Origin: Falsochrobactrum shanghaiense
Lineage (GTDB): Bacteria > Pseudomonadota > Alphaproteobacteria > Rhizobiales > Rhizobiaceae
Assembly (NCBI RefSeq): GCF_003149535.1
Contig: NZ_QGDB01000004.1
Coordinates: 188,501 to 252,500 of the forward strand
DNA: 64,000 bases
Direction of reading: 5' to 3'
Positions 1-64,000 of this stretch are shown piece after piece (within the stretch, counting starts at the first letter, position 1; each line of letters opens with the position of its first letter). The notes under the pieces were generated by a model. It was not told where the DNA came from. It saw only the letters and a list, made by a program, of their open reading frames with translations, and made no database searches. Made by a program: the position numbers and the translations under genes.

Positions 1-188
1 CGGCCGTTTTCCAGCATATCCTTGATGAGATAGATACGCCCGCGCGGGCTGTCGAGCTCATTGCCGAGCGTCACATAGGTCGGACAGGTTGCGGTGCAGA
101 AACCGCAATGCACGCATTTGCGCAGGATTTTTTCGGCTTCATTGACGCCGGGATCGCGCAATTGTTCGGCGCTGAAATTGGTTTGCAT
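1..188 (-). CDS. glcF: Glycolate oxidase iron-sulfur subunit GlcF, N-terminal part
   Basis: This is the first 62 or so codons of a gene that continues beyond the left edge. The translation begins [15 protein letters not shown] and quickly reaches a ferredoxin-type cluster motif, [12 protein letters not shown], followed by [12 protein letters not shown], which is typical of GlcF. The family passes electrons from the flavin subunits of glycolate oxidase into the respiratory chain. The start lies 3 bases after the glcE stop, so it is the third gene of a minus-strand glcDEF operon. The remainder of the protein cannot be seen. Confidence 0.9.
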
Positions 189-191
189 GGC

Positions 192-1424
192 TCACACTCC
201 AGCCGGATATTCATACATGCGCCCCGGATTGAGAATATTTTCCGGGTCAAATTGCTGCTTGAGACGGTGCGAAAGGGCCGCGAGCGCCGGTGCTTGCGGC
301 TCGAATATATCGGTGCTTGCCCGCACATTTTCATCGCCGCGAACCAAAGTCGCATGTCCGCCGCCATGTCTGGCGATCAATGCGCGCAGAATCTTAGCTT
401 CCGGTGCGGCTTCCATCCGCAACCAGATCAAGCCGCCCTGCCAGTCATAATAGGCGTCCACGCCCGCATGGCGTCGAAACTCATCGACCATCCGCCATCC
501 CGCCATAGGCGGCATCGATACGCGCCAGATCGCGCGCTGGTCGCCTTTTTTAACGAAAGGCAGCACATCGCGCACTTCCCGCCATATCTGCCGCGATTGC
601 GCTTCATCGAGAATATCCTGCCTGACCGCGCTGCCGAAGCGTGCCTGCAATTGTGCGATGCGATGCCTGACGGAAGGCGCAAATCCTTCGATCCGCAGGA
701 TTGTCGCTGCCTCGCCGCCCAGATTGCCATCCAGAAAACGCCAGGCCACACTTGGCGGCAGATGGGCTGCGGAAGCGACTTCCTCGCGCGATCCCATCGC
801 CAGCGCCATGGCCCGCGCCGCCATCTCGTCATCGAGACCGCGCAAGGCCAGCGTGTTGAGCGTTTCGGCGGCGGGCAGCACCTTGAAGGTCAGTTCGGTG
901 GCGACGCCCAGCGTCCCCCAGCTATTCGCCATGCCCTTGGAAAGATCATAGCCGGTGACATTCTTGACGACGCGCCCGCCCGATTTGAACAACTCGCCGC
1001 GCCCCGACACCACGCGCACGCCCAGCACATGATCGCGCGCAGCCCCCGCCTTGATGCGGCGTGGACCGGCGAGATTTGCCGCCAGCATACCGCCGATCGT
1101 GCCGCTCCCGCTCTCGCCTGAAAGCAGCGGGCCGTAATCCATCGGCTCGAACTGAAAGCACTGGCCATGATCGGCAAGCAGCTTTTCGATTTCTGCGAGC
1201 GGCGTTCCCGCCCTCGCCGACAAGACCAGTTCGTCCGGCTCATAAAGCGTGACGCCGGAAAGAGCGGAGAGGTCGAGCACATGGCTTGCCTCGACCGGTC
1301 GGCCTATGCCGCGCTTGGAGCCGTGACCGACGATTTCAAGCGCCTCGCCCTTGCCAAGCGCCCATTGCACCGTTTCCACGACGTCCGCTTCATCCCGCGG
1401 CTTGATTATATGTCCATTCATCAT
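192..1424 (-). CDS. glcE: Glycolate oxidase FAD-binding subunit GlcE
   Basis: A 410-residue protein with an N-terminal PCMH-type FAD-binding domain (about residues 10-180). Visible elements include GHGSKRGIGRP, a LSARAGTPLAEIE strand and GGMLAANLAGPRRI, as in GlcE. With GlcD and GlcF it forms the membrane-associated glycolate oxidase that converts glycolate to glyoxylate. It begins 2 bases after the glcD stop and ends 3 bases before glcF, so the three genes are almost certainly cotranscribed. Two adjacent ATG codons (1424, 1421) are possible starts. Length is normal for the family. Confidence 0.9.
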   Translation of the reverse strand: MMNGHIIKPRDEADVVETVQWALGKGEALEIVGHGSKRGIGRPVEASHVLDLSALSGVTLYEPDELVLSARAGTPLAEIEKLLADHGQCFQFEPMDYGPLLSGESGSGTIGGMLAANLAGPRRIKAGAARDHVLGVRVVSGRGELFKSGGRVVKNVTGYDLSKGMANSWGTLGVATELTFKVLPAAETLNTLALRGLDDEMAARAMALAMGSREEVASAAHLPPSVAWRFLDGNLGGEAATILRIEGFAPSVRHRIAQLQARFGSAVRQDILDEAQSRQIWREVRDVLPFVKKGDQRAIWRVSMPPMAGWRMVDEFRRHAGVDAYYDWQGGLIWLRMEAAPEAKILRALIARHGGGHATLVRGDENVRASTDIFEPQAPALAALSHRLKQQFDPENILNPGRMYEYPAGV

Positions 1425-1426
1425 GA

Positions 1427-2923
1427 TCAGAACCGTGGAATATCCGGGAAGGCCAGTTCACCGCGATGCACATGCATGCGGCCAAGCTCGGCGCAGCGGC
1501 GCAATTGTGGAAACACCTTGCCGGGATTGAGCAGATGTTTGGCGTCGAAAGCGCATTTGACGCGCATCTGCTGATCGAGATCGATCTCATTGAACATTTC
1601 CGGCATCAGGTCGCGCTTTTCGATGCCCACCCCATGCTCGCCGGTCAGAACACCGCCCACCTTGACGCAGAGACGCAGAATATCCGCTCCGAAATCTTCC
1701 GCCGCACGCAGCTGGCCGGGAATATTTGCGTCATACAGAATGAGCGGATGCAGATTGCCGTCGCCTGCATGAAAGACATTTGCCACGCGCAATCCGTATT
1801 TTTCCGAAAGATCGCGCATCCCCGCAAGAACATGCGGCAATTCCTTTCGCGGTATGGTTCCATCCATGCAGAGATAATCCGGCGAAATACGCCCCACCGC
1901 CGGAAAAGCCGCCTTGCGTCCGGCCCAGAACGCCAGGCGCTCTTCTTCCGATTGCGAAAGCGTGCAGGTGGTCGAGCCATTCTTAAGCGCGATGGCTTCT
2001 ACCTGAGCGATCAGATAATCCACCTCCACCGGCGGGCCATCGAGTTCGACGATCAAAAGCGCCTCGACATCAAGCGGATAGCCCACACGCACGAAATCCT
2101 CCGCCGCATGGATGGCAGGCCGGTCCATCATTTCCATGCCACCCGGAATAATGCCCGCGCCGATAATATCCGCCACGCATTGCCCCGCCTGCTCGCTCGA
2201 CGGAAAGCCGACCATGACGGCGCGCGCGGTTTCAGGCTTTTGCAATATGCGGACGGTCACTTCCGTCACCACCCCCAGCAGGCCCTCCGAGCCGGTCATC
2301 AGCCCCAGAAGATCATAGGCTTCGCCATCAAGATGCTTGCCGCCCAGCCGCAGCACCTCGCCGCTGATCAGCACCATTTCGATGCCGAGAACATTATTGG
2401 CCGTCAGGCCATATTTGAGGCAATGCACGCCGCCGGCATTTTCGGCGACATTGCCGCCGATGGAGCAAGCGATCTGCGAGGACGGATCGGGCGCATAGTA
2501 AAAGCCTTCATGTTCAACGGCTTTGGTGATACCCAGATTGGTGACACCCGGCTGCACCACGGCGACGCGATTGGGATAATCGATTTCCAGAATACGGTTG
2601 AAGCGCGACATGACGAGCAGCACGGCGTCTTCGAGCGGTATCGCCCCGCCCGAAAGGGACGTGCCTGCGCCACGCGGCACGACGCGGATTTCATGCTCAA
2701 AGCAATAGCGAAGAACCTGCGAAACCTGCTCCACCGTCTCGGGCAGCACCACAACAAGCGGCAATTGCCGATGCGCGGTCAGCCCATCGGTCTCGAATAC
2801 CCGCATGGCGTTGGTCGTATCGACCACGCCTTCCCCCGGCACGATGCGCCGCAGATCGGCCACGATATGCTCGCGCCGCCCAAGCACCGAAGCATCCGGC
2901 TCCGGCATGATCAATCCGCTCAT
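1427..2923 (-). CDS. glcD: Glycolate oxidase subunit GlcD (FAD-linked oxidase)
   Basis: A 498-residue FAD-linked oxidase. The N-terminal FAD domain shows PRGAGTSLSGGAIPLEDAV, and the C-terminal FAD-oxidase domain shows FHAGDGNLHPLILYD and GGVLTGEHGVGIEKRD, all hallmarks of GlcD/D-lactate dehydrogenase proteins. The ATG at 2923 is preferred over an upstream start because AGAGGAA lies just before it. It is the first gene of the glcDEF operon, with a divergent LysR gene upstream. A D-lactate or other 2-hydroxyacid role cannot be excluded from sequence alone, but the adjacent GlcE and GlcF favour glycolate. Confidence 0.9.
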   Translation of the reverse strand: MSGLIMPEPDASVLGRREHIVADLRRIVPGEGVVDTTNAMRVFETDGLTAHRQLPLVVVLPETVEQVSQVLRYCFEHEIRVVPRGAGTSLSGGAIPLEDAVLLVMSRFNRILEIDYPNRVAVVQPGVTNLGITKAVEHEGFYYAPDPSSQIACSIGGNVAENAGGVHCLKYGLTANNVLGIEMVLISGEVLRLGGKHLDGEAYDLLGLMTGSEGLLGVVTEVTVRILQKPETARAVMVGFPSSEQAGQCVADIIGAGIIPGGMEMMDRPAIHAAEDFVRVGYPLDVEALLIVELDGPPVEVDYLIAQVEAIALKNGSTTCTLSQSEEERLAFWAGRKAAFPAVGRISPDYLCMDGTIPRKELPHVLAGMRDLSEKYGLRVANVFHAGDGNLHPLILYDANIPGQLRAAEDFGADILRLCVKVGGVLTGEHGVGIEKRDLMPEMFNEIDLDQQMRVKCAFDAKHLLNPGKVFPQLRRCAELGRMHVHRGELAFPDIPRF

Positions 2924-2975
2924 GGTTTCCTCTTGAACTCCTCCGCTTCTAAAGTGCATCAGGCGCCCTTTGCGT

Positions 2976-3002
2976 CAAGTGGTAATATCGATTGACCACT
3001 TG
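2976..3002. promoter_or_regulatory. LysR-type operator candidate between glcD and lysR
   Basis: A perfect 8-base inverted repeat, CAAGTGGT and ACCACTTG, is separated by 11 bases. The innermost bases give T-N11-A, the classical LysR-type box. It sits midway between the divergent glcD and LysR starts, where an autoregulatory and activating site is expected. That LysR binds here is inference. Confidence 0.55.
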
Positions 3003-3070
3003 GCGGATATGGTAAAACTGTTTACACCTTGCGGCAGCAATGCGTCTGCTCGCGGGAGGATGAAGCTGGC

Positions 3071-3988
3071 ATGATGAGCAGTCTGGCCGACATGGAGATT
3101 TTCGCACGCGTTGTCGCAACCGGCAGCATGTCGGCGGCGGCGCGCGATCTTGCGCTCTCTCCGGCGGTGGTTTCAAAGCGCATGGGGCGGCTGGAAGAGC
3201 GCCTCGGCACGCGGCTGTTGCAGCGCACGACACGCCGCATCGCGCTCACCGAGGCGGGACAGGGCTATTATGAGCGGGTGCTTGAAATTCTTGCGCATAT
3301 AGAAGAAGCCGAAGCCTTTCTGGCGCGCAAGTCAGCGGATGCGCGCGGGACGCTCAGGATCTCCGCGCCCACCACATTCGGGCGCATGCATATAGCGCCC
3401 TATCTGGTGCCCTTCATGCGGCGCAATTGCGACCTCACCGTCAATATGCAGCTTTCCGACGAGATGGTGGATATTGTCGGCGAGGGCTATGATCTGGCGA
3501 TCCGTATCGGCGAATTGCCTGATTCATCGCTGGTCGCGCGGCGGCTGGCACCGGTGCGGCGTATTCTGGTTGCAGCTCCCGTCTATATTGAAGAACGCGG
3601 CATTCCGCGGCGTATCGAGGATTTGCAGAAACATATCTGCGTTGCGCCGCATAATAACGATCCCTGGCGGCTCGAAGGCCCGGACGGGCCGATCACCATC
3701 CGCCCGGCAGGGCCGTTACAGACAAATTCCAGCGAAGTCGTGCGTGAAGCCGTTCTGGCGGGGCTTGGCATCGCCCTGCGCTCGACATGGGATATAGGCC
3801 CCGATCTTGCGGCAGGCAGACTCGTGCATATCCTGCCGGATTATTCCGCCTCCCGCCATGTCGCCATTCATGCGGTCTATCCCTCGCGGCAGTTTCTGCC
3901 CGCGAAAATACGCATTTTTATCGATTATCTGAGCGAACTTTATGGTCCCGTTCCCTATTGGGAGAGCGGCGATCAGCCGCCACTCTGA
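3071..3988 (+). CDS. LysR-family transcriptional regulator
   Basis: A 305-residue LysR-type regulator. The N-terminal winged helix-turn-helix reads SLADMEIFARVVATGSMSAA, with SPAVVSKRMGRLEERLG in the recognition helix region, followed by a LysR substrate-binding domain (about residues 90-290). The ATG at 3071 is chosen over one at 3029 because GGGAGGA precedes it and the HTH then begins at the usual distance from the N-terminus. It is divergent from glcDEF with a T-N11-A box between them, so it probably controls that operon. The effector is unknown; glycolate or a related hydroxyacid would fit. Confidence 0.85.
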   Translation: MMSSLADMEIFARVVATGSMSAAARDLALSPAVVSKRMGRLEERLGTRLLQRTTRRIALTEAGQGYYERVLEILAHIEEAEAFLARKSADARGTLRISAPTTFGRMHIAPYLVPFMRRNCDLTVNMQLSDEMVDIVGEGYDLAIRIGELPDSSLVARRLAPVRRILVAAPVYIEERGIPRRIEDLQKHICVAPHNNDPWRLEGPDGPITIRPAGPLQTNSSEVVREAVLAGLGIALRSTWDIGPDLAAGRLVHILPDYSASRHVAIHAVYPSRQFLPAKIRIFIDYLSELYGPVPYWESGDQPPL

Positions 3989-4004
3989 CTGGAGGCACGA
4001 ACCC

Positions 4005-4805
4005 ATGTCCGAAACCGTTTTCGCGCGCATTCAGGCAAGCCGCACGGCGGATGACGTCATCCGCCAGATCGAGAGCCTGATTCTTGAAGGGGTCTTGCGC
4101 GGGGGCGACCGGCTCCCCGGTGAACGGGAACTGGCGCGCCAGTTCGATATATCCCGCCCCATTCTGCGCGAGGCGCTCAAGCACCTTGAAAATGCCGGGC
4201 TGCTCATATCGCGGCATGGTGGTGGAACATTCGTCGCCGATGTCATCGGACAGGTTTTCAGTGCGCCCGTGGTCAAGCTCTTTGCCAGCCATGGCAAGGC
4301 CACCAGCGACTATCTCGAATATCGCCGCGAAATCGAGAGCATTGCCGCGGAATTTGCGGCCCTGCGCGCAACTCCCGCCGACAAGGCACTGCTTGCCGAA
4401 ATCATCGCCGCAATGGAAGCTGCCCATAAGAGCAATGATTTTGACAAGGGCGCGCAACTCGATGTCGAATTCCACAATGCGATCGGCGAGGCGGCGCACA
4501 ATATCGTGCTGCTGCACACATTGCGCTCCTGCTATCAGCTTTTAAAGGATGGCGTCTTTTATAATCGCAGCCTGATTTACAGCTATCCCGGCGTAGCCGA
4601 CATGTTTTTGGCGCAGCACCGCGCTATTCATGATGCCGTGATCGCCGGCAATCCGCAAGCTGCGCGCGATGCCGTTCAGAAACATATTCGTTTCGTCGAA
4701 CAGGCGACCCATGAACGGCAGCTCAACGACGAGCGTGAACGCGTTGCGCAATTGCGCTATCGTCAGCGGGCGGGAAAAGATGGCAAGGAAGGCAAAGCCC
4801 CGTGA
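4005..4805 (+). CDS. GntR-family regulator, FadR/FCD subfamily
   Basis: A 266-residue protein with an N-terminal GntR winged helix (IRQIESLILEGVLRGGDRLPG, then ELARQFDISRPILREALKHLE) and a C-terminal all-helical FCD ligand domain. This architecture is shared by PdhR, LldR and GlcC, which sense carboxylic acids such as pyruvate, lactate or glycolate. The ATG at 4005 has GGAGG 14 bases upstream of it. It lies 16 bases after the LysR gene and may be cotranscribed. Its place beside glcDEF suggests that operon as a target, but this is inference. Confidence 0.85.
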   Translation: MSETVFARIQASRTADDVIRQIESLILEGVLRGGDRLPGERELARQFDISRPILREALKHLENAGLLISRHGGGTFVADVIGQVFSAPVVKLFASHGKATSDYLEYRREIESIAAEFAALRATPADKALLAEIIAAMEAAHKSNDFDKGAQLDVEFHNAIGEAAHNIVLLHTLRSCYQLLKDGVFYNRSLIYSYPGVADMFLAQHRAIHDAVIAGNPQAARDAVQKHIRFVEQATHERQLNDERERVAQLRYRQRAGKDGKEGKAP

Positions 4806-4835
4806 GGCAATCGGGATTCACCCCAGCCGGGTCAA

Positions 4836-4976
4836 TCAGTAATGCGCGCTGGAAATGCCGTAGCCATCCGTCGAAGTCATGTGGTCGCCCGCATCGACGG
4901 CATAGATGCCCACTGCCATAAATGCGATTGCGGAAATCATCAGGACAGTCAGAAGAGCGGCATGCTTAGCAGGCAT
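4836..4976 (-). CDS. Small single-pass membrane protein (46 aa)
   Basis: A 46-codon ORF on the minus strand in the gap between the GntR gene and rsmE. The product starts MPAKHAALLTVLMISAIAFM, a short positively charged N-terminus followed by one hydrophobic segment (about residues 7-29) and a polar tail ending DGYGISSAHY. It could be an anchored small protein or a short secreted one. No strong Shine-Dalgarno sequence is visible and the family is not recognised. The composition of the hydrophobic stretch is the main reason to keep it. Confidence 0.4.
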   Translation of the reverse strand: MPAKHAALLTVLMISAIAFMAVGIYAVDAGDHMTSTDGYGISSAHY

Positions 4977-5250
4977 AATGGGGGACTCTTTCGCAGAGGT
5001 TACCGGTTGAAACGAGGGCCGGGATTCACCACCCCGGAGACGGCTCAGTTACACATGAAAAAAGTTACCTGCAACTGAACGGCAGGCTTTCCAACACTCC
5101 TTTAGCGCGTAAAACCGTAAATCCTGAACGGCTGTGACAAAGCAGCAACGCCGTAGCGGCTCTTGGGTTCCAAAGGTTGCATGCACAAGGCGGCGTGGCT
5201 TGTGAGAAGTCCCTTGACCTTGGCCCCTGCCCTCTGCCATCGATGCAATC
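4977..5250. other. Intergenic region upstream of rsmE
   Basis: No convincing gene is seen here. A TTGACC hexamer at about 5212 could be the -35 element of the rsmE promoter. A plus-strand ORF crossing 4842-5078 has no ribosome binding site and no protein-like character. Confidence 0.4.
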
Positions 5251-5997
5251 ATGCGCGCAAATTACAAGATGTTCAGACTTTATATCGAAGCCGCACTCGG
5301 CGAAGGCGCTCACGTGGAAACGGCCGCGCAGGCCGCCCATTATCTCACCCATGTGCTGCGCCTCAAGGAAGACGATGAAATCCTCGCCTTCAACGGGCGG
5401 GACGGCGAATGGAAAATGCGGCTGCGGCCTGAAGGCAAGAAGCGGCTTTTTATCGAAGCCGTCGAACAAACCCGTCCACAATCGCAGCCCTGTGATTTGA
5501 TCTATTGTTTCGCGCCGCTCAAACAGGGACGGCTCGACTATATGGTGCAAAAAGCCGTTGAAATGGGCGCGGGCATTTTGCAACCGGTCATCACGCAGCA
5601 TACGCAGCTATCGAAACTCGGCACAGATCGCATCGGGGCCAATGCCATCGAAGCAGCCGAGCAATGCGGCGTCCTTTCCATTCCCGAATGCCGCGAGGCA
5701 GTGCGATTCGATAGGTTTCTCGAACAGTGGGACACGTCCCGCCGTCTGATATTCTGCGATGAAGGCCATGAAGCCGACGATCCGCTGACCATTCTCGGCC
5801 AGTTGCAGCCGGGGCCTTATGGCATTCTGATCGGCCCTGAAGGCGGATTTTCAGAAGAGGAGCGGCGGGTTTTGCGCTCGCTGCCCTTTGTGAGCGCGAT
5901 ACCGCTTGGCCCGCGTATCCTGCGCGCCGATACGGCGGCGGTCGCGGCCCTCACTCTGGTACAGGCCGTGCTTGGAGACTGGAAAAGCCGCGGATAA
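5251..5997 (+). CDS. rsmE: 16S rRNA (uracil-1498-N3)-methyltransferase RsmE
   Basis: A 248-residue SPOUT-class methyltransferase. The N-terminal PUA-like domain (about 1-70) is followed by the trefoil-knot domain with the diagnostic segments [12 protein letters not shown] and [16 protein letters not shown], which form the S-adenosylmethionine pocket. The family methylates U1498 of 16S rRNA in the assembled 30S subunit. The start [12 protein letters not shown] matches the usual RsmE N-terminus and length. It is followed 95 bases later by gshA on the same strand. Confidence 0.95.
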
Positions 5998-6037
5998 GGG
6001 CACAAAATCCAATCTTCAATGAAATTGACTTGCGTGT

Positions 6038-6055
6038 TTGGACATTTTTGTCCAA
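6038..6055. promoter_or_regulatory. Perfect palindrome upstream of gshA
   Basis: TTGGACA-TTTT-TGTCCAA is a perfect 7-base inverted repeat with a 4-base centre, 38 bases before the gshA start. It lacks the GC-rich stem and trailing T-run expected of a terminator, so an operator is more likely. The regulator is unknown. Confidence 0.45.
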
Positions 6056-6092
6056 TCACGCTGAGAAGTAAAAGTTGACTGAGGATAGATGC

Positions 6093-7466
6093 ATGGCGCG
6101 CGATACGACGGACGAAACAGCACTGACGGGCGTTGAGGAACTTGCAGCCTATCTTGCAGAAGGCTGCAAACCCAAGGATGCATGGCGCATCGGCACGGAA
6201 CACGAAAAATTCCCCTTTTATGTCGCCGATAACAGCCCCGTTCCTTATGACGGCCCGCGCGGCATCAAGGCGATTCTCGACGGTATGCAGGCCCGGCTCG
6301 GCTGGGAGCCGATCATGGATGAGGGCAACATTATCGGGCTGGTCGAACCGACCGGACAGGGCGCGATTTCGCTTGAGCCCGGTGGCCAGTTCGAGCTTTC
6401 GGGCGCACCGCTCTCCACCATTCATCAGACCTGCCGCGAGGTAAACGCGCATCTCAGCCAGGTGCGTGAGATTGCCGAACCGCTGGGCATTCGTTTTCTG
6501 GGGCTTGGCGGCAGTCCGAAATGGACGCTGGCTGAAACGCCGATCATGCCCAAATCGCGCTACAACATCATGACCGACTACATGCCCAAGGTCGGGCATG
6601 AAGGCCTGGACATGATGTATCGCACCTCGACCGTGCAGGTTAATCTCGATTTCGCTTCCGAAACCGATATGCGCCGCAAGATGCAGGTTTCCATGAAGCT
6701 GCAATCGGTGGCAACCGCACTTTTCGCCAGTTCGCCCTTTACCGAAGGCAAGCCCAACGGCCTGCTTTCATGGCGCTCCAATATCTGGCGCGACACGGAT
6801 AATCAGCGCGCGGGCGTTCTGCCTTTCGTCTTCTCCGAAAATTTCGGCTTCATGGATTATGTCGAATGGGCGCTGGACGTGCCGATGTATTTCATCCTGC
6901 GCGATGGCCGCTATCATAATTGCACGCATGTCACCTTCCGCCAGTTCATGAATGGCGCGCTCAAGGGCGAGGTGAGCGATCCGGTGCCCAATATGGGCGA
7001 CTGGACCAATCATCTGTCAACGCTCTTTCCCGAAGTGCGTCTCAAGCGTTTCCTTGAAATGCGCGGCGCCGATGGTGGTCCATGGCGACGCATTTGCGCC
7101 CTCCCCGCCTATTGGGTCGGTTTGCTTTACGATGATGAGGCGCTGGATGCAGCGGAAGCGCTGACCCGCGACTGGAGCTATGAAGAAGTTCTCGCCCTGC
7201 GCAACGAAGTGCCCGTCAAGGCGCTCAATGCGACTTTCCGCGGCAAGCCGGTGGCGCAGATTGCGCGTGAAACCCTGCGGATTTCACGCCTTGGCCTTCT
7301 CAATCGCAACAGGCTCAACAGCGACGGCTTTGATGAAAGCCATTTCCTCGCTCCGCTCGAAGAAATTGTTGCCGCAGGCGTGACGGATGCAGAACGCATG
7401 CTCAACGCCTATAACAGCGTTTGGGGCAGATCGATCGAACCGATCTTCCTCGAATATGCTTATTAA
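6093..7466 (+). CDS. gshA: Glutamate-cysteine ligase GshA (plant/proteobacterial type)
   Basis: A 457-residue ligase that joins glutamate and cysteine in the first step of glutathione synthesis. Characteristic segments are WRIGTEHEKFPFY near the N-terminus, then EPGGQFELSGAPL and NIMTDYMPKVGHEGLDMM, as in alphaproteobacterial GshA of the GCS2/plant-like group. The ATG at 6093 is preferred over a TTG at 6075 because a GAGGA sequence lies at 6081. Length is normal. A striking palindrome upstream may be its operator. Confidence 0.93.
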   Translation: MARDTTDETALTGVEELAAYLAEGCKPKDAWRIGTEHEKFPFYVADNSPVPYDGPRGIKAILDGMQARLGWEPIMDEGNIIGLVEPTGQGAISLEPGGQFELSGAPLSTIHQTCREVNAHLSQVREIAEPLGIRFLGLGGSPKWTLAETPIMPKSRYNIMTDYMPKVGHEGLDMMYRTSTVQVNLDFASETDMRRKMQVSMKLQSVATALFASSPFTEGKPNGLLSWRSNIWRDTDNQRAGVLPFVFSENFGFMDYVEWALDVPMYFILRDGRYHNCTHVTFRQFMNGALKGEVSDPVPNMGDWTNHLSTLFPEVRLKRFLEMRGADGGPWRRICALPAYWVGLLYDDEALDAAEALTRDWSYEEVLALRNEVPVKALNATFRGKPVAQIARETLRISRLGLLNRNRLNSDGFDESHFLAPLEEIVAAGVTDAERMLNAYNSVWGRSIEPIFLEYAY

Positions 7467-7535
7467 AAAGCGCGACAAGAAAACCTTCCTATGCGCGGTT
7501 GACGCAGAAGTCCTGATTTGCGACTTATTGCCGAT

Positions 7536-8699
7536 ATGGCTCATTTAGCAATCGATCAGGACTATCTGACGCAAAAGCTGGCCGAATTGCTGGCAATCCC
7601 CAGCCCAACCGGCTTTACCGACGAGGCCGTGCATTATGTTGCGCGTGAACTGGAACGACTCGGCCTCGATGTCGTGCTTACAAGGCGCGGGGCGATAAGG
7701 GCGCGGCGGCGTGGCGAAAGCAGACGTCCCGCCCGCGCCATCGTCTCGCATCTCGACACGCTCGGCGCACAGGTCAAATATCTCAAGCAGAACGGCAGGC
7801 TGGAACTCGTTCCCATCGGCAACTGGTCGGCACGGTTTGCCGAAGGCGCGCGCGTTTCCATCTTTTCATCCAAAGGCATCTATCGCGGCTCCATTCTGCC
7901 GCTGAAGGCTTCCGGGCATACATTCAACGAGGAAGTTGACACCCAGCCGGTGGGCTGGCCCTTTGTCGAGCTTCGCGTCGATGCGCTGGCACGCAACAAG
8001 GACGACCTGATCGAGCTTGGCATAGATGTCGGCGATATTGTCGCCATCGACCCTGCCCCGGAATTTATCGATAACGGGTTTATCGTTTCACGCCATCTAG
8101 ACGACAAAGCCGGTGTTGCAATCATGCTGGCCGCGCTCAAAGCCATGCAGAAGGCAAATGTGACAACGCCGGTCGATACCTACTGGCTTTTCACCATTGC
8201 GGAAGAAACCGGCGTCGGCGCTTCCGCCGTTGTCGTGCCGGACATTGCCTCGCTGGTCGCAATCGATAATGGCACCACCGCGCCGGGGCAGAATTCTTCC
8301 GAATTCGGCGTCACCCTCGCCATGGCCGACCAGACAGGCCCCTTCGACTATCATCTTTCCAAAAAACTGTTCGAGCTATGCCATGAGCACGACATCGCGG
8401 TGCAGAAGGACGTTTTCCGCTATTACCGCTCGGACGCTGCTTCCGCCGTCGAGGCTGGTCATGATGTGCGCACGGCGCTACTGACATTTGGCGTCGACGC
8501 CTCACACGGTTATGAACGCATTCATCTGAGCGCTCTTACATCGATTGCCCGGCTCGTGGTGCATTACGCGATGAGCGAAGTGCAGATTGAACGCGATGCC
8601 GAAGAACTCGCCAAAGGCGTCAAAGGCTTCACCCATCAGACCGCGTCCGAAGCGGAACAGGATTTGAAGCCCGACGATACGCCAGCCGAAAACGGATAA
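7536..8699 (+). CDS. M42-family peptidase of the NAGGN osmolyte locus
   Basis: A 387-residue metallopeptidase of the M42/M20 type. Likely metal and catalytic residues are seen in IVSHLDTLGAQ, SRHLDDKAGVA, TIAEETGVGA, VAIDNGT and DASHGYERIH. Close relatives are found beside genes for N-acetylglutaminylglutamine amide synthesis, and here asnO and ngg follow directly, so turnover or maturation of that dipeptide is the likely role. The ATG at 7536 is preferred over TTG at 7518. A terminator-like hairpin separates it from asnO, suggesting partly separate transcription. Confidence 0.85.
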   Translation: MAHLAIDQDYLTQKLAELLAIPSPTGFTDEAVHYVARELERLGLDVVLTRRGAIRARRRGESRRPARAIVSHLDTLGAQVKYLKQNGRLELVPIGNWSARFAEGARVSIFSSKGIYRGSILPLKASGHTFNEEVDTQPVGWPFVELRVDALARNKDDLIELGIDVGDIVAIDPAPEFIDNGFIVSRHLDDKAGVAIMLAALKAMQKANVTTPVDTYWLFTIAEETGVGASAVVVPDIASLVAIDNGTTAPGQNSSEFGVTLAMADQTGPFDYHLSKKLFELCHEHDIAVQKDVFRYYRSDAASAVEAGHDVRTALLTFGVDASHGYERIHLSALTSIARLVVHYAMSEVQIERDAEELAKGVKGFTHQTASEAEQDLKPDDTPAENG

Positions 8700-8759
8700 T
8701 TTGGGAACCATCCGGGCGCTGGCGCATTTACATCAGGCATATCCAAAAAAGTGCGCATG

Positions 8760-8795
8760 AAGCCGCCGCCATATTCCAAGCGACGGCTTTTTTAG
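8760..8795 (+). terminator. Rho-independent terminator after the M42 peptidase gene
   Basis: The arms AAGCCGCCG (8760-8768) and CGACGGCTT (8781-8789) pair with one mismatch around a 12-base loop and are followed by a T-run. It lies in the 129-base gap before asnO. Confidence 0.6.
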
Positions 8796-8828
8796 TTAAC
8801 GACGACAATGGAGGTTTCGACCCTTTTT

Positions 8829-10604
8829 ATGTGTGGAATTTGCGGAGAAGTGAGGTTCGATGGCGGTACGCCCTCGATTTCGGCAATCTCGAAAATGGCA
8901 GACATACTTGCCCCACGCGGACCGGATGCATCCGGCATCGTAATACGGGGCAATGTCGGTTTTGGTCACAGACGATTGAGAATCCTCGATCTTTCCGAAA
9001 AATCGCAGCAACCGATGATCGATGCCGATCTCGGCCTCAGCATCGTTTTCAATGGCTGCATCTATAATTTCCGGGAATTGCGCGCCGAACTGGAACAGAA
9101 GGGCTATCGCTTCTTTTCCGATGGCGACACGGAAGTCATTCTCAAGGCATGGCATGCATGGGGCGAAGAATGCGTTTCGCGTTTTCACGGCATGTTTGCC
9201 TTCGCCATTCATGAGCGCGATAGCGGCAGGCTCATCATGGCGCGTGACCGCTTCGGCATCAAGCCGCTCTATCTGGCGCAGGTATCGGGCGCATTGCGCT
9301 TTGCCTCCTCGCTTCCGGCGCTGGTGAAAGCTGGCGGCGTCGATACATCCATCGACCGCGCAGCACTCCATCATTATATGAGTTTCCATGCCGTGGTGCC
9401 GCCGCCGCACACCATTTATAACGGTGTTCGCAAGCTTGGCCCGGCGACGATCCGCATTTATGAGGCCAATGGTCGTTTCACCGATCGCCTCTACTGGCAG
9501 CCGCCCTATAGCCGCAGGCCGGGCGACAGCGCGATAAGCCGCGAAGAATGGCAGGAACAATTGCTCGATACGCTGCGCCTGGCCGTCAAACGCCGCACGA
9601 TTTCCGATGTGCCGGTCGGCGTCCTGCTTTCAGGCGGGGTGGATTCGAGCATGATTGTCGCCTTGCTCGCAGAAGCGGGCCAGACGGGCCTCATGAGTTT
9701 TTCAGTCGGATTTGAGGAAGCCAATGGCGAGAAAGGAGACGAATTCATCTATTCCGATCTGATCGCCGAACATTTTGGCACCGAGCATCACAAGATTTTC
9801 GTGCCCTCCGCCGATCTGATGAACGCGCTGCCGGGAACGATCGCCGCCATGTCGGAGCCTATGGTTTCCTATGATAATGTCGGCTTCTACCTGCTCTCCA
9901 AGGAAGTCTCGAAACATATCAAGGTCGTGCAATCAGGTCAGGGCGCAGACGAGGTGTTCGGAGGCTATCACTGGTATCCGCCGCTGGTTGATTCCAATGA
10001 TGTCGTCAGCGATTACGCCAAGGCCTTTTGCGACCGCTCGCATGACGTGCTCGCAACACAGCTTGCACCCGAATGGCTATCCGAGCGTGATTACAGCCGT
10101 GAATTTCTGAACGAGCAATTGTTGCGTGACGGCGCGGATACGCCGGTGGATCGCGCCCTGCGCCTCGATAGCAACGTCATGCTGGTCGACGATCCCGTCA
10201 AGCGGGTCGACAACATGACCATGGCCTGGGGGCTTGAAGCGCGTGTTCCATTTCTCGACCATGAACTGGTGGAGCTTGCCGCGCGCATTCCGCCGGAAGA
10301 AAAGCTGCGCGATGGCGGCAAGGGCATTCTCAAGGATGTCGCGCGCAAGATCGTGCCTGCCGCGGTGATCGACCGCAAGAAAGGCTATTTCCCCGTACCA
10401 CAGCTGAAATATATCGCTGGCCCCTATCTCGACATGCTGCGCGACGCGCTGACATCGCAAAGAGCGCGTGAACGCGGTCTGTTCCAGAAGGACTATCTCG
10501 ACAGGCTCTTTGCCAATCCGTCCGACCATATCACGCCGCTGCGCGGCTCGGAACTCTGGCAGGCGGGACTGCTGGAAATGTGGCTCCAGACGCAGGAGGC
10601 CTGA
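8829..10604 (+). CDS. asnO: N-acetylglutaminylglutamine amidotransferase AsnO
   Basis: A 591-residue asparagine-synthetase-like protein. The N-terminal class II glutamine amidotransferase domain requires a cysteine at position 2, so the start is MCGICGEVRF at 8829 rather than an upstream ATG. The C-terminal synthetase domain has the ATP PP-loop SGGVDSS. In the NAGGN pathway this enzyme amidates N-acetylglutaminylglutamine to give the compatible solute. Its stop is followed one base later by ngg, which supports cotranslation. The family assignment rests mainly on the ngg neighbour, since AsnB-type proteins are otherwise alike. Confidence 0.9.
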   Translation: MCGICGEVRFDGGTPSISAISKMADILAPRGPDASGIVIRGNVGFGHRRLRILDLSEKSQQPMIDADLGLSIVFNGCIYNFRELRAELEQKGYRFFSDGDTEVILKAWHAWGEECVSRFHGMFAFAIHERDSGRLIMARDRFGIKPLYLAQVSGALRFASSLPALVKAGGVDTSIDRAALHHYMSFHAVVPPPHTIYNGVRKLGPATIRIYEANGRFTDRLYWQPPYSRRPGDSAISREEWQEQLLDTLRLAVKRRTISDVPVGVLLSGGVDSSMIVALLAEAGQTGLMSFSVGFEEANGEKGDEFIYSDLIAEHFGTEHHKIFVPSADLMNALPGTIAAMSEPMVSYDNVGFYLLSKEVSKHIKVVQSGQGADEVFGGYHWYPPLVDSNDVVSDYAKAFCDRSHDVLATQLAPEWLSERDYSREFLNEQLLRDGADTPVDRALRLDSNVMLVDDPVKRVDNMTMAWGLEARVPFLDHELVELAARIPPEEKLRDGGKGILKDVARKIVPAAVIDRKKGYFPVPQLKYIAGPYLDMLRDALTSQRARERGLFQKDYLDRLFANPSDHITPLRGSELWQAGLLEMWLQTQEA

Positions 10605-10605
10605 C

Positions 10606-12432
10606 ATGAAGAAATCAGACAAGGCGGACATGGTTCGGCAGAAGACAAGGGGAACGAAAGCCTTCTCCCACCGGCTGACCCGGCTGCGCTCGCCTGCGGA
10701 GGCAGGATCCTATCAGGAACATCTGCACGGCCAGGGCCAGGAAGACAAATCCGATAAAAACCGCAATGTCGTCTTCGATTGCGGCTGGGGCCGTCTTCTT
10801 TTTGCGCAGACTTTCGATAGCAACGAAGCAATTGTCGATGCCTTGCGTGCAGAAGCGCCGGAAAGCCGCGATATTGTGTTCTATGTCAGCGACCCGCATG
10901 TTCTGCTTTCGCTGGCCCCGCAGGAAATCTTTCTCGATCCCTCGCACACATACCGGCTGGAACTGGCCACCTATCGCGCAGGCGGCAGGCGCACGCGCGG
11001 CATTACCATTCGCCGCGCCGTCTCCGAGCTTGATGCGGACGGCATCAACGCGGTCTATGCGGCGTGCGGAATGGTTCAGTTGCGCCCCGATTTCTTTTCC
11101 GCCGAACGGGATAATCGCGCCGTTACCTATTTCGTGGCGCAGGACGATACGACGGGCGATATTGTCGGCACGGTCACGGGCATCAATCACGAGCGCCTTT
11201 TCGATGATCCCGACAAGGGGGCATCGCTGTGGTGTCTTGCGGTTCATCCGCAGGCACGCCAGCCAGGCATCGGCGAGAAGCTGGTGCGCAAGCTTGCCGA
11301 GCATTTTCAGGCACGCGGCCTCAACCATGTGGACCTGTCTGTCCTCCATGATAATGACAATGCGATCCGGCTTTACGACAAACTGAAGTTTCGCCGTGTT
11401 CCCTTCTTTGCCATCAAGCGCAAGAATGCGATCAACGAGAAATTCTTCGCGTCCCCCATCAATTCGCTTGATGCGCTCAACCCCTATGCGCGCCTCATCG
11501 TCGATGAGGCGCTGCGGCGCGGCATTCATGTCGATATAACGGATGCGGAGGGCGGTTTTTTCCGCCTTTCCCATGGAGGCCGTTCCATTCATTGCCGCGA
11601 AAGCCTCTCGGAAATGACATCGGGCGTGGCCATGTCTATCTGTGACGACAAGGCGGTGACAACGCGCACCGTAGCGAAAGCAGGGCTTGTCGTGCCGGAG
11701 CAGATTGCGGCCAGCAGCAGCGATGAAATGCTGGAAGCTTTCCTCGAAAAGCATGGCAAGCTGGTCGTGAAACCAGCGCGCGGCGAGCAGGGACGCGGCA
11801 TTTCGGTCGGTATTTCAACGATGAAAGACCTGCGGGCTGCAATCAGGCAGGCGCGGGACGTTTGCGATCAGGTCTTGCTTGAATCCTGCTTCGAAGGCGA
11901 AGATCTGCGTCTCGTCATCATCGATTACAAACTGGTGGCGGCGGCAATCCGCCGTCCGCCACGCGTCATCGGCGACGGGAAAACAACGATCCGCAAACTC
12001 ATAGAAACTCAATCGCGCCGCCGCGCTGCCGCTACAGGCGGCGAAAGCCGTATTCCCATCGATGCCGAAACAAAACGCTGTCTGGCCCAGCAGGAACTCA
12101 CGCTGGACGACATATTGGAAGATCGCCGCGAGATTACTGTGCGCAAGGCCGCCAACCTGCATCAGGGCGGCACAATCCATGACGTGACCGCAACGGTCAA
12201 CAAGACGCTTGTCGATGCAGCTTGTGAGGCAGCCCGCGTGATCAATATTCCGGTCGTCGGCATTGATTTCATGGTGAAGTCGCCCGAAGGGGCGGAATAT
12301 GTCTTCATTGAAGCCAATGAACGACCGGGGCTGGCCAATCATGAGCCGCAGCCCACAGCGGCGCGTTTCGTGGAATGCCTCTTCCCGCAATTGAAAACCA
12401 ATGCCTACCCCGCAGAACGACGGGCCGGATAA
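10606..12432 (+). CDS. ngg: N-acetylglutaminylglutamine synthetase (GNAT/ATP-grasp fusion)
   Basis: A 608-residue two-domain enzyme. About residues 130-270 form a GNAT acetyltransferase (WCLAVHPQARQPGIGEKLV, then DNDNAIRLYDKLKFRRVPF). The C-terminal half is an ATP-grasp ligase (KLVVKPARGEQGRGISVGI, and near the end FIEANERPGLANHEPQPTA). Together they acetylate and condense two glutamines, making the dipeptide that AsnO amidates into an osmoprotectant. The ATG at 10606 has CAGGAGG upstream, and the gene follows asnO immediately. Fusion and order match the known NAGGN cluster. Confidence 0.9.
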   Translation: MKKSDKADMVRQKTRGTKAFSHRLTRLRSPAEAGSYQEHLHGQGQEDKSDKNRNVVFDCGWGRLLFAQTFDSNEAIVDALRAEAPESRDIVFYVSDPHVLLSLAPQEIFLDPSHTYRLELATYRAGGRRTRGITIRRAVSELDADGINAVYAACGMVQLRPDFFSAERDNRAVTYFVAQDDTTGDIVGTVTGINHERLFDDPDKGASLWCLAVHPQARQPGIGEKLVRKLAEHFQARGLNHVDLSVLHDNDNAIRLYDKLKFRRVPFFAIKRKNAINEKFFASPINSLDALNPYARLIVDEALRRGIHVDITDAEGGFFRLSHGGRSIHCRESLSEMTSGVAMSICDDKAVTTRTVAKAGLVVPEQIAASSSDEMLEAFLEKHGKLVVKPARGEQGRGISVGISTMKDLRAAIRQARDVCDQVLLESCFEGEDLRLVIIDYKLVAAAIRRPPRVIGDGKTTIRKLIETQSRRRAAATGGESRIPIDAETKRCLAQQELTLDDILEDRREITVRKAANLHQGGTIHDVTATVNKTLVDAACEAARVINIPVVGIDFMVKSPEGAEYVFIEANERPGLANHEPQPTAARFVECLFPQLKTNAYPAERRAG

Positions 12433-12445
12433 GCAGGATTTTCGG

Positions 12446-14170
12446 TCAACGCCGTTTGGCAGGCCGATCGGACAGGATGACGCCATGACGGCGCGCAAGC
12501 TCGGCAGTGACCATCTCGATCTCCTGCATCTTGCGCGCGCTATTCCAGCCGAGTTCCCGCGCGGCAATATCGGCTATTGCCTGCACATTGGCGATTGAAA
12601 GCGCACCATCGATCGCCAGTGTCGTGCGCCGCAGCACAATATCGGCCAGATGCACGATCATTTCATTGCGCGCGATCCACGCGATTTCGGCTTCGCTCAC
12701 CGTATCCGTATCAGGCAGGAGGCTTGCGCCGTCACGGGCCTCCTGCGCGATTATCGCGGCGGCAATCGTCCCGTAACGCTCCAGCAATATCTCGATGCGC
12801 GCCGCAGCCAGACCGCTTTTCTCGACATGCCTTGCTACCCAGATGGCACGCGCATGGGGGTCAGCCGGGTAATCCTTGCCGCCGCCAATCGACAGGTTGC
12901 GGGTGGATTTGACGCGTTCGCGCGCAAGACGCGAGAGCACCATATCCGCCACTTCCTCGGCAAAGCCGCGAAAAGTCGTCCACTTGCCGCCGACCAGCGA
13001 TATGATCGCAAAAGGCCGTTTGGCATCCGGTTCGATAACCGGCGCGGAATGATCGCGGCTGATAAGCCCCGGTTCGGAAGCGTTCGACGCGGGCAGCGGT
13101 CGAATACCGCTATAGGCATAGACGATCTGCTTGCGGTCGAATTGCAGTTTCGGCAGCAATGAACGCAGGCTTTCGATGAAATAATCGATCTCAGGTTCTT
13201 CAGCGCGCACATTGTCGGGGTCGGCACAGGGAATATCGGTCGAGCCGACCAGCGCCAGACCATGATAATCATAGACAAGGCAGATGCGCCCGTCATCCGC
13301 CTCGAAATAGATCATGCGGCCATTCAGGCTTTCGACGAGTTGCGGATGATCAATAAGAATATGTGATCCCTTGGTGCCGCCAATCATCTTCGTCGGCCTG
13401 TCCAATGCCTCATTTACGTGATCGATCCATGGCCCGGCTGCATTGATGACCAGTTTCGGTTTAACGTCAAATGCCTCGCCGTCAGGGCCTTCAAAACTGA
13501 CGATGCCGTCTTTGGCGGAAATGAGGGTCGTAAAATTACTGGCCGCACTTGCCGGGTTGGCGGCAAGGCCGTCACTTACCAGTTCATAGACGAGACGTTC
13601 GGGCTGGCTGACCTTGGCATCGTGATAAATGCCGCCCGCGACGATAGAAGGCGTAATATAGGGCATTTCCCTTATTGCGCGGTTTCTGAACACAAAGCGA
13701 TGGCGCGGCATGACGCGCTCGCGCGCACCGAAATAATCATAAAGGGCAAGGCCGATCTTGATGAGAACCGCGCCACGGCTGCGTGGTGCGGTGGTCGATC
13801 CCATCAGCGTGCGCAAGGACGCCCACACACCCCGCGTCCACGAAAATACCGGGATGAAAGTCGGCAGCGGCTCCACATTATGCGGCGCATTCTTCAAAAG
13901 CAGATTGCGCTCCAGCGTGGATTGCGCGACAAGCCCGAACTCGCCCGTCTCCAGATATTTCAACCCGCCATGGATGAGGCGCGACGGCGCGGCACTCGTA
14001 CCCGAACCGAAATCGGCCTTGTCGATGATCAGGCAATTGACGCCCTGCTCGCTCAGATCGCGAAACAATCCCGCGCCGTTGATCCCTGCCCCCAAGATGA
14101 GAACATCGGCACCCTGCGCCTGCAATTGCCTGATGCGCTGGCTTGCATTGATATTATCGGGCTTGCTCAT
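12446..14170 (-). CDS. GlpD-like FAD-dependent sugar-phosphate dehydrogenase
   Basis: A 574-residue FAD enzyme of the glycerol-3-phosphate dehydrogenase family, with the dinucleotide fold VLILGAGINGAGLFRDL at the N-terminus, SRLIHGGLKYLETGEFGLV, and a C-terminal DAO-C-type domain. It overlaps the kinase stop by 4 bases (ATGA), so the two are translationally coupled. As the partner of an FGGY kinase and an ABC importer, it probably oxidises the phosphorylated polyol rather than only glycerol-3-phosphate. It is a distant paralogue of EryB in this window. Substrate is not determinable from the sequence. Confidence 0.75.
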   Translation of the reverse strand: MSKPDNINASQRIRQLQAQGADVLILGAGINGAGLFRDLSEQGVNCLIIDKADFGSGTSAAPSRLIHGGLKYLETGEFGLVAQSTLERNLLLKNAPHNVEPLPTFIPVFSWTRGVWASLRTLMGSTTAPRSRGAVLIKIGLALYDYFGARERVMPRHRFVFRNRAIREMPYITPSIVAGGIYHDAKVSQPERLVYELVSDGLAANPASAASNFTTLISAKDGIVSFEGPDGEAFDVKPKLVINAAGPWIDHVNEALDRPTKMIGGTKGSHILIDHPQLVESLNGRMIYFEADDGRICLVYDYHGLALVGSTDIPCADPDNVRAEEPEIDYFIESLRSLLPKLQFDRKQIVYAYSGIRPLPASNASEPGLISRDHSAPVIEPDAKRPFAIISLVGGKWTTFRGFAEEVADMVLSRLARERVKSTRNLSIGGGKDYPADPHARAIWVARHVEKSGLAAARIEILLERYGTIAAAIIAQEARDGASLLPDTDTVSEAEIAWIARNEMIVHLADIVLRRTTLAIDGALSIANVQAIADIAARELGWNSARKMQEIEMVTAELARRHGVILSDRPAKRR

Positions 14171-15681
14171 ATCATCGTCTCTTCGATTTTCGGCCATAAA
14201 GGACCAAGCGCTGCGGCCATTTCACAAAAGAGCGCATAACGCTTTTCATATTGCGCATGGCGTGATGCGTCGGGGCTATAGCTTGTCGCAATCGCATCCA
14301 GATCGCGCGGGTCGCTATAAACGTCGCTGAAGACGCCCACGCCCTTGCCCGCGCACAGAGCCGCTCCCCATGCGGCGGCTTCATCCGTATCCGTCACCGT
14401 GACCGGCATGCCAAGCACATTGGCGAACATCTGCGCGAAGGCCGGACTGCGCGACACGCCGCCGGTCAGCCGCGCGCGCGAAATCGCAAAGCCCCCCTTG
14501 AGATGATCGACATGAATGCGGTGATTGAAGGCGATGCCTTCCCATACCGCGCGCAGCATGTCGCCGCGATCCTGCCATCCGCGCAGGCCGAAAAACGCTC
14601 CGCTTGCCAGCGCGCCATAGGGCGAGCCGAAAAGATAGGGATGAAACATCGCCGTGGAGGGCCGCGCCAGCGCGGCATCGATTTCCGGTCGCAATATATC
14701 GTGGATGGAACGGCCCACCCGCTCCGCCTCGCCGCGTTCCGCAGCGCAAAGCTTGTCGAGAAACCAGTCGTAATTTGCCGTCGAGGCAGGTGAGATCGAC
14801 ATATTGTTCCATTCGCCGGGCGCAATGCCATTGCGGCAGAACCAGCTTTCATGAACACGCGGTTCAGAAAAAAGCGTTTCGTTGATCGAATAGGTTCCCG
14901 CAACCACGGCCACCGTGCCGGTTGCAAGCCCGCCCACGCCAAGAGCCGAAGCGGTCACATCGTGCAGACCGGCGACCACCGGCGTTCCGGCAACCAGTCC
15001 GGTGCGCTCGGAACAGGCCCGCGAGACTCGCCCCACGATCTCATCGGAACGCGACATGGGAGGCAAGGCCGTCCAAAGTTCTTCCAGCCTGAACAGCGCA
15101 AGCGCTTCCTTGGAGAATTCCTGCGTGTTCACATCGGTAAAGGACGTCGAGGCTTCAGTGCGGTCCGTGCCCACTTCACCGGTCAGGCAAAATCGCAGCC
15201 AGTCCTTGGCCGCAAGAACATGGCCAATGCGTGCATAGCGTTCCGGCTCGTTTTCCTTCACCCATGCCAGAATGGCGGATGGAGCCGAAGCATGGGGCAA
15301 TTGTCCGGTAATGGCGATGGATTGCTCTGCAATCGGGCTTTTGACCCAGCGCTCCGCTATATCGACCGCCCGGCTATCCAGCGACAAAATGCCGGCACCC
15401 AGCGGATGCCGGTCGTGGTCGAGCAAATAGATGCCGTCCCCATGAGCGGTCGCGGCTACTGCCAGAATATCGGATACAGAGCGCCCGCTCTTTGAGATCG
15501 CTTCTGCGATTGCATCCGCCGTCGCATTCCAGAATTCGTCCATATCGCGTTCGACATGGCGGGCATGGGGAAAGGATTGTGTCACCCGACGGCGCGCGAC
15601 GGAAAGCGGCGTGCCATCGATGTCGAACAATACGGCTTTGGTGACGGTCAGTCCGCTATCAATTCCCAGCAGGCAAGGCAT
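14167..15681 (-). CDS. FGGY-family carbohydrate kinase
   Basis: A 504-residue sugar/polyol kinase. The N-terminal phosphate-binding segment is LLGIDSGLTVTKAVLFD, and the C-terminal FGGY domain has ARLTGGVSRSPAFAQMFANV. An ATG at 15681 (MPCLLGIDSG) is chosen so that the ATPase core begins at the usual place. It lies between a DeoR gene and a GlpD-like dehydrogenase in the operon that also carries the EryEFG-type transporter. It resembles L-xylulose/erythritol-type kinases generally; the substrate cannot be fixed. It is a paralogue of EryA on the other side of the divergent promoter region. Confidence 0.8.
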   Translation of the reverse strand: MPCLLGIDSGLTVTKAVLFDIDGTPLSVARRRVTQSFPHARHVERDMDEFWNATADAIAEAISKSGRSVSDILAVAATAHGDGIYLLDHDRHPLGAGILSLDSRAVDIAERWVKSPIAEQSIAITGQLPHASAPSAILAWVKENEPERYARIGHVLAAKDWLRFCLTGEVGTDRTEASTSFTDVNTQEFSKEALALFRLEELWTALPPMSRSDEIVGRVSRACSERTGLVAGTPVVAGLHDVTASALGVGGLATGTVAVVAGTYSINETLFSEPRVHESWFCRNGIAPGEWNNMSISPASTANYDWFLDKLCAAERGEAERVGRSIHDILRPEIDAALARPSTAMFHPYLFGSPYGALASGAFFGLRGWQDRGDMLRAVWEGIAFNHRIHVDHLKGGFAISRARLTGGVSRSPAFAQMFANVLGMPVTVTDTDEAAAWGAALCAGKGVGVFSDVYSDPRDLDAIATSYSPDASRHAQYEKRYALFCEMAAALGPLWPKIEETMI

Positions 15682-15732
15682 GAAACGATATTCCCGATAG
15701 AGAGGCGAAGGCTGCATAGCCTCCGCTCTTGT

Positions 15733-16581
15733 TTACGTGTCGGTCGAAGCCGGACGCGCAATAACGACATTGATGCCTTGCGCCTGCATGCGCTCGATAT
15801 GCGCAAATGGCGTGCGCTCATCGACGATCACCACATCAAAATCGCTTAAGGCCCCAAAGCCATGCAGCGCCCGGCGCTCGAACTTGGTGTGATCGACCAG
15901 CAGCACGCGTTTTGCGGCGCTTTCAAGCATGGCCCGCTTGGTCTCGACCATTTCCGGTGATTGATGAAACAGGAGATCGTCGGTAATCGCAGCAATCGAA
16001 ATGAACGCAACATCGGCGCGCAGGCGACGGATTTCGCTGGTGGTCATGCCGCCCACGAAAGCGTTGCACCAGTTGTAGAGCTGCCCGCCCAGTCCCAGAA
16101 GCGTTATGTCGGTCATATCGCGGGTTTCGTTCATCAATGTCAGCGAATTGGTGATGATGGTCAGCGGCGTCTTGGCCGACAGATGCGGCACCATCTGGAG
16201 AACGGTCGTGGAATCGTCAAAAAAGATCGCCTGCCCCGGCTCGACGAACTGCATCGCCGCAGCCGCGATCAGCTTCTTTTCCTCGGCCTGTCGGGTGACG
16301 CGATAAATATCGCTTGCTTCGATAAGGCTTGTGGGCGCTGCCGAAACAATGCCGCGCGTCTTGCGGCACAGCCCACGGCTGACCAGTTCGTCCACATCGC
16401 GATGGGCGGTCATGAGGCTGATGCCGAAGCGCTCGGTAATGTCCTCGATCCGCATGGACCCTTCAGACATCACGGCTTCTGCGATTTTCTGACGGCGAAC
16501 CAGTTGACGCGCATGCCGGCTGTCGTTCGGCACCTGCTCCGTCATAAGATTGTCAATCGCTGCCTTGCTGCTCACTGCCAA
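15733..16581 (-). CDS. DeoR-family transcriptional regulator
   Basis: A 282-residue DeoR-type repressor. The HTH (RRQKIAEAVMSEGSMRIEDI, then FGISLMTAHRDVDELVSRG) is followed by a sugar-phosphate-sensing domain with FFDDSTTVLQM and LTIITNSLTLM. The listed start is a TTG preceded by GAGG; an ATG at 16545 is an alternative. It lies inside the transporter-kinase-dehydrogenase operon, so it likely represses that operon in response to the phosphorylated substrate. It is distinct from the EryR protein downstream of eryD. Confidence 0.8.
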   Translation of the reverse strand: MAVSSKAAIDNLMTEQVPNDSRHARQLVRRQKIAEAVMSEGSMRIEDITERFGISLMTAHRDVDELVSRGLCRKTRGIVSAAPTSLIEASDIYRVTRQAEEKKLIAAAAMQFVEPGQAIFFDDSTTVLQMVPHLSAKTPLTIITNSLTLMNETRDMTDITLLGLGGQLYNWCNAFVGGMTTSEIRRLRADVAFISIAAITDDLLFHQSPEMVETKRAMLESAAKRVLLVDHTKFERRALHGFGALSDFDVVIVDERTPFAHIERMQAQGINVVIARPASTDT

Positions 16582-16600
16582 CTTACCGCCTCATGCGCAG

Positions 16601-16630
16601 ATGGGGCGCGAAGATACTTCCGCGCCCCAT
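16601..16630. promoter_or_regulatory. Strong hairpin between the binding-protein and DeoR genes
   Basis: ATGGGGCGCG and CGCGCCCCAT pair perfectly around a small inner loop. On the minus strand it directly follows the substrate-binding-protein stop and has no T-run. Such hairpins often stabilise binding-protein mRNA against decay from the 3' side, which would let that gene be expressed above the rest of the operon. Confidence 0.5.
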
Positions 16631-16642
16631 GCCTGCTGCTTC

Positions 16643-17590
16643 TTACTGTTCAAGAACGAATGGCGACGTGTATTTGTCAACATTATCCTTGGTGATCAGG
16701 ATGCAGTCGAAAAGCTGCTTTTCCTGTTCTACGCCGGTCTCACCCGTCTTGATGAAGTTATCGGCCTGCTTGACGGCCGCTTCCGAGAAGACAGCGACCG
16801 GCTGGAGGACGGTGTACTGAAGTTCACCGGCCTTGATTGCTGCAACAGCGTCGGGCGAACCGTCGAAACCGCCAACCTTGACCTGATCGAGCTTGCCGGC
16901 CTTCTTGAGAGCTGCAATCGCGCCCAGCGCCATTTCGTCATTACCGGAGATCACGCCGATAATATCGGGATTGGCCTGAAGCAGCGCCTGCATCTTGTCG
17001 TGGCCCTGCGTGCGGTCCCAGTTGGCGACATCCTGTCCGGCCTTCACCAGATCGGGATATTGTGACAGGACGGTTTCATAGCCATTCGAGCGCGTGGCGG
17101 CATTGTTGTCCGACGGAGCGCCGAACAATTCAACATATTTGCCTTCCTCACCCACGCTTTCGACCCATTGCGTCGCGCCAAGGGCTGCACCCTGCGCATT
17201 GTTGGAGACGAGCTGCGCCTTGGCCAGACCTTCCTGATTGATCTCGGCATTCACGAGGAAGACCGGGATATTGGCGGCGATTGCACGCTTGACCGCGCCG
17301 ATCGAACCGTCGGCATTGGCCGGATCGAGAATGATCGCCACCGATTTATTGGTGATCGCCGTGTCGATCAGGTTGCTTTCCGTGTTGGTGTCGCCCTTGT
17401 GACCGCCGACGACAGCCGTATAGCCGAGGCCTTCAGCGGTCTTCTTGGCGATTTCACCTTCGGTATACCAGTAAGGATTGGACGGATCGTTGACGATGAT
17501 CGTCATCAGACCTTCAGCCCATGCCGAACCGGCGATGAGCGGCAATGCTGCTGCCGCAGCAAACAGAACCCGCATTCCCTTCTTGAACAT
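16643..17590 (-). CDS. eryG: Sugar/polyol ABC transporter substrate-binding protein (EryG-type)
   Basis: A 315-residue periplasmic binding protein of the ribose/RbsB family. A signal peptide is clear (MFKKGMRVLFAAAAALPLIA, cleaved near GSAWA). The mature part has TNTESNLIDTAITNKSVAII and GVISGNDEMALGAIAALKKA, typical of this fold. The ATG at 17590 has GGGAGAGAG just upstream. With the permease and ATPase that precede it in the operon, and facing eryABCD, it matches the EryEFG transporter of Brucella and Rhizobium. Erythritol is therefore the likely ligand, though the linked kinase may indicate another polyol. Confidence 0.8.
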   Translation of the reverse strand: MFKKGMRVLFAAAAALPLIAGSAWAEGLMTIIVNDPSNPYWYTEGEIAKKTAEGLGYTAVVGGHKGDTNTESNLIDTAITNKSVAIILDPANADGSIGAVKRAIAANIPVFLVNAEINQEGLAKAQLVSNNAQGAALGATQWVESVGEEGKYVELFGAPSDNNAATRSNGYETVLSQYPDLVKAGQDVANWDRTQGHDKMQALLQANPDIIGVISGNDEMALGAIAALKKAGKLDQVKVGGFDGSPDAVAAIKAGELQYTVLQPVAVFSEAAVKQADNFIKTGETGVEQEKQLFDCILITKDNVDKYTSPFVLEQ

Positions 17591-17742
17591 TTCTCTCTCC
17601 CGTAACAATGATCGTTTCAATGATGCCGGTTGCCCGGCGGTACTCTTTCCGGGGGCGGTGCGCAAGGCCTGCCGCCATCCTGGAAACCGTTCGATACGCC
17701 CGCATATGGTCCTGCCCGCAGAGCGCGCCGGACCCTCTCCTG

Positions 17743-18783
17743 CTAACGCCGGGCGTATTGAATGCTGTTGAGCAGAACCGCGAGCACGATCACCGCGCCG
17801 GTGAAGACGGTCTGCCAGTAGGACGATACGCCGATGATCACCAGACCATCCGACAAAAAGCCGATCACGAAAGCGCCAAGCATTGTGCCCAGGATCGTAC
17901 CGCGCCCGCCCGTCAATGCCGCGCCCCCGATCACCACCGCGGCGATTGCCGTCAATTCATAGGTGTTGCCTGCCGTCGGCCCTGCCGAGGTGAGCTGCGA
18001 TGACAGAACCAGTCCGGCGATTGCCGCGCAGATGCCCGAAATGACATAGACGGAGACCTTGACGCGCTTGACGGGAACGCCCGAAAGCTCTGCGGCGCGT
18101 TCATTGCCGCCCGACGCGTAAAGCCAGCGGCCAAAGGCCGTGCGGTTGAGGACCACCGCGCAGATGATCGCAAGCACCGCCAGAACCAGCACGCCGATCG
18201 GAACGCCGAACAGCTTGTTGAAACCCAGCCAGTCGAAGCCCGTATTGCCCAGTTCGGGACGCCCGCCCAGATTGTTGTAGGTGAGGCCGTTGGTCATCAG
18301 AAGTGCTACGCCGCGCGCGCAATAAAGCACGCCAAGCGTCGCCACGAAGGCAGGAACGCGCAAATAGGCGATCAGCACGCCATTGACTGCGCCGACGAAG
18401 GCGCCAAGCGCACAGGTGATGAGCACGACGGCCCAGACGGGGAAATAGAGGATGATGCCCAGAGGTTCCAGCGTCACGCCCTGCATCAGAAAGCCTGCAA
18501 ATACACCCGAAAGGCCCAGCGTCGACCCCACCGACAGGTCGATGCCGCCATTGAGGATGACCAGCAGCATGCCGATGGCCAGCAGGCCGAAAATAGCGAC
18601 ATGCGACGACATGATCAGGAAATTGTCGACGGTAAAATAATACGGCGAAAGAAAGGAGAAGACGGCGATGATCGCAATCAATGCGAAGAACGCGCGGCCT
18701 TCGAGCAGCAGCTGCACGATGCTGGTTTTGTGCTTTGCGCCTTGCGGAGCCGCCGCCTTTTCTTTGGTGCTCGTGACTGACAT
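17743..18783 (-). CDS. eryF: Sugar/polyol ABC transporter permease (EryF-type)
   Basis: A 346-residue inner-membrane permease of the RbsC/BPD_transp_2 family with about eight to ten hydrophobic segments. The conserved loop GGIDLSVGSTLGLSGVFAGF and the segment VVIGGAALTGGRGTILGTML are diagnostic. The ATG at 18783 (MSVTSTKEK) is chosen over a longer start. It lies between the ATPase and the binding-protein genes on the minus strand. An intergenic repeat occupies the gap to the upstream ATPase gene. Confidence 0.85.
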   Translation of the reverse strand: MSVTSTKEKAAAPQGAKHKTSIVQLLLEGRAFFALIAIIAVFSFLSPYYFTVDNFLIMSSHVAIFGLLAIGMLLVILNGGIDLSVGSTLGLSGVFAGFLMQGVTLEPLGIILYFPVWAVVLITCALGAFVGAVNGVLIAYLRVPAFVATLGVLYCARGVALLMTNGLTYNNLGGRPELGNTGFDWLGFNKLFGVPIGVLVLAVLAIICAVVLNRTAFGRWLYASGGNERAAELSGVPVKRVKVSVYVISGICAAIAGLVLSSQLTSAGPTAGNTYELTAIAAVVIGGAALTGGRGTILGTMLGAFVIGFLSDGLVIIGVSSYWQTVFTGAVIVLAVLLNSIQYARR

Positions 18784-18802
18784 TCTATCAGTGCTCCATA
18801 AC

Positions 18803-18904
18803 CAGAGCATTCAACGCCCCGACTTCGTCGGGCCTTATGCTCTATCCTTTTGTTTTAACGCATTATCCGACGCAAAACCGCTTCGCACTTTTGCTGGAAA
18901 TGCT
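18803..18904 (+). repeat. Rhizobiales-type intergenic palindromic repeat, copy 1
   Basis: The segment contains CTTTTGTTTTAACGCATT followed by GACGCAAAACCGCTTCGCAC and TTTTGCTGGAAATGCTTTAG. Closely similar blocks occur at 36590-36635 and 42880-42955 in the same orientation. It lies between eryE and eryF. Small mosaic palindromic elements of this kind are common in Brucella and relatives. Confidence 0.65.
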
Positions 18905-20449
18905 TTAGTGACTGACCATGGCCTCGCCGGAGGCGGCCATGATCTTCTCCTTGGACACGTCCGAGCCGAATTCGGCAGAAACGCGCCCGCGGTGCATAAC
19001 GATGATACGATGGGCGATACTCAGGCATTCGCCGACTTCCGAGGTTGTGTAGACGACCGCCAGCCCCTGCCGCGCCTTTTCAGCGAGCAGCTTGAAAACT
19101 TCCGCCTTCGCGCCGATGTCGATGCCCCGGCTGGGCTCGTCCAGCAAAACCACCTGCGGGTCCGTGGCCAGCATCTTGCCGATGACGACCTTTTGCTGGT
19201 TGCCGCCCGAAAGCGAGCCGATCGTCGCCTCGCCGCCATCGGTCTTGATATGGACCTTGCTGATCGCATTGGCGACGAGCTGCTTTTCTCGCTTGCGTGA
19301 AGTGAAAAGCCCCTTGGTGATCGTGCCGATACTGGCAAGGGAAAGATTGCCGCCAACCGTCATGGTCTGCACCAGACCGTCGCGCTGGCGATCCTCCGGC
19401 ACAAGAACCAGCCCGTGATCAATACGCTGCGCAATCGTCAGTGCCGATACATCCTGCCCGTTGAGCAATATGCGTCCGCCGCTTGCCTTCAGCCGGCCCG
19501 CAATGGTTTCGAGCAATTCCGTGCGCCCCGCACCCATGAGACCATAGATGCAGACGATTTCGCCAGCGCGCACATCAAGCGACATATGGTCGACCACCGA
19601 GAAACCGGCTCCGGCGGGATCGGGCACGGTGAGTTCTTCTACAGAAAGAGCCACATCGCCCCATTCATAGCCGGTTGGCGGAGAACCAAGATCAAAATTT
19701 TCGCCAACCATGTTGCGCACGATCCATTCCAGATCGATTTTTGCGCGCGGCGCATAGGCCGTCATCGCACCGTCGCGCAGCACGACCGCATGATCGGTGA
19801 TCTGCAAGGCTTCTTCCAGATGGTGCGAAATATAAACGATGGCGACGCCGCGCGCGGTAAGATCGCGAATGACCTTGAACAGCACTTCCACTTCCGAGGC
19901 GCTCAGCGCCGAAGTCGGCTCATCCATGATGAGAATGCGCGAATTGACCGAAAGCGCGCGTGCGATTTCGACGATCTGCTGCTGGCCCAGCCGCAAATCC
20001 TCGACCAGCGTCAGCGGATCAATATCTTCCTCAAGCTCTTCGAGCAGCGCGCGCGTGAGCCGTTCTTCCTGTGCGAAATCAACGCCGGTGGACGTGCGGA
20101 TTTCGCGACCCATGAAAATATTGTCGCGCACATTGAGGTTCGGCGCGAGGCTCAACTCCTGATGGATGATTGAAATGCCGCGATCGCGCGCGTCGGAGGA
20201 CGAGTTGAAAACCACCGGCTCGCCATCGAGAATGATTGTGCCGGAGCTGGGCTGGATGACACCGGAAAGCACCTTCATCAGCGTCGATTTACCGGCGCCA
20301 TTCTCGCCGAACAGCGTCGTGACCTGTCCGCGCCTGATCTCGAAATTCACGCCCTTGAGCGCATGAATCCGGCCATAGGCCTTGGCAATATTCTGCGCGG
20401 CAAGGACAACCTCGCCGTGCTTGCCCTCGATTTTATTTTCCGGCTTCAT
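18905..20449 (-). CDS. eryE: Sugar/polyol ABC transporter ATP-binding protein (EryE-type)
   Basis: A 514-residue duplicated ATPase of the RbsA/MglA class. The first domain has Walker A GENGAGKSTLMK and Walker B ILIMDEPTSALS. The second has the signature LSGGNQQKVVIGKML and VVLLDEPSRGIDIG. Two nucleotide-binding domains in one chain are normal for this family. Its start overlaps the DUF2291 gene end by 4 bases. It energises uptake through the EryF-type permease. Confidence 0.85.
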   Translation of the reverse strand: MKPENKIEGKHGEVVLAAQNIAKAYGRIHALKGVNFEIRRGQVTTLFGENGAGKSTLMKVLSGVIQPSSGTIILDGEPVVFNSSSDARDRGISIIHQELSLAPNLNVRDNIFMGREIRTSTGVDFAQEERLTRALLEELEEDIDPLTLVEDLRLGQQQIVEIARALSVNSRILIMDEPTSALSASEVEVLFKVIRDLTARGVAIVYISHHLEEALQITDHAVVLRDGAMTAYAPRAKIDLEWIVRNMVGENFDLGSPPTGYEWGDVALSVEELTVPDPAGAGFSVVDHMSLDVRAGEIVCIYGLMGAGRTELLETIAGRLKASGGRILLNGQDVSALTIAQRIDHGLVLVPEDRQRDGLVQTMTVGGNLSLASIGTITKGLFTSRKREKQLVANAISKVHIKTDGGEATIGSLSGGNQQKVVIGKMLATDPQVVLLDEPSRGIDIGAKAEVFKLLAEKARQGLAVVYTTSEVGECLSIAHRIIVMHRGRVSAEFGSDVSKEKIMAASGEAMVSH

Positions 20450-21099
20450 TTGACTTCAAATCCCACCGGCGTAACGAGCCAGTTCTTCGGATTGACCAGC
20501 TTGAAAACCCCGACGACGGATACCGTCTGCCCCACCAGATTGTTGGCATCCACGCCTTCCAGTATCTGCTTTTTCATCTCGTTATTGAGCGCGGAACCGG
20601 CATTCTGGTATTCGATCTGGTTCTTGAACTGGCCAAATTCCACGGTGCCCGTGGCGTCGCGCAGGTCGGTGCCGTTAATGGCCGGGCCGGTCTGGACGCG
20701 AATAGTCATGCCTTCGGGAAAACCATCGATCTTGACGACATTATAATTGGATTTGCGCTCTTCGACAGAGCCGGTAAACTTCACCGGAATGACGGGATTG
20801 ACGTTGCCCACGCCATATTTCTTGCCCGCCGCATCTTTGTCGGCGACGACGGCCTGCGCCACCTCAACCGCATCGACGGCGCGGCTTTCCACATCCGCCT
20901 TGGTCTTTGGAAATTGTTCAGCACCATAGGTTTCGGGCGAGAAGACCTGCTGGCGGACATCGGCATCGGAGCCAATCTTCACCACCGTGGTATCAAATCC
21001 GATTGCACCGATAACCACCACCGCAGCCACAGCGCTCCACACAAGCGCACGATTGGACCTGGCGGGCTTCTGCGATACTTGATCAGCCTGTACACTCAT
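20446..21099 (-). CDS. DUF2291-family periplasmic protein linked to the sugar transporter
   Basis: A 217-residue protein with one N-terminal membrane segment (ALVWSAVAAVVVIGAIGFD) and a soluble periplasmic part. Proteins of this family recur as the first gene of RbsABC-type sugar transporter operons, including erythritol ones, but their function is not established. The ATG at 21099 (MSVQADQ) is preferred because AGGG lies upstream; 21135 is an alternative. It is the promoter-proximal gene of a seven-gene minus-strand operon. Confidence 0.7.
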   Translation of the reverse strand: MSVQADQVSQKPARSNRALVWSAVAAVVVIGAIGFDTTVVKIGSDADVRQQVFSPETYGAEQFPKTKADVESRAVDAVEVAQAVVADKDAAGKKYGVGNVNPVIPVKFTGSVEERKSNYNVVKIDGFPEGMTIRVQTGPAINGTDLRDATGTVEFGQFKNQIEYQNAGSALNNEMKKQILEGVDANNLVGQTVSVVGVFKLVNPKNWLVTPVGFEVK

Positions 21100-21596
21100 A
21101 TCAAACGCCCTGAGCAATTTCTGCTGCCGCGCCATATGCTATGATAGCGGCGTGTTATCAATTTCAATAATCATGTTATAAACACCAATATCTGTCAATC
21201 GGATGTTTTCAGATTATGGCGCGGCTTACGCAATTCATGGCCCGCCATTTCCCGAAGAGCCTGACATTTTTAAATGAAACTCGTTGCCGGGCCATGCCGC
21301 GCCGCATGATAAAGCCAGCCTGTATTCATCGTCGGAATAATAATTTTATCTTTAATAACAGTATCTTGAACTTATGCCCTTCATCACGGCAGCACGAGAC
21401 ACATCCAGAACGCCTGTTCGCAAAAGACGGTATTGAACGGGAGTTTTACTCATGCCGTCACCCTGTGTAAAAAAATGCGGCATGGTAAAAATTTTACAGA
21501 CACACCTGCGCGCTTATGTTATCTCAATCATAGGCCATAGCCCGTTTTTGTTGAAACTGGCATCGTGAGCGCCATATTCTTCGCGGAGGAATTCAG
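21100..21596. promoter_or_regulatory. Divergent control region between the transporter operon and eryA
   Basis: About 500 AT-richer bases separate the two divergent erythritol-related operons. They include a near-perfect palindrome GTAAAAATTTTAC (21485-21497) flanked by further GTAAAA half-sites, and an interrupted repeat GTGTT/AACAC (21152-21185). EryD or a DeoR protein probably binds here. The ORF crossing 21216-21470 does not look protein-like. Confidence 0.5.
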
Positions 21597-21647
21597 ATGT
21601 CCGTGAATAATTACTGTGGGAAAGCGTATCTCGGTCATGCGTGCTAA
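21597..21647 (+). CDS. Possible leader mini-ORF before eryA (16 aa)
   Basis: An ATG at 21597 sits 6 bases after an excellent Shine-Dalgarno sequence, GGAGGA, and opens a 16-codon frame (MSVNNYCGKAYLGHAC) that stops 8 bases inside eryA, overlapping the eryA ATG at 21637. No comparably good ribosome site precedes eryA itself. Either this is a leader peptide coupling translation into eryA, or the eryA start has been disrupted by a small insertion or deletion. Confidence 0.35.
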   Translation: MSVNNYCGKAYLGHAC

Positions 21648-23187
21648 GGGTGATATAATCATCGGCATCGATGCCGGCACATCTGTCGTCAAGGCGGTCG
21701 CGTTCGACCTCAAAGGCCAGCAACTCGAATCGGCTGCCGTTCGCAATCAATATGAAACCGGCGAACATGGCGCCGTCACGCAATCCCTCACCCAGACATG
21801 GGAAGATTGCGCAAGCGCGCTGCGCAAGCTTTCGGAAAAACTCCTGGACCTGCCCGAGCGCACTGCCGCCATATCCGTCACCGGCCAGGGCGACGGCACA
21901 TGGCTGGTCGGTCGTGACGACAAGCCGGTGGGAGACGCATGGATATGGCTTGATGCCCGCGCAGCAACGAGTGTGACGCGGCTTGCGGCAAGCCCGATGA
22001 ACCGTGCGCGCTTTGAAGCGAGCGGGACGGGCCTGAACACCTGCCAGCAAGGCGCGCAAATGGCGCATATGGAGCGTATCGCGCCCGAATTGCTCGACAA
22101 TGCGCAAGTTGCGCTTCATTGCAAGGACTGGCTCTATCTCAACCTGACCGGCGTGCGGGCGACCGATCCATCCGAAGCGAGCTTCACCTTCGGCAATTTC
22201 CGCACCCGCCAATATGACGACACGGTCATTGAAGCGCTCGGCCTCACCGGACGCCGCAATCTGCTTCCGCAAATCATTGACGGCACGCAAATCACCCATC
22301 CTTTAAGCGAGCAAGCGGCTCGGGCCACCGGCCTGCGGGCGGGAACGCCGGTGAGCCTCGGCTATGTCGATATGGTCATGACCGCGCTGGGTGCGGGTGT
22401 CTATTGCGGCACAGAGGATGCTGGCTGCTCAACCATCGGATCGACGGGCGTTCATATGCGCGCCAAGAAGGTTGCCGATATTCACCTCAACGATGAAGGC
22501 ACCGGCTATGTGATTGCGCTGCCGGTCCCCGGCATCGTCACGCAGGTGCAAACCAATATGGGCGCAACCATCAATATCGACTGGATATTGCAGCTTGCCG
22601 CCGATGTCATGTCGATGGCGGGCAGCGAAGTCACGCTTGGCGATCTGCTTCCGCGCCTTGATGAATGGTTCAATGCAAGCAGGCCCGGTGCACTGCTTTA
22701 TCACCCCTATATATCGGAGGCCGGTGAGCGCGGCCCATTTGTAAATGCTTATGCGCGCGCTGGCTTTATCGGCCTTTCCAGCCGCGACCGTTTTCCCGAA
22801 CTGGTTCGTGCGGTGGTCGAGGGCCTCGGCATGGCGACACGCGATTGCTATGCGGCAATGGGCGAGATGCCCGGCGAGCTTCGCTTGACGGGTGGTGCCG
22901 CGCGCTCACGCGCGCTGCGCAATACGCTTGGCGCAGCGGTCAATGCGCCGGTGCGCATTTCCGCACGCGAGGAAGCGGGCGCGGCAGGTGCTGCCATGAT
23001 GGCGGCAGTCGCCATCGGCGCCTATGCGAATATGGATGAATGTATCGCGGAATGGGTGGCCCCGCTGCTTGGCCCGGCGGAAGCGCCTGACGAGGCGGAA
23101 GCGCGCCGCTACGACGCGCTTTTTGCCGCCTATAAACAGGCGCGGCTGGCGCTGGCGCCTGTCTGGGACAGGCTTGCCGCCCAATAG
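21637..23187 (+). CDS. eryA: Erythritol kinase EryA
   Basis: A 516-residue FGGY kinase beginning MRAKGDIIIGIDAGTSVVKA. The C-terminal FGGY domain has LRLTGGAARSRALRNTLGAA. In Brucella, EryA phosphorylates erythritol to D-erythritol-1-phosphate (also named L-erythritol-4-phosphate), the entry step of the pathway. It heads the eryABCD operon. The start is uncertain: a GTG at 21616 is in frame, and an overlapping mini-ORF with a strong ribosome site precedes it. Confidence 0.93.
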   Translation: MRAKGDIIIGIDAGTSVVKAVAFDLKGQQLESAAVRNQYETGEHGAVTQSLTQTWEDCASALRKLSEKLLDLPERTAAISVTGQGDGTWLVGRDDKPVGDAWIWLDARAATSVTRLAASPMNRARFEASGTGLNTCQQGAQMAHMERIAPELLDNAQVALHCKDWLYLNLTGVRATDPSEASFTFGNFRTRQYDDTVIEALGLTGRRNLLPQIIDGTQITHPLSEQAARATGLRAGTPVSLGYVDMVMTALGAGVYCGTEDAGCSTIGSTGVHMRAKKVADIHLNDEGTGYVIALPVPGIVTQVQTNMGATINIDWILQLAADVMSMAGSEVTLGDLLPRLDEWFNASRPGALLYHPYISEAGERGPFVNAYARAGFIGLSSRDRFPELVRAVVEGLGMATRDCYAAMGEMPGELRLTGGAARSRALRNTLGAAVNAPVRISAREEAGAAGAAMMAAVAIGAYANMDECIAEWVAPLLGPAEAPDEAEARRYDALFAAYKQARLALAPVWDRLAAQ

Positions 23188-23241
23188 CTGGTTTGAAAAT
23201 TTATGACATCGCCGCAAGCGCGGCATCCGAAGGAGCACGAA

Positions 23242-24750
23242 ATGGCTGAACCGGAAATCTACGATCTGCTCGTTATAGGCGGCGGTATTAACGGCGCGGG
23301 CGTTGCACGCGACGCCGCCGGGCGCGGCCTTTCGGTCGTGCTTTGCGAGAAGGACGATCTGGCGGAAGGCACTTCATCGCGCTCAGGCAAGCTGGTGCAT
23401 GGCGGGCTGCGCTATCTGGAATATTATGAGTTCCGGCTGGTGCGCGAAGCGCTGATCGAACGCGAAGTGCTGCTCAACGCCGCCCCGCACATCATCTGGC
23501 CGATGCGCTTTGTCCTGCCGCACAGTCCGCAGGACCGTCCCGCATGGCTGGTGCGGCTCGGTCTGTTTCTCTACGATCATCTTGGCGGGCGCAAGAAGCT
23601 GCCCGGCACGCGCACGCTTGATCTGAAGCGCGACCCTGAAGGCACGCCGATTCTGGATCAATATAGCAAGGGCTTTGAATATTCCGACTGCTGGGTGGAT
23701 GATGCCCGTCTGGTCGTCCTCAATGCATTGGGGGCCGCAGAAAAAGGCGCAACCATCCTGACCCGCACGCCGGTTGTTGCCGCCAGACGCGAAAAGGACG
23801 GCTGGCTCGTGGAAACGAAAAACCGCGACACGGGCGAAGTGCGCAGCTTCCGCGCCCGCTGCATCGTCAATTGCGCGGGGCCATGGGTGACGAATGTCAT
23901 TACCAATGTGGCAGGTTCGAAATCGACCCGCAATGTGCGCCTGGTCAAAGGCAGCCATATCATCGTGCCGAAATTCTGGGCTGGTGCGAATGCCTATCTG
24001 GTGCAGAACCACGACAAGCGCGTCATCTTCATCAATCCCTATGAGGGCGACAAGGCGCTGATCGGCACCACCGATATTGCCTATGAGGGCCGCGCCGAAG
24101 ATGTTGTGGCGGACGAGGCGGAAATCGAATATCTGCTGACTGCCGTAAACCGCTATTTCAAGGAAAAGCTGCGGCGCGAAGATGTGCTGCACAGCTTCTC
24201 GGGCGTGCGTCCGCTCTTCGATGACGGCAAGGGCAATCCTTCCGCCGTCACACGCGATTATGTCTTCGACCTCGACGAGACCGACGACGCGCCGCTGATG
24301 AATGTGTTTGGCGGCAAGATCACCACCTTCCGCGAGCTTGCCGAGCGCGGCATGCATCGTCTCAAGCATATTTTCCCGAATATGGGCGGCGACTGGACCC
24401 ATGATGCGCCGCTGCCGGGCGGTGAAATTCCCAATGCCGATTATGAAAGCTTCGCCAACAGCCTGCGCGACAGCTACCCTTGGATGCCGCGCAAGCTCGT
24501 CCATCATTATGGCCGCCTTTATGGCGCCCGCACGAAGGATGTGGTCGCCGGTGCTACTAACCTTGCCGGGCTTGGGCAGCACTTTGGCGGCAATCTCTAT
24601 GAGGCCGAAGCCCGCTATCTGATGGCAAGGGAATGGGCAAAGACGGCGGAAGATATTCTCCATCGCCGCACCAAGCACTATCTCCATCTGACAGAAGCCG
24701 AACGCGCCGCCTTCGTCGCGTGGTTCGACAATGCACATATTACCGCCTGA
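23242..24750 (+). CDS. eryB: Erythritol-phosphate dehydrogenase EryB
   Basis: A 502-residue FAD-dependent dehydrogenase of the GlpD family, with LLVIGGGINGAGVARDAAGR at the N-terminus and SGKLVHGGLRYLEYYEFRLV. In Brucella it oxidises erythritol phosphate to the tetrulose phosphate. The ATG at 23242 has AAGGAG upstream. It is followed by eryC with a 7-base gap and a GAGGA ribosome site overlapping its stop. Length and sequence fit EryB. Confidence 0.93.
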   Translation: MAEPEIYDLLVIGGGINGAGVARDAAGRGLSVVLCEKDDLAEGTSSRSGKLVHGGLRYLEYYEFRLVREALIEREVLLNAAPHIIWPMRFVLPHSPQDRPAWLVRLGLFLYDHLGGRKKLPGTRTLDLKRDPEGTPILDQYSKGFEYSDCWVDDARLVVLNALGAAEKGATILTRTPVVAARREKDGWLVETKNRDTGEVRSFRARCIVNCAGPWVTNVITNVAGSKSTRNVRLVKGSHIIVPKFWAGANAYLVQNHDKRVIFINPYEGDKALIGTTDIAYEGRAEDVVADEAEIEYLLTAVNRYFKEKLRREDVLHSFSGVRPLFDDGKGNPSAVTRDYVFDLDETDDAPLMNVFGGKITTFRELAERGMHRLKHIFPNMGGDWTHDAPLPGGEIPNADYESFANSLRDSYPWMPRKLVHHYGRLYGARTKDVVAGATNLAGLGQHFGGNLYEAEARYLMAREWAKTAEDILHRRTKHYLHLTEAERAAFVAWFDNAHITA

Positions 24751-24757
24751 GGACAGC

Positions 24758-25690
24758 ATGGCCCTTACGCTCTCGCTCAATACCAATCCGCTGGTCAACC
24801 GCTTTGCCGAACCGGACGATCTGATTGAAACCGTCGCGCGCGATCTGCGCCTGCGCGATCTTCAACTGACGCATGAATTCATCAATCCAAGCTGGCAGGC
24901 TTCGACTATCCGCCGCCTGACCCGCGACATGGACAAGGCATTGCAGCGCACCGGCGTTCGCGTGACCTCCGGCATGACCGGACCCTATGGCCGCCTCAAT
25001 CATTTCGGCCATCCCGATGCCGATGTTCGCCGCTATTATATCGACTGGTTCAAAACCTTTGCCGACATTATCGGCGATCTGGGCGGCAAGTCGGTCGGCA
25101 CGCAGTTTGCGATCTTCACCTATAAGGATTTTGACGATCCGGCGCGCCGTGAAGACCTCATCAAGATCGCCATCGATTGCTGGACGGAAGTGGCGGAACA
25201 CGCGGCAGGCGCAGGTCTTGACTATGTGTTCTGGGAGCCGATGAGCATTGGCCGCGAATTTGGCGAAACCATCGCGGAATGCCTGAAGCTTCAGGACCGC
25301 CTGACGGCTGCCAATATGGCTATCCCCATGTGGATGATGGCCGACATCGACCATGGCGACGTAACGTCCTCCAACCCCGATGATTTCGACCCTTACGCAT
25401 GGGCGCGCGCCGTGCCGAAAGTTTCGCCGATTATCCACATCAAGCAAAGCCTGATGGATAAGGGCGGGCATCGGCCATTTACGGCGGAGTTCAACGCCAA
25501 AGGCCGCATCCAGCCGGAACCGCTGCTCAAGGCTTTTGCCGAAGGCGGGGCGAAAGACAATGAAATCTGCCTCGAACTGTCGTTCAAGGAACGCGAGCCG
25601 AATGACCGCGAAGTCATTCCGCAGATCGCGGAAAGCATTGCATTCTGGGCTCCCCATATCGATACGGGCGTTGCAGACCTGAAAATATAA
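24758..25690 (+). CDS. eryC: Erythrulose-1-phosphate 3-epimerase EryC
   Basis: A 310-residue TIM-barrel protein of the xylose-isomerase-like/AP-endonuclease-2 superfamily. EryC of Brucella interconverts D- and L-erythrulose-1-phosphate, feeding the EryH isomerase. Likely metal-binding acidic and histidine residues are seen in YVFWEPMSIGREFGET, MMADIDHGD and CLELSFKERE. The ATG at 24758 (MALTLSLN) follows the eryB stop closely. Neighbour order eryABCD secures the assignment. Confidence 0.92.
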   Translation: MALTLSLNTNPLVNRFAEPDDLIETVARDLRLRDLQLTHEFINPSWQASTIRRLTRDMDKALQRTGVRVTSGMTGPYGRLNHFGHPDADVRRYYIDWFKTFADIIGDLGGKSVGTQFAIFTYKDFDDPARREDLIKIAIDCWTEVAEHAAGAGLDYVFWEPMSIGREFGETIAECLKLQDRLTAANMAIPMWMMADIDHGDVTSSNPDDFDPYAWARAVPKVSPIIHIKQSLMDKGGHRPFTAEFNAKGRIQPEPLLKAFAEGGAKDNEICLELSFKEREPNDREVIPQIAESIAFWAPHIDTGVADLKI

Positions 25691-25713
25691 CAGCGACTGA
25701 AAGATCACGAACC

Positions 25714-26652
25714 ATGGCGGACCCCGATGATTCCCTTGCCCTTCGCGCAGCATGGCTTCATTTCGTAGCCGGCATGACGCAGTCGGCGGTTGCAAAACGT
25801 CTCGGCCTGCCCTCCGTGAAGGCGCATCGGCTCATTGCCAAGGCGGTTGCCGATGGTGCGGTCAAGGTAACGATCGATGGCGACATCACCGAATGCATCG
25901 ATCTCGAAAACCGCCTCGGCGAGCTTTACGAGCTTGAATATTGCGAAGTGGCGCCTGATCTGGGCGAAGAGGGTCTGCCCCTGATGGCGCTGGGAAATGC
26001 CGGTGCCGAATTTCTCCGCCGCGAGATCGAGCATGGCGATCATGAAGTGATCGGCCTTGGTCATGGACGCACGCTTTCCGCCGCCGTCAATCATATGCCG
26101 CGTGTCAGCGCCCGGGATCTGCAATTCGTCTCGCTGCTTGGTGGCCTGACACGGGATTTCGCCGCCAATCCGCATGATGTGATGCACCGCATTGCCGAAA
26201 AAACCGGCATGCGCGCCTATGTGATGCCCGTCCCGTTCTTTGCCAATACGGCAGAGGACCGCGAGGTGCTTCTTGCGCAAAAGGGCGTCACCAGCATATT
26301 CGAAATGGGGTGCCGCGCCGAGTTGAAGATCGTGGGTATCGGCACGGTCGACGCGCAGGCGCAGCTTGTGACATCTGGCGTCATCGAGCTTGCGGAAGCC
26401 GAGGAAATCGCCAATCTGGGCGGGGTCGGCGAAATGCTTGGCCACTTTTTCGATGCCGAGGGGCGGGCACTGGAAACCGCCCTCACCGCGCGCACCATCG
26501 CAGCTTCGGTCGAGAACGCCGATATGAGCCGCATCATCGGCCTTGCCGGCGGCATGTCAAAAGTGGAAGCCATCCGCGCGGTGCTGAAAAGCGGACGGCT
26601 TTACGGCCTCATCACCGATGAACGCACCGCAAAGGCACTGGTTGAGACCTGA
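25714..26652 (+). CDS. eryD: Erythritol operon repressor EryD (SorC family)
   Basis: A 312-residue SorC/DeoR-C-type regulator. The N-terminal HTH reads MTQSAVAKRLGLPSVKAHRL, and the sugar-binding domain has GLGHGRTLSAAVNHMP and IIGLAGGMSKVEAIRAVL. EryD is the erythritol-responsive repressor of eryABCD in Brucella. It is the last gene of that operon, 23 bases after eryC, which implies negative feedback on its own synthesis. Confidence 0.92.
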   Translation: MADPDDSLALRAAWLHFVAGMTQSAVAKRLGLPSVKAHRLIAKAVADGAVKVTIDGDITECIDLENRLGELYELEYCEVAPDLGEEGLPLMALGNAGAEFLRREIEHGDHEVIGLGHGRTLSAAVNHMPRVSARDLQFVSLLGGLTRDFAANPHDVMHRIAEKTGMRAYVMPVPFFANTAEDREVLLAQKGVTSIFEMGCRAELKIVGIGTVDAQAQLVTSGVIELAEAEEIANLGGVGEMLGHFFDAEGRALETALTARTIAASVENADMSRIIGLAGGMSKVEAIRAVLKSGRLYGLITDERTAKALVET

Positions 26653-26693
26653 ACCCGACCTGTGAAGACCCTCTGGATAAAAGATCGTAAAAG

Positions 26694-26737
26694 ATCACAA
26701 AATAACATTTTAATGGATTTTTTTGTGATTTTGTGAT
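26694..26737. promoter_or_regulatory. Candidate operator upstream of eryR
   Basis: ATCACAAAA (26694-26702) is the exact reverse complement of TTTTGTGAT, which occurs twice just downstream (26721-26729 and 26729-26737). This repeat cluster lies 24 bases before the eryR GTG and is AT-rich, as DeoR-family operators often are. Binding by EryR is inference. Confidence 0.5.
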
Positions 26738-26760
26738 TTAGCTTTGCTTAACGAAGGCTC

Positions 26761-27546
26761 GTGACGCAGATCGGAAAAATAGTGAAGCGCGAAGACAGAA
26801 GGCAGGCGATCATCAATCTGCTGATTGAAAACCACGCCGTCGATCTGGATCATCTGGCAGAGCGTTTCGCCGTTTCCAAAATGACCATTCACCGCGATCT
26901 CGATGCACTGGAACATGCCGGCGTTCTGCGCAAGATGCGCGGCGGGGCCACCATCGACACCGGTACGCAGTTTGAGAGCGATTTCCGCTTTCGCGAAACG
27001 CAGGACAATGCCGCAAAGCTGCAAATGGCGCGCACGGCGCTGGAGCTGATCGAACCCGGCATGACGGTGATGATCAATGACGGCTCGACCGCAGCGGTTC
27101 TGGGCAATCTGCTGCGTGAAAAGCGCCCGCTGACCATCATCACCAATAATGCGGTGATCATCGACAATCTCAAGGGCGAGAACAGCATCAATCTTATCGC
27201 GCTGGGCGGCGTATATTCGCCCAAGTTCAATGCCTATTTCGGATTGCTGACTGAAGAAGCGCTGTCGCGCCTAAGTGCCGACATCGCCTTCATTTCAGCG
27301 CCCGCCGTCAATGGCAGGCTGGTCTATCACATGGATGAAAGCGTCGTGCGCACCAAACGCGCCATGACCTCTTCGTCGGTCCGCTCCTGCCTGCTGATCA
27401 ATCACCGGCGCTTTGGGCGACCGGCGCTGCATGTCATGGCGGATCTTGCGGATTTCGATGCAATCATCACCGACAAATCTCCCGCAGAGGAATTTGTGGC
27501 GCCGCTGGAGCAGGCCGGGATCAAACTCACGATAGCAGAAGAGTAG
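26761..27546 (+). CDS. eryR: DeoR-family regulator EryR
   Basis: A 261-residue DeoR-type repressor starting with GTG. The HTH (RRQAIINLLIENHAVDLDHL, then FAVSKMTIHRDLDALEHAGV) is followed by the effector domain with MINDGSTAAVLGNLL and LTIITNNAVIIDNLKGE. It heads a second transcription unit with the isomerase genes eryH and eryI. Exact inverted and tandem repeats lie immediately upstream. It most likely autoregulates this unit in response to a phosphorylated intermediate. Confidence 0.85.
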   Translation: MTQIGKIVKREDRRQAIINLLIENHAVDLDHLAERFAVSKMTIHRDLDALEHAGVLRKMRGGATIDTGTQFESDFRFRETQDNAAKLQMARTALELIEPGMTVMINDGSTAAVLGNLLREKRPLTIITNNAVIIDNLKGENSINLIALGGVYSPKFNAYFGLLTEEALSRLSADIAFISAPAVNGRLVYHMDESVVRTKRAMTSSSVRSCLLINHRRFGRPALHVMADLADFDAIITDKSPAEEFVAPLEQAGIKLTIAEE

Positions 27547-27557
27547 GAAGAACAGTC

Positions 27558-28337
27558 ATGTCTAAATTCTGGGTCGGAACGAGCTGGAAAATGAACAAGA
27601 CGCTGGCCGAAGCACGCATTTTTGCCGAAGCGCTCAAAGCTGCCGATGAAGGCCGCTCGCCCCATATCCGGCGCTTCGTCATTCCGCCTTTCACCGCTGT
27701 TCGCGAAGTAAAGGAAATCCTCTCCGATACATCCGTCAAGGTCGGCGCGCAGAACATGCATTGGGCCGATCAGGGCGCATGGACCGGCGAAATCTCGCCG
27801 CTCATGCTCAAAGACTGCAATCTCGACATCGTGGAACTGGGGCATTCCGAACGCCGCGAGCATTTTGGTGAAACCAACGAGACCGTGGGCCTCAAAGTCG
27901 AGGCTGCCGTGCGCCATGGATTGATTCCGCTTATCTGTATCGGCGAGACGCTCGAAGACCGCGAAAGCGGACGCGCGGGAGAAGTGCTTGCGGGAGAAGT
28001 GCGCGGCGCGCTTGCAAGGCTTTCCGGCGCGCAGAAACAGGCCGAAATCCTGCTGGCCTATGAGCCGGTCTGGGCCATCGGTGAGAACGGCATTCCCGCG
28101 ACAGCAGATTATGCCGATGCGCGGCAGGCCGAAATCATCGCGGTTGCCGAAGAGATATTGGGCCGTCGCATAGCCTGCCTTTATGGCGGTTCGGTCAATC
28201 CGGGCAATTGCGAAGAGCTGATCGCCTGCCCACATATTGATGGATTGTTCATCGGTCGTTCGGCGTGGAATGTGGAAGGTTATCTCGACATTCTGGATAA
28301 ATGCGCCGCAAAGATTCAGGAAAGCCAAGGAGTATAG
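27558..28337 (+). CDS. eryH: L-erythrulose-1-phosphate isomerase EryH (TpiA-like)
   Basis: A 259-residue triosephosphate-isomerase-fold enzyme. It retains the N-terminal lysine region [16 protein letters not shown], the histidine of [13 protein letters not shown], the catalytic-glutamate region [12 protein letters not shown], and YGGSVNPGN. In Brucella this TpiA paralogue converts L-erythrulose-1-phosphate to D-erythrulose-4-phosphate rather than acting in glycolysis. It lies 11 bases after eryR and 2 bases before eryI. Confidence 0.9.
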
Positions 28338-28339
28338 TC

Positions 28340-28795
28340 ATGAAAATCGCAGTAGCAGGCGACAGCGCCGGTGAAGGTCTGGCCAAGGTTCTCGCGGACC
28401 ACCTCAAGGACCGTTTCGAGGTTTCGGAAATATCGCGCACCGATGCGGGCGCCGATGCTTTCTACGCCAATCTCTCCGACCGTGTGGCTTCCGCCGTTCT
28501 CGACGGCACCTATGACCGCGCCATTCTGGTCTGCGGCACGGGCATTGGCGTTTGCATCGCCGCCAACAAGGTTCCCGGCATTCGCGCAGCATTGACCCAC
28601 GACACCTATTCGGCGGAACGCGCGGCCCTTTCCAATAATGCGCAGATCATCACCATGGGCGCGCGCGTGATCGGTTCGGAAGTGGCAAAGACCATTGCCG
28701 ACGCTTTCCTTGCCGAGACATTCGATGAAAATGGCCGCTCAGCCGGCAATGTGAAGGCCATCGACGACGTCGACGCCAAATATAACAAGCGCTGA
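28340..28795 (+). CDS. eryI: D-erythrulose-4-phosphate isomerase EryI (RpiB-like)
   Basis: A 151-residue RpiB/LacAB-family isomerase beginning [11 protein letters not shown]. The conserved active-site stretch [18 protein letters not shown], with its cysteine, and [20 protein letters not shown] are present. In Brucella it converts D-erythrulose-4-phosphate to D-erythrose-4-phosphate, delivering carbon to the pentose-phosphate pathway. The ATG at 28340 has AAGGAG upstream. A strong bidirectional terminator follows. Confidence 0.9.
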
Positions 28796-28812
28796 TTTCA
28801 ACGTATGGAATC

Positions 28813-28845
28813 AAAAACGGGCGGAAATTTTCCGCCCGTTTTTAT
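28813..28845. terminator. Bidirectional rho-independent terminator between eryI and fba
   Basis: The arms AAAAACGGGCGGAAA and TTTTCCGCCCGTTTTT form a GC-rich stem with A and T runs on both sides. It lies between the convergent eryI and fba genes, so it can stop transcription from either side. Confidence 0.9.
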
Positions 28846-28859
28846 TTGCATCTATTGAT

Positions 28860-29924
28860 TTAGCTGAACTTCGGGTCCAGCGAACCATCGCGATAACGCT
28901 TGGCCATTTCCGAAACCGGCAGCGGGCGAATTGACCCTGCATGACCGGCGGTGCCGAACTGCTCGAAGCGTTCCTTGCAGAGTTTCGTCATCGCAGCCAT
29001 TGCGGGCTTGAGATATTTGCGCGGATCGAATTCGCTCGGATCTTCCTGAAGAACGCGGCGGATCTGCCCGGTCAGCGCCATGCGGTTATCGGTATCGATA
29101 TTGATCTTGCGCACGCCGTTCTTGATGCCGCGCTGGATTTCCTCGACCGGCACGCCCCAGGTCGGCTTCATCTGGCCGCCATATTTATTGATGATTTCCT
29201 GAAGCTCTTCGGGCACCGAAGACGAACCATGCATGACCAGATGCGTATTGGGCAGCTTGCGATGGATTTCCTCGATCACATGCATGGCCAGCACCGAACC
29301 ATCTGGCTTGCGGCTGAACTTGTATGCACCGTGCGACGTGCCCATGGCGATCGCGAGCGCATCGACCTTGGTTTCACGCACGAATTTCACCGCTTCATCC
29401 GGATCGGTCAGAAGCTGTTCCTGCGACAGCTTGCCTTCCGCGCCATGGCCGTCTTCCGCGTCACCCATGCCCGTTTCAAGCGAGCCAAGAACACCCAGTT
29501 CACCTTCCACGGAAATTCCGCCCAGATGCGCCATCTCGCTGACCTGCCGCGTGACGGAAACATTATAGTCCCAGTCTGCCGGGGTCTTGCCATCGGCCAT
29601 GAGCGAGCCGTCCATCATGACGGACGTGAAGCCCGACTGAATGGCGGTCATGCATGTGCCGGGCTCATTGCCATGGTCGAGATGCACGCAGACCGGAATA
29701 TGCGGATAGATTTCCGTTACCGCATCCATCATATGCTTGAGCATGATGTCATTGGCATAGGCGCGCGCGCCGCGCGATGCCTGCAGGATCACCGGCGCAT
29801 CGGTGGCATCCGCTGCCTCCATGATGGCCAATGCCTGTTCCATATTATTGATATTGAAGGCGGGAACACCGTAGCCTTTTTCAGCGGCGTGATCGAGCAA
29901 TTGCCGCAGCGTAATGCGCGCCAT
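28860..29924 (-). CDS. fba: Class II fructose-1,6-bisphosphate aldolase
   Basis: A 354-residue zinc-dependent aldolase starting [20 protein letters not shown]. Metal and substrate motifs include [32 protein letters not shown] and [13 protein letters not shown], followed by [14 protein letters not shown]. It cleaves or forms fructose-1,6-bisphosphate in glycolysis and gluconeogenesis. The ATG at 29924 has GGGAG upstream. It follows fbp by 15 bases, making an fbp-fba gluconeogenic pair beside the erythritol genes. Confidence 0.93.
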
Positions 29925-29939
29925 TTTCAACTCCCATGG

Positions 29940-31010
29940 TTATCTTGCGAAATATTCGCCAAGTAGATCAACTTCTTCGGCCACGCCGAACACCAGTCCG
30001 CTGCGCTCATGATAGGCTTGCGGAACAATATCGAGGACAGGCATACGCCCGTTGCTTGCCTTGCCGCCTGCCTGCTGGCAGAGGAAGGCAATCGGATTTG
30101 CTTCGTAAACGAGGCGCAGGCGCCCGTTTTCATAGCCCGGGCGGCTGTCGTTCACATAGAAAAACAGGCCCCCGCGCTGCAGGATGCGATGCAGATCACC
30201 CACGGCCGCGCCAAGCCAGCGCATGTTGAAATTGCGCCCGCGCGGTCCGTCCTTGCCGCTGAAGGCATCATCGATATAGGCTCTCATGCCATCCGACAAA
30301 TACCGGTAGACCGAGGCATTGAATGCAAGCTCGGAAGCGCGCTCAGGCAGTTTCAGATCGCGGCGCATAATCAGGAAAGCACCGCTCACAGGATCGAAGG
30401 TCGCAAGGATCAGGCCGTCGCCGACCGAAAATCCAAGATCGACAGAATTGCCATAGGAGACATAACCCGCAGCAATCTGGCGATTGCCCGGTTGCAGGAA
30501 TGGTTCATCCGTATCGGCGGGCATGATCGAGAAAATGGTGCCAAGCGGCGCGCCCAGCCCCACATTGCCGGAGCCGTCGAGCGGATCGATAGCCACAGCC
30601 ACCAGACCATCTGCATTGCCTGCTATCGGCAGCTCCGCTTCTTCGGAAAGAATGGAGGCGGCACCCGCCGCAACCAGCAATTCGACAAAAAGATTGTGCG
30701 AGCCGACATCGATGCTCTTCTGCTGGTCCTGATCGCTGTTGACGCCGACGAGCTTGCCCGGATCACCCGGAACCGAACCGCGCGCGATGCGGCCTGCAAG
30801 CCTGCCCGCGCCTGCCAGAATAGCTTTGATCACATTGACCGTCGCCAGACGCAGCGCATCCTGACCGGCCCAGCCGTCGAGATAGTCCTCGACCTGCCCG
30901 GCTTCGACATGGTCGCTATCGCCCGCAAGAACAAGCGGGGCAGCATGATGTGCAATGTTTGGGTAATCAGAGTCCGGCGACGCAGCAGACGCAGATGAAG
31001 CAGAACCCAT
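29940..31010 (-). CDS. fbp: Class I fructose-1,6-bisphosphatase
   Basis: A 356-residue enzyme that removes the 1-phosphate of fructose-1,6-bisphosphate in gluconeogenesis. VAIDPLDGSGNVGLGAPLG is the class I FBPase/inositol-phosphatase-superfamily metal motif, which excludes GlpX (class II). A second typical stretch is EANPIAFLCQQAGGKASNG. The start is uncertain: ATG 31010 (MGSASSAS) is chosen because AAGGG precedes it, with alternatives at 31043 and 31079. It is the first gene of the fbp-fba pair and is divergent from the phosphodiesterase operon. Confidence 0.88.
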   Translation of the reverse strand: MGSASSASAASPDSDYPNIAHHAAPLVLAGDSDHVEAGQVEDYLDGWAGQDALRLATVNVIKAILAGAGRLAGRIARGSVPGDPGKLVGVNSDQDQQKSIDVGSHNLFVELLVAAGAASILSEEAELPIAGNADGLVAVAIDPLDGSGNVGLGAPLGTIFSIMPADTDEPFLQPGNRQIAAGYVSYGNSVDLGFSVGDGLILATFDPVSGAFLIMRRDLKLPERASELAFNASVYRYLSDGMRAYIDDAFSGKDGPRGRNFNMRWLGAAVGDLHRILQRGGLFFYVNDSRPGYENGRLRLVYEANPIAFLCQQAGGKASNGRMPVLDIVPQAYHERSGLVFGVAEEVDLLGEYFAR

Positions 31011-31452
31011 AGACCGTAATCCCTTTGCCGGTATTTCAAGCATCGCCCATAAATGAGGGCAAGGCGTGCCTAACACCATTTTCAAAACATCACAATGTGG
31101 CTGAAAAATTATAACGATTTAACTGTTATATTATGTTCGAAAACAAGGGTTTTAAGCGTGTTCCCGCCCTGTCGCTGTGGATTGCGGGGGGATTGCACTC
31201 CACCCTTCCAATCACGGCGAATGCTGCGCCGCGCACGCGCACGGCGCTACCTTGCGACACATGATTGCGATGTCATCCAAATGTCGCAGCACTGTTGCTT
31301 GCACGTCATGGAGGCCTTGTAAATGCCATCGCACAGCCAGCAGACAGAGACAGGGTGAGCTTTCATGCTCCGGCTCCAGATGCAGCCCTCCCCCAGTCCG
31401 GAAGAACGAACGGGAAGAATGGCAAGAAACGAATCATACAAGGAGCGTAACC
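31011..31452. other. Divergent region between fbp and the phosphodiesterase operon
   Basis: No protein-coding gene is convincing here. The left part is AT-rich (around 31095-31155) and probably holds the fbp promoter. The right part contains PHO-box-like direct repeats at 31270-31298. A long in-frame extension of the phosphodiesterase ORF back to 31177 is not supported by a ribosome site. Confidence 0.5.
31270..31298 (+). promoter_or_regulatory. PHO-box-like tandem repeat
   Basis: Three half-sites, ATGTCAT (31270), ATGTCGC (31281) and CTGTTGC (31292), start exactly 11 bases apart. PhoB binds direct CTGTCAT-like heptamers at 11-base spacing. The site precedes a phosphodiesterase plus ugp-like transporter operon, a typical phosphate-starvation target. 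PhoB control is inference. Confidence 0.5.
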
Positions 31453-32298
31453 GTGCGGATCATCCAGATCACCGACACCCATCTGAGCCCTCTCAAGCCG
31501 CACTTCAATCGCAACTGGCAACCGCTTGTTGCATGGATCGAGGAGCAGAAACCGGACCTCATCATCCATACCGGCGATGTGAGCGTTGACGGCGCGGATA
31601 TTGAAGCGGATCTCGAATTCTGCCGTTCCTGCCTCGATGAACTTTCCGCCCCCACTCTGGTGCTGCCCGGCAATCACGACATCGGGCATCTGCCCGAAAG
31701 CCACCAGCCCGCCAATTCCGAACGGCTGGCGCGCTGGAACAGGCATTTCGGAGCAGACCGCTGGGCTCAGGAACACGGCGGCTGGACGCTGATCGGCCTC
31801 AACAGCCTGATCATCGGCTCGGGCGAGGCCGCGGAAGAAGAGCAGTTTGAATGGCTTGAAGGCGAGCTTGCGAATAGCTCCGGCAAGCCGGTTGCGGTGT
31901 TCGCGCACAAGCCGCTTTTCGTCGACAGTCCCGATGAGGGCGACAGCGGCTACTGGGGCATCCGCCCTGCCGCGCGTCAACGGCTTTACGATCTTTTCGC
32001 CGCGCATAATGTGAAGCTTCACGCCAGCGGACACCTGCATCGCGCCTGGTCATGCGATGGAGTGGGCTTCAACTGCATCTGGGCGCCCGCAGCGGCCTTC
32101 ATCGTGGGGCCGATGGAGCGCGACCTGCCGGGCGATCGCATTCTGGGCGCAGCCATCCACGATCTGGGCGAAACCGTGCAAAGCGAGATCGTCCATCTTG
32201 AGGAACTCACGCCCTATGTCATCGATGACGTCGTGCATGAAGTCTATCCAAAACACACTGGTGACGGACAGCCGGTGGCTGCGGAGGCAAGCCAGTGA
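31453..32298 (+). CDS. Calcineurin-like phosphodiesterase (CpdA/GpdQ type)
   Basis: A 281-residue binuclear metallophosphoesterase starting with GTG (VRIIQITDTHLSP), 7 bases after AGGAG. Metal-ligand motifs are ITDTHL, IIHTGDVSVDG, LPGNHDIGH and HASGHLHRAW. The class includes cyclic-nucleotide and glycerophosphodiester phosphodiesterases. It is joined by a 4-base overlap to an ABC importer of the UgpC/MalK type behind PHO-box-like repeats. A role in processing phosphodiesters for phosphate or glycerol-phosphate supply therefore fits better than cAMP breakdown. The precise substrate is unknown. Confidence 0.82.
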   Translation: MRIIQITDTHLSPLKPHFNRNWQPLVAWIEEQKPDLIIHTGDVSVDGADIEADLEFCRSCLDELSAPTLVLPGNHDIGHLPESHQPANSERLARWNRHFGADRWAQEHGGWTLIGLNSLIIGSGEAAEEEQFEWLEGELANSSGKPVAVFAHKPLFVDSPDEGDSGYWGIRPAARQRLYDLFAAHNVKLHASGHLHRAWSCDGVGFNCIWAPAAAFIVGPMERDLPGDRILGAAIHDLGETVQSEIVHLEELTPYVIDDVVHEVYPKHTGDGQPVAAEASQ

Positions 32299-33473
32299 GC
32301 ACACTCGTCCTTACCGACATCAGCAAGTCCTACGGCAGCAACCAGATTCTGAACGGTATTTCCATTGATGTCGCGGAAGGCGAGTTCATCGCGCTGGTCG
32401 GTCCGTCCGGTTGCGGCAAGAGCACGCTTTTGCGCATTCTGGCCGGTCTTGACCATGCCGATGAAGGCAGCATCGCCATAGCGGGCCGCGATATTACCGC
32501 AGCCCACCCCGCCGACCGCAACATGGCGATGGTGTTTCAGTCCTATGCGCTCTATCCGCATCTGACCGCCGCGCAGAATATCGCGGTGCCGCTCGCCATG
32601 CGCGATATGTCGACGGCGGAGCGCCTGCCGCTCATCGGAGCGGCCATTCCGGGACAGAAAGCAAAACGCACCGCCATACAAAAGCAGGTCCGGCTCACCG
32701 CGACCAGCCTCAAGATCGATCATCTGCTCGACCGCAAGCCGGGCCAGATGTCGGGCGGACAGCGCCAGCGCGTCGCGCTTGCACGCGCGCTTGTGCGCCA
32801 GCCCGGCGCGTTCCTGATGGATGAGCCCCTCTCCAATCTCGATGCGAACCTGCGCGTGCATACCCGTGCGGAGATCGTCGAGCTGCACCGCCGCGCGGGC
32901 GTCCCCACGATCTACGTCACGCATGATCAGGCCGAAGCGCTCAGCATGGCCGACCGCGTTGCGGTGATGATGGGCGGCAAGCTGCTGCAAATCGATACGC
33001 CCACGGCGATATATAATGATCCCAAACATATCGAGGTCGCGCAGTTTATCGGCACGCCGCGCATCAATATTCTCGACGGGCTGGTAAGCGATCAGGGCAC
33101 CGTTCATTTCGCCGGTCGGGCGATCCTGCAGGACATTGCGGCTTATTCGGGCACCAATATCCGCATCGGCATCCGCCCGGAACATTTCCGCCTCGTACCG
33201 CACGACAAGACGGGCATTGCCGCTACCATAAACAGAATCGAATTTCTCGGCTCCGAGGTTCTCGTCTATCTGAGCGCCCCCGGATCCGAGCATGATCTTA
33301 CCGTCAAGCTGGACCCCGAAGCTGGCCGCGACCTGGCGCCGGGTCTGGCCGTCGGCCTGCATTTTGCAGCCGAGAATGCTCATCTCTTTGGTGAGGACGG
33401 TGCACGGCTGCGCCAGCCCGCCGGTCATGCTCCCCAAATCGCAACTCAGGAAAAGGCTTCCGCTCATGTCTGA
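32295..33473 (+). CDS. ABC importer ATP-binding protein (UgpC/MalK family)
   Basis: A 392-residue ATPase starting with GTG, overlapping the phosphodiesterase stop by 4 bases. Walker A is GPSGCGKSTLLRI, the signature is MSGGQRQRVALARALVRQ, Walker B is GAFLMDEPLSNLD, and a C-terminal TOBE/regulatory domain follows. Oddly, the segment between the Q-loop and the signature (around residues 108-145, MSTAERLPLIGAAIPGQKAK) is longer than the usual MalK helix region. It energises the adjacent two permeases. Similarity to UgpC and the operon context suggest glycerol-3-phosphate or a glycerophosphodiester as substrate. Confidence 0.82.
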   Translation: MSTLVLTDISKSYGSNQILNGISIDVAEGEFIALVGPSGCGKSTLLRILAGLDHADEGSIAIAGRDITAAHPADRNMAMVFQSYALYPHLTAAQNIAVPLAMRDMSTAERLPLIGAAIPGQKAKRTAIQKQVRLTATSLKIDHLLDRKPGQMSGGQRQRVALARALVRQPGAFLMDEPLSNLDANLRVHTRAEIVELHRRAGVPTIYVTHDQAEALSMADRVAVMMGGKLLQIDTPTAIYNDPKHIEVAQFIGTPRINILDGLVSDQGTVHFAGRAILQDIAAYSGTNIRIGIRPEHFRLVPHDKTGIAATINRIEFLGSEVLVYLSAPGSEHDLTVKLDPEAGRDLAPGLAVGLHFAAENAHLFGEDGARLRQPAGHAPQIATQEKASAHV

Positions 33474-34398
33474 AGCCGTCTTGCATCCCGCGCCAAAGAG
33501 CATTGCCCGCACCGCCGCGGAAAAGGCGCGCCGCCGCGAGGAAATGCTTGCCTGGAAACTCTCCGCGCCCGCAATTGTGATGAGCCTGCTGCTCATCCTG
33601 CTGCCGACCGCGACCGTATTGATCTGGAGCCTGACAAATTTCGAACTGGGCTATGATGGCGTCGAGTTTGTCGGTCTGGAAAACTACATCGAAATTTTCA
33701 ATGACCGTACATTTCTGGTTTCTCTGAAGAATACAGCTATCTATACGGTGATCGTCGCCCCGGCTTCGGTATTTCTGGGCCTGGGTGCTGCCTTGCTCAT
33801 TGAAAGTGAAGCGCGCGGCAAGTCCTTCTTTCGCACAGTCTATTTCCTGCCCGTCGCCTCGCTCCTCGTCGCCATGGCGACAGTCTGGCAATATCTGCTT
33901 CACCCCACGCTCGGCCCCGTCAATGCCATGCTCGGCATGGTCGGCATAGAAGGCCCCAACTGGCTTGGATCGAGCGATACCGTGCTGCTCAGTCTGGCGC
34001 TTATAGGCATCTGGCAGAGCGTCGGCTTCAACATGGTGTTGTTTCTGGCCGGTTTGACCGCAATCCCGCGCGAGCTTTATTCGGCGGCGGAAGTCGATGG
34101 CGTCAAAAGCAGCTGGGAGCGTTTTCGCCTCGTCACCTGGCCGCTGCTCGGTCCCACGACGCTTTTCGTGACCACAATCAGCATCATCAATGCCGTCAAG
34201 GTATTCGAGACCGTCAAGACCCTGACCGAAGGCGGGCCGAACAAGGCATCCGAAGTGCTGCTGTGGACGATCTATCAGGAAGGTTTCCTCTATCTGCGAG
34301 TCGGCTACGCCTCCGCGATGACCGTCATCTTCCTTGCCGTGCTGATCGTTCTGATGCTGCTGCAATTCCGCGTGCTGGATCGCCGGACCCACTATTGA
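33466..34398 (+). CDS. ABC importer permease (UgpA/MalF type)
   Basis: A 310-residue permease starting MSEAVLHPAPK within the last codons of the ATPase gene. Six transmembrane segments are apparent, beginning around residue 32 (IVMSLLLILLPTATVLIW). The EAA loop that contacts the ATPase is present as YSAAEVDGVKSSWERFRLV. It forms the transmembrane channel with the next gene. Substrate assignment depends on the operon context. Confidence 0.85.
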   Translation: MSEAVLHPAPKSIARTAAEKARRREEMLAWKLSAPAIVMSLLLILLPTATVLIWSLTNFELGYDGVEFVGLENYIEIFNDRTFLVSLKNTAIYTVIVAPASVFLGLGAALLIESEARGKSFFRTVYFLPVASLLVAMATVWQYLLHPTLGPVNAMLGMVGIEGPNWLGSSDTVLLSLALIGIWQSVGFNMVLFLAGLTAIPRELYSAAEVDGVKSSWERFRLVTWPLLGPTTLFVTTISIINAVKVFETVKTLTEGGPNKASEVLLWTIYQEGFLYLRVGYASAMTVIFLAVLIVLMLLQFRVLDRRTHY

Positions 34399-34408
34399 GG
34401 AAACAGCC

Positions 34409-35230
34409 ATGACCCTTTCCCGCTCATTCCGTCTGGCGCTGCTTTCGCTGGGCGCGTTGATCTTCCTCGCGCCTTACATTTTCATGCTCTCGACGGCGGC
34501 AAAATCGCAGCAGGATATTTTTACGTCCTCGCTTAATCTCATTCCACAGAACTGGGCGCTGTGGGAAAATCTCGGCAAGGCGCTGACCCGCGTGCCGATG
34601 GGGCTGCTGCTTTTCAATGGCGTGATCGTCTGCGCGATCATCCTGTTTTTTCAGGTGGTGATCGCCATTCCCTGCGCCTATGCCATGGCGAAGCTCAAAT
34701 TTCGCGGCCAGCGCATCATGATGACGATGGTCATGATGGGTCTTCTGGTGCCCATCCACGCCACCGCGCTGCCTTTCTATGTCGGCTTCAACAAGCTCGG
34801 CGTGCTCAACAGCTATTTCGCGCTGAGCGCGCCCTTCTTCATCTCCGTCTTCGGCATTTTCCTGTTTCTGCAATTCTTCCGCGCGCTGCCTGACGATCTC
34901 ATCAGCGCCGCGCGGCTCGACGGCATGTCGGAAACCGGCATCGTCATGCGGGTGATCGTGCCCAATGCATGGCCCGCCATCACGGCCTTTTCGATCTTTT
35001 CAGTCGTCGCGCACTGGAACGATCTGTTCTGGCCGCTAATCGTCATCAACGGCATGGAGCGGGCAACACCGCCGCTGGGACTGCTTTATTTCCGCGCCGC
35101 GGAAGCCGGTGACGACTATGGCGCGCTCATGGCGGCAACGCTCGTCATCACCCTTCCCCTGCTGCTGGCATTTCTCGCCGCGCAGCGCCGTTTCATCGAA
35201 GGCATCACGCTAACCGGCCTCAAAGGCTGA
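34409..35230 (+). CDS. ABC importer permease (UgpE/MalG type)
   Basis: A 273-residue permease with about six transmembrane segments and the EAA motif ISAARLDGMSETGIVMRVIV. It follows the first permease by 10 bases, with GAGGAAACAGCC before the ATG. It pairs with the UgpA-like protein to form the channel. The binding-protein gene follows 33 bases later. Confidence 0.86.
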   Translation: MTLSRSFRLALLSLGALIFLAPYIFMLSTAAKSQQDIFTSSLNLIPQNWALWENLGKALTRVPMGLLLFNGVIVCAIILFFQVVIAIPCAYAMAKLKFRGQRIMMTMVMMGLLVPIHATALPFYVGFNKLGVLNSYFALSAPFFISVFGIFLFLQFFRALPDDLISAARLDGMSETGIVMRVIVPNAWPAITAFSIFSVVAHWNDLFWPLIVINGMERATPPLGLLYFRAAEAGDDYGALMAATLVITLPLLLAFLAAQRRFIEGITLTGLKG

Positions 35231-35263
35231 AACCTCCCACCTCCCACCTCCCAAGGAGACATT

Positions 35264-36529
35264 ATGAGACCCCTCTCCCGCGCTTTCGCAGCCCTTATGC
35301 TGGCCACCGGCATCAGCTCGCCTGCCCTGGCTGACACGACCCTCAACGTGCATTATCCGATGCCCGGCTTCTTCAAGGACGTGATGGCGGATATTTCCAC
35401 CAAGTTCATGGAAGAAAATCCGGACATCAAGATCAATTTCGTCAGCCCTTCGGCCACTTATGAAGAAGGCATCCAGACGATCATGCGGCAGGTCGGCACG
35501 TCGGAAATGCCCGACCTGACCTTTACCGGCCTCAACCGCCTGCGCATGCTGGCCGAGCGCAATGTCGGCGTGGACATGAAGCCGCTGGTCGACAAGGAAG
35601 CGGATATGGAAGCGCAGGGCTTCACGGACCGTATCCTGCAACTGGGCCGCGTCGGCGATCGCCAGGTCGGACTTGCTTTTGCGACCTCCAACCCGATCAT
35701 GTATTACAATGCCGATCTGGTGCGCGCTGCTGGCGGCAATCCCGACACGCCGCCCACCACATGGGACGAAGTGATCGAAATGGGCGGCAAGATCAAGGCG
35801 CTCGGCGACGGCAATGAAGGCATCGACTTCCGCTGGCAGGGCGACGACTGGATGTTCTCCGCCCTTTTGTTTGGTGCTGGCGGCACCATGCTTTCGGAAG
35901 ATGAAAAGAACATCGCCTTCGACGGACCGGAAGGGCTTGCTGCCATGCAGCTACTCGACCGCATGGTCAAGGAAGGCGGCTTGCCGGTTCTGACCAAGGC
36001 TGCCGGCGAGCAGTCCTTTGCCGCAGGCAAGGTCGGCTTCGCTTTCCAGAGCACCGCCGGACTGCGCAACATGATCAAGAATGTCGGCGACAAGTTCGAT
36101 CTGCGCACCGCAAAGATTCCGCTGATCGACGCGGAAAACGGTCGCCTGCCGACCGGCGGCAATGCCGTCGTTATCCTCTCGGAAGACCCTGCCAAGCTTG
36201 ACGCCGCATGGAAATTCGCCAAATTCGCCGCTGGCCCTTACGGCGCTTCGGTCGTCGTTCCGGGCACCGGCTACGTACCCAATAACGAACTGGCCGCCAA
36301 GTCGGATGAATATCTGGGCAAGTTTTACGACGAAAATCCGCTCTTCAACGCCGGTCTGAGCCAGATGTCGCTGATGGTGCCGTGGTACGCATTCCCCGGT
36401 GCAAACGGCGTGAAGGTGACGCAGACCATCGTGGACAATTCTTCGCGTGTGGTTGAGCAGAGCGCTACACCGGAAGAGGCACTTGCCGATACGGCCAAGG
36501 AAGTAAAGCGCCTGCTGCCACGCAGCTAA
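35264..36529 (+). CDS. ABC importer substrate-binding protein (UgpB-like)
   Basis: A 421-residue family 1 extracellular solute-binding protein. The signal peptide is clear (MRPLSRAFAALMLATGISSP, cleaved near ALA). The mature sequence opens TTLNVHYPMPGFFKDVMADI and later shows the PIMYYNADLVRAAG segment typical of this family. AAGGAG lies before the ATG. It is the last gene of the phosphodiesterase-ATPase-permease-permease-binding-protein operon and is followed by a strong terminator. Confidence 0.83.
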   Translation: MRPLSRAFAALMLATGISSPALADTTLNVHYPMPGFFKDVMADISTKFMEENPDIKINFVSPSATYEEGIQTIMRQVGTSEMPDLTFTGLNRLRMLAERNVGVDMKPLVDKEADMEAQGFTDRILQLGRVGDRQVGLAFATSNPIMYYNADLVRAAGGNPDTPPTTWDEVIEMGGKIKALGDGNEGIDFRWQGDDWMFSALLFGAGGTMLSEDEKNIAFDGPEGLAAMQLLDRMVKEGGLPVLTKAAGEQSFAAGKVGFAFQSTAGLRNMIKNVGDKFDLRTAKIPLIDAENGRLPTGGNAVVILSEDPAKLDAAWKFAKFAAGPYGASVVVPGTGYVPNNELAAKSDEYLGKFYDENPLFNAGLSQMSLMVPWYAFPGANGVKVTQTIVDNSSRVVEQSATPEEALADTAKEVKRLLPRS

Positions 36530-36543
36530 AACGCCATGATAAG

Positions 36544-36584
36544 AACAGCCGCGCCATCACGATAATGGCGCGGCTGTTTTATTT
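36544..36584 (+). terminator. Rho-independent terminator of the ugp-like operon
   Basis: The arms AACAGCCGCGCCAT (36544-36557) and ATGGCGCGGCTGTT (36565-36578) pair perfectly around a 7-base loop and run into TTATTTT. It lies 15 bases after the binding-protein stop. Confidence 0.9.
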
Positions 36585-36589
36585 TAACG

Positions 36590-36632
36590 CGTATCTTTCC
36601 CGAAAACCGTTTCACACTTTTCGGGGCACATT

Positions 36633-36635
<3 letters not shown>
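36590..36635 (+). repeat. Rhizobiales-type intergenic palindromic repeat, copy 2
   Basis: CCCGAAAACCGTTTCACAC followed by TTTTCGGG forms a palindromic block, preceded by TTTTAACGCG. It matches the copies at 18803-18904 and 42880-42955 in sequence and orientation but is shorter. It lies between the terminator and the nrdF stop. Confidence 0.6.
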
Positions 36636-39830
<3,195 letters not shown>

Positions 39831-39855
<25 letters not shown>

Positions 39856-40250
39856 AATCGTTCCATCCCGTCTGTAACCTTGCCAATGTCTTCCGCGGTT
39901 CCCAAAAGTTCGAAGCGGTAGAGATAGGGAACCTGACATTTGGCGGAAATGATGTTGCCTGCGAGGCCGAAGGCTTCGCCGAAATTAGAATTGCCCGCAG
40001 CAATCACGCCGCGAATGAGGGAGCGGTTATCTGCATTGTTGAGAAAACGGATAACCGGCTTGGGGACCGCGCCTTTGTGGCCCCCCGCACCATAGGTGGG
40101 CGTCACCAGCACGAAGGGCTGATGCACACGCAACATGCCGGAACCGTCTTCATAGCTTTCCAGCGGAATGCGGGATGCCTGCATTCCAAGCCGCATCACG
40201 AAACGGTGCGTATTCTCCGAACGGCTGGAAAAATAGACGATCTGTCCCAT
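39831..40250 (-). CDS. nrdI: Flavodoxin-like protein NrdI
   Basis: A 139-residue NrdI protein, a flavodoxin-like partner needed to assemble the manganese-tyrosyl radical of NrdF. The FMN phosphate-binding region is [15 protein letters not shown] near the N-terminus, followed by [10 protein letters not shown] and [19 protein letters not shown]. It lies between nrdH and nrdE, overlapping the latter, as in typical nrdHIEF operons. Confidence 0.92.
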
Positions 40251-40286
40251 GACAGGCTCCGCAAAACCGGGTTTTCGTGATGGGGT

Positions 40287-40508
40287 TCAGGCGAGCGCGC
40301 CGATCATGTCGGGACGAAATCCCGCCCAGTGGGTTTCGCCCGCAACGACAACCGGAACCTGCCGGTAGCCCATACCCTGAACCAGATCGAAAGCCTGCGT
40401 GTCGGCGGAAATATCGATGAGTTTATATTCGATACCCTGACGGTCGAGCGCGCGGGTCGTGGCCGTGCATTGCACGCATGCAGGCTTGCTATAGACGGTA
40501 ATGGTCAT
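40287..40508 (-). CDS. nrdH: Glutaredoxin-like protein NrdH
   Basis: A 73-residue redoxin with the active site CVQCTAT and the family ending GFRPDMIGAL, which distinguishes NrdH from ordinary glutaredoxins. It supplies electrons to NrdEF. The ATG at 40508 has GAGGAT 5 bases upstream. It is the first gene of nrdHIEF and lies about 300 bases downstream of a cobalamin riboswitch. Confidence 0.92.
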   Translation of the reverse strand: MTITVYSKPACVQCTATTRALDRQGIEYKLIDISADTQAFDLVQGMGYRQVPVVVAGETHWAGFRPDMIGALA

Positions 40509-40551
40509 TTTATCCTCACCAAGAGTTAGCCAACTAATTATGCGGTTTAAA

Positions 40552-40588
40552 GGGCGCAGAAAGTCGATGCGCATTTACATCTGCGCCC
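40552..40588 (-). promoter_or_regulatory. Hairpin in the nrdH leader
   Basis: GGGCGCAGA and TCTGCGCCC can pair across 19 bases, followed on the minus strand by TTTAAACC. It lies between the riboswitch and nrdH and could be part of the expression platform. The T-run is weak for a terminator. Confidence 0.45.
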
Positions 40589-40617
40589 TATCGGGAATTG
40601 TATTGTGGAGGGCCGGA

Positions 40618-40692
40618 TCAGCCGCGCTTGCGGCGGACAGACCGGCGGTTTCGCTCAAACAAAAAGCACAATGAACTAGACTGACTGGACAT
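40618..40692 (-). CDS. Possible 24-residue leader ORF between riboswitch and nrdH
   Basis: The frame starts MSSQSSSLCFLFERNRRSVR and ends with basic residues. A GGGGTGAAG sequence precedes the ATG at a suitable distance. It lies in the long leader between the cobalamin aptamer and nrdH, so it may be a regulatory upstream ORF. It is short and may be chance. Confidence 0.25.
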   Translation of the reverse strand: MSSQSSSLCFLFERNRRSVRRKRG

Positions 40693-40805
40693 GCTCTTCA
40701 CCCCGAAGCTTGTGGTGGGATATTCGGGGGCAGCAAACAGGCACGGCATATGATCGCCATGCTCGATTGCGCGCCATCCGGACACCCCGCCCGTGGACGT
40801 TCACG

Positions 40806-40998
40806 TTCAAGGCAGGTCTCCTGGCTTGCGGATCACCGCCCCGTATCCGCCTTCCCGGCAACGCCGGTGGCATATAGGATAAGGACTAACCGCTTACAGT
40901 TGCGGGGGCAGCTCCGGCATTGCGCTATCTGGACCAGACAGCCCGCACCGGATTCCCATCTTCGCTTTCGGCCCTTACGAATCGAAAGCACCTTGAAC
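40806..40998 (-). ncRNA. Cobalamin (B12) riboswitch upstream of nrdHIEF
   Basis: Read on the minus strand, the region contains in order AAGGTGC, GATGGGAATCCGGTGCGGGC, CCGGAGCTGCCCCCGCAACT, GTAAGCGG and AAGCCAGGAGACCTGCC. These are the conserved elements of the cobalamin aptamer, including the B12 box. It precedes nrdH by about 300 bases in the same direction. In bacteria that also have a B12-dependent class II reductase, such switches turn off the B12-independent enzyme when B12 is plentiful. Whether this genome has nrdJ cannot be seen here. Confidence 0.93.
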
Positions 40999-41005
40999 AC
41001 AAGAT

Positions 41006-41033
41006 ATGGTATAGGAAGTTAAATAAGGGTCAA
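41006..41033 (-). promoter_or_regulatory. Probable promoter of the riboswitch-nrdHIEF transcript
   Basis: On the minus strand TTGACC (41033-41028) and TACCAT (41011-41006) are spaced by 16 bases. Transcription would begin shortly before the first conserved riboswitch element. Confidence 0.5.
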
Positions 41034-41082
41034 CAGCTAGATATGAAAATACTCAAGGACCCACAACTCGATGCAGGCTGTG

Positions 41083-42330
41083 CTATCCGCGCGAGCGGCG
41101 GTGCCTGAGCAGCATGGGGGCATATTCCGCAATATAAAGGCTGAAAGCCGCCATCCATAACAAGGCCGATGCGGCAAGCAACGTATGGAAGAAGTCTGGT
41201 ATCATTTCCGCAAAGGGACGGGTAAGTGCGGAGGCGACGATACACAGATAAATCAGCTGCGTCGTCGGCGAAGCGGTGAGCTCACGGCCGGTATGGCCAC
41301 GGGTTGCACGGGTCATCACCGCCAGCATCATGCAGCCCATGACGCCGACCGTCATGACATGCAGGGCAGAATAGGGATTGAGCCAGCCAAGCGCGGAACA
41401 GGCAACGGCGATAAAGCCAAGGGGCACGAAAGCATAGGCGACATGCAGGATAAGCACTAGCTTTTCAGGCGTCGTGCTCCAGCCGCGCCAGCGATAAAGC
41501 CGTATCGCATGCAAGGCCCCGGCGATCAGGGCGAACACGACGGTCGGTGAGCTTTCAGGGGCCGCGATCCAGCCCAGGCAGGCGATTGCACCGATAAAAA
41601 CACTCAACGCGTCATAGCGGTTGAACGGTACGGGAAAACGCGTTTCGCCTGCGCGATTGAGCCAGTTGCGGGTGAAGCTGGGGATGATCCGTCCGCCCAT
41701 CAGCATGACCAGCAGCACGAAGGCGCTTACCCCGAAGCGGCTGGCCAGCGCCACGTCGCCATTGGTCAGCACCATATAATGAAAGACGAGATTGGCGATC
41801 ATGACGAGAGCGACGCCGGACAGCACCTTGAGATTGCGCCATTGCTTTCCTGCAACGATCTCGCGCGCTGCAATGAAAAGCAGCAGGGGCAGAAACAGGC
41901 TCTCAACGATAATGCTTATGGAAATATGCATCAGGTCGGGCGCCAGAAAGACCAGTCTTCCGGCAAGCCACACCCCCACGAGGATCGCAAGCGGCGTTCC
42001 GGCAACCGGCAGCCTGCCGGTCCAGTTCGGCACGGCGGTCAGCAGAAAGCCTGCCAGTACCGCTGGCGCGAAGCCGAACACCATTTCATGCGCATGCCAG
42101 TTGACGCCGCCATAAGAACCGCCGATCGACAGCCCGAAGGTAAGCGACAGGATCCATAAAAGCATGGCCAGAATCGCCCAGATGGCCCCGCCAAAAAAGA
42201 ACGGGCGGAAACCATAGCCTAAAATTGCCGGACCCGTCGTCTTCAGCCCGCGTGCGATGGCACCCCGGCGTATGAAGGGCGTTGCGTCCGGGCTGGCGGA
42301 GGCGGCTGGTGTGCCTTCCTGTGTGGTCAT
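41083..42330 (-). CDS. nnrS: NnrS-family heme/copper membrane protein
   Basis: A 415-residue polytopic membrane protein with about twelve hydrophobic segments. Conserved features include GYGFRPFFFGGAIWAI, NWHAHEMVFGFAPAVLAGFL and MGGRIIPSFTRNWL, matching NnrS proteins that help cells resist nitric oxide and accompany denitrification genes. The ATG at 42330 has GAGGAAGCC directly upstream. It follows the pseudoazurin gene on the same strand, and a Crp/Fnr regulator lies further upstream. Confidence 0.85.
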   Translation of the reverse strand: MTTQEGTPAASASPDATPFIRRGAIARGLKTTGPAILGYGFRPFFFGGAIWAILAMLLWILSLTFGLSIGGSYGGVNWHAHEMVFGFAPAVLAGFLLTAVPNWTGRLPVAGTPLAILVGVWLAGRLVFLAPDLMHISISIIVESLFLPLLLFIAAREIVAGKQWRNLKVLSGVALVMIANLVFHYMVLTNGDVALASRFGVSAFVLLVMLMGGRIIPSFTRNWLNRAGETRFPVPFNRYDALSVFIGAIACLGWIAAPESSPTVVFALIAGALHAIRLYRWRGWSTTPEKLVLILHVAYAFVPLGFIAVACSALGWLNPYSALHVMTVGVMGCMMLAVMTRATRGHTGRELTASPTTQLIYLCIVASALTRPFAEMIPDFFHTLLAASALLWMAAFSLYIAEYAPMLLRHRRSRG

Positions 42331-42387
42331 GGCTTCCTCATCATGCAGCCGACTCCGGGTAGGGTTCATAGCGCGGCCAGCAACGGG

Positions 42388-42831
42388 TCATTGTGCGCTG
42401 GCGAGAGCCTTTTCCAGCCGCGTCTGCACCACTTTCGGCTTCTTGGCCGCGATGATTGCATCGAGATTGGCGGGGTTTTCGCCCACTTCGATGAGCGCAA
42501 TCATACCCATGGCATAATGCGGTGTACATTTGACAAGATAAGCGCCGGGCTGGGTGACGGTCAGCGTATAATTCTCATTGATCTTGCTTTTGAACTTTTC
42601 AGCACCTTCCGGGATCATGCCCTTGATCGACTCGACATTATGCCCCTTGTCCACGGGTATGAATGTGATCGTATCTCCGGGATTGGCCTTGATCAGCGCG
42701 GGTTCGAAAACCATGACGCCTTCTGCGCCCTTATTGAGCATCTGGACTTCAAAATTCTCGGCCAGAGCGGGGGTGGCCATCAGAAGGGAAAGTCCGGCAG
42801 CGGCGGCGAAGGGAATGGCAATATTACGCAT
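42388..42831 (-). CDS. Pseudoazurin (periplasmic type I copper protein)
   Basis: A 147-residue cupredoxin with a signal peptide ([20 protein letters not shown], cleaved after PALA). The type I copper ligands are visible: histidine in DKGHNVESI and the Cys-His-Met group in [11 protein letters not shown]. Pseudoazurin donates electrons to copper nitrite reductase or nitrous oxide reductase in denitrifying alphaproteobacteria. An FNR-like box lies 190 bases upstream. It lies just ahead of nnrS, consistent with a nitrogen-oxide respiration role. Confidence 0.9.
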
Positions 42832-42851
42832 TTGAGCTCGATCTCCATGTC

Positions 42852-42955
42852 TAGAGCGTTACCAGTTCAAGCAGAACCGTCGGAGCCGCTCTATTTGTTT
42901 TATGCATTTCCGGGCGCAAAACCGTTTTACACTTTTGCTGGAAATGCTTCAGGTC
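42852..42955 (+). repeat. Rhizobiales-type intergenic palindromic repeat, copy 3
   Basis: Contains GCTCTATTTGTTTTATGCAT, then GCGCAAAACCGTTTTACAC and TTTTGCTGGAAATGCTTCAG, very similar to copy 1 at 18803-18904. It lies between the FNR-like box and the pseudoazurin start, lengthening that leader. Confidence 0.65.
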
Positions 42956-43021
42956 CCGGCATCGCAACGTGCCGGGCGGGCCGTACAAGTTGCAGACTAG
43001 AGCTGAAGGGGAACTGTTTCT

Positions 43022-43035
43022 TTGACCCGGATCAA
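43022..43035. promoter_or_regulatory. FNR/NnrR-type box upstream of pseudoazurin
   Basis: TTGACCCGGATCAA differs from the FNR consensus TTGAT-N4-ATCAA at one position and is almost symmetrical. It is positioned to control the pseudoazurin gene. The adjacent Crp/Fnr-family gene is a candidate binder. Confidence 0.6.
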
Positions 43036-43051
43036 ATAGTCCGGCTATTGA

Positions 43052-43747
43052 TCAGATTTCCGGGTCGGCAATCTGTCGCAGGCGACAAAGATCGCGAACG
43101 AACAGCGATTTACGCCCGCCTTCAACCCAGCCCTTGCTCTGCCATTGGCTGATGATACGTGAAACCGTATGCAGTGTCGTGCCGGTCAATTCCGCTATAT
43201 CCTGCCGGGAAACCGGAAAATCGATCCGAATACCGCCCTTTTCCTTCACGCCCGCCTCGCCGAGCAACCGGATGATGGCATGCGCCACGCGCTGCTCTAC
43301 TTCTTCCGTCGAAATTTCGCGGATGCGTGAATGGGCGGCATCGAGGCGGCTTCCGATCATCTGCATCGTATTGACCGCAAGCACCGGATTGCGCGCCATG
43401 AAGCCGCTCATCATCTCCATGGGCCAGGCAAGCACGCTGCTGTCCACCAGCGCGGACGGAGTGCCGGGATAATCCGTGCGCCCCAGCGCCATGGCAAAAC
43501 CGAACAAGTCACCGGGATTGACGACGCGGACGATGATCTGCTGGCCATCCGCCGTCACCTGCGTGACCTTGAGCCTGCCCTGGATCAGAAGATAGAAAAG
43601 GCGGGCTTCTTCGCCCTGCTGAAAAACGGCACTGTTCTTTGGAACAATCCGGTGCGTGGCCTGGCTCATAAGCTGACTGAAGGCCGCTGCCTCCATGCCG
43701 GAGAAAACGGGCAGTTTTCTGACCAGCGTATGTATGATCGGTTCCAT
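43052..43747 (-). CDS. Crp/Fnr-family transcriptional regulator
   Basis: A 231-residue regulator with an N-terminal cyclic-nucleotide-binding-type domain (FQQGEEARLFYLLIQGRLKV) and a C-terminal Crp HTH (VSRQDIAELTGTTLHTVSRI). It lacks the N-terminal cysteines of Fnr that hold an iron-sulfur cluster, so it resembles the NnrR/DNR/NarR group, which responds to nitrogen oxides. The ATG at 43747 has GAGGG upstream. It lies upstream of pseudoazurin and nnrS with an FNR-like box between, supporting a role in nitric-oxide or denitrification control. Confidence 0.82.
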   Translation of the reverse strand: MEPIIHTLVRKLPVFSGMEAAAFSQLMSQATHRIVPKNSAVFQQGEEARLFYLLIQGRLKVTQVTADGQQIIVRVVNPGDLFGFAMALGRTDYPGTPSALVDSSVLAWPMEMMSGFMARNPVLAVNTMQMIGSRLDAAHSRIREISTEEVEQRVAHAIIRLLGEAGVKEKGGIRIDFPVSRQDIAELTGTTLHTVSRIISQWQSKGWVEGGRKSLFVRDLCRLRQIADPEI

Positions 43748-43837
43748 GACCCTCACGCTCTCCGCTATGCAGGAGAGGGTTAGCAGACCTTCCCGTGAAA
43801 GAAAACCAAATTTCGGAACAGGTAAAATAACGCTGTT

Positions 43838-46555
43838 TTATCCGCGAATTATCCCCGGTAATATGGCATCGCCGACAAACAGACCGGTAACGCCGGTCAT
43901 CGCCCCCACAAGCTCGAAATCATTCAAACCGAAATCTGTTTTGATACCCTGATCTTCTATGATTTTCCGAATGCGGTGCAATATTTCAGTGCTGTCAATG
44001 CCAAGAGCGCGTGCAAGGCAATAGTCAGCCATCATGCCGTGGCAAAGACCAATTGAAGGACGTGCTTCACCCAGCCGTGCCGTGACGATTGCCATATCCG
44101 CAGCATAGGCTTCTTCCGGAATGTAAGGGCGGCACAGTAATCGCGAATAACCGATCCCCACGGAGCCATGGCACCAGGACGTACCGCAAATGTCATCTTT
44201 TCCAAGACGCGGCCAGCCCCGGCTTGTCCGGTATCTGGTTTCCCGTTCGATATTAGATCCAATAATTGCAATCGCCTCCCTGTCCTCTTGCCGAAAGCAG
44301 GTCATATATTCGGCCAGCGAAGCGGAAACCCCTGCGGTTCCATGTGCAAAGCCCAGCAATGTTGTTTTTTCATCAAGAAGCGCATTCGACATATGTTTCA
44401 AGAGCATGAATGCAGTATCGGCAAGCCTCCTGATCTTTTCGGCTATCGGATAATTGCGATAGAGCCCATGTAACCTTGACAACATGCTTAAAGTGCCACT
44501 GACGCCCCCCAGAAAGTCGAGCTGTTGATATTGTTCAAATTTCTCCGTTAGCAATTGGTAAGAAATTTTTGCCAATTCACGATCCAGCAGGGAAAGGCAT
44601 CGCGTCAGCCGTGCCTGTTCGATAAGGCTCAAGCTCCATAAGGTCCCCGCCGTTCCGTTTAGCGCCCCCAGTTGCGCAGCCGGCATGTTCTCCAACTGCG
44701 CGGTGATCTGGCCGGCAAGCCTATGCGCAAACCCCATAAAACGGCTATTGGACAAACCTTGTCCGACAATGTGAAAGGCCAGAGCAATACCAGAAACGCC
44801 CTGATAAAGATCAAGGCCCGTTAAATCAGCACGGATTGTATCATCCATTACAGAAATGTTGCGCCAATAGATTTTTCCGTCCGCGTGCTGCGCGCGATCC
44901 ATGACACTGTTCATGACGCTATGCGCCAACGCATCAAGCCACCGGTCATCGGATATTGCAGTGAGGTTTGCATAATTTTGCGGTTTTCCGGCACAAACGG
45001 TTTTCGTTCGCAGGCGATACACAAGGAATGCATATCGGGCATCTTCTAGGGTCTGCTCAATGAATGCTGGCGTTAGCCGTAAAAACTGGCTCTCCAGTTT
45101 GTTGAGAGGCGACTGAAAAACTCTCGTTGCAAGCGGTTGCCCAAGACTATTGGTCAGAATGTCTGCATCGAACGACATCTGAAAATACGGAATATCGCCG
45201 CGTTCCAAATCAGCAATTTCCGATTCCATAATATCGGCATCACGGGCAGGATCACAAAGAGCCCGCAAATCGCGGGCAGTAGTCCCCCTTATGAGAGATT
45301 CAGGATGGCGGCAATTATAGAGTATTTTTGCGTATTCTTCCGTCGCCTGTTTGACAATGCGCACCTGAGCGTGACGCATGGCGCCTTTTATCACGTCGAG
45401 AACATCGCGCCGGTTATCATGCAGAAACAAAAGTGTTTCCCGCATTCCATCCAGAATTTCCTGCTCATAGTGAAGAAAATCGACCGTATCGCCGTTGAGT
45501 ATTACCCCGCTGGGGTAATTTCCGGTCACCAGTTTTTGCTTTTCCATTTTCAGTGAGGAGCGGCGTTGTTGCGGGTTGACCAGAATATCAATGGCTGTCT
45601 GCATTTGTGCACGGGCACTCAGCGGACTGATCTCTATCTCGTCATACATAGTTTCTGTAGGCAACAGAAGAGAAGCATATAGATGGTTGTTGGCCGGGAT
45701 ATGTTTTTCCGTTTCCAGCGTGCAGGAGAAAACAGTCTCCAGGTCAACAATGACCGGATATTCACCGTGGGCAACAATGTTTTCCATATGAAGATCTGTT
45801 GCAGAACATAAATGGGCGAGTGCTATGAGCGAGCCATAACGGCGGTAAAATGCACGCACCTGCTCTGGCGTTTCACACTCGCTCTGCAAGACGGCTTCCG
45901 CCCAGCCATAATCTCCCCGGTTAAGAACGCGCGGAACAGCATGATCGATTAAAAAATGACGGTTCCACCACCCAATGAGGTTATAAAAGCCTTCGTCAAT
46001 CGTCATATCTCGCGGCTTGTAATAAAGAACACGCGAGCACCCTTCCTGATTGATATATTCCACCCGTGCAGTCTGCTGCATGCCTCTGTGCGGATCACCA
46101 ATCATATGAATGTCGCTTATTCGGCTGACCGCGCTATCCCCATGAAAATAATCAGCCGCCATGCGGATGTCCAAAGCAATGCGATCAAGAAAGACTTTCA
46201 GGGAATTTGAATAGATCGTTATATCCCGCTGCCATGTTTCCCATAAGCGTGGATATTTTTTGCAAAGCGCCGTCAGATTTTCTTGCTTGCGGACCTCGCG
46301 AACAAAAAATAAAAACCGTTCAGCGTCAGATTGCCCTTGCAGCAATCCGCCCTGATCCGCGAAATTCATCTCCAGGATCAGCAATCTTTCCCATATCTTT
46401 TTGAGAACCGGGAAGCAGGCACGCTCAAAAAATCGCCTGAGCTCCGTTTCAGAAGCGGGCAAATCCCGCACATGCAGAACATAATCATAATGATCAGCCA
46501 GAAGATGACGATAAACATCAGCGAAAATATCATCGTCTAATGATAGACCCGTCAT
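43838..46555 (-). CDS. lanM: Class II lanthipeptide synthetase LanM
   Basis: A 905-residue bifunctional enzyme that dehydrates serine/threonine in a precursor peptide and then forms (methyl)lanthionine rings. The N-terminal dehydratase (DUF4135, about residues 50-500) shows YYKPRDM (about 179), ATDLHMEN (252-259, with the paired Asp and His of LanM kinaselike domains), IVDLETVF, and GDIPYFQMSFDADI. The C-terminal LanC-like domain (about 560-905) carries GFAHGTAGVSASLAEYM and the zinc ligands in CGTSWCHG (about 790-797) and GLCHGMMADYC (about 837). The ATG at 46555 has AAGG 7 bases upstream. The gene is visibly AT-richer than its surroundings, suggesting horizontal transfer. A candidate precursor lies upstream on the same strand. 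Confidence 0.93.
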   Translation of the reverse strand: MTGLSLDDDIFADVYRHLLADHYDYVLHVRDLPASETELRRFFERACFPVLKKIWERLLILEMNFADQGGLLQGQSDAERFLFFVREVRKQENLTALCKKYPRLWETWQRDITIYSNSLKVFLDRIALDIRMAADYFHGDSAVSRISDIHMIGDPHRGMQQTARVEYINQEGCSRVLYYKPRDMTIDEGFYNLIGWWNRHFLIDHAVPRVLNRGDYGWAEAVLQSECETPEQVRAFYRRYGSLIALAHLCSATDLHMENIVAHGEYPVIVDLETVFSCTLETEKHIPANNHLYASLLLPTETMYDEIEISPLSARAQMQTAIDILVNPQQRRSSLKMEKQKLVTGNYPSGVILNGDTVDFLHYEQEILDGMRETLLFLHDNRRDVLDVIKGAMRHAQVRIVKQATEEYAKILYNCRHPESLIRGTTARDLRALCDPARDADIMESEIADLERGDIPYFQMSFDADILTNSLGQPLATRVFQSPLNKLESQFLRLTPAFIEQTLEDARYAFLVYRLRTKTVCAGKPQNYANLTAISDDRWLDALAHSVMNSVMDRAQHADGKIYWRNISVMDDTIRADLTGLDLYQGVSGIALAFHIVGQGLSNSRFMGFAHRLAGQITAQLENMPAAQLGALNGTAGTLWSLSLIEQARLTRCLSLLDRELAKISYQLLTEKFEQYQQLDFLGGVSGTLSMLSRLHGLYRNYPIAEKIRRLADTAFMLLKHMSNALLDEKTTLLGFAHGTAGVSASLAEYMTCFRQEDREAIAIIGSNIERETRYRTSRGWPRLGKDDICGTSWCHGSVGIGYSRLLCRPYIPEEAYAADMAIVTARLGEARPSIGLCHGMMADYCLARALGIDSTEILHRIRKIIEDQGIKTDFGLNDFELVGAMTGVTGLFVGDAILPGIIRG

Positions 46556-46644
46556 CGGCAAACCTTATCATGCTTGATGAAGCGCATTTTACCGGCTTTA
46601 TTACTCTGCCTGAACGAAGCAGCCCGGCGGACAAAATATATGAT

Positions 46645-46694
46645 GTAATAAAAAATACCCCTTATTGAACTTGCAATTTGCAAGCTCAATAAGG
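46645..46694 (-). terminator. Terminator/attenuator between candidate lanA and lanM
   Basis: On the minus strand CCTTATTGAGCTTGCAA and TTGCAAGTTCAATAAGG pair over 17 positions, including one G-U pair, and are followed by GGTATTTTTTATT. On the plus strand the same site gives an A-C mismatch and no T-run, so the structure is built for minus-strand transcripts. It lies about 50 bases after the candidate precursor stop and 90 bases before lanM. Confidence 0.85.
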
Positions 46695-46741
46695 TTATTC
46701 TATAAATTAACTAACATGCTTTATTAAAGCAACTCTCGTAA

Positions 46742-46870
46742 TTATCCACATACTGGTGAATAATAAATAGAACACGCAATAGATAATGTTTTACCATTAC
46801 TAATGTTCACATTTAAACGATTGCCAATGACTTTTAAAGCAGTATTGTTATCATATTTTTCAGAGATCAT
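46742..46870 (-). CDS. lanA: Candidate lanthipeptide precursor LanA (42 aa)
   Basis: A 42-codon ORF on the same strand as lanM and 186 bases upstream of it. AGGTG lies 5 bases before the ATG. The leader-like part (MISEKYDNNTALKVIGNRLN) is followed by VNISNG and then KTLSIACSIYYSPVCG at the C-terminus. That end contains two cysteines, each preceded three residues earlier by serine (SIAC and SPVC), plus extra serines and a threonine. This is just what ring formation by LanM needs. Against it, the leader is short and lacks the classical double-glycine and ELxxxE features. Cleavage after NG at about residue 26 is a guess. A terminator follows, as is usual between lanA and lanM. Confidence 0.55.
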   Translation of the reverse strand: MISEKYDNNTALKVIGNRLNVNISNGKTLSIACSIYYSPVCG

Positions 46871-47301
46871 ATGAGCACCTATTTTGATTTTAACATGACT
46901 TCCAAGCTTCGCCTATCTCTTCATATTGCAGAGATAGTTTGCCATGTAGCCTCGTAATTAGCTGCACTTTTTTCAATAACCGGCCAGAAAGCCAGAAATA
47001 CTTTACAACCGGCAAGTGAAAAACAGATTTTATAACAAAAATACTCTGTACGACGGACTAATTTAGATACCTCTTTCGAGGAACATTCAATTCCTAATAA
47101 TTGCCCGCAAGGTCACGACCGATGATCGGTGGCGGCAGGTCGAACGCTGACGCGTAGATCTGCCGGCATGAAAGCAGATGGTTGCATAAAAGTGATCGAG
47201 ATTTGTGTTGACTATTAACATTGTGTTAACCACAGTTTGTTGCAATGTGTTACAAAGCGTTACGACGCCCACATTACAGCGCCATATGAAAGGAGAACGG
47301 A
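46871..47301. other. AT-rich region between candidate lanA and the ABC transporter gene
   Basis: No firm gene is seen. On the minus strand CTATCTCT and AGAGATAG (46913-46937) form an 8-base hairpin 43 bases before the candidate lanA start. A minus-strand frame open from about 47109 to 46921 encodes peptide-like sequence (KLVRRTEY near its start and AANYEATWQTISAI at its end) but has no usual start codon, so it may be a gene remnant. Near 47205-47264 four GTGTTAAC-like repeats precede the ABC gene. Confidence 0.4.
47205..47264 (+). promoter_or_regulatory. Repeated GTGTTAAC-like elements before the ABC transporter
   Basis: GTGTTGAC (47205), GTGTTAAC (47223), GTGTTACA (47247) and GCGTTACG (47257) occur in the same orientation, and TTAAC-ATTGT-GTTAA forms a palindrome. 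They lie 40-100 bases before the ABC transporter start. They may be regulator half-sites. Confidence 0.35.
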
Positions 47302-49197
47302 TTGAACATGCAGCGGCGGACCGGTCAGCATTTTTTGCCTGCAAAGGATGGATCTGCCGTGTCCTCCATGACTTCGTTCTGGGGGCTGATGCGCGCCTAC
47401 TGGATTTCGGAGCGCTGGAAAGAAGCCTGGGGCCTTACGCTCGCGATTTTCCTTTTCACCGCCTTCATCAGCAAGACCACGGTCTGGGTGGCAGAAGCTT
47501 CAGGCCATCTGATGAATTCCATCGTCAATGTGAATTCCGCACCTGTGCAGAACCCGCTCATGGTGATTGCCGCCAATGCGGGCATTCTGGTCGTGTTGAT
47601 GCTGGCCAAGGATGTATGCCTGGTCGGTTTCCGCCACCTGCTTTCCACGACCCTGCATCGCAAATGGCGCAAATGGCTCAACGACCGCTTTTCCGACGCG
47701 CTGCTCGACCGCAACCACACGCATTATCACCTCCAACAGGGCAAGGGCGACGCGCTGCCCGACAATGTCGACCAGCGCCTGCAGGAATCCATCAAGGGCA
47801 TGACCGGCGGGGCCATCGGTCTCGTCATGGGCGTTGTCGGCGTGCTGCTCTCCGCCTTCTTTGTCGGCCAGAAGCTGCTTGAAATCTCCACCGAGGTCAG
47901 CGGCCTGGAGTTTCTCGGCTCCTATGGCGGTGCGATTCTCGCTTTTGCGGCGATCATCATCTATGTGCCGCTGGGAACGCTGGTTGCAATCAAGATCGGC
48001 CGCAGGCTGGAACGTCTCAATCTGGGCATGCAAAAGGCCGAAGGCTCCTATCGTGGCGAATGGACCACGCTGCTGCGCCGCAGCTTCCAGATTTCCGCGT
48101 CCGAAGGCGAAAGCGTGCAGCGCAGCGTCAACAGGCGTCTTTACAGCGATGTCGATAATACATGGAACCGCCTCAATCGGTTTGATGCCGCCTATCTCGC
48201 CTTTTCGCAGGCCTATGGCTTCATGTCGAACCGGATCGTCGCCTATATTCCGGGCCTGCTGCCCTATATGAGCGGGGCTGTCAGCTTCCGCAATTATGTG
48301 ACGGGCGCGGAACTCGTCGCAGCCATGATCAATGATTGCTCGTGGTTCATTCAGGTCATGCCGGCCATTGCCAACCTGCGCGCCAATGCGGGCCGTGTCA
48401 CTGGACTGGCACGGGCAATCGACAATGTGCAGGACCCGGCAGAATTCTACGGCCGCAGCGGCGTCAACCGTTTCAGCTTCACCCGGCAGCATCCGCGGTT
48501 CGGATTGTCGGTGCGCAATCTGACCCTGATGCATGGTGCGGACAGTGAAGCGCCCTTCCTTCGTTCCGGTGTCATCAATATCCATCCGGGCGACTGGGTC
48601 TATATGCGCGGTCCATCCGGCTCCGGAAAGACCTCTTTCATCAAGGCGCTCAACGGCCTCTGGCCTTTTGGCACCGGTGACATCATCTATCCGCAGGGCG
48701 CGACATCCATCTATGTGCCGCAGGAAGCAAAGTTTCCGTCAGTGAGCCTGAAACAGCTCGTCTGCCTGCCCGACAGTGAAGCAGATTTCGACGATCTGGC
48801 CGTGGCCGCCGTCCTGCATGAAGCAGGACTTGGGGAATTCATCGCACGCATGAAAGATGCCGATGCGGACGGCTCGCCCTGGGACATGGTGCTATCGGGC
48901 GGACAAAAGCAGAAGGTGATGCTGGCGCGAATCCTGCTGCACAAGCCTTCCATCCTCTTTCTTGACGAAGCCACCGGCGCTCTCGATCCGGCAGCGAAAC
49001 TGCTTTTCCATACCGCGCTCAAGAACCATTGCCCCAAAGCCATCGTCATCAGCATCATGCATGAGGAAAAGCTGCCCACGCTCGAAAACGGCGCGGATGT
49101 TTATTCGCATGTTCTTGAAATACATAATGGCTATGCAGCCCTGCGTCCGATCCATTTCCCGGTTGTAAGCGAAGCACCGCTGATTGCCGCCGAATGA
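47302..49197 (+). CDS. SbmA/BacA-like ABC transporter with fused ATPase
   Basis: A 631-residue protein with an N-terminal ABC_membrane_2-type domain (about residues 30-380, several membrane helices) related to SbmA/BacA and the ABCD family. A C-terminal ATPase follows, with Walker A GPSGSGKTSFIKAL, signature LSGGQKQKVMLARILL and Walker B SILFLDEATGALD. Relatives import peptides or cobalamin and influence very-long-chain lipid traffic. The start is TTG 6 bases after AGGAG; an ATG at 47308 is the alternative. It is divergent from the LanM cluster, so peptide transport or self-protection is an attractive but unproven link. Confidence 0.85.
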   Translation: MNMQRRTGQHFLPAKDGSAVSSMTSFWGLMRAYWISERWKEAWGLTLAIFLFTAFISKTTVWVAEASGHLMNSIVNVNSAPVQNPLMVIAANAGILVVLMLAKDVCLVGFRHLLSTTLHRKWRKWLNDRFSDALLDRNHTHYHLQQGKGDALPDNVDQRLQESIKGMTGGAIGLVMGVVGVLLSAFFVGQKLLEISTEVSGLEFLGSYGGAILAFAAIIIYVPLGTLVAIKIGRRLERLNLGMQKAEGSYRGEWTTLLRRSFQISASEGESVQRSVNRRLYSDVDNTWNRLNRFDAAYLAFSQAYGFMSNRIVAYIPGLLPYMSGAVSFRNYVTGAELVAAMINDCSWFIQVMPAIANLRANAGRVTGLARAIDNVQDPAEFYGRSGVNRFSFTRQHPRFGLSVRNLTLMHGADSEAPFLRSGVINIHPGDWVYMRGPSGSGKTSFIKALNGLWPFGTGDIIYPQGATSIYVPQEAKFPSVSLKQLVCLPDSEADFDDLAVAAVLHEAGLGEFIARMKDADADGSPWDMVLSGGQKQKVMLARILLHKPSILFLDEATGALDPAAKLLFHTALKNHCPKAIVISIMHEEKLPTLENGADVYSHVLEIHNGYAALRPIHFPVVSEAPLIAAE

Positions 49198-49305
49198 AGC
49201 GGGGCCTGCCACGAATGCGGCTTTGAAGCCGGGACCGCTTTTGATTGACAAGCCCCTTCGGGTCATTCAGTTTCCCTGAAATTCACAGGATCAGGCGGGG
49301 GCGGG

Positions 49306-50997
49306 TTGACCAGTTCGGTTTCATCTTTAGCAGACAGGCGGCCAGTATTTATCCGGCTGCTTCGCGCGCCTTTGTTCTGGCTTGTCTTCTCCCTCGTCAT
49401 CCTTGGCACCCTGCTGATCTTCCCGATCGTCATTCCCATAGGGCCGATGTATTGGGATACCTATCTCTATCTGGATGCCGCGCAGCGCATCAGGACCGGC
49501 CAGATTCCGGCTGTGGACTTTCTCACACCCGTCGGACCATTGGGCTATTATCTTTTCGCGTGGGGGCTGGATATGCTCCCCCATGCACAGCCATTGTTGC
49601 TGGCGCAATGGTCCCTGCTTGCCGTCGCAGTACCGCTGATGGCCGTGGTGCTTGCGGAACCGGGACCGCAGAACCGCACCCTCGCCTTCGCCCTGCTGAT
49701 CCCGTTTCTGGTATTTGCCATTTTCCCGGCCAATGTACAGTCTTTCCATTCCTATCCGGGTCTGGACGGTTTCGGCATTTATAACCGCCAGAGTTCGCTG
49801 CTTTTATATGTGCTGATGTGCGGGCTGATGTTTATGCGCGACGGGCGCAGGCTTGCGATCTTCTGCGCGCTCACCATGCTGAGCCTGTTTCTCATCAAGA
49901 TCACCGGCTTTCTGGTGGGTGGTCTGTTCGGCCTGACAGCGCTGCTCGCGGGCCGCATTTCGGTCAAAAGCATCATAATCGCCGCCGTCATAGCCATAGC
50001 CGGATTGCTCGTTCTGGAAATGAACGGACAGATGATTTCCGCCTATATTGACAGCATCATCCAGCTTGTCGCAGCCAATGATGATGTGCTGCTGCCGCGT
50101 TTTCTCACTGTCATGTCCGGGAAGCTGGATGTCATTCTGCCCGCATCCCTCCTGGTGCTGGCACTGTTCTGGATTGAAACCGGCGGCATAATCCATGCAG
50201 GTCGTTTTCTCGATCGCGGCTCTGTCTGGCTGGCGATCACCCTGCTGGGCGGCATCATTCTTGAAACGCAGAATACCGGCAGTCAGGAATTCATCTTCCT
50301 GTGGCCTGTGTTGCTGATGATCTACCAGCGCCTCAAACATCTCCAAGCAAAGCCGCAGCTTGCATTCCTCATACTGGCCGCTTTTTGCACGATCCCGACT
50401 TTCGCTCAGGTTACCCACAAGACATTGCGCGCGATTGCCGTGGCCCCGACCTATGTGCAGCCGCCCGTCACAGAGGTTAAAAATCTGGCGCAGGTTTCCA
50501 CGAAAAAAGAAATCATGGAACGCACGCTGCTGCTCAAGCAGCATTATGCCGACTATCCGCAGCCATACAAGGCGCTGGCCAGACAAGGGCAACTGGCAAG
50601 CTGGCGGCTTTATTCCGAACTCGATTATCAGATGTTCTGGATCATCGAAGCAGACGAGGTGGTCAAGGCCATCAAACAATTCGAAGCGCAGAACGGCATT
50701 CATCTCAACAGCCTGATGGCGCTCGATTTCGCCGATCCTTTTCCATGGCTTCTCGACCGCGAGGCAACCCGCGAAATCCAGATCGGTGCCGATCCCTTCC
50801 GCACCGTAACCGCAATGACACCCGAAATAAAAGCCGCAGTCGAAACCACCGATGGCGTCTTGCAGCCTACATGCCCGGCAACCTCTGCCCGGCTTGCCTT
50901 GCGCGAGATTTATGATGACGCATTGCAAGACCGGGAAGTCGTGCAACTCGATCCCTGCTGGAACCTGCTCCTGCGTCCCGGCCTTCTCAAGAAATAA
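49306..50997 (+). CDS. GT-C-like membrane glycosyltransferase
   Basis: A 563-residue protein with about ten hydrophobic segments in the first two thirds and a soluble C-terminal part. The first loop, GPMYWDTYLYLDAAQRIRTG, carries an acidic residue after a tryptophan, as in GT39/PMT-like enzymes that use polyprenyl-phosphate sugars. The start is probably TTG. It lies 108 bases after the ABC gene and is convergent with the HAD-UbiA/DprE1-like operon, which could make its lipid-linked donor. No closer family was recognised, and the acceptor is unknown. Confidence 0.6.
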   Translation: MTSSVSSLADRRPVFIRLLRAPLFWLVFSLVILGTLLIFPIVIPIGPMYWDTYLYLDAAQRIRTGQIPAVDFLTPVGPLGYYLFAWGLDMLPHAQPLLLAQWSLLAVAVPLMAVVLAEPGPQNRTLAFALLIPFLVFAIFPANVQSFHSYPGLDGFGIYNRQSSLLLYVLMCGLMFMRDGRRLAIFCALTMLSLFLIKITGFLVGGLFGLTALLAGRISVKSIIIAAVIAIAGLLVLEMNGQMISAYIDSIIQLVAANDDVLLPRFLTVMSGKLDVILPASLLVLALFWIETGGIIHAGRFLDRGSVWLAITLLGGIILETQNTGSQEFIFLWPVLLMIYQRLKHLQAKPQLAFLILAAFCTIPTFAQVTHKTLRAIAVAPTYVQPPVTEVKNLAQVSTKKEIMERTLLLKQHYADYPQPYKALARQGQLASWRLYSELDYQMFWIIEADEVVKAIKQFEAQNGIHLNSLMALDFADPFPWLLDREATREIQIGADPFRTVTAMTPEIKAAVETTDGVLQPTCPATSARLALREIYDDALQDREVVQLDPCWNLLLRPGLLKK

Positions 50998-51028
50998 TGA
51001 TGAAACGGACGCTTACGCGCCCGCTTCC

Positions 51029-52474
51029 TTACTTGATCTGCGCCTTCACGAAATCCTTGACGATGCGAACTATGCCGCGTCCGAGAACCTCATCAAGCGC
51101 CGCAATAAATTCGTCAACATGGGCCCGCTCGCAAATGAGCGGCGGCTCAAGACGGATCACATTGCGATTATATTCGGTGAAGGCCACCAGCACGCCATGA
51201 TCGCGCAAAAGATGACTACCGATGAAGCCGGGTAACGAACCCTTGAGCTTGTCATCGAGCATTCCAAGCACTGGTCGTAGCACCAAGGGCATGGTCTGCG
51301 AAAAATCGTGGAATTCCAGCCCCACCATCATGCCCCGCCCGCGCACATCTTTCAAAAGTGCGGGATAGCGTGCCTGCAGCTCTTTGAGCTGCGCGATAAG
51401 ATAATCGCCCGTTTCCGCCGAATTATCGATCAGATGCTCGTCATAAAGCACGTTGAGCGTTTCAATGGCGGTGATGCAGGCTTCGCCGATCCCGCCAAAT
51501 GTCGCCATGGCATGGATCATTGCGGTTTTAGGCGTGCCATAGGCTTTCATGTAAATATCGCGCCGCGCGATCATTGCTGCCATGGCGGTCTTGCCGCCGC
51601 CGAGCGATTTCGCCAGCGCCGTCACATCGGGGATGACGCCATAATGCTCGAAAGCATAGAACTTGCCCGTCCGGCCCAAGCCGCACTGCACTTCATCGGC
51701 CACCCAGAGGACGCCATACTGGTCGCAAAGCTGGCGCAGCTTCTGCCAGAATTCCGCATCCGCCTGAATGATGCCGCCGCCACCCTGAACCGTTTCCAGC
51801 ACGATGGTGCCGATTTCGGGGTCCGAACGGAAAGCATTTTCAACGGCTTCAATATCGCCGAACGGCACGCGGACGGTATTGTCCACAAGCTTGAACTCGC
51901 CACGATAAAGACCGCCATCGGTGATGGAGAGAACGCCCTTGGTTTTGCCGTGAAAGGAATTCTCGGCATAGACGATCTTCGGTTTTTTTGGTCCCGCCGC
52001 GCGTTCGGCAACTTTGATAGCCGCTTCCATGGCTTCCGAACCCGAAGACCCCAGAAACACCATATCCAGATCACCGGGTGAGCAGGCGGCTATGTCATAG
52101 GCCAGCGCCGCCGCATATTGCGACATGAAGGCAATGGCGATTTCATGGCGCATTTCTTCCTGAAATTTCCGGCGTGCCTCAAGGATGCGCGGGTGATTAT
52201 GACCAAGCGCCAGCGAGCCGAAACCACCGAAGAAATCGAGTATCCTGCGGCCGGTCTGATCGTAATAATACATGCCTTCGGCGCGCTCGACCTTGACTTT
52301 GTGGAAGCCGAGCAGCTTCATGAAATGCAACTGCCCCGGATTGAGATGCGTGGTGAAAAGCTCCGTCATGCGCGGCAGGTCGAGCGCCTTGGCATCCTCG
52401 ACGCTCAACAGGGCTGGCTTCGGTGTGTAATTGGCGGTATCGCGCAGATTTTGCGGTGTAACTGTCTTTGTCAT
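51029..52474 (-). CDS. Class III PLP-dependent aminotransferase
   Basis: A 481-residue aminotransferase of the ornithine/acetylornithine/GABA family. VFLGSSGSEAMEAAIKVAER binds the PLP phosphate, VLWVADEVQCGLGRTGKFYA holds the cofactor aspartate, and ALAKSLGGGKTAMAAM contains the probable Schiff-base lysine. The N-terminus is longer than usual. It is the last gene of the HAD-UbiA operon and lies 10 bases after the epimerase. An amine donor to a ketosugar or an unrelated amino-acid role are both possible. Confidence 0.85.
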   Translation of the reverse strand: MTKTVTPQNLRDTANYTPKPALLSVEDAKALDLPRMTELFTTHLNPGQLHFMKLLGFHKVKVERAEGMYYYDQTGRRILDFFGGFGSLALGHNHPRILEARRKFQEEMRHEIAIAFMSQYAAALAYDIAACSPGDLDMVFLGSSGSEAMEAAIKVAERAAGPKKPKIVYAENSFHGKTKGVLSITDGGLYRGEFKLVDNTVRVPFGDIEAVENAFRSDPEIGTIVLETVQGGGGIIQADAEFWQKLRQLCDQYGVLWVADEVQCGLGRTGKFYAFEHYGVIPDVTALAKSLGGGKTAMAAMIARRDIYMKAYGTPKTAMIHAMATFGGIGEACITAIETLNVLYDEHLIDNSAETGDYLIAQLKELQARYPALLKDVRGRGMMVGLEFHDFSQTMPLVLRPVLGMLDDKLKGSLPGFIGSHLLRDHGVLVAFTEYNRNVIRLEPPLICERAHVDEFIAALDEVLGRGIVRIVKDFVKAQIK

Positions 52475-52484
52475 AACCTGTCCC

Positions 52485-53486
52485 TCACGCTGCCTTCAAT
52501 GCGCCGGAACGGCCATCGGCAAGCTTCTTGCGATATTCGCTATAGGCGGCGATCAGCATGTCCTCATCGCGATATTGCGGAATCCAGCCCAGTTCGCGCT
52601 CGCCCTTCGACACATCGAGCACGCACATTTCATCGGCAATCAGATATTGTTCCGGGTCCATCAACGGCATGTTGAGCCAATCGAGGAAATCCAGCGTCCG
52701 CTTGACTGCCCATGCGGGCGTCGGCACCAGAATAGATTTCGATCCCGCATGCTTGACCAGATCGCCCAGCAATTTGCGCACCGGCGGCGGATTGAGCGAG
52801 CCGAGATTATAGACCTCGTTGGGCACCCCTGCCTTATAGGCGGCATAGGCTGCGGAAGCGCAATCGAAGACGGAAATGAACTGATAGGGGTTCTTGCCCG
52901 AACCGATCATCGGCACCGGCAGATTGCTGTCGATCAGCTTGAACAGTTTTTCCAGAATGCCCAAGCGTCCCGGCCCGATGATGAGGCGCGGACGAAACAG
53001 CGAGATATTCATGCCGCGCGTGCGCCAGTCGGCAGCCAGTTCTTCGGTTTTCAGCTTGGAAAGCCCATATTCACCAAGCGGATTGCAGGGATGATCTTCC
53101 TTCTGCGGCCACGAATAAGTATGGCCATAAACCATGTCCGTGGTGAAATGGACCAGCGATTTCGCGCCTGCTGCATCCATCGCCTTGATGATATTTTCCG
53201 TGCCGTAATAATTGACCGGAAAGAAGAAATCATGCCGCTTGGCGCGCACCTGAATGGGTGAGAGCATCTTGGCCGAGAGATTATAGACCATATCATCGGC
53301 GCGAATGCCCAGAGCCTGTATCGATTCCGGCTTCGTCACATCCGTATGAATGAAAGCCGCGTCGCGATAATGTGCAAGGTCGCTCTTGACAATATCGGCG
53401 ACGATCACCTCATGCCCATCCGCCAGAAGCGATGGCGCCAGATAGCGCCCGACAAAGCCGTCACCGCCAAAAATAATATGTCTCAT
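52485..53486 (-). CDS. NAD-dependent epimerase/dehydratase (extended SDR)
   Basis: A 333-residue extended short-chain dehydrogenase. The nucleotide-binding glycines are in IIFGGDGFVGRYLAPSL. The active site shows HFTTDMVYGHTYS and YGLSKLKTEEL, giving the YxxxK pair. Such enzymes epimerise or reduce nucleotide sugars or steroid-like substrates. It lies between the DMT and aminotransferase genes in the HAD-UbiA operon. It is not the classical DprE2-type short SDR, so its step in any arabinose-like pathway is uncertain. Confidence 0.8.
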   Translation of the reverse strand: MRHIIFGGDGFVGRYLAPSLLADGHEVIVADIVKSDLAHYRDAAFIHTDVTKPESIQALGIRADDMVYNLSAKMLSPIQVRAKRHDFFFPVNYYGTENIIKAMDAAGAKSLVHFTTDMVYGHTYSWPQKEDHPCNPLGEYGLSKLKTEELAADWRTRGMNISLFRPRLIIGPGRLGILEKLFKLIDSNLPVPMIGSGKNPYQFISVFDCASAAYAAYKAGVPNEVYNLGSLNPPPVRKLLGDLVKHAGSKSILVPTPAWAVKRTLDFLDWLNMPLMDPEQYLIADEMCVLDVSKGERELGWIPQYRDEDMLIAAYSEYRKKLADGRSGALKAA

Positions 53487-53507
53487 AATCCAGCCCCAAC
53501 TCTATAT

Positions 53508-53930
53508 CTATATCGATGAACGTTCATGAACCGCAGCCGTTTGCCCGGCATCGGGTGCCTTGCTGCCGCTCTGGGCGATCAGCACGGTTCCGATGCAGAT
53601 GAAGGCAATCCCCGCAATCTTGTAAGCACCCAGTTCCTCCTTGAACAAAAGCCATGCGAAAAGTGCGACCGCCACATAGGCAAGGCTGAGAAACGGATAG
53701 GCGAAGGAAAGATCGACCTTCGAGAGCACATAAAGATGCGACGCCATGGAAATTACGAAAGTGAACAGGCCCGCAAACACCCACGGGTTGAAGACGATCT
53801 GGAAGATACGCTGGACCAGCGTGTCCGCCGAGAAGCTGACTGGCCCGAGCGTGATCATGCCGTGTTTGAGCATAAGCTGCGCCGCCGCATTGGTCATCAC
53901 CGTGAAAAGGATGAAAGGAATATATTTCAT
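53508..53930 (-). CDS. Small DMT/SMR-superfamily membrane protein
   Basis: A 140-residue protein with four predicted transmembrane helices, starting MKYIPFILFTVMTNAAAQLM and containing FAYPFLSLAYVAVALFAWLL. The size fits the EmrE/ArnE-F-like part of the drug/metabolite transporter superfamily. Several such proteins flip polyprenyl-phosphate sugars across the inner membrane. Its place between a DprE1-like oxidase and an epimerase gene supports a flippase role, but transport of another compound is possible. Confidence 0.7.
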   Translation of the reverse strand: MKYIPFILFTVMTNAAAQLMLKHGMITLGPVSFSADTLVQRIFQIVFNPWVFAGLFTFVISMASHLYVLSKVDLSFAYPFLSLAYVAVALFAWLLFKEELGAYKIAGIAFICIGTVLIAQSGSKAPDAGQTAAVHERSSI

Positions 53931-53967
53931 TTTCTGCCCTGCCTGATTTATTTTGCCCGCTAATCAA

Positions 53968-55287
53968 TTATCCCGATGCCAGCGCTGTGCGCCGCCAGAA
54001 ATCCGAACAAAAGCGCTCATCGCGCCATTGCTCAAACTGTTGCCATTGCGCAAAGCCCGCCTTGAACGTGGCCGCGCTCATGCGCTGATCCTTGTAGGGA
54101 TTGACCCGTCCGCCTGCTTCGATGGTCATCCGGTCCAGAAGGGCAAGGAGATCAAGCGTCCTTTGCCCACGATTGGGAAAATCCATGGTCAGAGTGTAGC
54201 CCGGCTGGGGAAAGGATAGCAGCCCCGGCGAGCGCATATCGCCAAAGCGCTTCAGCACCGTGAGAAATGACGCCTGCCCGGCATCGCGGCTTGCAGCAAG
54301 CATGGCCGGGACCACATGCGGCGCCGCCTCTAAAGGCACGACGCTCTGGTGCTGATAAAGCCCGCGCGGCCCATAAAGCCGGTTCCAGTTACGTACACCG
54401 TCAAGCGGATAGAAAAAGCTGTCAAAACCGGTGAGATGAGGTTCCTTCTTGCGGGATTTCGCACGGAAATAAAGACTGTTGAATATGGTCAGGCTTGGCC
54501 GGTTCAGCATCGAAAACGGCAGATCGAACGGTACGGCAAGCTGCGTTTCGCTGCCCTGCGCATCACGATTGCCATTGGACGCGTGATTGCCGGTAATCAG
54601 AACGCCGCGCCCTTCCGAGCGCCCGCTTGCCAACTGGTCCACCCATGCAACCGCATATTCGTTCACCCGGTCCGCCGCCTCGGCAATAGCGAAATATTCG
54701 GACAGGTTGCCAAACGGCGTGATGCGCTGTTCGATGTCGAGAGAACCCACCGCCATCAGCCGGATACGCGCGCTCAATATCAGGCCCGTCAGGCCCATGC
54801 CGCCAACCGTTGCCGCGAATAATTGCGCATTTTCAGCATTGGAGCAATGATGGATCATGCCATCGGAGCGCAGCAGTTTCAGACTTTCGATATGACAGCC
54901 GAATGTCCCGCGTAAATGATGGTTCTTGCCGTGCACATCATTGGCGATGGCCCCGCCAAGCGTCACGAAACGCGTTCCGGGCGTCACGGGCAGAAAATAG
55001 CCGTGCGGCGCAGCCGTTTCGATGATTTCGCTCAGCAGAGCTCCGGCCTGCGCTTCCAGAATTCCGCTCTCTTCATCAAAGCCGAGAATCCGATTATGGG
55101 AGCGCATCGGCACCAGAAGCCCCGCATCATTGTGACAGCTATCGCCATAGGAGCGCCCATTGCCAAAGGCGAGCAGGCTTACGCCATCCAACGCCGCGCG
55201 GCCAAACATAGCTTTGGCATTTTCAAGCGCAATCGAACTGCGATCATGCCGGGCGATCCGCCCGAAACTGTCGAAAGACCATTCCAT
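53968..55287 (-). CDS. DprE1-like FAD-dependent oxidase
   Basis: A 439-residue FAD-linked oxidase resembling decaprenylphosphoryl-ribose 2-oxidase (DprE1). Typical stretches are LAFGNGRSYGDSCHNDAG near the N-terminus, GAIANDVHGKNHHLRGTFG for FAD binding, and SFLTVLKRFGDM with a probable catalytic lysine, then LSFPQPGYTLTMDFPNRG. DprE1 oxidises C2 of the lipid-linked ribose on the way to arabinose. The ATG overlaps the stop of the HAD-UbiA gene (TGATG), so the two are coupled. A DprE2-like reductase was not recognised next to it. Confidence 0.82.
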   Translation of the reverse strand: MEWSFDSFGRIARHDRSSIALENAKAMFGRAALDGVSLLAFGNGRSYGDSCHNDAGLLVPMRSHNRILGFDEESGILEAQAGALLSEIIETAAPHGYFLPVTPGTRFVTLGGAIANDVHGKNHHLRGTFGCHIESLKLLRSDGMIHHCSNAENAQLFAATVGGMGLTGLILSARIRLMAVGSLDIEQRITPFGNLSEYFAIAEAADRVNEYAVAWVDQLASGRSEGRGVLITGNHASNGNRDAQGSETQLAVPFDLPFSMLNRPSLTIFNSLYFRAKSRKKEPHLTGFDSFFYPLDGVRNWNRLYGPRGLYQHQSVVPLEAAPHVVPAMLAASRDAGQASFLTVLKRFGDMRSPGLLSFPQPGYTLTMDFPNRGQRTLDLLALLDRMTIEAGGRVNPYKDQRMSAATFKAGFAQWQQFEQWRDERFCSDFWRRTALASG

Positions 55288-56720
55288 CACCGCATTCCGG
55301 CGGTAAACAGAAGTATTGCACCAATCACGATGACCAACTGGCTGCGCCAGTCATTGGCGATGAAAACGACCGGATCGTCGTCCATTTCCTTGCGGTGCGC
55401 CAATATCCACACACGGATAACGATATAAAGCACGATCGGCACCAGCGGCCAGATCAGCCAGGGATAGGTGTAGAGCGTGCGCACCGCATCGCTGTTGATA
55501 TAAAGCGCAAGAACCAGAACGGCGGTAAAGGCCGAGGCCACGCCGCTCTGCCCGACAATATCAATATCTTCGGGGCGATAACCGCGACCCGCAATCTTGT
55601 CTTTCTCGGTCACGGTCGAATGCTGCAACTCGACATAGCGTTTGACCAGTGCCAGCGACAGGAAGAAAAACATCGCAAACGCCATCAGCCAGAAGGAAAG
55701 CGGGATATGGGTCGCCGCCATGCCCCCCAGAAGCCGCAGACTGTATAGAGCGGCAAGGCAGATCACATCAACCAGCAGCATACGTTTCAACACCAGCGAA
55801 TAGGCCGTGGTCGCAGCCAGATAGGTCGCTATGACGAGCAAAAAGGCAAGGGGCAGATACAGGCTTATGATCCCCGCTGCGAGCAGAAGGAGAGCCGATA
55901 CCGTCAGCCCGAACGGAATGCTCAGCACCCCGCTTGCGAAAGGCCGGTTCCGCTTTCTTTTATGCTGGCGGTCAAGCGGAAGATCGATGATATCGTTGAT
56001 GATATAAATGGCCGATGCGGCTGCGGAAAAGGCAATGAAGGCCAGACAGGCAGCCATGAAAATGTCAGGCTCGGAAATATCGTGGGCAAGAAACGCTGGC
56101 ACGAAGACCAGCAGGTTCTTGAGCCATTGATGCACACGCAGCATTTTCAGATAGGGCTTGATCCCGCGGGATTTGTTTGCAAACAGACGCCCGCCATTTG
56201 CCTTTTGAAAGCGCGCGGCGGTGCGGTCGGGCGCGACGATGATCGCTTCGCGCGCAGCCTGAAAGACAGCTATGTCCGCCCGGTCGTTTCCGGCATAGTC
56301 AAAACCGTTTGCGCCGTAATGCTCGGTCAGCGCGCGCGCCTTGCGGTGCGACGACAGATTATTCGTCTGCGTCGCATGAACCGCATCGAAAATGCCAAGT
56401 TCCGCGGCGACTGCCTGCGCCAAAGGCTCTGCCGCAGCGGTTGCCAGCACAAGCTTGCGCCCCCGGCTGTGTTCTTTGCGCAGAAACTCAAGAAAATCCT
56501 GACGATAGGGCAGCAGGGAGGCATCGATAGTGATACGGCGTGCAATCTCGCGCTTGAGATGTGCCTTGCCGGACAGAAGCCAGACAGGCAGCAGAAAAGC
56601 AAAGAAGATATTCTTTTTGAGAAGAACGAACAGGCTTTCCCACAGCAGATCGGTTGCAACCAAAGTGCCATCGAGATCTACTGCCAATGGCACATGTGTA
56701 CCCTGTATCCGCTCGTTCAT
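55287..56720 (-). CDS. HAD phosphatase-UbiA prenyltransferase fusion
   Basis: A 477-residue fusion. The N-terminal HAD domain (about residues 1-190) begins VPLAVDLDGTLVATD and includes FDYAGNDRADIAVFQAA. The C-terminal UbiA domain has the two aspartate-rich regions, starting at INDIIDLPLDRQHKRKRNRP, and about eight membrane segments. In mycobacteria a UbiA enzyme attaches phosphoribose to decaprenyl phosphate and a separate phosphatase removes the 5-phosphate; this fusion could do both. Azorhizobium NoeC is a related arabinosylation protein. The ATG at 56720 has GGGGAG upstream. It is the first gene of a five-gene operon. Confidence 0.83.
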   Translation of the reverse strand: MNERIQGTHVPLAVDLDGTLVATDLLWESLFVLLKKNIFFAFLLPVWLLSGKAHLKREIARRITIDASLLPYRQDFLEFLRKEHSRGRKLVLATAAAEPLAQAVAAELGIFDAVHATQTNNLSSHRKARALTEHYGANGFDYAGNDRADIAVFQAAREAIIVAPDRTAARFQKANGGRLFANKSRGIKPYLKMLRVHQWLKNLLVFVPAFLAHDISEPDIFMAACLAFIAFSAAASAIYIINDIIDLPLDRQHKRKRNRPFASGVLSIPFGLTVSALLLLAAGIISLYLPLAFLLVIATYLAATTAYSLVLKRMLLVDVICLAALYSLRLLGGMAATHIPLSFWLMAFAMFFFLSLALVKRYVELQHSTVTEKDKIAGRGYRPEDIDIVGQSGVASAFTAVLVLALYINSDAVRTLYTYPWLIWPLVPIVLYIVIRVWILAHRKEMDDDPVVFIANDWRSQLVIVIGAILLFTAGMR

Positions 56721-56921
56721 ATGCACTCCCCGCCCATATATATATCTGGCCCGGCAGGCCCCGCTTCCTGCGCCGTTATGCAACGCATAAAACAAGAAAC
56801 CAAATGAAGAATGAATATTTCTGCAATCGGTAATTGTTATTCAAAAAAGCGCCTTAACAAATGCACTCAATCATAAATATATAACGGCTTTGTCCCTGAT
56901 GGCGCGAAAATCTCTTTAAGA

Positions 56922-57509
56922 TCAGTCGTCAAACTTGATGACAGTCTTTCCGCGCGTAATATCCATTGCAAGACGCGACAGTTCCTCCCGGACGGCAATG
57001 GGCATGATGCCCGCCATTTCAACACCGTCTGCCGTAAAATTCTCCTGTTTGATCATGACATTATCCACCGCCGCGAGACGCACCTTTAATAATGCATGAT
57101 CGGAGAAATCGCAGGCAAGCGAAAAGCCCACCACCGGGATCACTTCCGTCTTTTCCGCCTGCCGCAGACATGTAGCGGCAGTGCCGCCATAAGCGCGCAT
57201 CAGACCGCCGCTGCCCAGAAGAATACCACCGAACCAGCGCGTCACCACCACCACGATATTATCGAGCTTCTGGCCATCGATGGCTTGCAGGATCGGCTTG
57301 CCCGCAGTGCCGGTCGGCTCGCCATCATCGCTGAAACGGTAATTCTGTCCCATGCGCCAGGCCCAGCAATTATGCGTTGCTGCAAGATCGGAATGCTGCG
57401 TCAGAAATTCCTTTGCCGCCTGCTCGTTCGTCACCGGGCCGGCGATCGCCAGAAAACGACTCTTCCTGATTTCCTGATCGAAGGTTTCGATGCGGCTGAT
57501 GGTGAACAT
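56922..57509 (-). CDS. yigZ: YigZ/IMPACT-family protein
   Basis: A 195-residue protein of the UPF0029/IMPACT family. The N-terminal domain has KSRFLAIAGPVTNEQAAKEF, HNCWAWRMG, FSDDGEPTGTAGKPIL and VVVTRWFGGILLGSGGLMRA, which define the family. Its biochemical role is not settled; eukaryotic IMPACT acts in translational control. The ATG at 57509 (MFTISRIETF) is preferred over 57545. It is monocistronic as far as visible. Confidence 0.88.
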   Translation of the reverse strand: MFTISRIETFDQEIRKSRFLAIAGPVTNEQAAKEFLTQHSDLAATHNCWAWRMGQNYRFSDDGEPTGTAGKPILQAIDGQKLDNIVVVVTRWFGGILLGSGGLMRAYGGTAATCLRQAEKTEVIPVVGFSLACDFSDHALLKVRLAAVDNVMIKQENFTADGVEMAGIMPIAVREELSRLAMDITRGKTVIKFDD

Positions 57510-57675
57510 GACGCCCCTGTGACTATTTTCCCTGCGGCCTAACATTTTACGTTGCGGATGACGACCCCTTGACGTTTACACGGCATTGCGCGGGAAGATC
57601 GGACGGTATAAGCCAATCTGGAAATGAGCCGCTATTTCATGCTCATATCCAGATGAGTTATCAGGAGATTCGCCG

Positions 57676-58965
57676 ATGTTCGACTTGATCGTGAGAAATG
57701 CAAATCTGCCGGACGGGCGCGAAAAGCAGGACATTCTGGTCAAGGACGGCAAGATCGCCGACATCGTTGCATCAAATGGCGAGCATCAGGCACCCCGTGA
57801 AATCGACGCGACCGACCGGCTGGTGACGCCGCCTTTTGTCGATCCGCATTTTCATATGGATTCAACCCTCTCGCTCGGTATGCCGCGCCTCAATATGTCC
57901 GGAACGCTTCTGGAAGGCATCGCGGTCTGGGGCGAATTGAAGCCATTGCTCACCCGCGAGGCCATGGTCGAGCGCGCGCTGCGCTATTGCGATCTCGCCG
58001 TCAGCCAGGGCCTGCTTGCCATCCGCAGCCATGTGGATGTCAGCGATCCGCGCCTTCTGACCGCCGAAGCGATGATCGAGGTGCGCGAAAAGGTCAAACC
58101 CTATATCGATCTGCAACTGGTCGCCTTTCCGCAGGACGGTTATTACCGCTCGCCCGGCGCCATCGATCTGGTCAATCGTTCTCTGGATATGGGCCTTGAT
58201 ATTGTCGGCGGTATTCCGCATTTCGAACGCACGATGGCGGATGGCGCGGCGTCGCTGGAAGCACTGTGCCGCATTGCCGCCGAGCGCGGCCTGCCGGTCG
58301 ATATTCATTGCGACGAATCCGACGACCCCATGTCGCGCCACGTCGAATCTCTCGCGGCGGAGACAGTGCGTTTCGGCCTGCAGGGCCGCGTTTCGGGGTC
58401 GCATCTCACCTCCATGCATTCCATGGACAATTATTACGCGACCAAGCTGATTGCGCTGATTGCAGAAGCGCAGATGAACGCAATCCCCAATCCGCTCATC
58501 AACATCACCCTTCAGGGCCGCGCCGACACCTATCCCAAGCGCCGCGGCATGACGCGCGTTCCAGAACTCATGGCGGCAGGCGTCAATGTCGCTTTCGGCC
58601 ATGACTGCGTGATGGACCCCTGGTATTCGATGGGTTCAGCAGACATGCTGGAAGTGGGCCATATGGCGCTGCATGTCGCACAAATGACCACGATCGAGGG
58701 CAAGCGTCAGGTTTTCGATGCGCTCACCGTCAATTCCGCCAAGGCGCTGGGGCTTGAAGGCTACGGGCTGGCAAAGGGCTGCAATGCCGATTTCGTCGTC
58801 TTGCAGGCGCGCGATCCGCTCGAAGCGCTGCGCCTGAAGGCGAACCGTCTGGCGGTGGTGCGGCGCGGCAAGGTGATAGCCGAAAATCCGCAACGAGCCG
58901 CCACGCTGCATATTGAAGGGCGCCCAACGCTGATTGACGCCGCCGATTATGCGCCGGTGAACTGA
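57676..58965 (+). CDS. Cytosine deaminase-like amidohydrolase
   Basis: A 429-residue metal-dependent hydrolase of the amidohydrolase superfamily. Metal ligands are seen in VDPHFHMDSTLSL, RSHVDVSDPRL, DIHCDESDDP, GSHLTSMHSMD and AFGHDCVMDPW, matching CodA-type cytosine deaminases. The family converts cytosine to uracil, but related enzymes act on other cyclic amidines. GAGATTCGCCG precedes the ATG. It lies upstream of a nucleoside/purine-type ABC transporter operon, so a base-salvage role is plausible. Confidence 0.82.
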   Translation: MFDLIVRNANLPDGREKQDILVKDGKIADIVASNGEHQAPREIDATDRLVTPPFVDPHFHMDSTLSLGMPRLNMSGTLLEGIAVWGELKPLLTREAMVERALRYCDLAVSQGLLAIRSHVDVSDPRLLTAEAMIEVREKVKPYIDLQLVAFPQDGYYRSPGAIDLVNRSLDMGLDIVGGIPHFERTMADGAASLEALCRIAAERGLPVDIHCDESDDPMSRHVESLAAETVRFGLQGRVSGSHLTSMHSMDNYYATKLIALIAEAQMNAIPNPLINITLQGRADTYPKRRGMTRVPELMAAGVNVAFGHDCVMDPWYSMGSADMLEVGHMALHVAQMTTIEGKRQVFDALTVNSAKALGLEGYGLAKGCNADFVVLQARDPLEALRLKANRLAVVRRGKVIAENPQRAATLHIEGRPTLIDAADYAPVN

Positions 58966-59110
58966 TCGAAACAACTTGAATTCAGGTGCATTTGGGCAAG
59001 AATGCAATTGTTGCCTGTGAAGCCTCGTGCTCAAATGCGAAGCCTTGGGTTCAGAAAGAAGCAACCGGACGCATGAGTATGCGCACCGACAAATCATAAG
59101 AGGGGTCCAC

Positions 59111-60109
59111 ATGACCGATAGAACCAGAAAATCCGCATTCACCCGGCGCGACATTCTCGCCATATCAGCCGCTATTGGCGCAACCGCTTTCACTTCCCGC
59201 GTCCTTGCCGCCGACGAAAAGCTCAAAGTCGCTGGCCTGCACGCTTCGCCGGTCGAAAATGCCTGGAACTCGCGCCTGCATGAAGCGCTCCAGCAGGCTA
59301 ATGATGAAGGCGCAATCGAATATGTCTTTTCGGAAGGGATTTCAGCGAGCGATTATCCCCGCGCCATGCGCGAATATGCCGAACAGGGCATCAAGCTCAT
59401 CGTCGGCGAATCCTATGCCGTCGAACGCGAAGCCCGGCAGGTAGCGGGCGATTATCCGCAAACCACCTTCATCATGGGGTCTTCCGGCAAGCCGCATGGC
59501 GAAAACTTCGGCGTCTTCGGCACCTGGAATCTGGAGTCCGTCTATCTTGCAGGAATGCTTGCAGGTTCGGTGAGCAAGACCGGGACCTTCGGCGCGGTCG
59601 GTGCTGTGCCGATCCCGGAAGTCAATATGCTTATCAACGCTTTCAGGGAAGGCATCAAGGAAACCCGCCCGGATGCCAAATTCATGGCCTCCTTCATCGG
59701 CACTTTCTTTGATCCGCCAAAGGCGCGTGAAGCGGGGCTTGCCCAGATCGACGCGGGCGCCGATGTCCTTCTGGGTGAGCGTATCGGGACGGCAGACGCT
59801 GCCAAGGAGCGCGGCATCAAGGCTGTCGGCTCGCTGCTCGACTACACGCCGCGCTATCCCGATACGGTCTTTGCCAATGCCATGTGGTATTTCCGCCCGA
59901 TCCTCAATGCAGCGATTGCCGATGTGAAGGCCGGACAGCCGACCGGCAAGGACTACACCGACTTCAGCAAGATGAAGGAAGGCGGCAACGACATCGTCTA
60001 TGTCAAGGGCGTCGCCACGGAGGACGCCGAAGCCAAAATGGAAGCGCGCCGCGCCGAGATCAAGGCCGGCACCTTCACTGTGGAGCCGAACACGGCAGAG
60101 CCCAGCTAA
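59111..60109 (+). CDS. BMP-family ABC transporter substrate-binding protein
   Basis: A 332-residue lipoprotein/periplasmic binding protein of the BMP (Med/TmpC) family, which usually binds nucleosides or purine-like ligands. A twin-arginine-like leader is visible (FTRRDILAISAAIGATAF, cleaved near VLA). The mature part includes AGLHASPVENAWNSRLHEAL. The ATG at 59111 has AGGGG upstream. It heads an operon with an amidase, a duplicated ATPase and a permease, so it likely captures the solute that the amidase or deaminase later processes. Confidence 0.85.
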   Translation: MTDRTRKSAFTRRDILAISAAIGATAFTSRVLAADEKLKVAGLHASPVENAWNSRLHEALQQANDEGAIEYVFSEGISASDYPRAMREYAEQGIKLIVGESYAVEREARQVAGDYPQTTFIMGSSGKPHGENFGVFGTWNLESVYLAGMLAGSVSKTGTFGAVGAVPIPEVNMLINAFREGIKETRPDAKFMASFIGTFFDPPKAREAGLAQIDAGADVLLGERIGTADAAKERGIKAVGSLLDYTPRYPDTVFANAMWYFRPILNAAIADVKAGQPTGKDYTDFSKMKEGGNDIVYVKGVATEDAEAKMEARRAEIKAGTFTVEPNTAEPS

Positions 60110-60136
60110 ACAGCAACGGCATGGGGCGGCACAGAT

Positions 60137-61540
60137 ATGGCGAATGATATGAAGCAGCAGGACGCGACCGCGCTCGCCCAGGCGATTGGCAATGGCGACC
60201 TGACTGCCGGTGAAGCCATGGAAGCCGCCCTTGCCGCCGCAGAAAAATGGCAATCGCTGGGCGCGATTGCCCATCTTGATGCAGAACTGGGCCGCGCCAA
60301 TGCGGCCCGCTCTCATGCACGAAATGCCCCCTTCGCAGGCGTTCCCGCGCTGTTCAAGGATCTGGGTGGCCCCTGTGCGGGCCTGCCGATCCGGCTTGGC
60401 TCGCGCGCATTTGCAAATGCCTCGCCGCAACTCGATTCAGAACTTGCCCATCGGCTGCGCGAAGCGGGGCTGAATTTCTTTGGCACAACGACCGTGCCGG
60501 AATTTGGCCTTGCGCTGGCCAGCGAACCGGCAAGCGGCCCGATTGCGCGCCACCCCTTTGACGAAACACTCTCGCCCGCAGGCTCTTCCGGTGGTGCGGC
60601 ATCCGCCGTAGCGCGCGGCATCGTCGCCATAGCCCATGCGACCGATGCAGGTGGCTCCATCCGCGTGCCTGCTGCAACTTGCGGCCTTGTCGGCCTCAAA
60701 CCCAGCCGTGGCGCCATGCCGTCGGGTCCGCATTTTGGCAATTATCTGGCGGGAATTGCCAGCGAATTCGCGCTTTGCCGCTCGGTTCGCGATGCCGCCA
60801 CCCTTTTTCCGCTGCTTGCAGGCAAGGCGGAAGGTTTTCTTCCTGATCCCGAACTGGCCGCAGGCAAACTGCCGCAACATCTTCGCATTGGCATCATCAC
60901 CGGCGATCTGGCCGACTGGCCTATTGCGTCCGAACGCATGCAGACCGTTGCCGGTGCGGCGCGCTTTCTGGAGGCGCAGGGACACACCATCAGCGAAATC
61001 GATGCAGAGAGCTTAGCGCCGCTGGTCGCTGCCAGTGCGCTTGCTTTCGACCGCATCATTTCGGTCAATCTCGCTTGCGCGGTCGCGGCACTCGCGCTTG
61101 ATGAAGACAAGCTCGAACCGTTAACGTATGCCGTGGCCGAGCGGGGTCGCAACTTCAATGCAACGACACTTTACGAGGCGATGAATGGTGCAGTCGCCGC
61201 CACCCATAGCCTCTGGCAGATTTTCCACGACATTGATGTGCTGATAATGCCGATGCTTGGCCGCGCGCCGCTTCCGCTTGGTTCTTTCCCGATGGACCAC
61301 AATGACGTGGAAGCGCATTGGCGCAAAATGACCGCCTTTGCGCCCTATGCGAGCTTAGGCAATATTTCCGGCTTTCCGGCGCTTTCACTTCCCTTTGGCG
61401 AGGATGCGGCGGGCCTGCCGCTTGCCATCCAGCTTATGGCCCCGATGGGTGCCGACAGGATGCTTCTAGCACTGGGCGGACGGCTGGAGGAAGACCAACG
61501 CTGGCAGCACAAATTTCCCGTAGCGGGGTTGAACCAATGA
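60137..61540 (+). CDS. Amidase-signature hydrolase
   Basis: A 467-residue amidase-signature enzyme. The Ser-cisSer-Lys catalytic triad is represented by the lysine in PALFKDLGGP, the serine in PAGSSGGAASAVARG, and the serine in ATDAGGSIRVPAATCGLVG. The family hydrolyses amides or carbamates. It lies between the binding protein and the ATPase genes, and its stop overlaps the ATPase start (ATGA). A cytoplasmic amidase placed inside a transporter operon suggests it acts on the imported compound, whose identity is unknown. Confidence 0.85.
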   Translation: MANDMKQQDATALAQAIGNGDLTAGEAMEAALAAAEKWQSLGAIAHLDAELGRANAARSHARNAPFAGVPALFKDLGGPCAGLPIRLGSRAFANASPQLDSELAHRLREAGLNFFGTTTVPEFGLALASEPASGPIARHPFDETLSPAGSSGGAASAVARGIVAIAHATDAGGSIRVPAATCGLVGLKPSRGAMPSGPHFGNYLAGIASEFALCRSVRDAATLFPLLAGKAEGFLPDPELAAGKLPQHLRIGIITGDLADWPIASERMQTVAGAARFLEAQGHTISEIDAESLAPLVAASALAFDRIISVNLACAVAALALDEDKLEPLTYAVAERGRNFNATTLYEAMNGAVAATHSLWQIFHDIDVLIMPMLGRAPLPLGSFPMDHNDVEAHWRKMTAFAPYASLGNISGFPALSLPFGEDAAGLPLAIQLMAPMGADRMLLALGGRLEEDQRWQHKFPVAGLNQ

Positions 61541-63075
61541 GCAGCACAGTTCTCGAACTGCAAAACATCACCAAGCGCTTTGGCGCACTGACCGCCAATG
61601 ATGATATTTCGCTCAAGCTCGAACGCGGCGAAATCCTCGCTTTCCTTGGCGAAAACGGCGCTGGCAAGACCACACTGATGAATATTCTCTTCGGCCATTA
61701 TGTGCCCGATGAAGGCCGCGTCTTTGTGAAGGGAGCGGAAATTCCGCAAGGCAAACCGCGCGCGGCCATCGATGCAGGTGTGGGCATGGTGCACCAGCAT
61801 TTCACGCTTGCGCCCAATCTCACCGTTCTGGAAAACATCATCACCGGGACGGAAAGCCTGTGGAAGCTGAAATCTGACCGCGCCGGAGCGCACGCGAAAA
61901 TTGCCCGGATTGCCGAGCGTTTCGGCCTCAAGGTCGATCCCGATGCGCGACTGGGCGACCTTTCTGTCGGCGAGCAGCAGCGCGTCGAAATTCTCAAGGC
62001 GCTTTATAATGACGCCGATATTCTGATCCTCGATGAACCGACCGCCGTTCTCACCACGCAGGAAGCCGAAGGGCTGTTCGCGACGCTGAAGGAAATGGCG
62101 CGGCAGGGGCTTTCGCTCATCTTCATTTCGCACAAGCTGCATGAAGTCATGTCGGCGGCGGACCGCATCGTCGTGCTGCGCGGCGGCAGGCTGGTGGCGG
62201 AGCGAAAAGCGCATGAAACCTCCAAGGAGGAACTGGCCGAACTCATGGTCGGACGCCGCGTATCGCGCCCCGCACGCGCCGCAGCAATGCCAGGGGAAAT
62301 CCTGCTCGAAGGCCGCAACGTTACCCTTATCGAAGAGGGTATCGCCCGACTGTCCGAGCTCAATTTTCACGTTCGCGCAGGCGAGACGCTGGGTATTATC
62401 GGGGTTTCCGGCAATGGGCAGGCAGCGCTTGGGCGTCTTGTTTCCGGCCTGAGCCAGCCTGCCAGCGGAGCGCTATCCCTGTTCGGGCAGGAAGTCGCGC
62501 AATTCGACCCACGCCGCTTCGTAGCCCAAGGGGTTGGGCGCATCCCCGAAGACCGCAATGCGGAAGGCACGATCGGCGATCTGACATTATGGGAAAATGC
62601 CGTACTGGAGCGCATACGCGACCCGCAATTTTCCAATGGCCTGCTGGTCAATCGAAATGCAGCCCGCGAATTTACCGATCGTATCATCAAGGGTTTCGAT
62701 GTGCGCGGCGGCACGCCCGACAGCCGCATCCGCCTGCTTTCGGGCGGCAATATGCAAAAGCTCATTTTAGGCCGCAATCTTGAAACCGCACCGCATATTC
62801 TGATTGCCGCGCAGCCCACGCGCGGTCTTGATGAGGGGGCGGTCGCAGCCATCCACCAGCGAATATTGGAGGCGCGCGCCAAAGGAACGGCGGTCCTTCT
62901 CATTTCCGAAGATCTCGATGAAATCATCGGCCTTGCCGACCGGGTGCAGGCCATCGTCAAAGGCCGCCTGTCGCCGCCCATCGATGCGGAAATGGCAAAC
63001 GCGCAAAGGCTGGGGCTGATGATGGCTGGTGAGTGGCAAGGAGCTGAATTAAATGACGCGAAAGGGCTGAATTGA
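61537..63075 (+). CDS. ABC transporter ATP-binding protein (BMP/nucleoside type)
   Basis: A 512-residue duplicated ATPase. The first domain has Walker A GENGAGKTTLMNILFG, signature LSVGEQQRVEILKAL and Walker B ILILDEPTAVL. The second has LSGGNMQKLILGRNL and ILIAAQPTRGLDEG. This is the YufO/NupO-like form found with BMP binding proteins. It overlaps both neighbours (amidase stop and permease start), so the four genes form a tight operon. The ATG at 61537 rather than an upstream start is clear from this coupling. Confidence 0.88.
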   Translation: MSSTVLELQNITKRFGALTANDDISLKLERGEILAFLGENGAGKTTLMNILFGHYVPDEGRVFVKGAEIPQGKPRAAIDAGVGMVHQHFTLAPNLTVLENIITGTESLWKLKSDRAGAHAKIARIAERFGLKVDPDARLGDLSVGEQQRVEILKALYNDADILILDEPTAVLTTQEAEGLFATLKEMARQGLSLIFISHKLHEVMSAADRIVVLRGGRLVAERKAHETSKEELAELMVGRRVSRPARAAAMPGEILLEGRNVTLIEEGIARLSELNFHVRAGETLGIIGVSGNGQAALGRLVSGLSQPASGALSLFGQEVAQFDPRRFVAQGVGRIPEDRNAEGTIGDLTLWENAVLERIRDPQFSNGLLVNRNAAREFTDRIIKGFDVRGGTPDSRIRLLSGGNMQKLILGRNLETAPHILIAAQPTRGLDEGAVAAIHQRILEARAKGTAVLLISEDLDEIIGLADRVQAIVKGRLSPPIDAEMANAQRLGLMMAGEWQGAELNDAKGLN

Positions 63076-64000
63076 TGCGCATCGAACGACGCGAAACAAG
63101 GCCCGTGATTTTGGTGACGACAGCGCCGGTCATCGCCGTTCTGACTGCTTTCGTCCTCGCCGGATTGCTGATTGCGAGCGCTGGCGCGCCGGTTTTCGAA
63201 TCCTTCCGCCAGATCGCTATCGGCGCTTTCGGCAACCGCCTTTCGATCAGCGAAACGCTGACCCGCGCGACACCTTTGATGTTGACCGGACTTGCCGCTG
63301 CCGTTGCCTTCCGCTCGCGGCTGTGGAATATCGGGGCCGAGGGACAACTCTATATGGGTGCGCTCGCGGTCGTGGCTGTGGGTATGCAATTGCAACTCCC
63401 CACCCCCCTGCTGATCCCGATGCTGCTTCTTGCCGGTGCTGTTGCGGGAATGGTGTTCCTGCTCATCCCGCTTGGGCTGCGCTTGCGTTTCGGTGTCGAT
63501 GAAGTGGTCACGACCCTGCTGTTGAATTTCGTCGCCGTGCTGTTCGTCTCAATGATGATCGAAGGGCCGATGAAAGACCCGCTGGCCTTCGGCTGGCCGC
63601 AATCAGAACCCGTGCCCGATGCCGCTGTGCTGCCCAAGATCATGTCAGGCATGCGCCTGCATATCGGCCTGCTGATCGCTATCGCGCTGGCCATCATTCT
63701 CTCCTATGTGCAAAAATATACGGTGTTCGGCCTCGAAACGAAAGCTGCGGGGCTTAACCCTCAAGCGGCCCGTTTTGCGGGCATTCCGCTGGGGCGCACC
63801 TTGATCAAGGTTGCCTGCATCTCCGGTGGTCTGGCCGGTCTTGCGGGCGCAGTGCAGGTGATGGGCGTCAAAGGCTATGTCACCACCGATCTGTCGCCCG
63901 GTTTCGGCTATTCGGGCATCATTGTTGCCATGCTCGCCAATCTCAATCCGATTGGTGCAATCTTCTCCGCGCTTTTTGCCGCCGCCATGTTTGTCGGCGC
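63075..64000 (+). CDS. ABC transporter permease (BMP/nucleoside type), truncated by window end
   Basis: The frame opens MRIERRETRPVILVTTAPVI at the ATPase stop (TGATG) and continues to the right edge, giving about 308 codons without a stop. Hydrophobic segments and the motif RSRLWNIGAEGQLYMGALA identify the YufP/NupP-like permease of BMP-associated transporters. A second permease is expected just beyond the window. Confidence 0.85.
   Translation, partial: MRIERRETRPVILVTTAPVIAVLTAFVLAGLLIASAGAPVFESFRQIAIGAFGNRLSISETLTRATPLMLTGLAAAVAFRSRLWNIGAEGQLYMGALAVVAVGMQLQLPTPLLIPMLLLAGAVAGMVFLLIPLGLRLRFGVDEVVTTLLLNFVAVLFVSMMIEGPMKDPLAFGWPQSEPVPDAAVLPKIMSGMRLHIGLLIAIALAIILSYVQKYTVFGLETKAAGLNPQAARFAGIPLGRTLIKVACISGGLAGLAGAVQVMGVKGYVTTDLSPGFGYSGIIVAMLANLNPIGAIFSALFAAAMFVG

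What the first reader, a model, noticed from the sequence alone, without database searches (positions are those of the whole stretch)
43838..46870. Class II lanthipeptide locus with an unannotated candidate precursor
A full-length LanM has intact dehydratase and zinc-binding cyclase motifs. Upstream on the same strand is a 42-codon ORF, too short for common gene callers, that ends KTLSIACSIYYSPVCG with two SxxC units. Its position, strand, ribosome site and following terminator all match a LanA gene. I know of no described lanthipeptide from this bacterial group with this core. The leader lacks the classical double-glycine site, so it may represent an unusual leader class.
Basis: partly seen in the sequence, partly recalled or inferred. 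Interest (0 to 1): 0.9.

Follow-up and report, generated by a model that had tools for sequence, protein, structure and literature searches.

The report
Two-gene lanthipeptide cassette, new leader family
A bacterium related to Ochrobactrum carries a small, probably acquired pair of genes, a 42-residue peptide and the enzyme that should fold it into sulfur-bridged rings; related bacteria carry the same pair with a shared front end on the peptide and a different tail, so this looks like a real but uncharacterised family of ring-forming peptides.

Summary
Observation confirmed; interpretation holds. 43838-46561(-) is a full-length class II lanthipeptide synthetase (TIGR03897) with motifs intact. 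The 42-codon ORF 46742-46870(-) is its likely precursor gene: peptides beside the same LanM elsewhere share its leader (MISxKYDxxLAxxVVG). With each locus and its kin left out, a leader profile ranked a precursor first in 10 of 10 loci (window E 3.2e-7, four others only 0.04-0.6). LanM and precursor occur in the same 5 of 35 genomes of the genus. Three related precursors show purifying selection. Cys: 0 of 289 leader residues, 42 of 268 others. The pair sits in a low-GC insert of about 3.4 kb, absent at one empty site of six genomes compared. The genome has no C39 peptidase. No Pfam or NCBIfam model matched six precursors (one chance-level Kelch hit). Known chemistry, apparently new leader family; product, export and role unknown.

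The parts
43838..46561 (-). lanM: class II lanthipeptide synthetase (DUF4135 dehydratase + LanC-like cyclase), 907 codons; start TTG 46561 or ATG 46555
   Evidence: PF13575 E 4.3e-75, PF05147 E 3e-35; TIGR03897 461.1 bits over cut-off 304; LicM2 and CylM in PDB matched; motifs kept in 8 aligned LanMs with few changes
46742..46870 (-). lanA: 42-aa precursor; leader about residues 1-26, core about 27-42 (KTLSIACSIYYSPVCG); boundary inferred
   Evidence: held-out leader profile E 3.2e-7; related small ORFs beside LanM in other genomes
46876..46880 (-). likely ribosome-binding site AGGTG, 5 nt before the ATG
   Evidence: sequence; recognised by eye
46660..46694 (-). hairpin with T-run between precursor and lanM; likely leaky terminator or RNA-stability element (inferred)
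   Evidence: a hairpin with z -2.9 or lower follows the stop codon in 8 of 12 precursors
43815..47184 (.). approximate insert that carries lanM and precursor; no other ORF of 90 aa or more in it except two antisense to lanM
   Evidence: in L067 (G032) the two flanks lie about 65 bp apart; GC 0.49 lanM, 0.28 precursor, 0.57 window; ORFs
47302..49197 (+). flanking core gene: ABC transporter with membrane and ATPase domains; not part of the cassette
   Evidence: PF06472, PF00005; matched in 35 of 35 genomes of the genus
43052..43756 (-). flanking gene: Crp/Fnr-type regulator; not part of the cassette
   Evidence: PF00027, PF13545; aligned next to the empty site in L067

Best explanation
A two-gene class II lanthipeptide cassette. 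The 42-aa peptide is the substrate of the adjacent LanM. LanM binds the N-terminal leader (ISxKYDxxLAxxV[VI]G), phosphorylates and eliminates Ser/Thr in the C-terminal core to dehydro residues, and its zinc domain adds the two Cys thiols to them, giving up to two thioether rings from KTLSIACSIYYSPVCG (inferred from LanM chemistry). The hairpin after the precursor's stop codon probably lets only part of transcription reach lanM, so that more peptide than enzyme is made (inferred). The leader is removed by a protease and the product moved by a transporter that are not encoded in the cassette, or the product stays inside (inferred). The role is most likely competition with other bacteria or signalling (guess). 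Shown: intact enzyme, co-occurring precursor under selection, shared leader family, insert with an empty site. The stated confidence is for the LanA-LanM pairing; for the later steps it is lower.
For: LanM identity and motifs. Shared leader in small ORFs beside LanM. Held-out profile: a precursor ranks first in 10 of 10 loci. Genus: LanM in 5 of 35 genomes, precursor in the same 5. Family sample of 394: precursor profile at E <= 1e-5 in 6 genomes, which include all 5 with a LanM of 44% identity or more (window genome counted); the next match is at E 0.02. pN 0.09-0.15 against pS 0.59-0.66 for the precursors of G025, G024 and G009. Cys 0 of 289 leader residues against 42 of 268 others in 12 precursors. 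Insert with an empty site.
Against: No transcript, peptide or mass data. Held-out E-values are weak in four of ten loci (L024 0.038, L008 0.058, L023 0.14, L025 0.63), and the main G024 precursor was not among the top three. Nine genomes supplied the 11 rows of profile A3, so their hits are by construction; G083 is independent. In one search at most 18 first-look candidates a genome were scored. The leader/rest cut was set by me after seeing the sequences. The selection test rests on three closely related peptides of 45-48 codons with pS near saturation. Cores differ between lineages and are poor in Cys in G290 (2) and G190 (1). G083 has precursors but no LanM match. No protease, LanT or immunity gene lies in the insert. 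The hairpin is not exceptional in 4 of 12.
Confidence: 0.9

Rival explanations
1. The small ORF is a regulatory (attenuator) ORF: its translation controls read-through of the hairpin into lanM, and the true precursor lies elsewhere.
For: Small ORF followed by a strong hairpin with T-run upstream of lanM; hairpins after the precursor in other loci.
Against: Purifying selection at protein level, core included, in G025, G024 and G009; two precursors each in G174 and G024, one of the latter downstream of lanM; Cys confined to the C-terminal part; the precursor profile has a single match at E <= 0.01 in the window genome, all 49 candidates scored.
Confidence: 0.05
2. A decaying cassette: LanM and precursor are remnants of a larger cluster that lost export, protease and the companion gene, and no product is made.
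For: No exporter or protease in the insert and no C39 peptidase in the genome; the 145-aa companion gene of four other loci is missing; LanM lies in pieces in G009, with IS66-family genes between two of them.
Against: 907-codon frame intact with the motifs kept; the companion is also absent from G005, G290 and G190, whose LanM frames are intact, in G005 and G190 beside other genes than in the window (the G290 contig is only 5 kb); no LanT-type exporter among the 20 neighbouring genes tested in seven loci, although an EamA, a TerC and a CLC-type membrane protein were among them.
Confidence: 0.15
3. Chance ORF next to LanM.
For: Small ORFs of 37-60 aa with Cys after residue 30 and none in the first 26 are not rare: 145 of 728 in the loci.
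Against: Held-out profile E 3.2e-7, next ORF 2.6; co-occurrence with LanM in 5 of 35.
Confidence: 0.01

Closest known systems
Class II lanthipeptide synthetases LicM2 (6st5) and CylM (5dzt)
   Same: Same two-domain enzyme; Lys, Asp-His-Asn and Asp-x-Glu dehydratase motifs align with both, the cyclase Cys and Cys-His motifs with LicM2; residue roles recalled
   Different: Distant (E 5.5e-57 and 1.9e-33; the CylM match covers only the dehydratase part). The LanMs nearest to the window's, 40-61% identical, come from its own GTDB family
Phaeornamide (pha) cluster, an alphaproteobacterial type II lanthionine pathway (PMC9505594 and PMC13060382, passages)
   Same: Alphaproteobacterial LanM with a leader-bearing precursor
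   Different: Pha has an NHLP-family precursor, arginase, hydroxylase, GNAT and three transporter genes; none of these is in this insert
Class II families with conserved leaders and non-conserved cores (PMC7268733, passages)
   Same: Conserved leader, variable core
   Different: Those named there as examples are NHLP- or Nif11-type (II 2, 13, 17, 26); this leader matched no curated model. Its supplementary precursor lists were not available to me, so overlap is not excluded
Predicted class II subfamilies E and G that include Proteobacteria (PMC11251773, passages)
   Same: Class II precursors predicted in Proteobacteria
   Different: Their sequences were not seen; whether this family is among them is unknown

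Membership tests
Class II lanthipeptide (LanM) pathway | LanM with DUF4135 dehydratase and LanC-like cyclase | tested here: met
Class II lanthipeptide (LanM) pathway | Linked precursor with leader and Ser/Thr/Cys core | tested here: met
Class II lanthipeptide (LanM) pathway | Thioether (lanthionine) rings in the product | not testable with these tools
   needs mass spectrometry
Class II cluster processed by a C39 peptidase at a double-glycine | C39 peptidase in the cluster and GG/GA at the leader end | tested here: not met
   no PF03412 match in the own genome (control rings in 8 of 14); 5 of 10 carrier genomes have one, each on another contig than the LanM or precursor locus, but most are drafts; the window peptide holds neither GG nor GA
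Nif11 or NHLP leader family | match to a curated leader model | tested here: not met
   six of the 12 precursors scanned: no NCBIfam hit up to E 1; Pfam up to E 5 gave only one Kelch match at E 0.14

The most novel reading that the evidence does not exclude
A leader-defined peptide family in Hyphomicrobiales whose leader is handed between different modification systems: LanM alone, LanM with a new 145-aa companion protein (weakly FabA-like), or no LanM but a deoxyhypusine-synthase-like operon that starts 2 nt after the precursor (G083), with products processed and moved by housekeeping rather than dedicated machinery.
Probability: 0.15. Interest if true: 0.75.

Novelty: new variant of a known kind. 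Interest (0 to 1): 0.52.

Why it matters
If true, it adds a leader family and a bare precursor-plus-synthetase layout to class II lanthipeptides in a bacterial group for which my paper searches listed none, gives a profile that finds very short precursor genes, and makes testable how such a peptide is processed and exported without LanT. Natural core variants behind one leader also suit studies of LanM tolerance.

Tried and rejected
Chance ORF: rejected by the held-out profile. Neighbouring ABC transporter as part of the cassette: rejected; it is matched in 35 of 35 genomes of the genus, and in G005, G009, G024 and G025 it lies far from LanM or on another contig. Known RNA element: no Rfam match at gathering score in 43000-48500. 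Plasmid relatives of LanM: 190 records, none at 60% or more; the 25 listed are at 21-27%. Close LanM outside the family: none found in samples of 397 (order), 385 (class) and 289 (phylum) genomes; the other matches there are at 40% or less, those near 40% over fewer than 150 residues. Fold of the companion gene: single-sequence model poor (mean pLDDT 48.7), no PDB profile match up to E 5, no NCBIfam match, no plasmid match; left open, no fold search run. Literature: nine searches. The listings for lanthipeptide with Ochrobactrum (7), Brucella (15), Phyllobacterium (3), rhizobia (20 of 37 listed), LanM with Alphaproteobacteria (1) and hotdog (4) show no title or abstract opening about this family. 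Listings only were seen there; passages were read in four papers. Most subscription papers are not held, and no supplementary file could be opened.

Full report
The LanM at 43838-46561(-) is real: PF13575 E 4.3e-75 and PF05147 E 3e-35, TIGR03897 461.1 bits against a cut-off of 304, and matches to LicM2 (residues 52-851) and CylM (57-488) in the PDB. The LYYKPR, TDLHMEN...VDLET, VRIV...T, GFAHG, SWCHG and LCHG motifs are kept with few changes in eight aligned LanMs; their catalytic roles are recalled from work on CylM. It is the only DUF4135 match in the genome.

The 42-codon ORF at 46742-46870(-) is very probably its precursor. Small ORFs beside LanM in relatives begin with the same leader. 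A profile of six leaders, searched against 2393 small ORFs, found precursors it was not built from in G190 (E 1.2e-7), G009 (2.3e-6; close kin of two of its rows), G174 (0.0033 and 0.027) and a second one in G024 (0.09). With each locus and its close kin left out, a precursor ranked first in 10 of 10 loci. E-values were 3.2e-7 for the window, 4.1e-8 L012, 9.3e-9 L027, 1.1e-4 L026, 8.7e-4 L103 and 0.0022 L028, but only 0.038 L024, 0.058 L008, 0.14 L023 and 0.63 L025; in L024 it was the second precursor that ranked first and the main one was not in the top three.

Distribution: LanM in 5 of 35 genomes of the genus, window genome included, and the precursor at E <= 0.01 in the same five. In 394 genomes of the family, 11 hold some match to the LanM protein, 5 of them at 44% identity or more. 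The precursor profile at E <= 1e-5 hits 6 genomes, those five plus G083; the next match is at 0.02 and 201 of 394 have some match up to E 10. Nine genomes supplied rows to that profile, so the informative results are the 388 genomes without a strong hit and G083. No close LanM appeared in the samples of order, class and phylum beyond the window genome. The one scan of genome contigs gave three relatives: Ochrobactrum sp. RH2CCR150 (61%), Phyllobacterium salinisoli (61%) and Rhizobiales isolate AFS058694 (44%).

Selection and composition: among the precursors of G025, G024 and G009, pN is 0.09, 0.12 and 0.15 against pS 0.62, 0.66 and 0.59; for the core part pN is 0.04, 0.11 and 0.12. For leaders of more distant pairs pN is 0.26-0.33 against pS 0.67-0.81, near saturation. 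In 12 precursors from ten genomes (the broken second copy of G083 left out) Cys occurs in 0 of 289 leader residues and 42 of 268 others, with a cut chosen by me. Cores are alike within that trio but not among the window, G005, G290 and G190. A hairpin follows the stop codon with z -2.9 or lower in 8 of 12 precursors; G202, G024 (main), G174 (second) and G083 lack it.

Origin: against G032, the genome nearest by the flanking ABC gene (84%), the window aligns up to about 43814 and again from 47185, places that lie about 65 bp apart in G032. In the five other LanM-less genomes compared the right-hand alignment begins at 47188-47192 but the left flank differs, so one of six shows a clean empty site. 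The window LanM is as like that of Phyllobacterium G290 (60%) as that of its congener G005 (61%) and only 40% like those of its congeners G024 and G025, and the G005 copy lies beside other genes. This points to horizontal acquisition.

What is missing: no C39 peptidase in the own genome. Five of ten carriers have one, each on another contig than the lanthipeptide locus, though most are drafts. A 145-aa companion gene stands between precursor and LanM in G025, G009, G174 and G202. In 14 genomes searched with a profile of those four it was matched strongly only there and not in the window genome. Its family is unknown apart from a FabA similarity below the cut-off (E 0.0048 in one of four).

Prior work: alphaproteobacterial LanM pathways are known (phaeornamide; passages in PMC9505594 and PMC13060382), and class II precursors in Proteobacteria have been predicted (passages in PMC11251773). 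I could not see the precursor lists behind PMC7268733 or PMC11251773, so this family may already be listed there without comment.

Conclusion: known class II chemistry (inferred) with an apparently new leader family and a minimal, acquired cassette. The interest is above routine annotation, but there is no evidence yet of a new chemistry or activity. That GTDB places Ochrobactrum with Brucella is recalled.

Noticed in passing
L103 (G083) 1377-8589: Two leader-family peptides in a genome without any LanM match; the intact one ends 2 nt before the likely ATG of a deoxyhypusine-synthase-like gene, followed on the same strand by a 478-aa ORF without Pfam match, a 2-hydroxyacid dehydrogenase, an AdoMet decarboxylase/spermidine synthase, a 399-aa ORF without Pfam match and an ABC ATPase. 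The second copy has a stop within its leader match.
   Followed up: partly
L023:11122-11559, L025:9017-9454, L026:8194-8694, L028:7828-8277: A conserved protein of about 145 aa and unknown family between precursor and LanM in four loci.
   Followed up: partly
L025 (G009) about 9678-14755: LanM lies in several pieces and IS66-family genes stand between the last two; the assembly is 69% complete.
   Followed up: partly
L024 (G024) 3813-8408: A second precursor downstream of LanM, then two beta-lactamase-family hydrolases and a 413-aa ORF without Pfam match on the same strand.
   Followed up: no
window 41083-43756: NnrS, a cupredoxin and a Crp/Fnr regulator beside the insert: a nitric-oxide or denitrification-like neighbourhood (inferred).
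   Followed up: no
window 36633-40574: Ordinary-looking ribonucleotide reductase genes with NrdI and a glutaredoxin (the gene at 36633-37748 judged by eye only).
   Followed up: no
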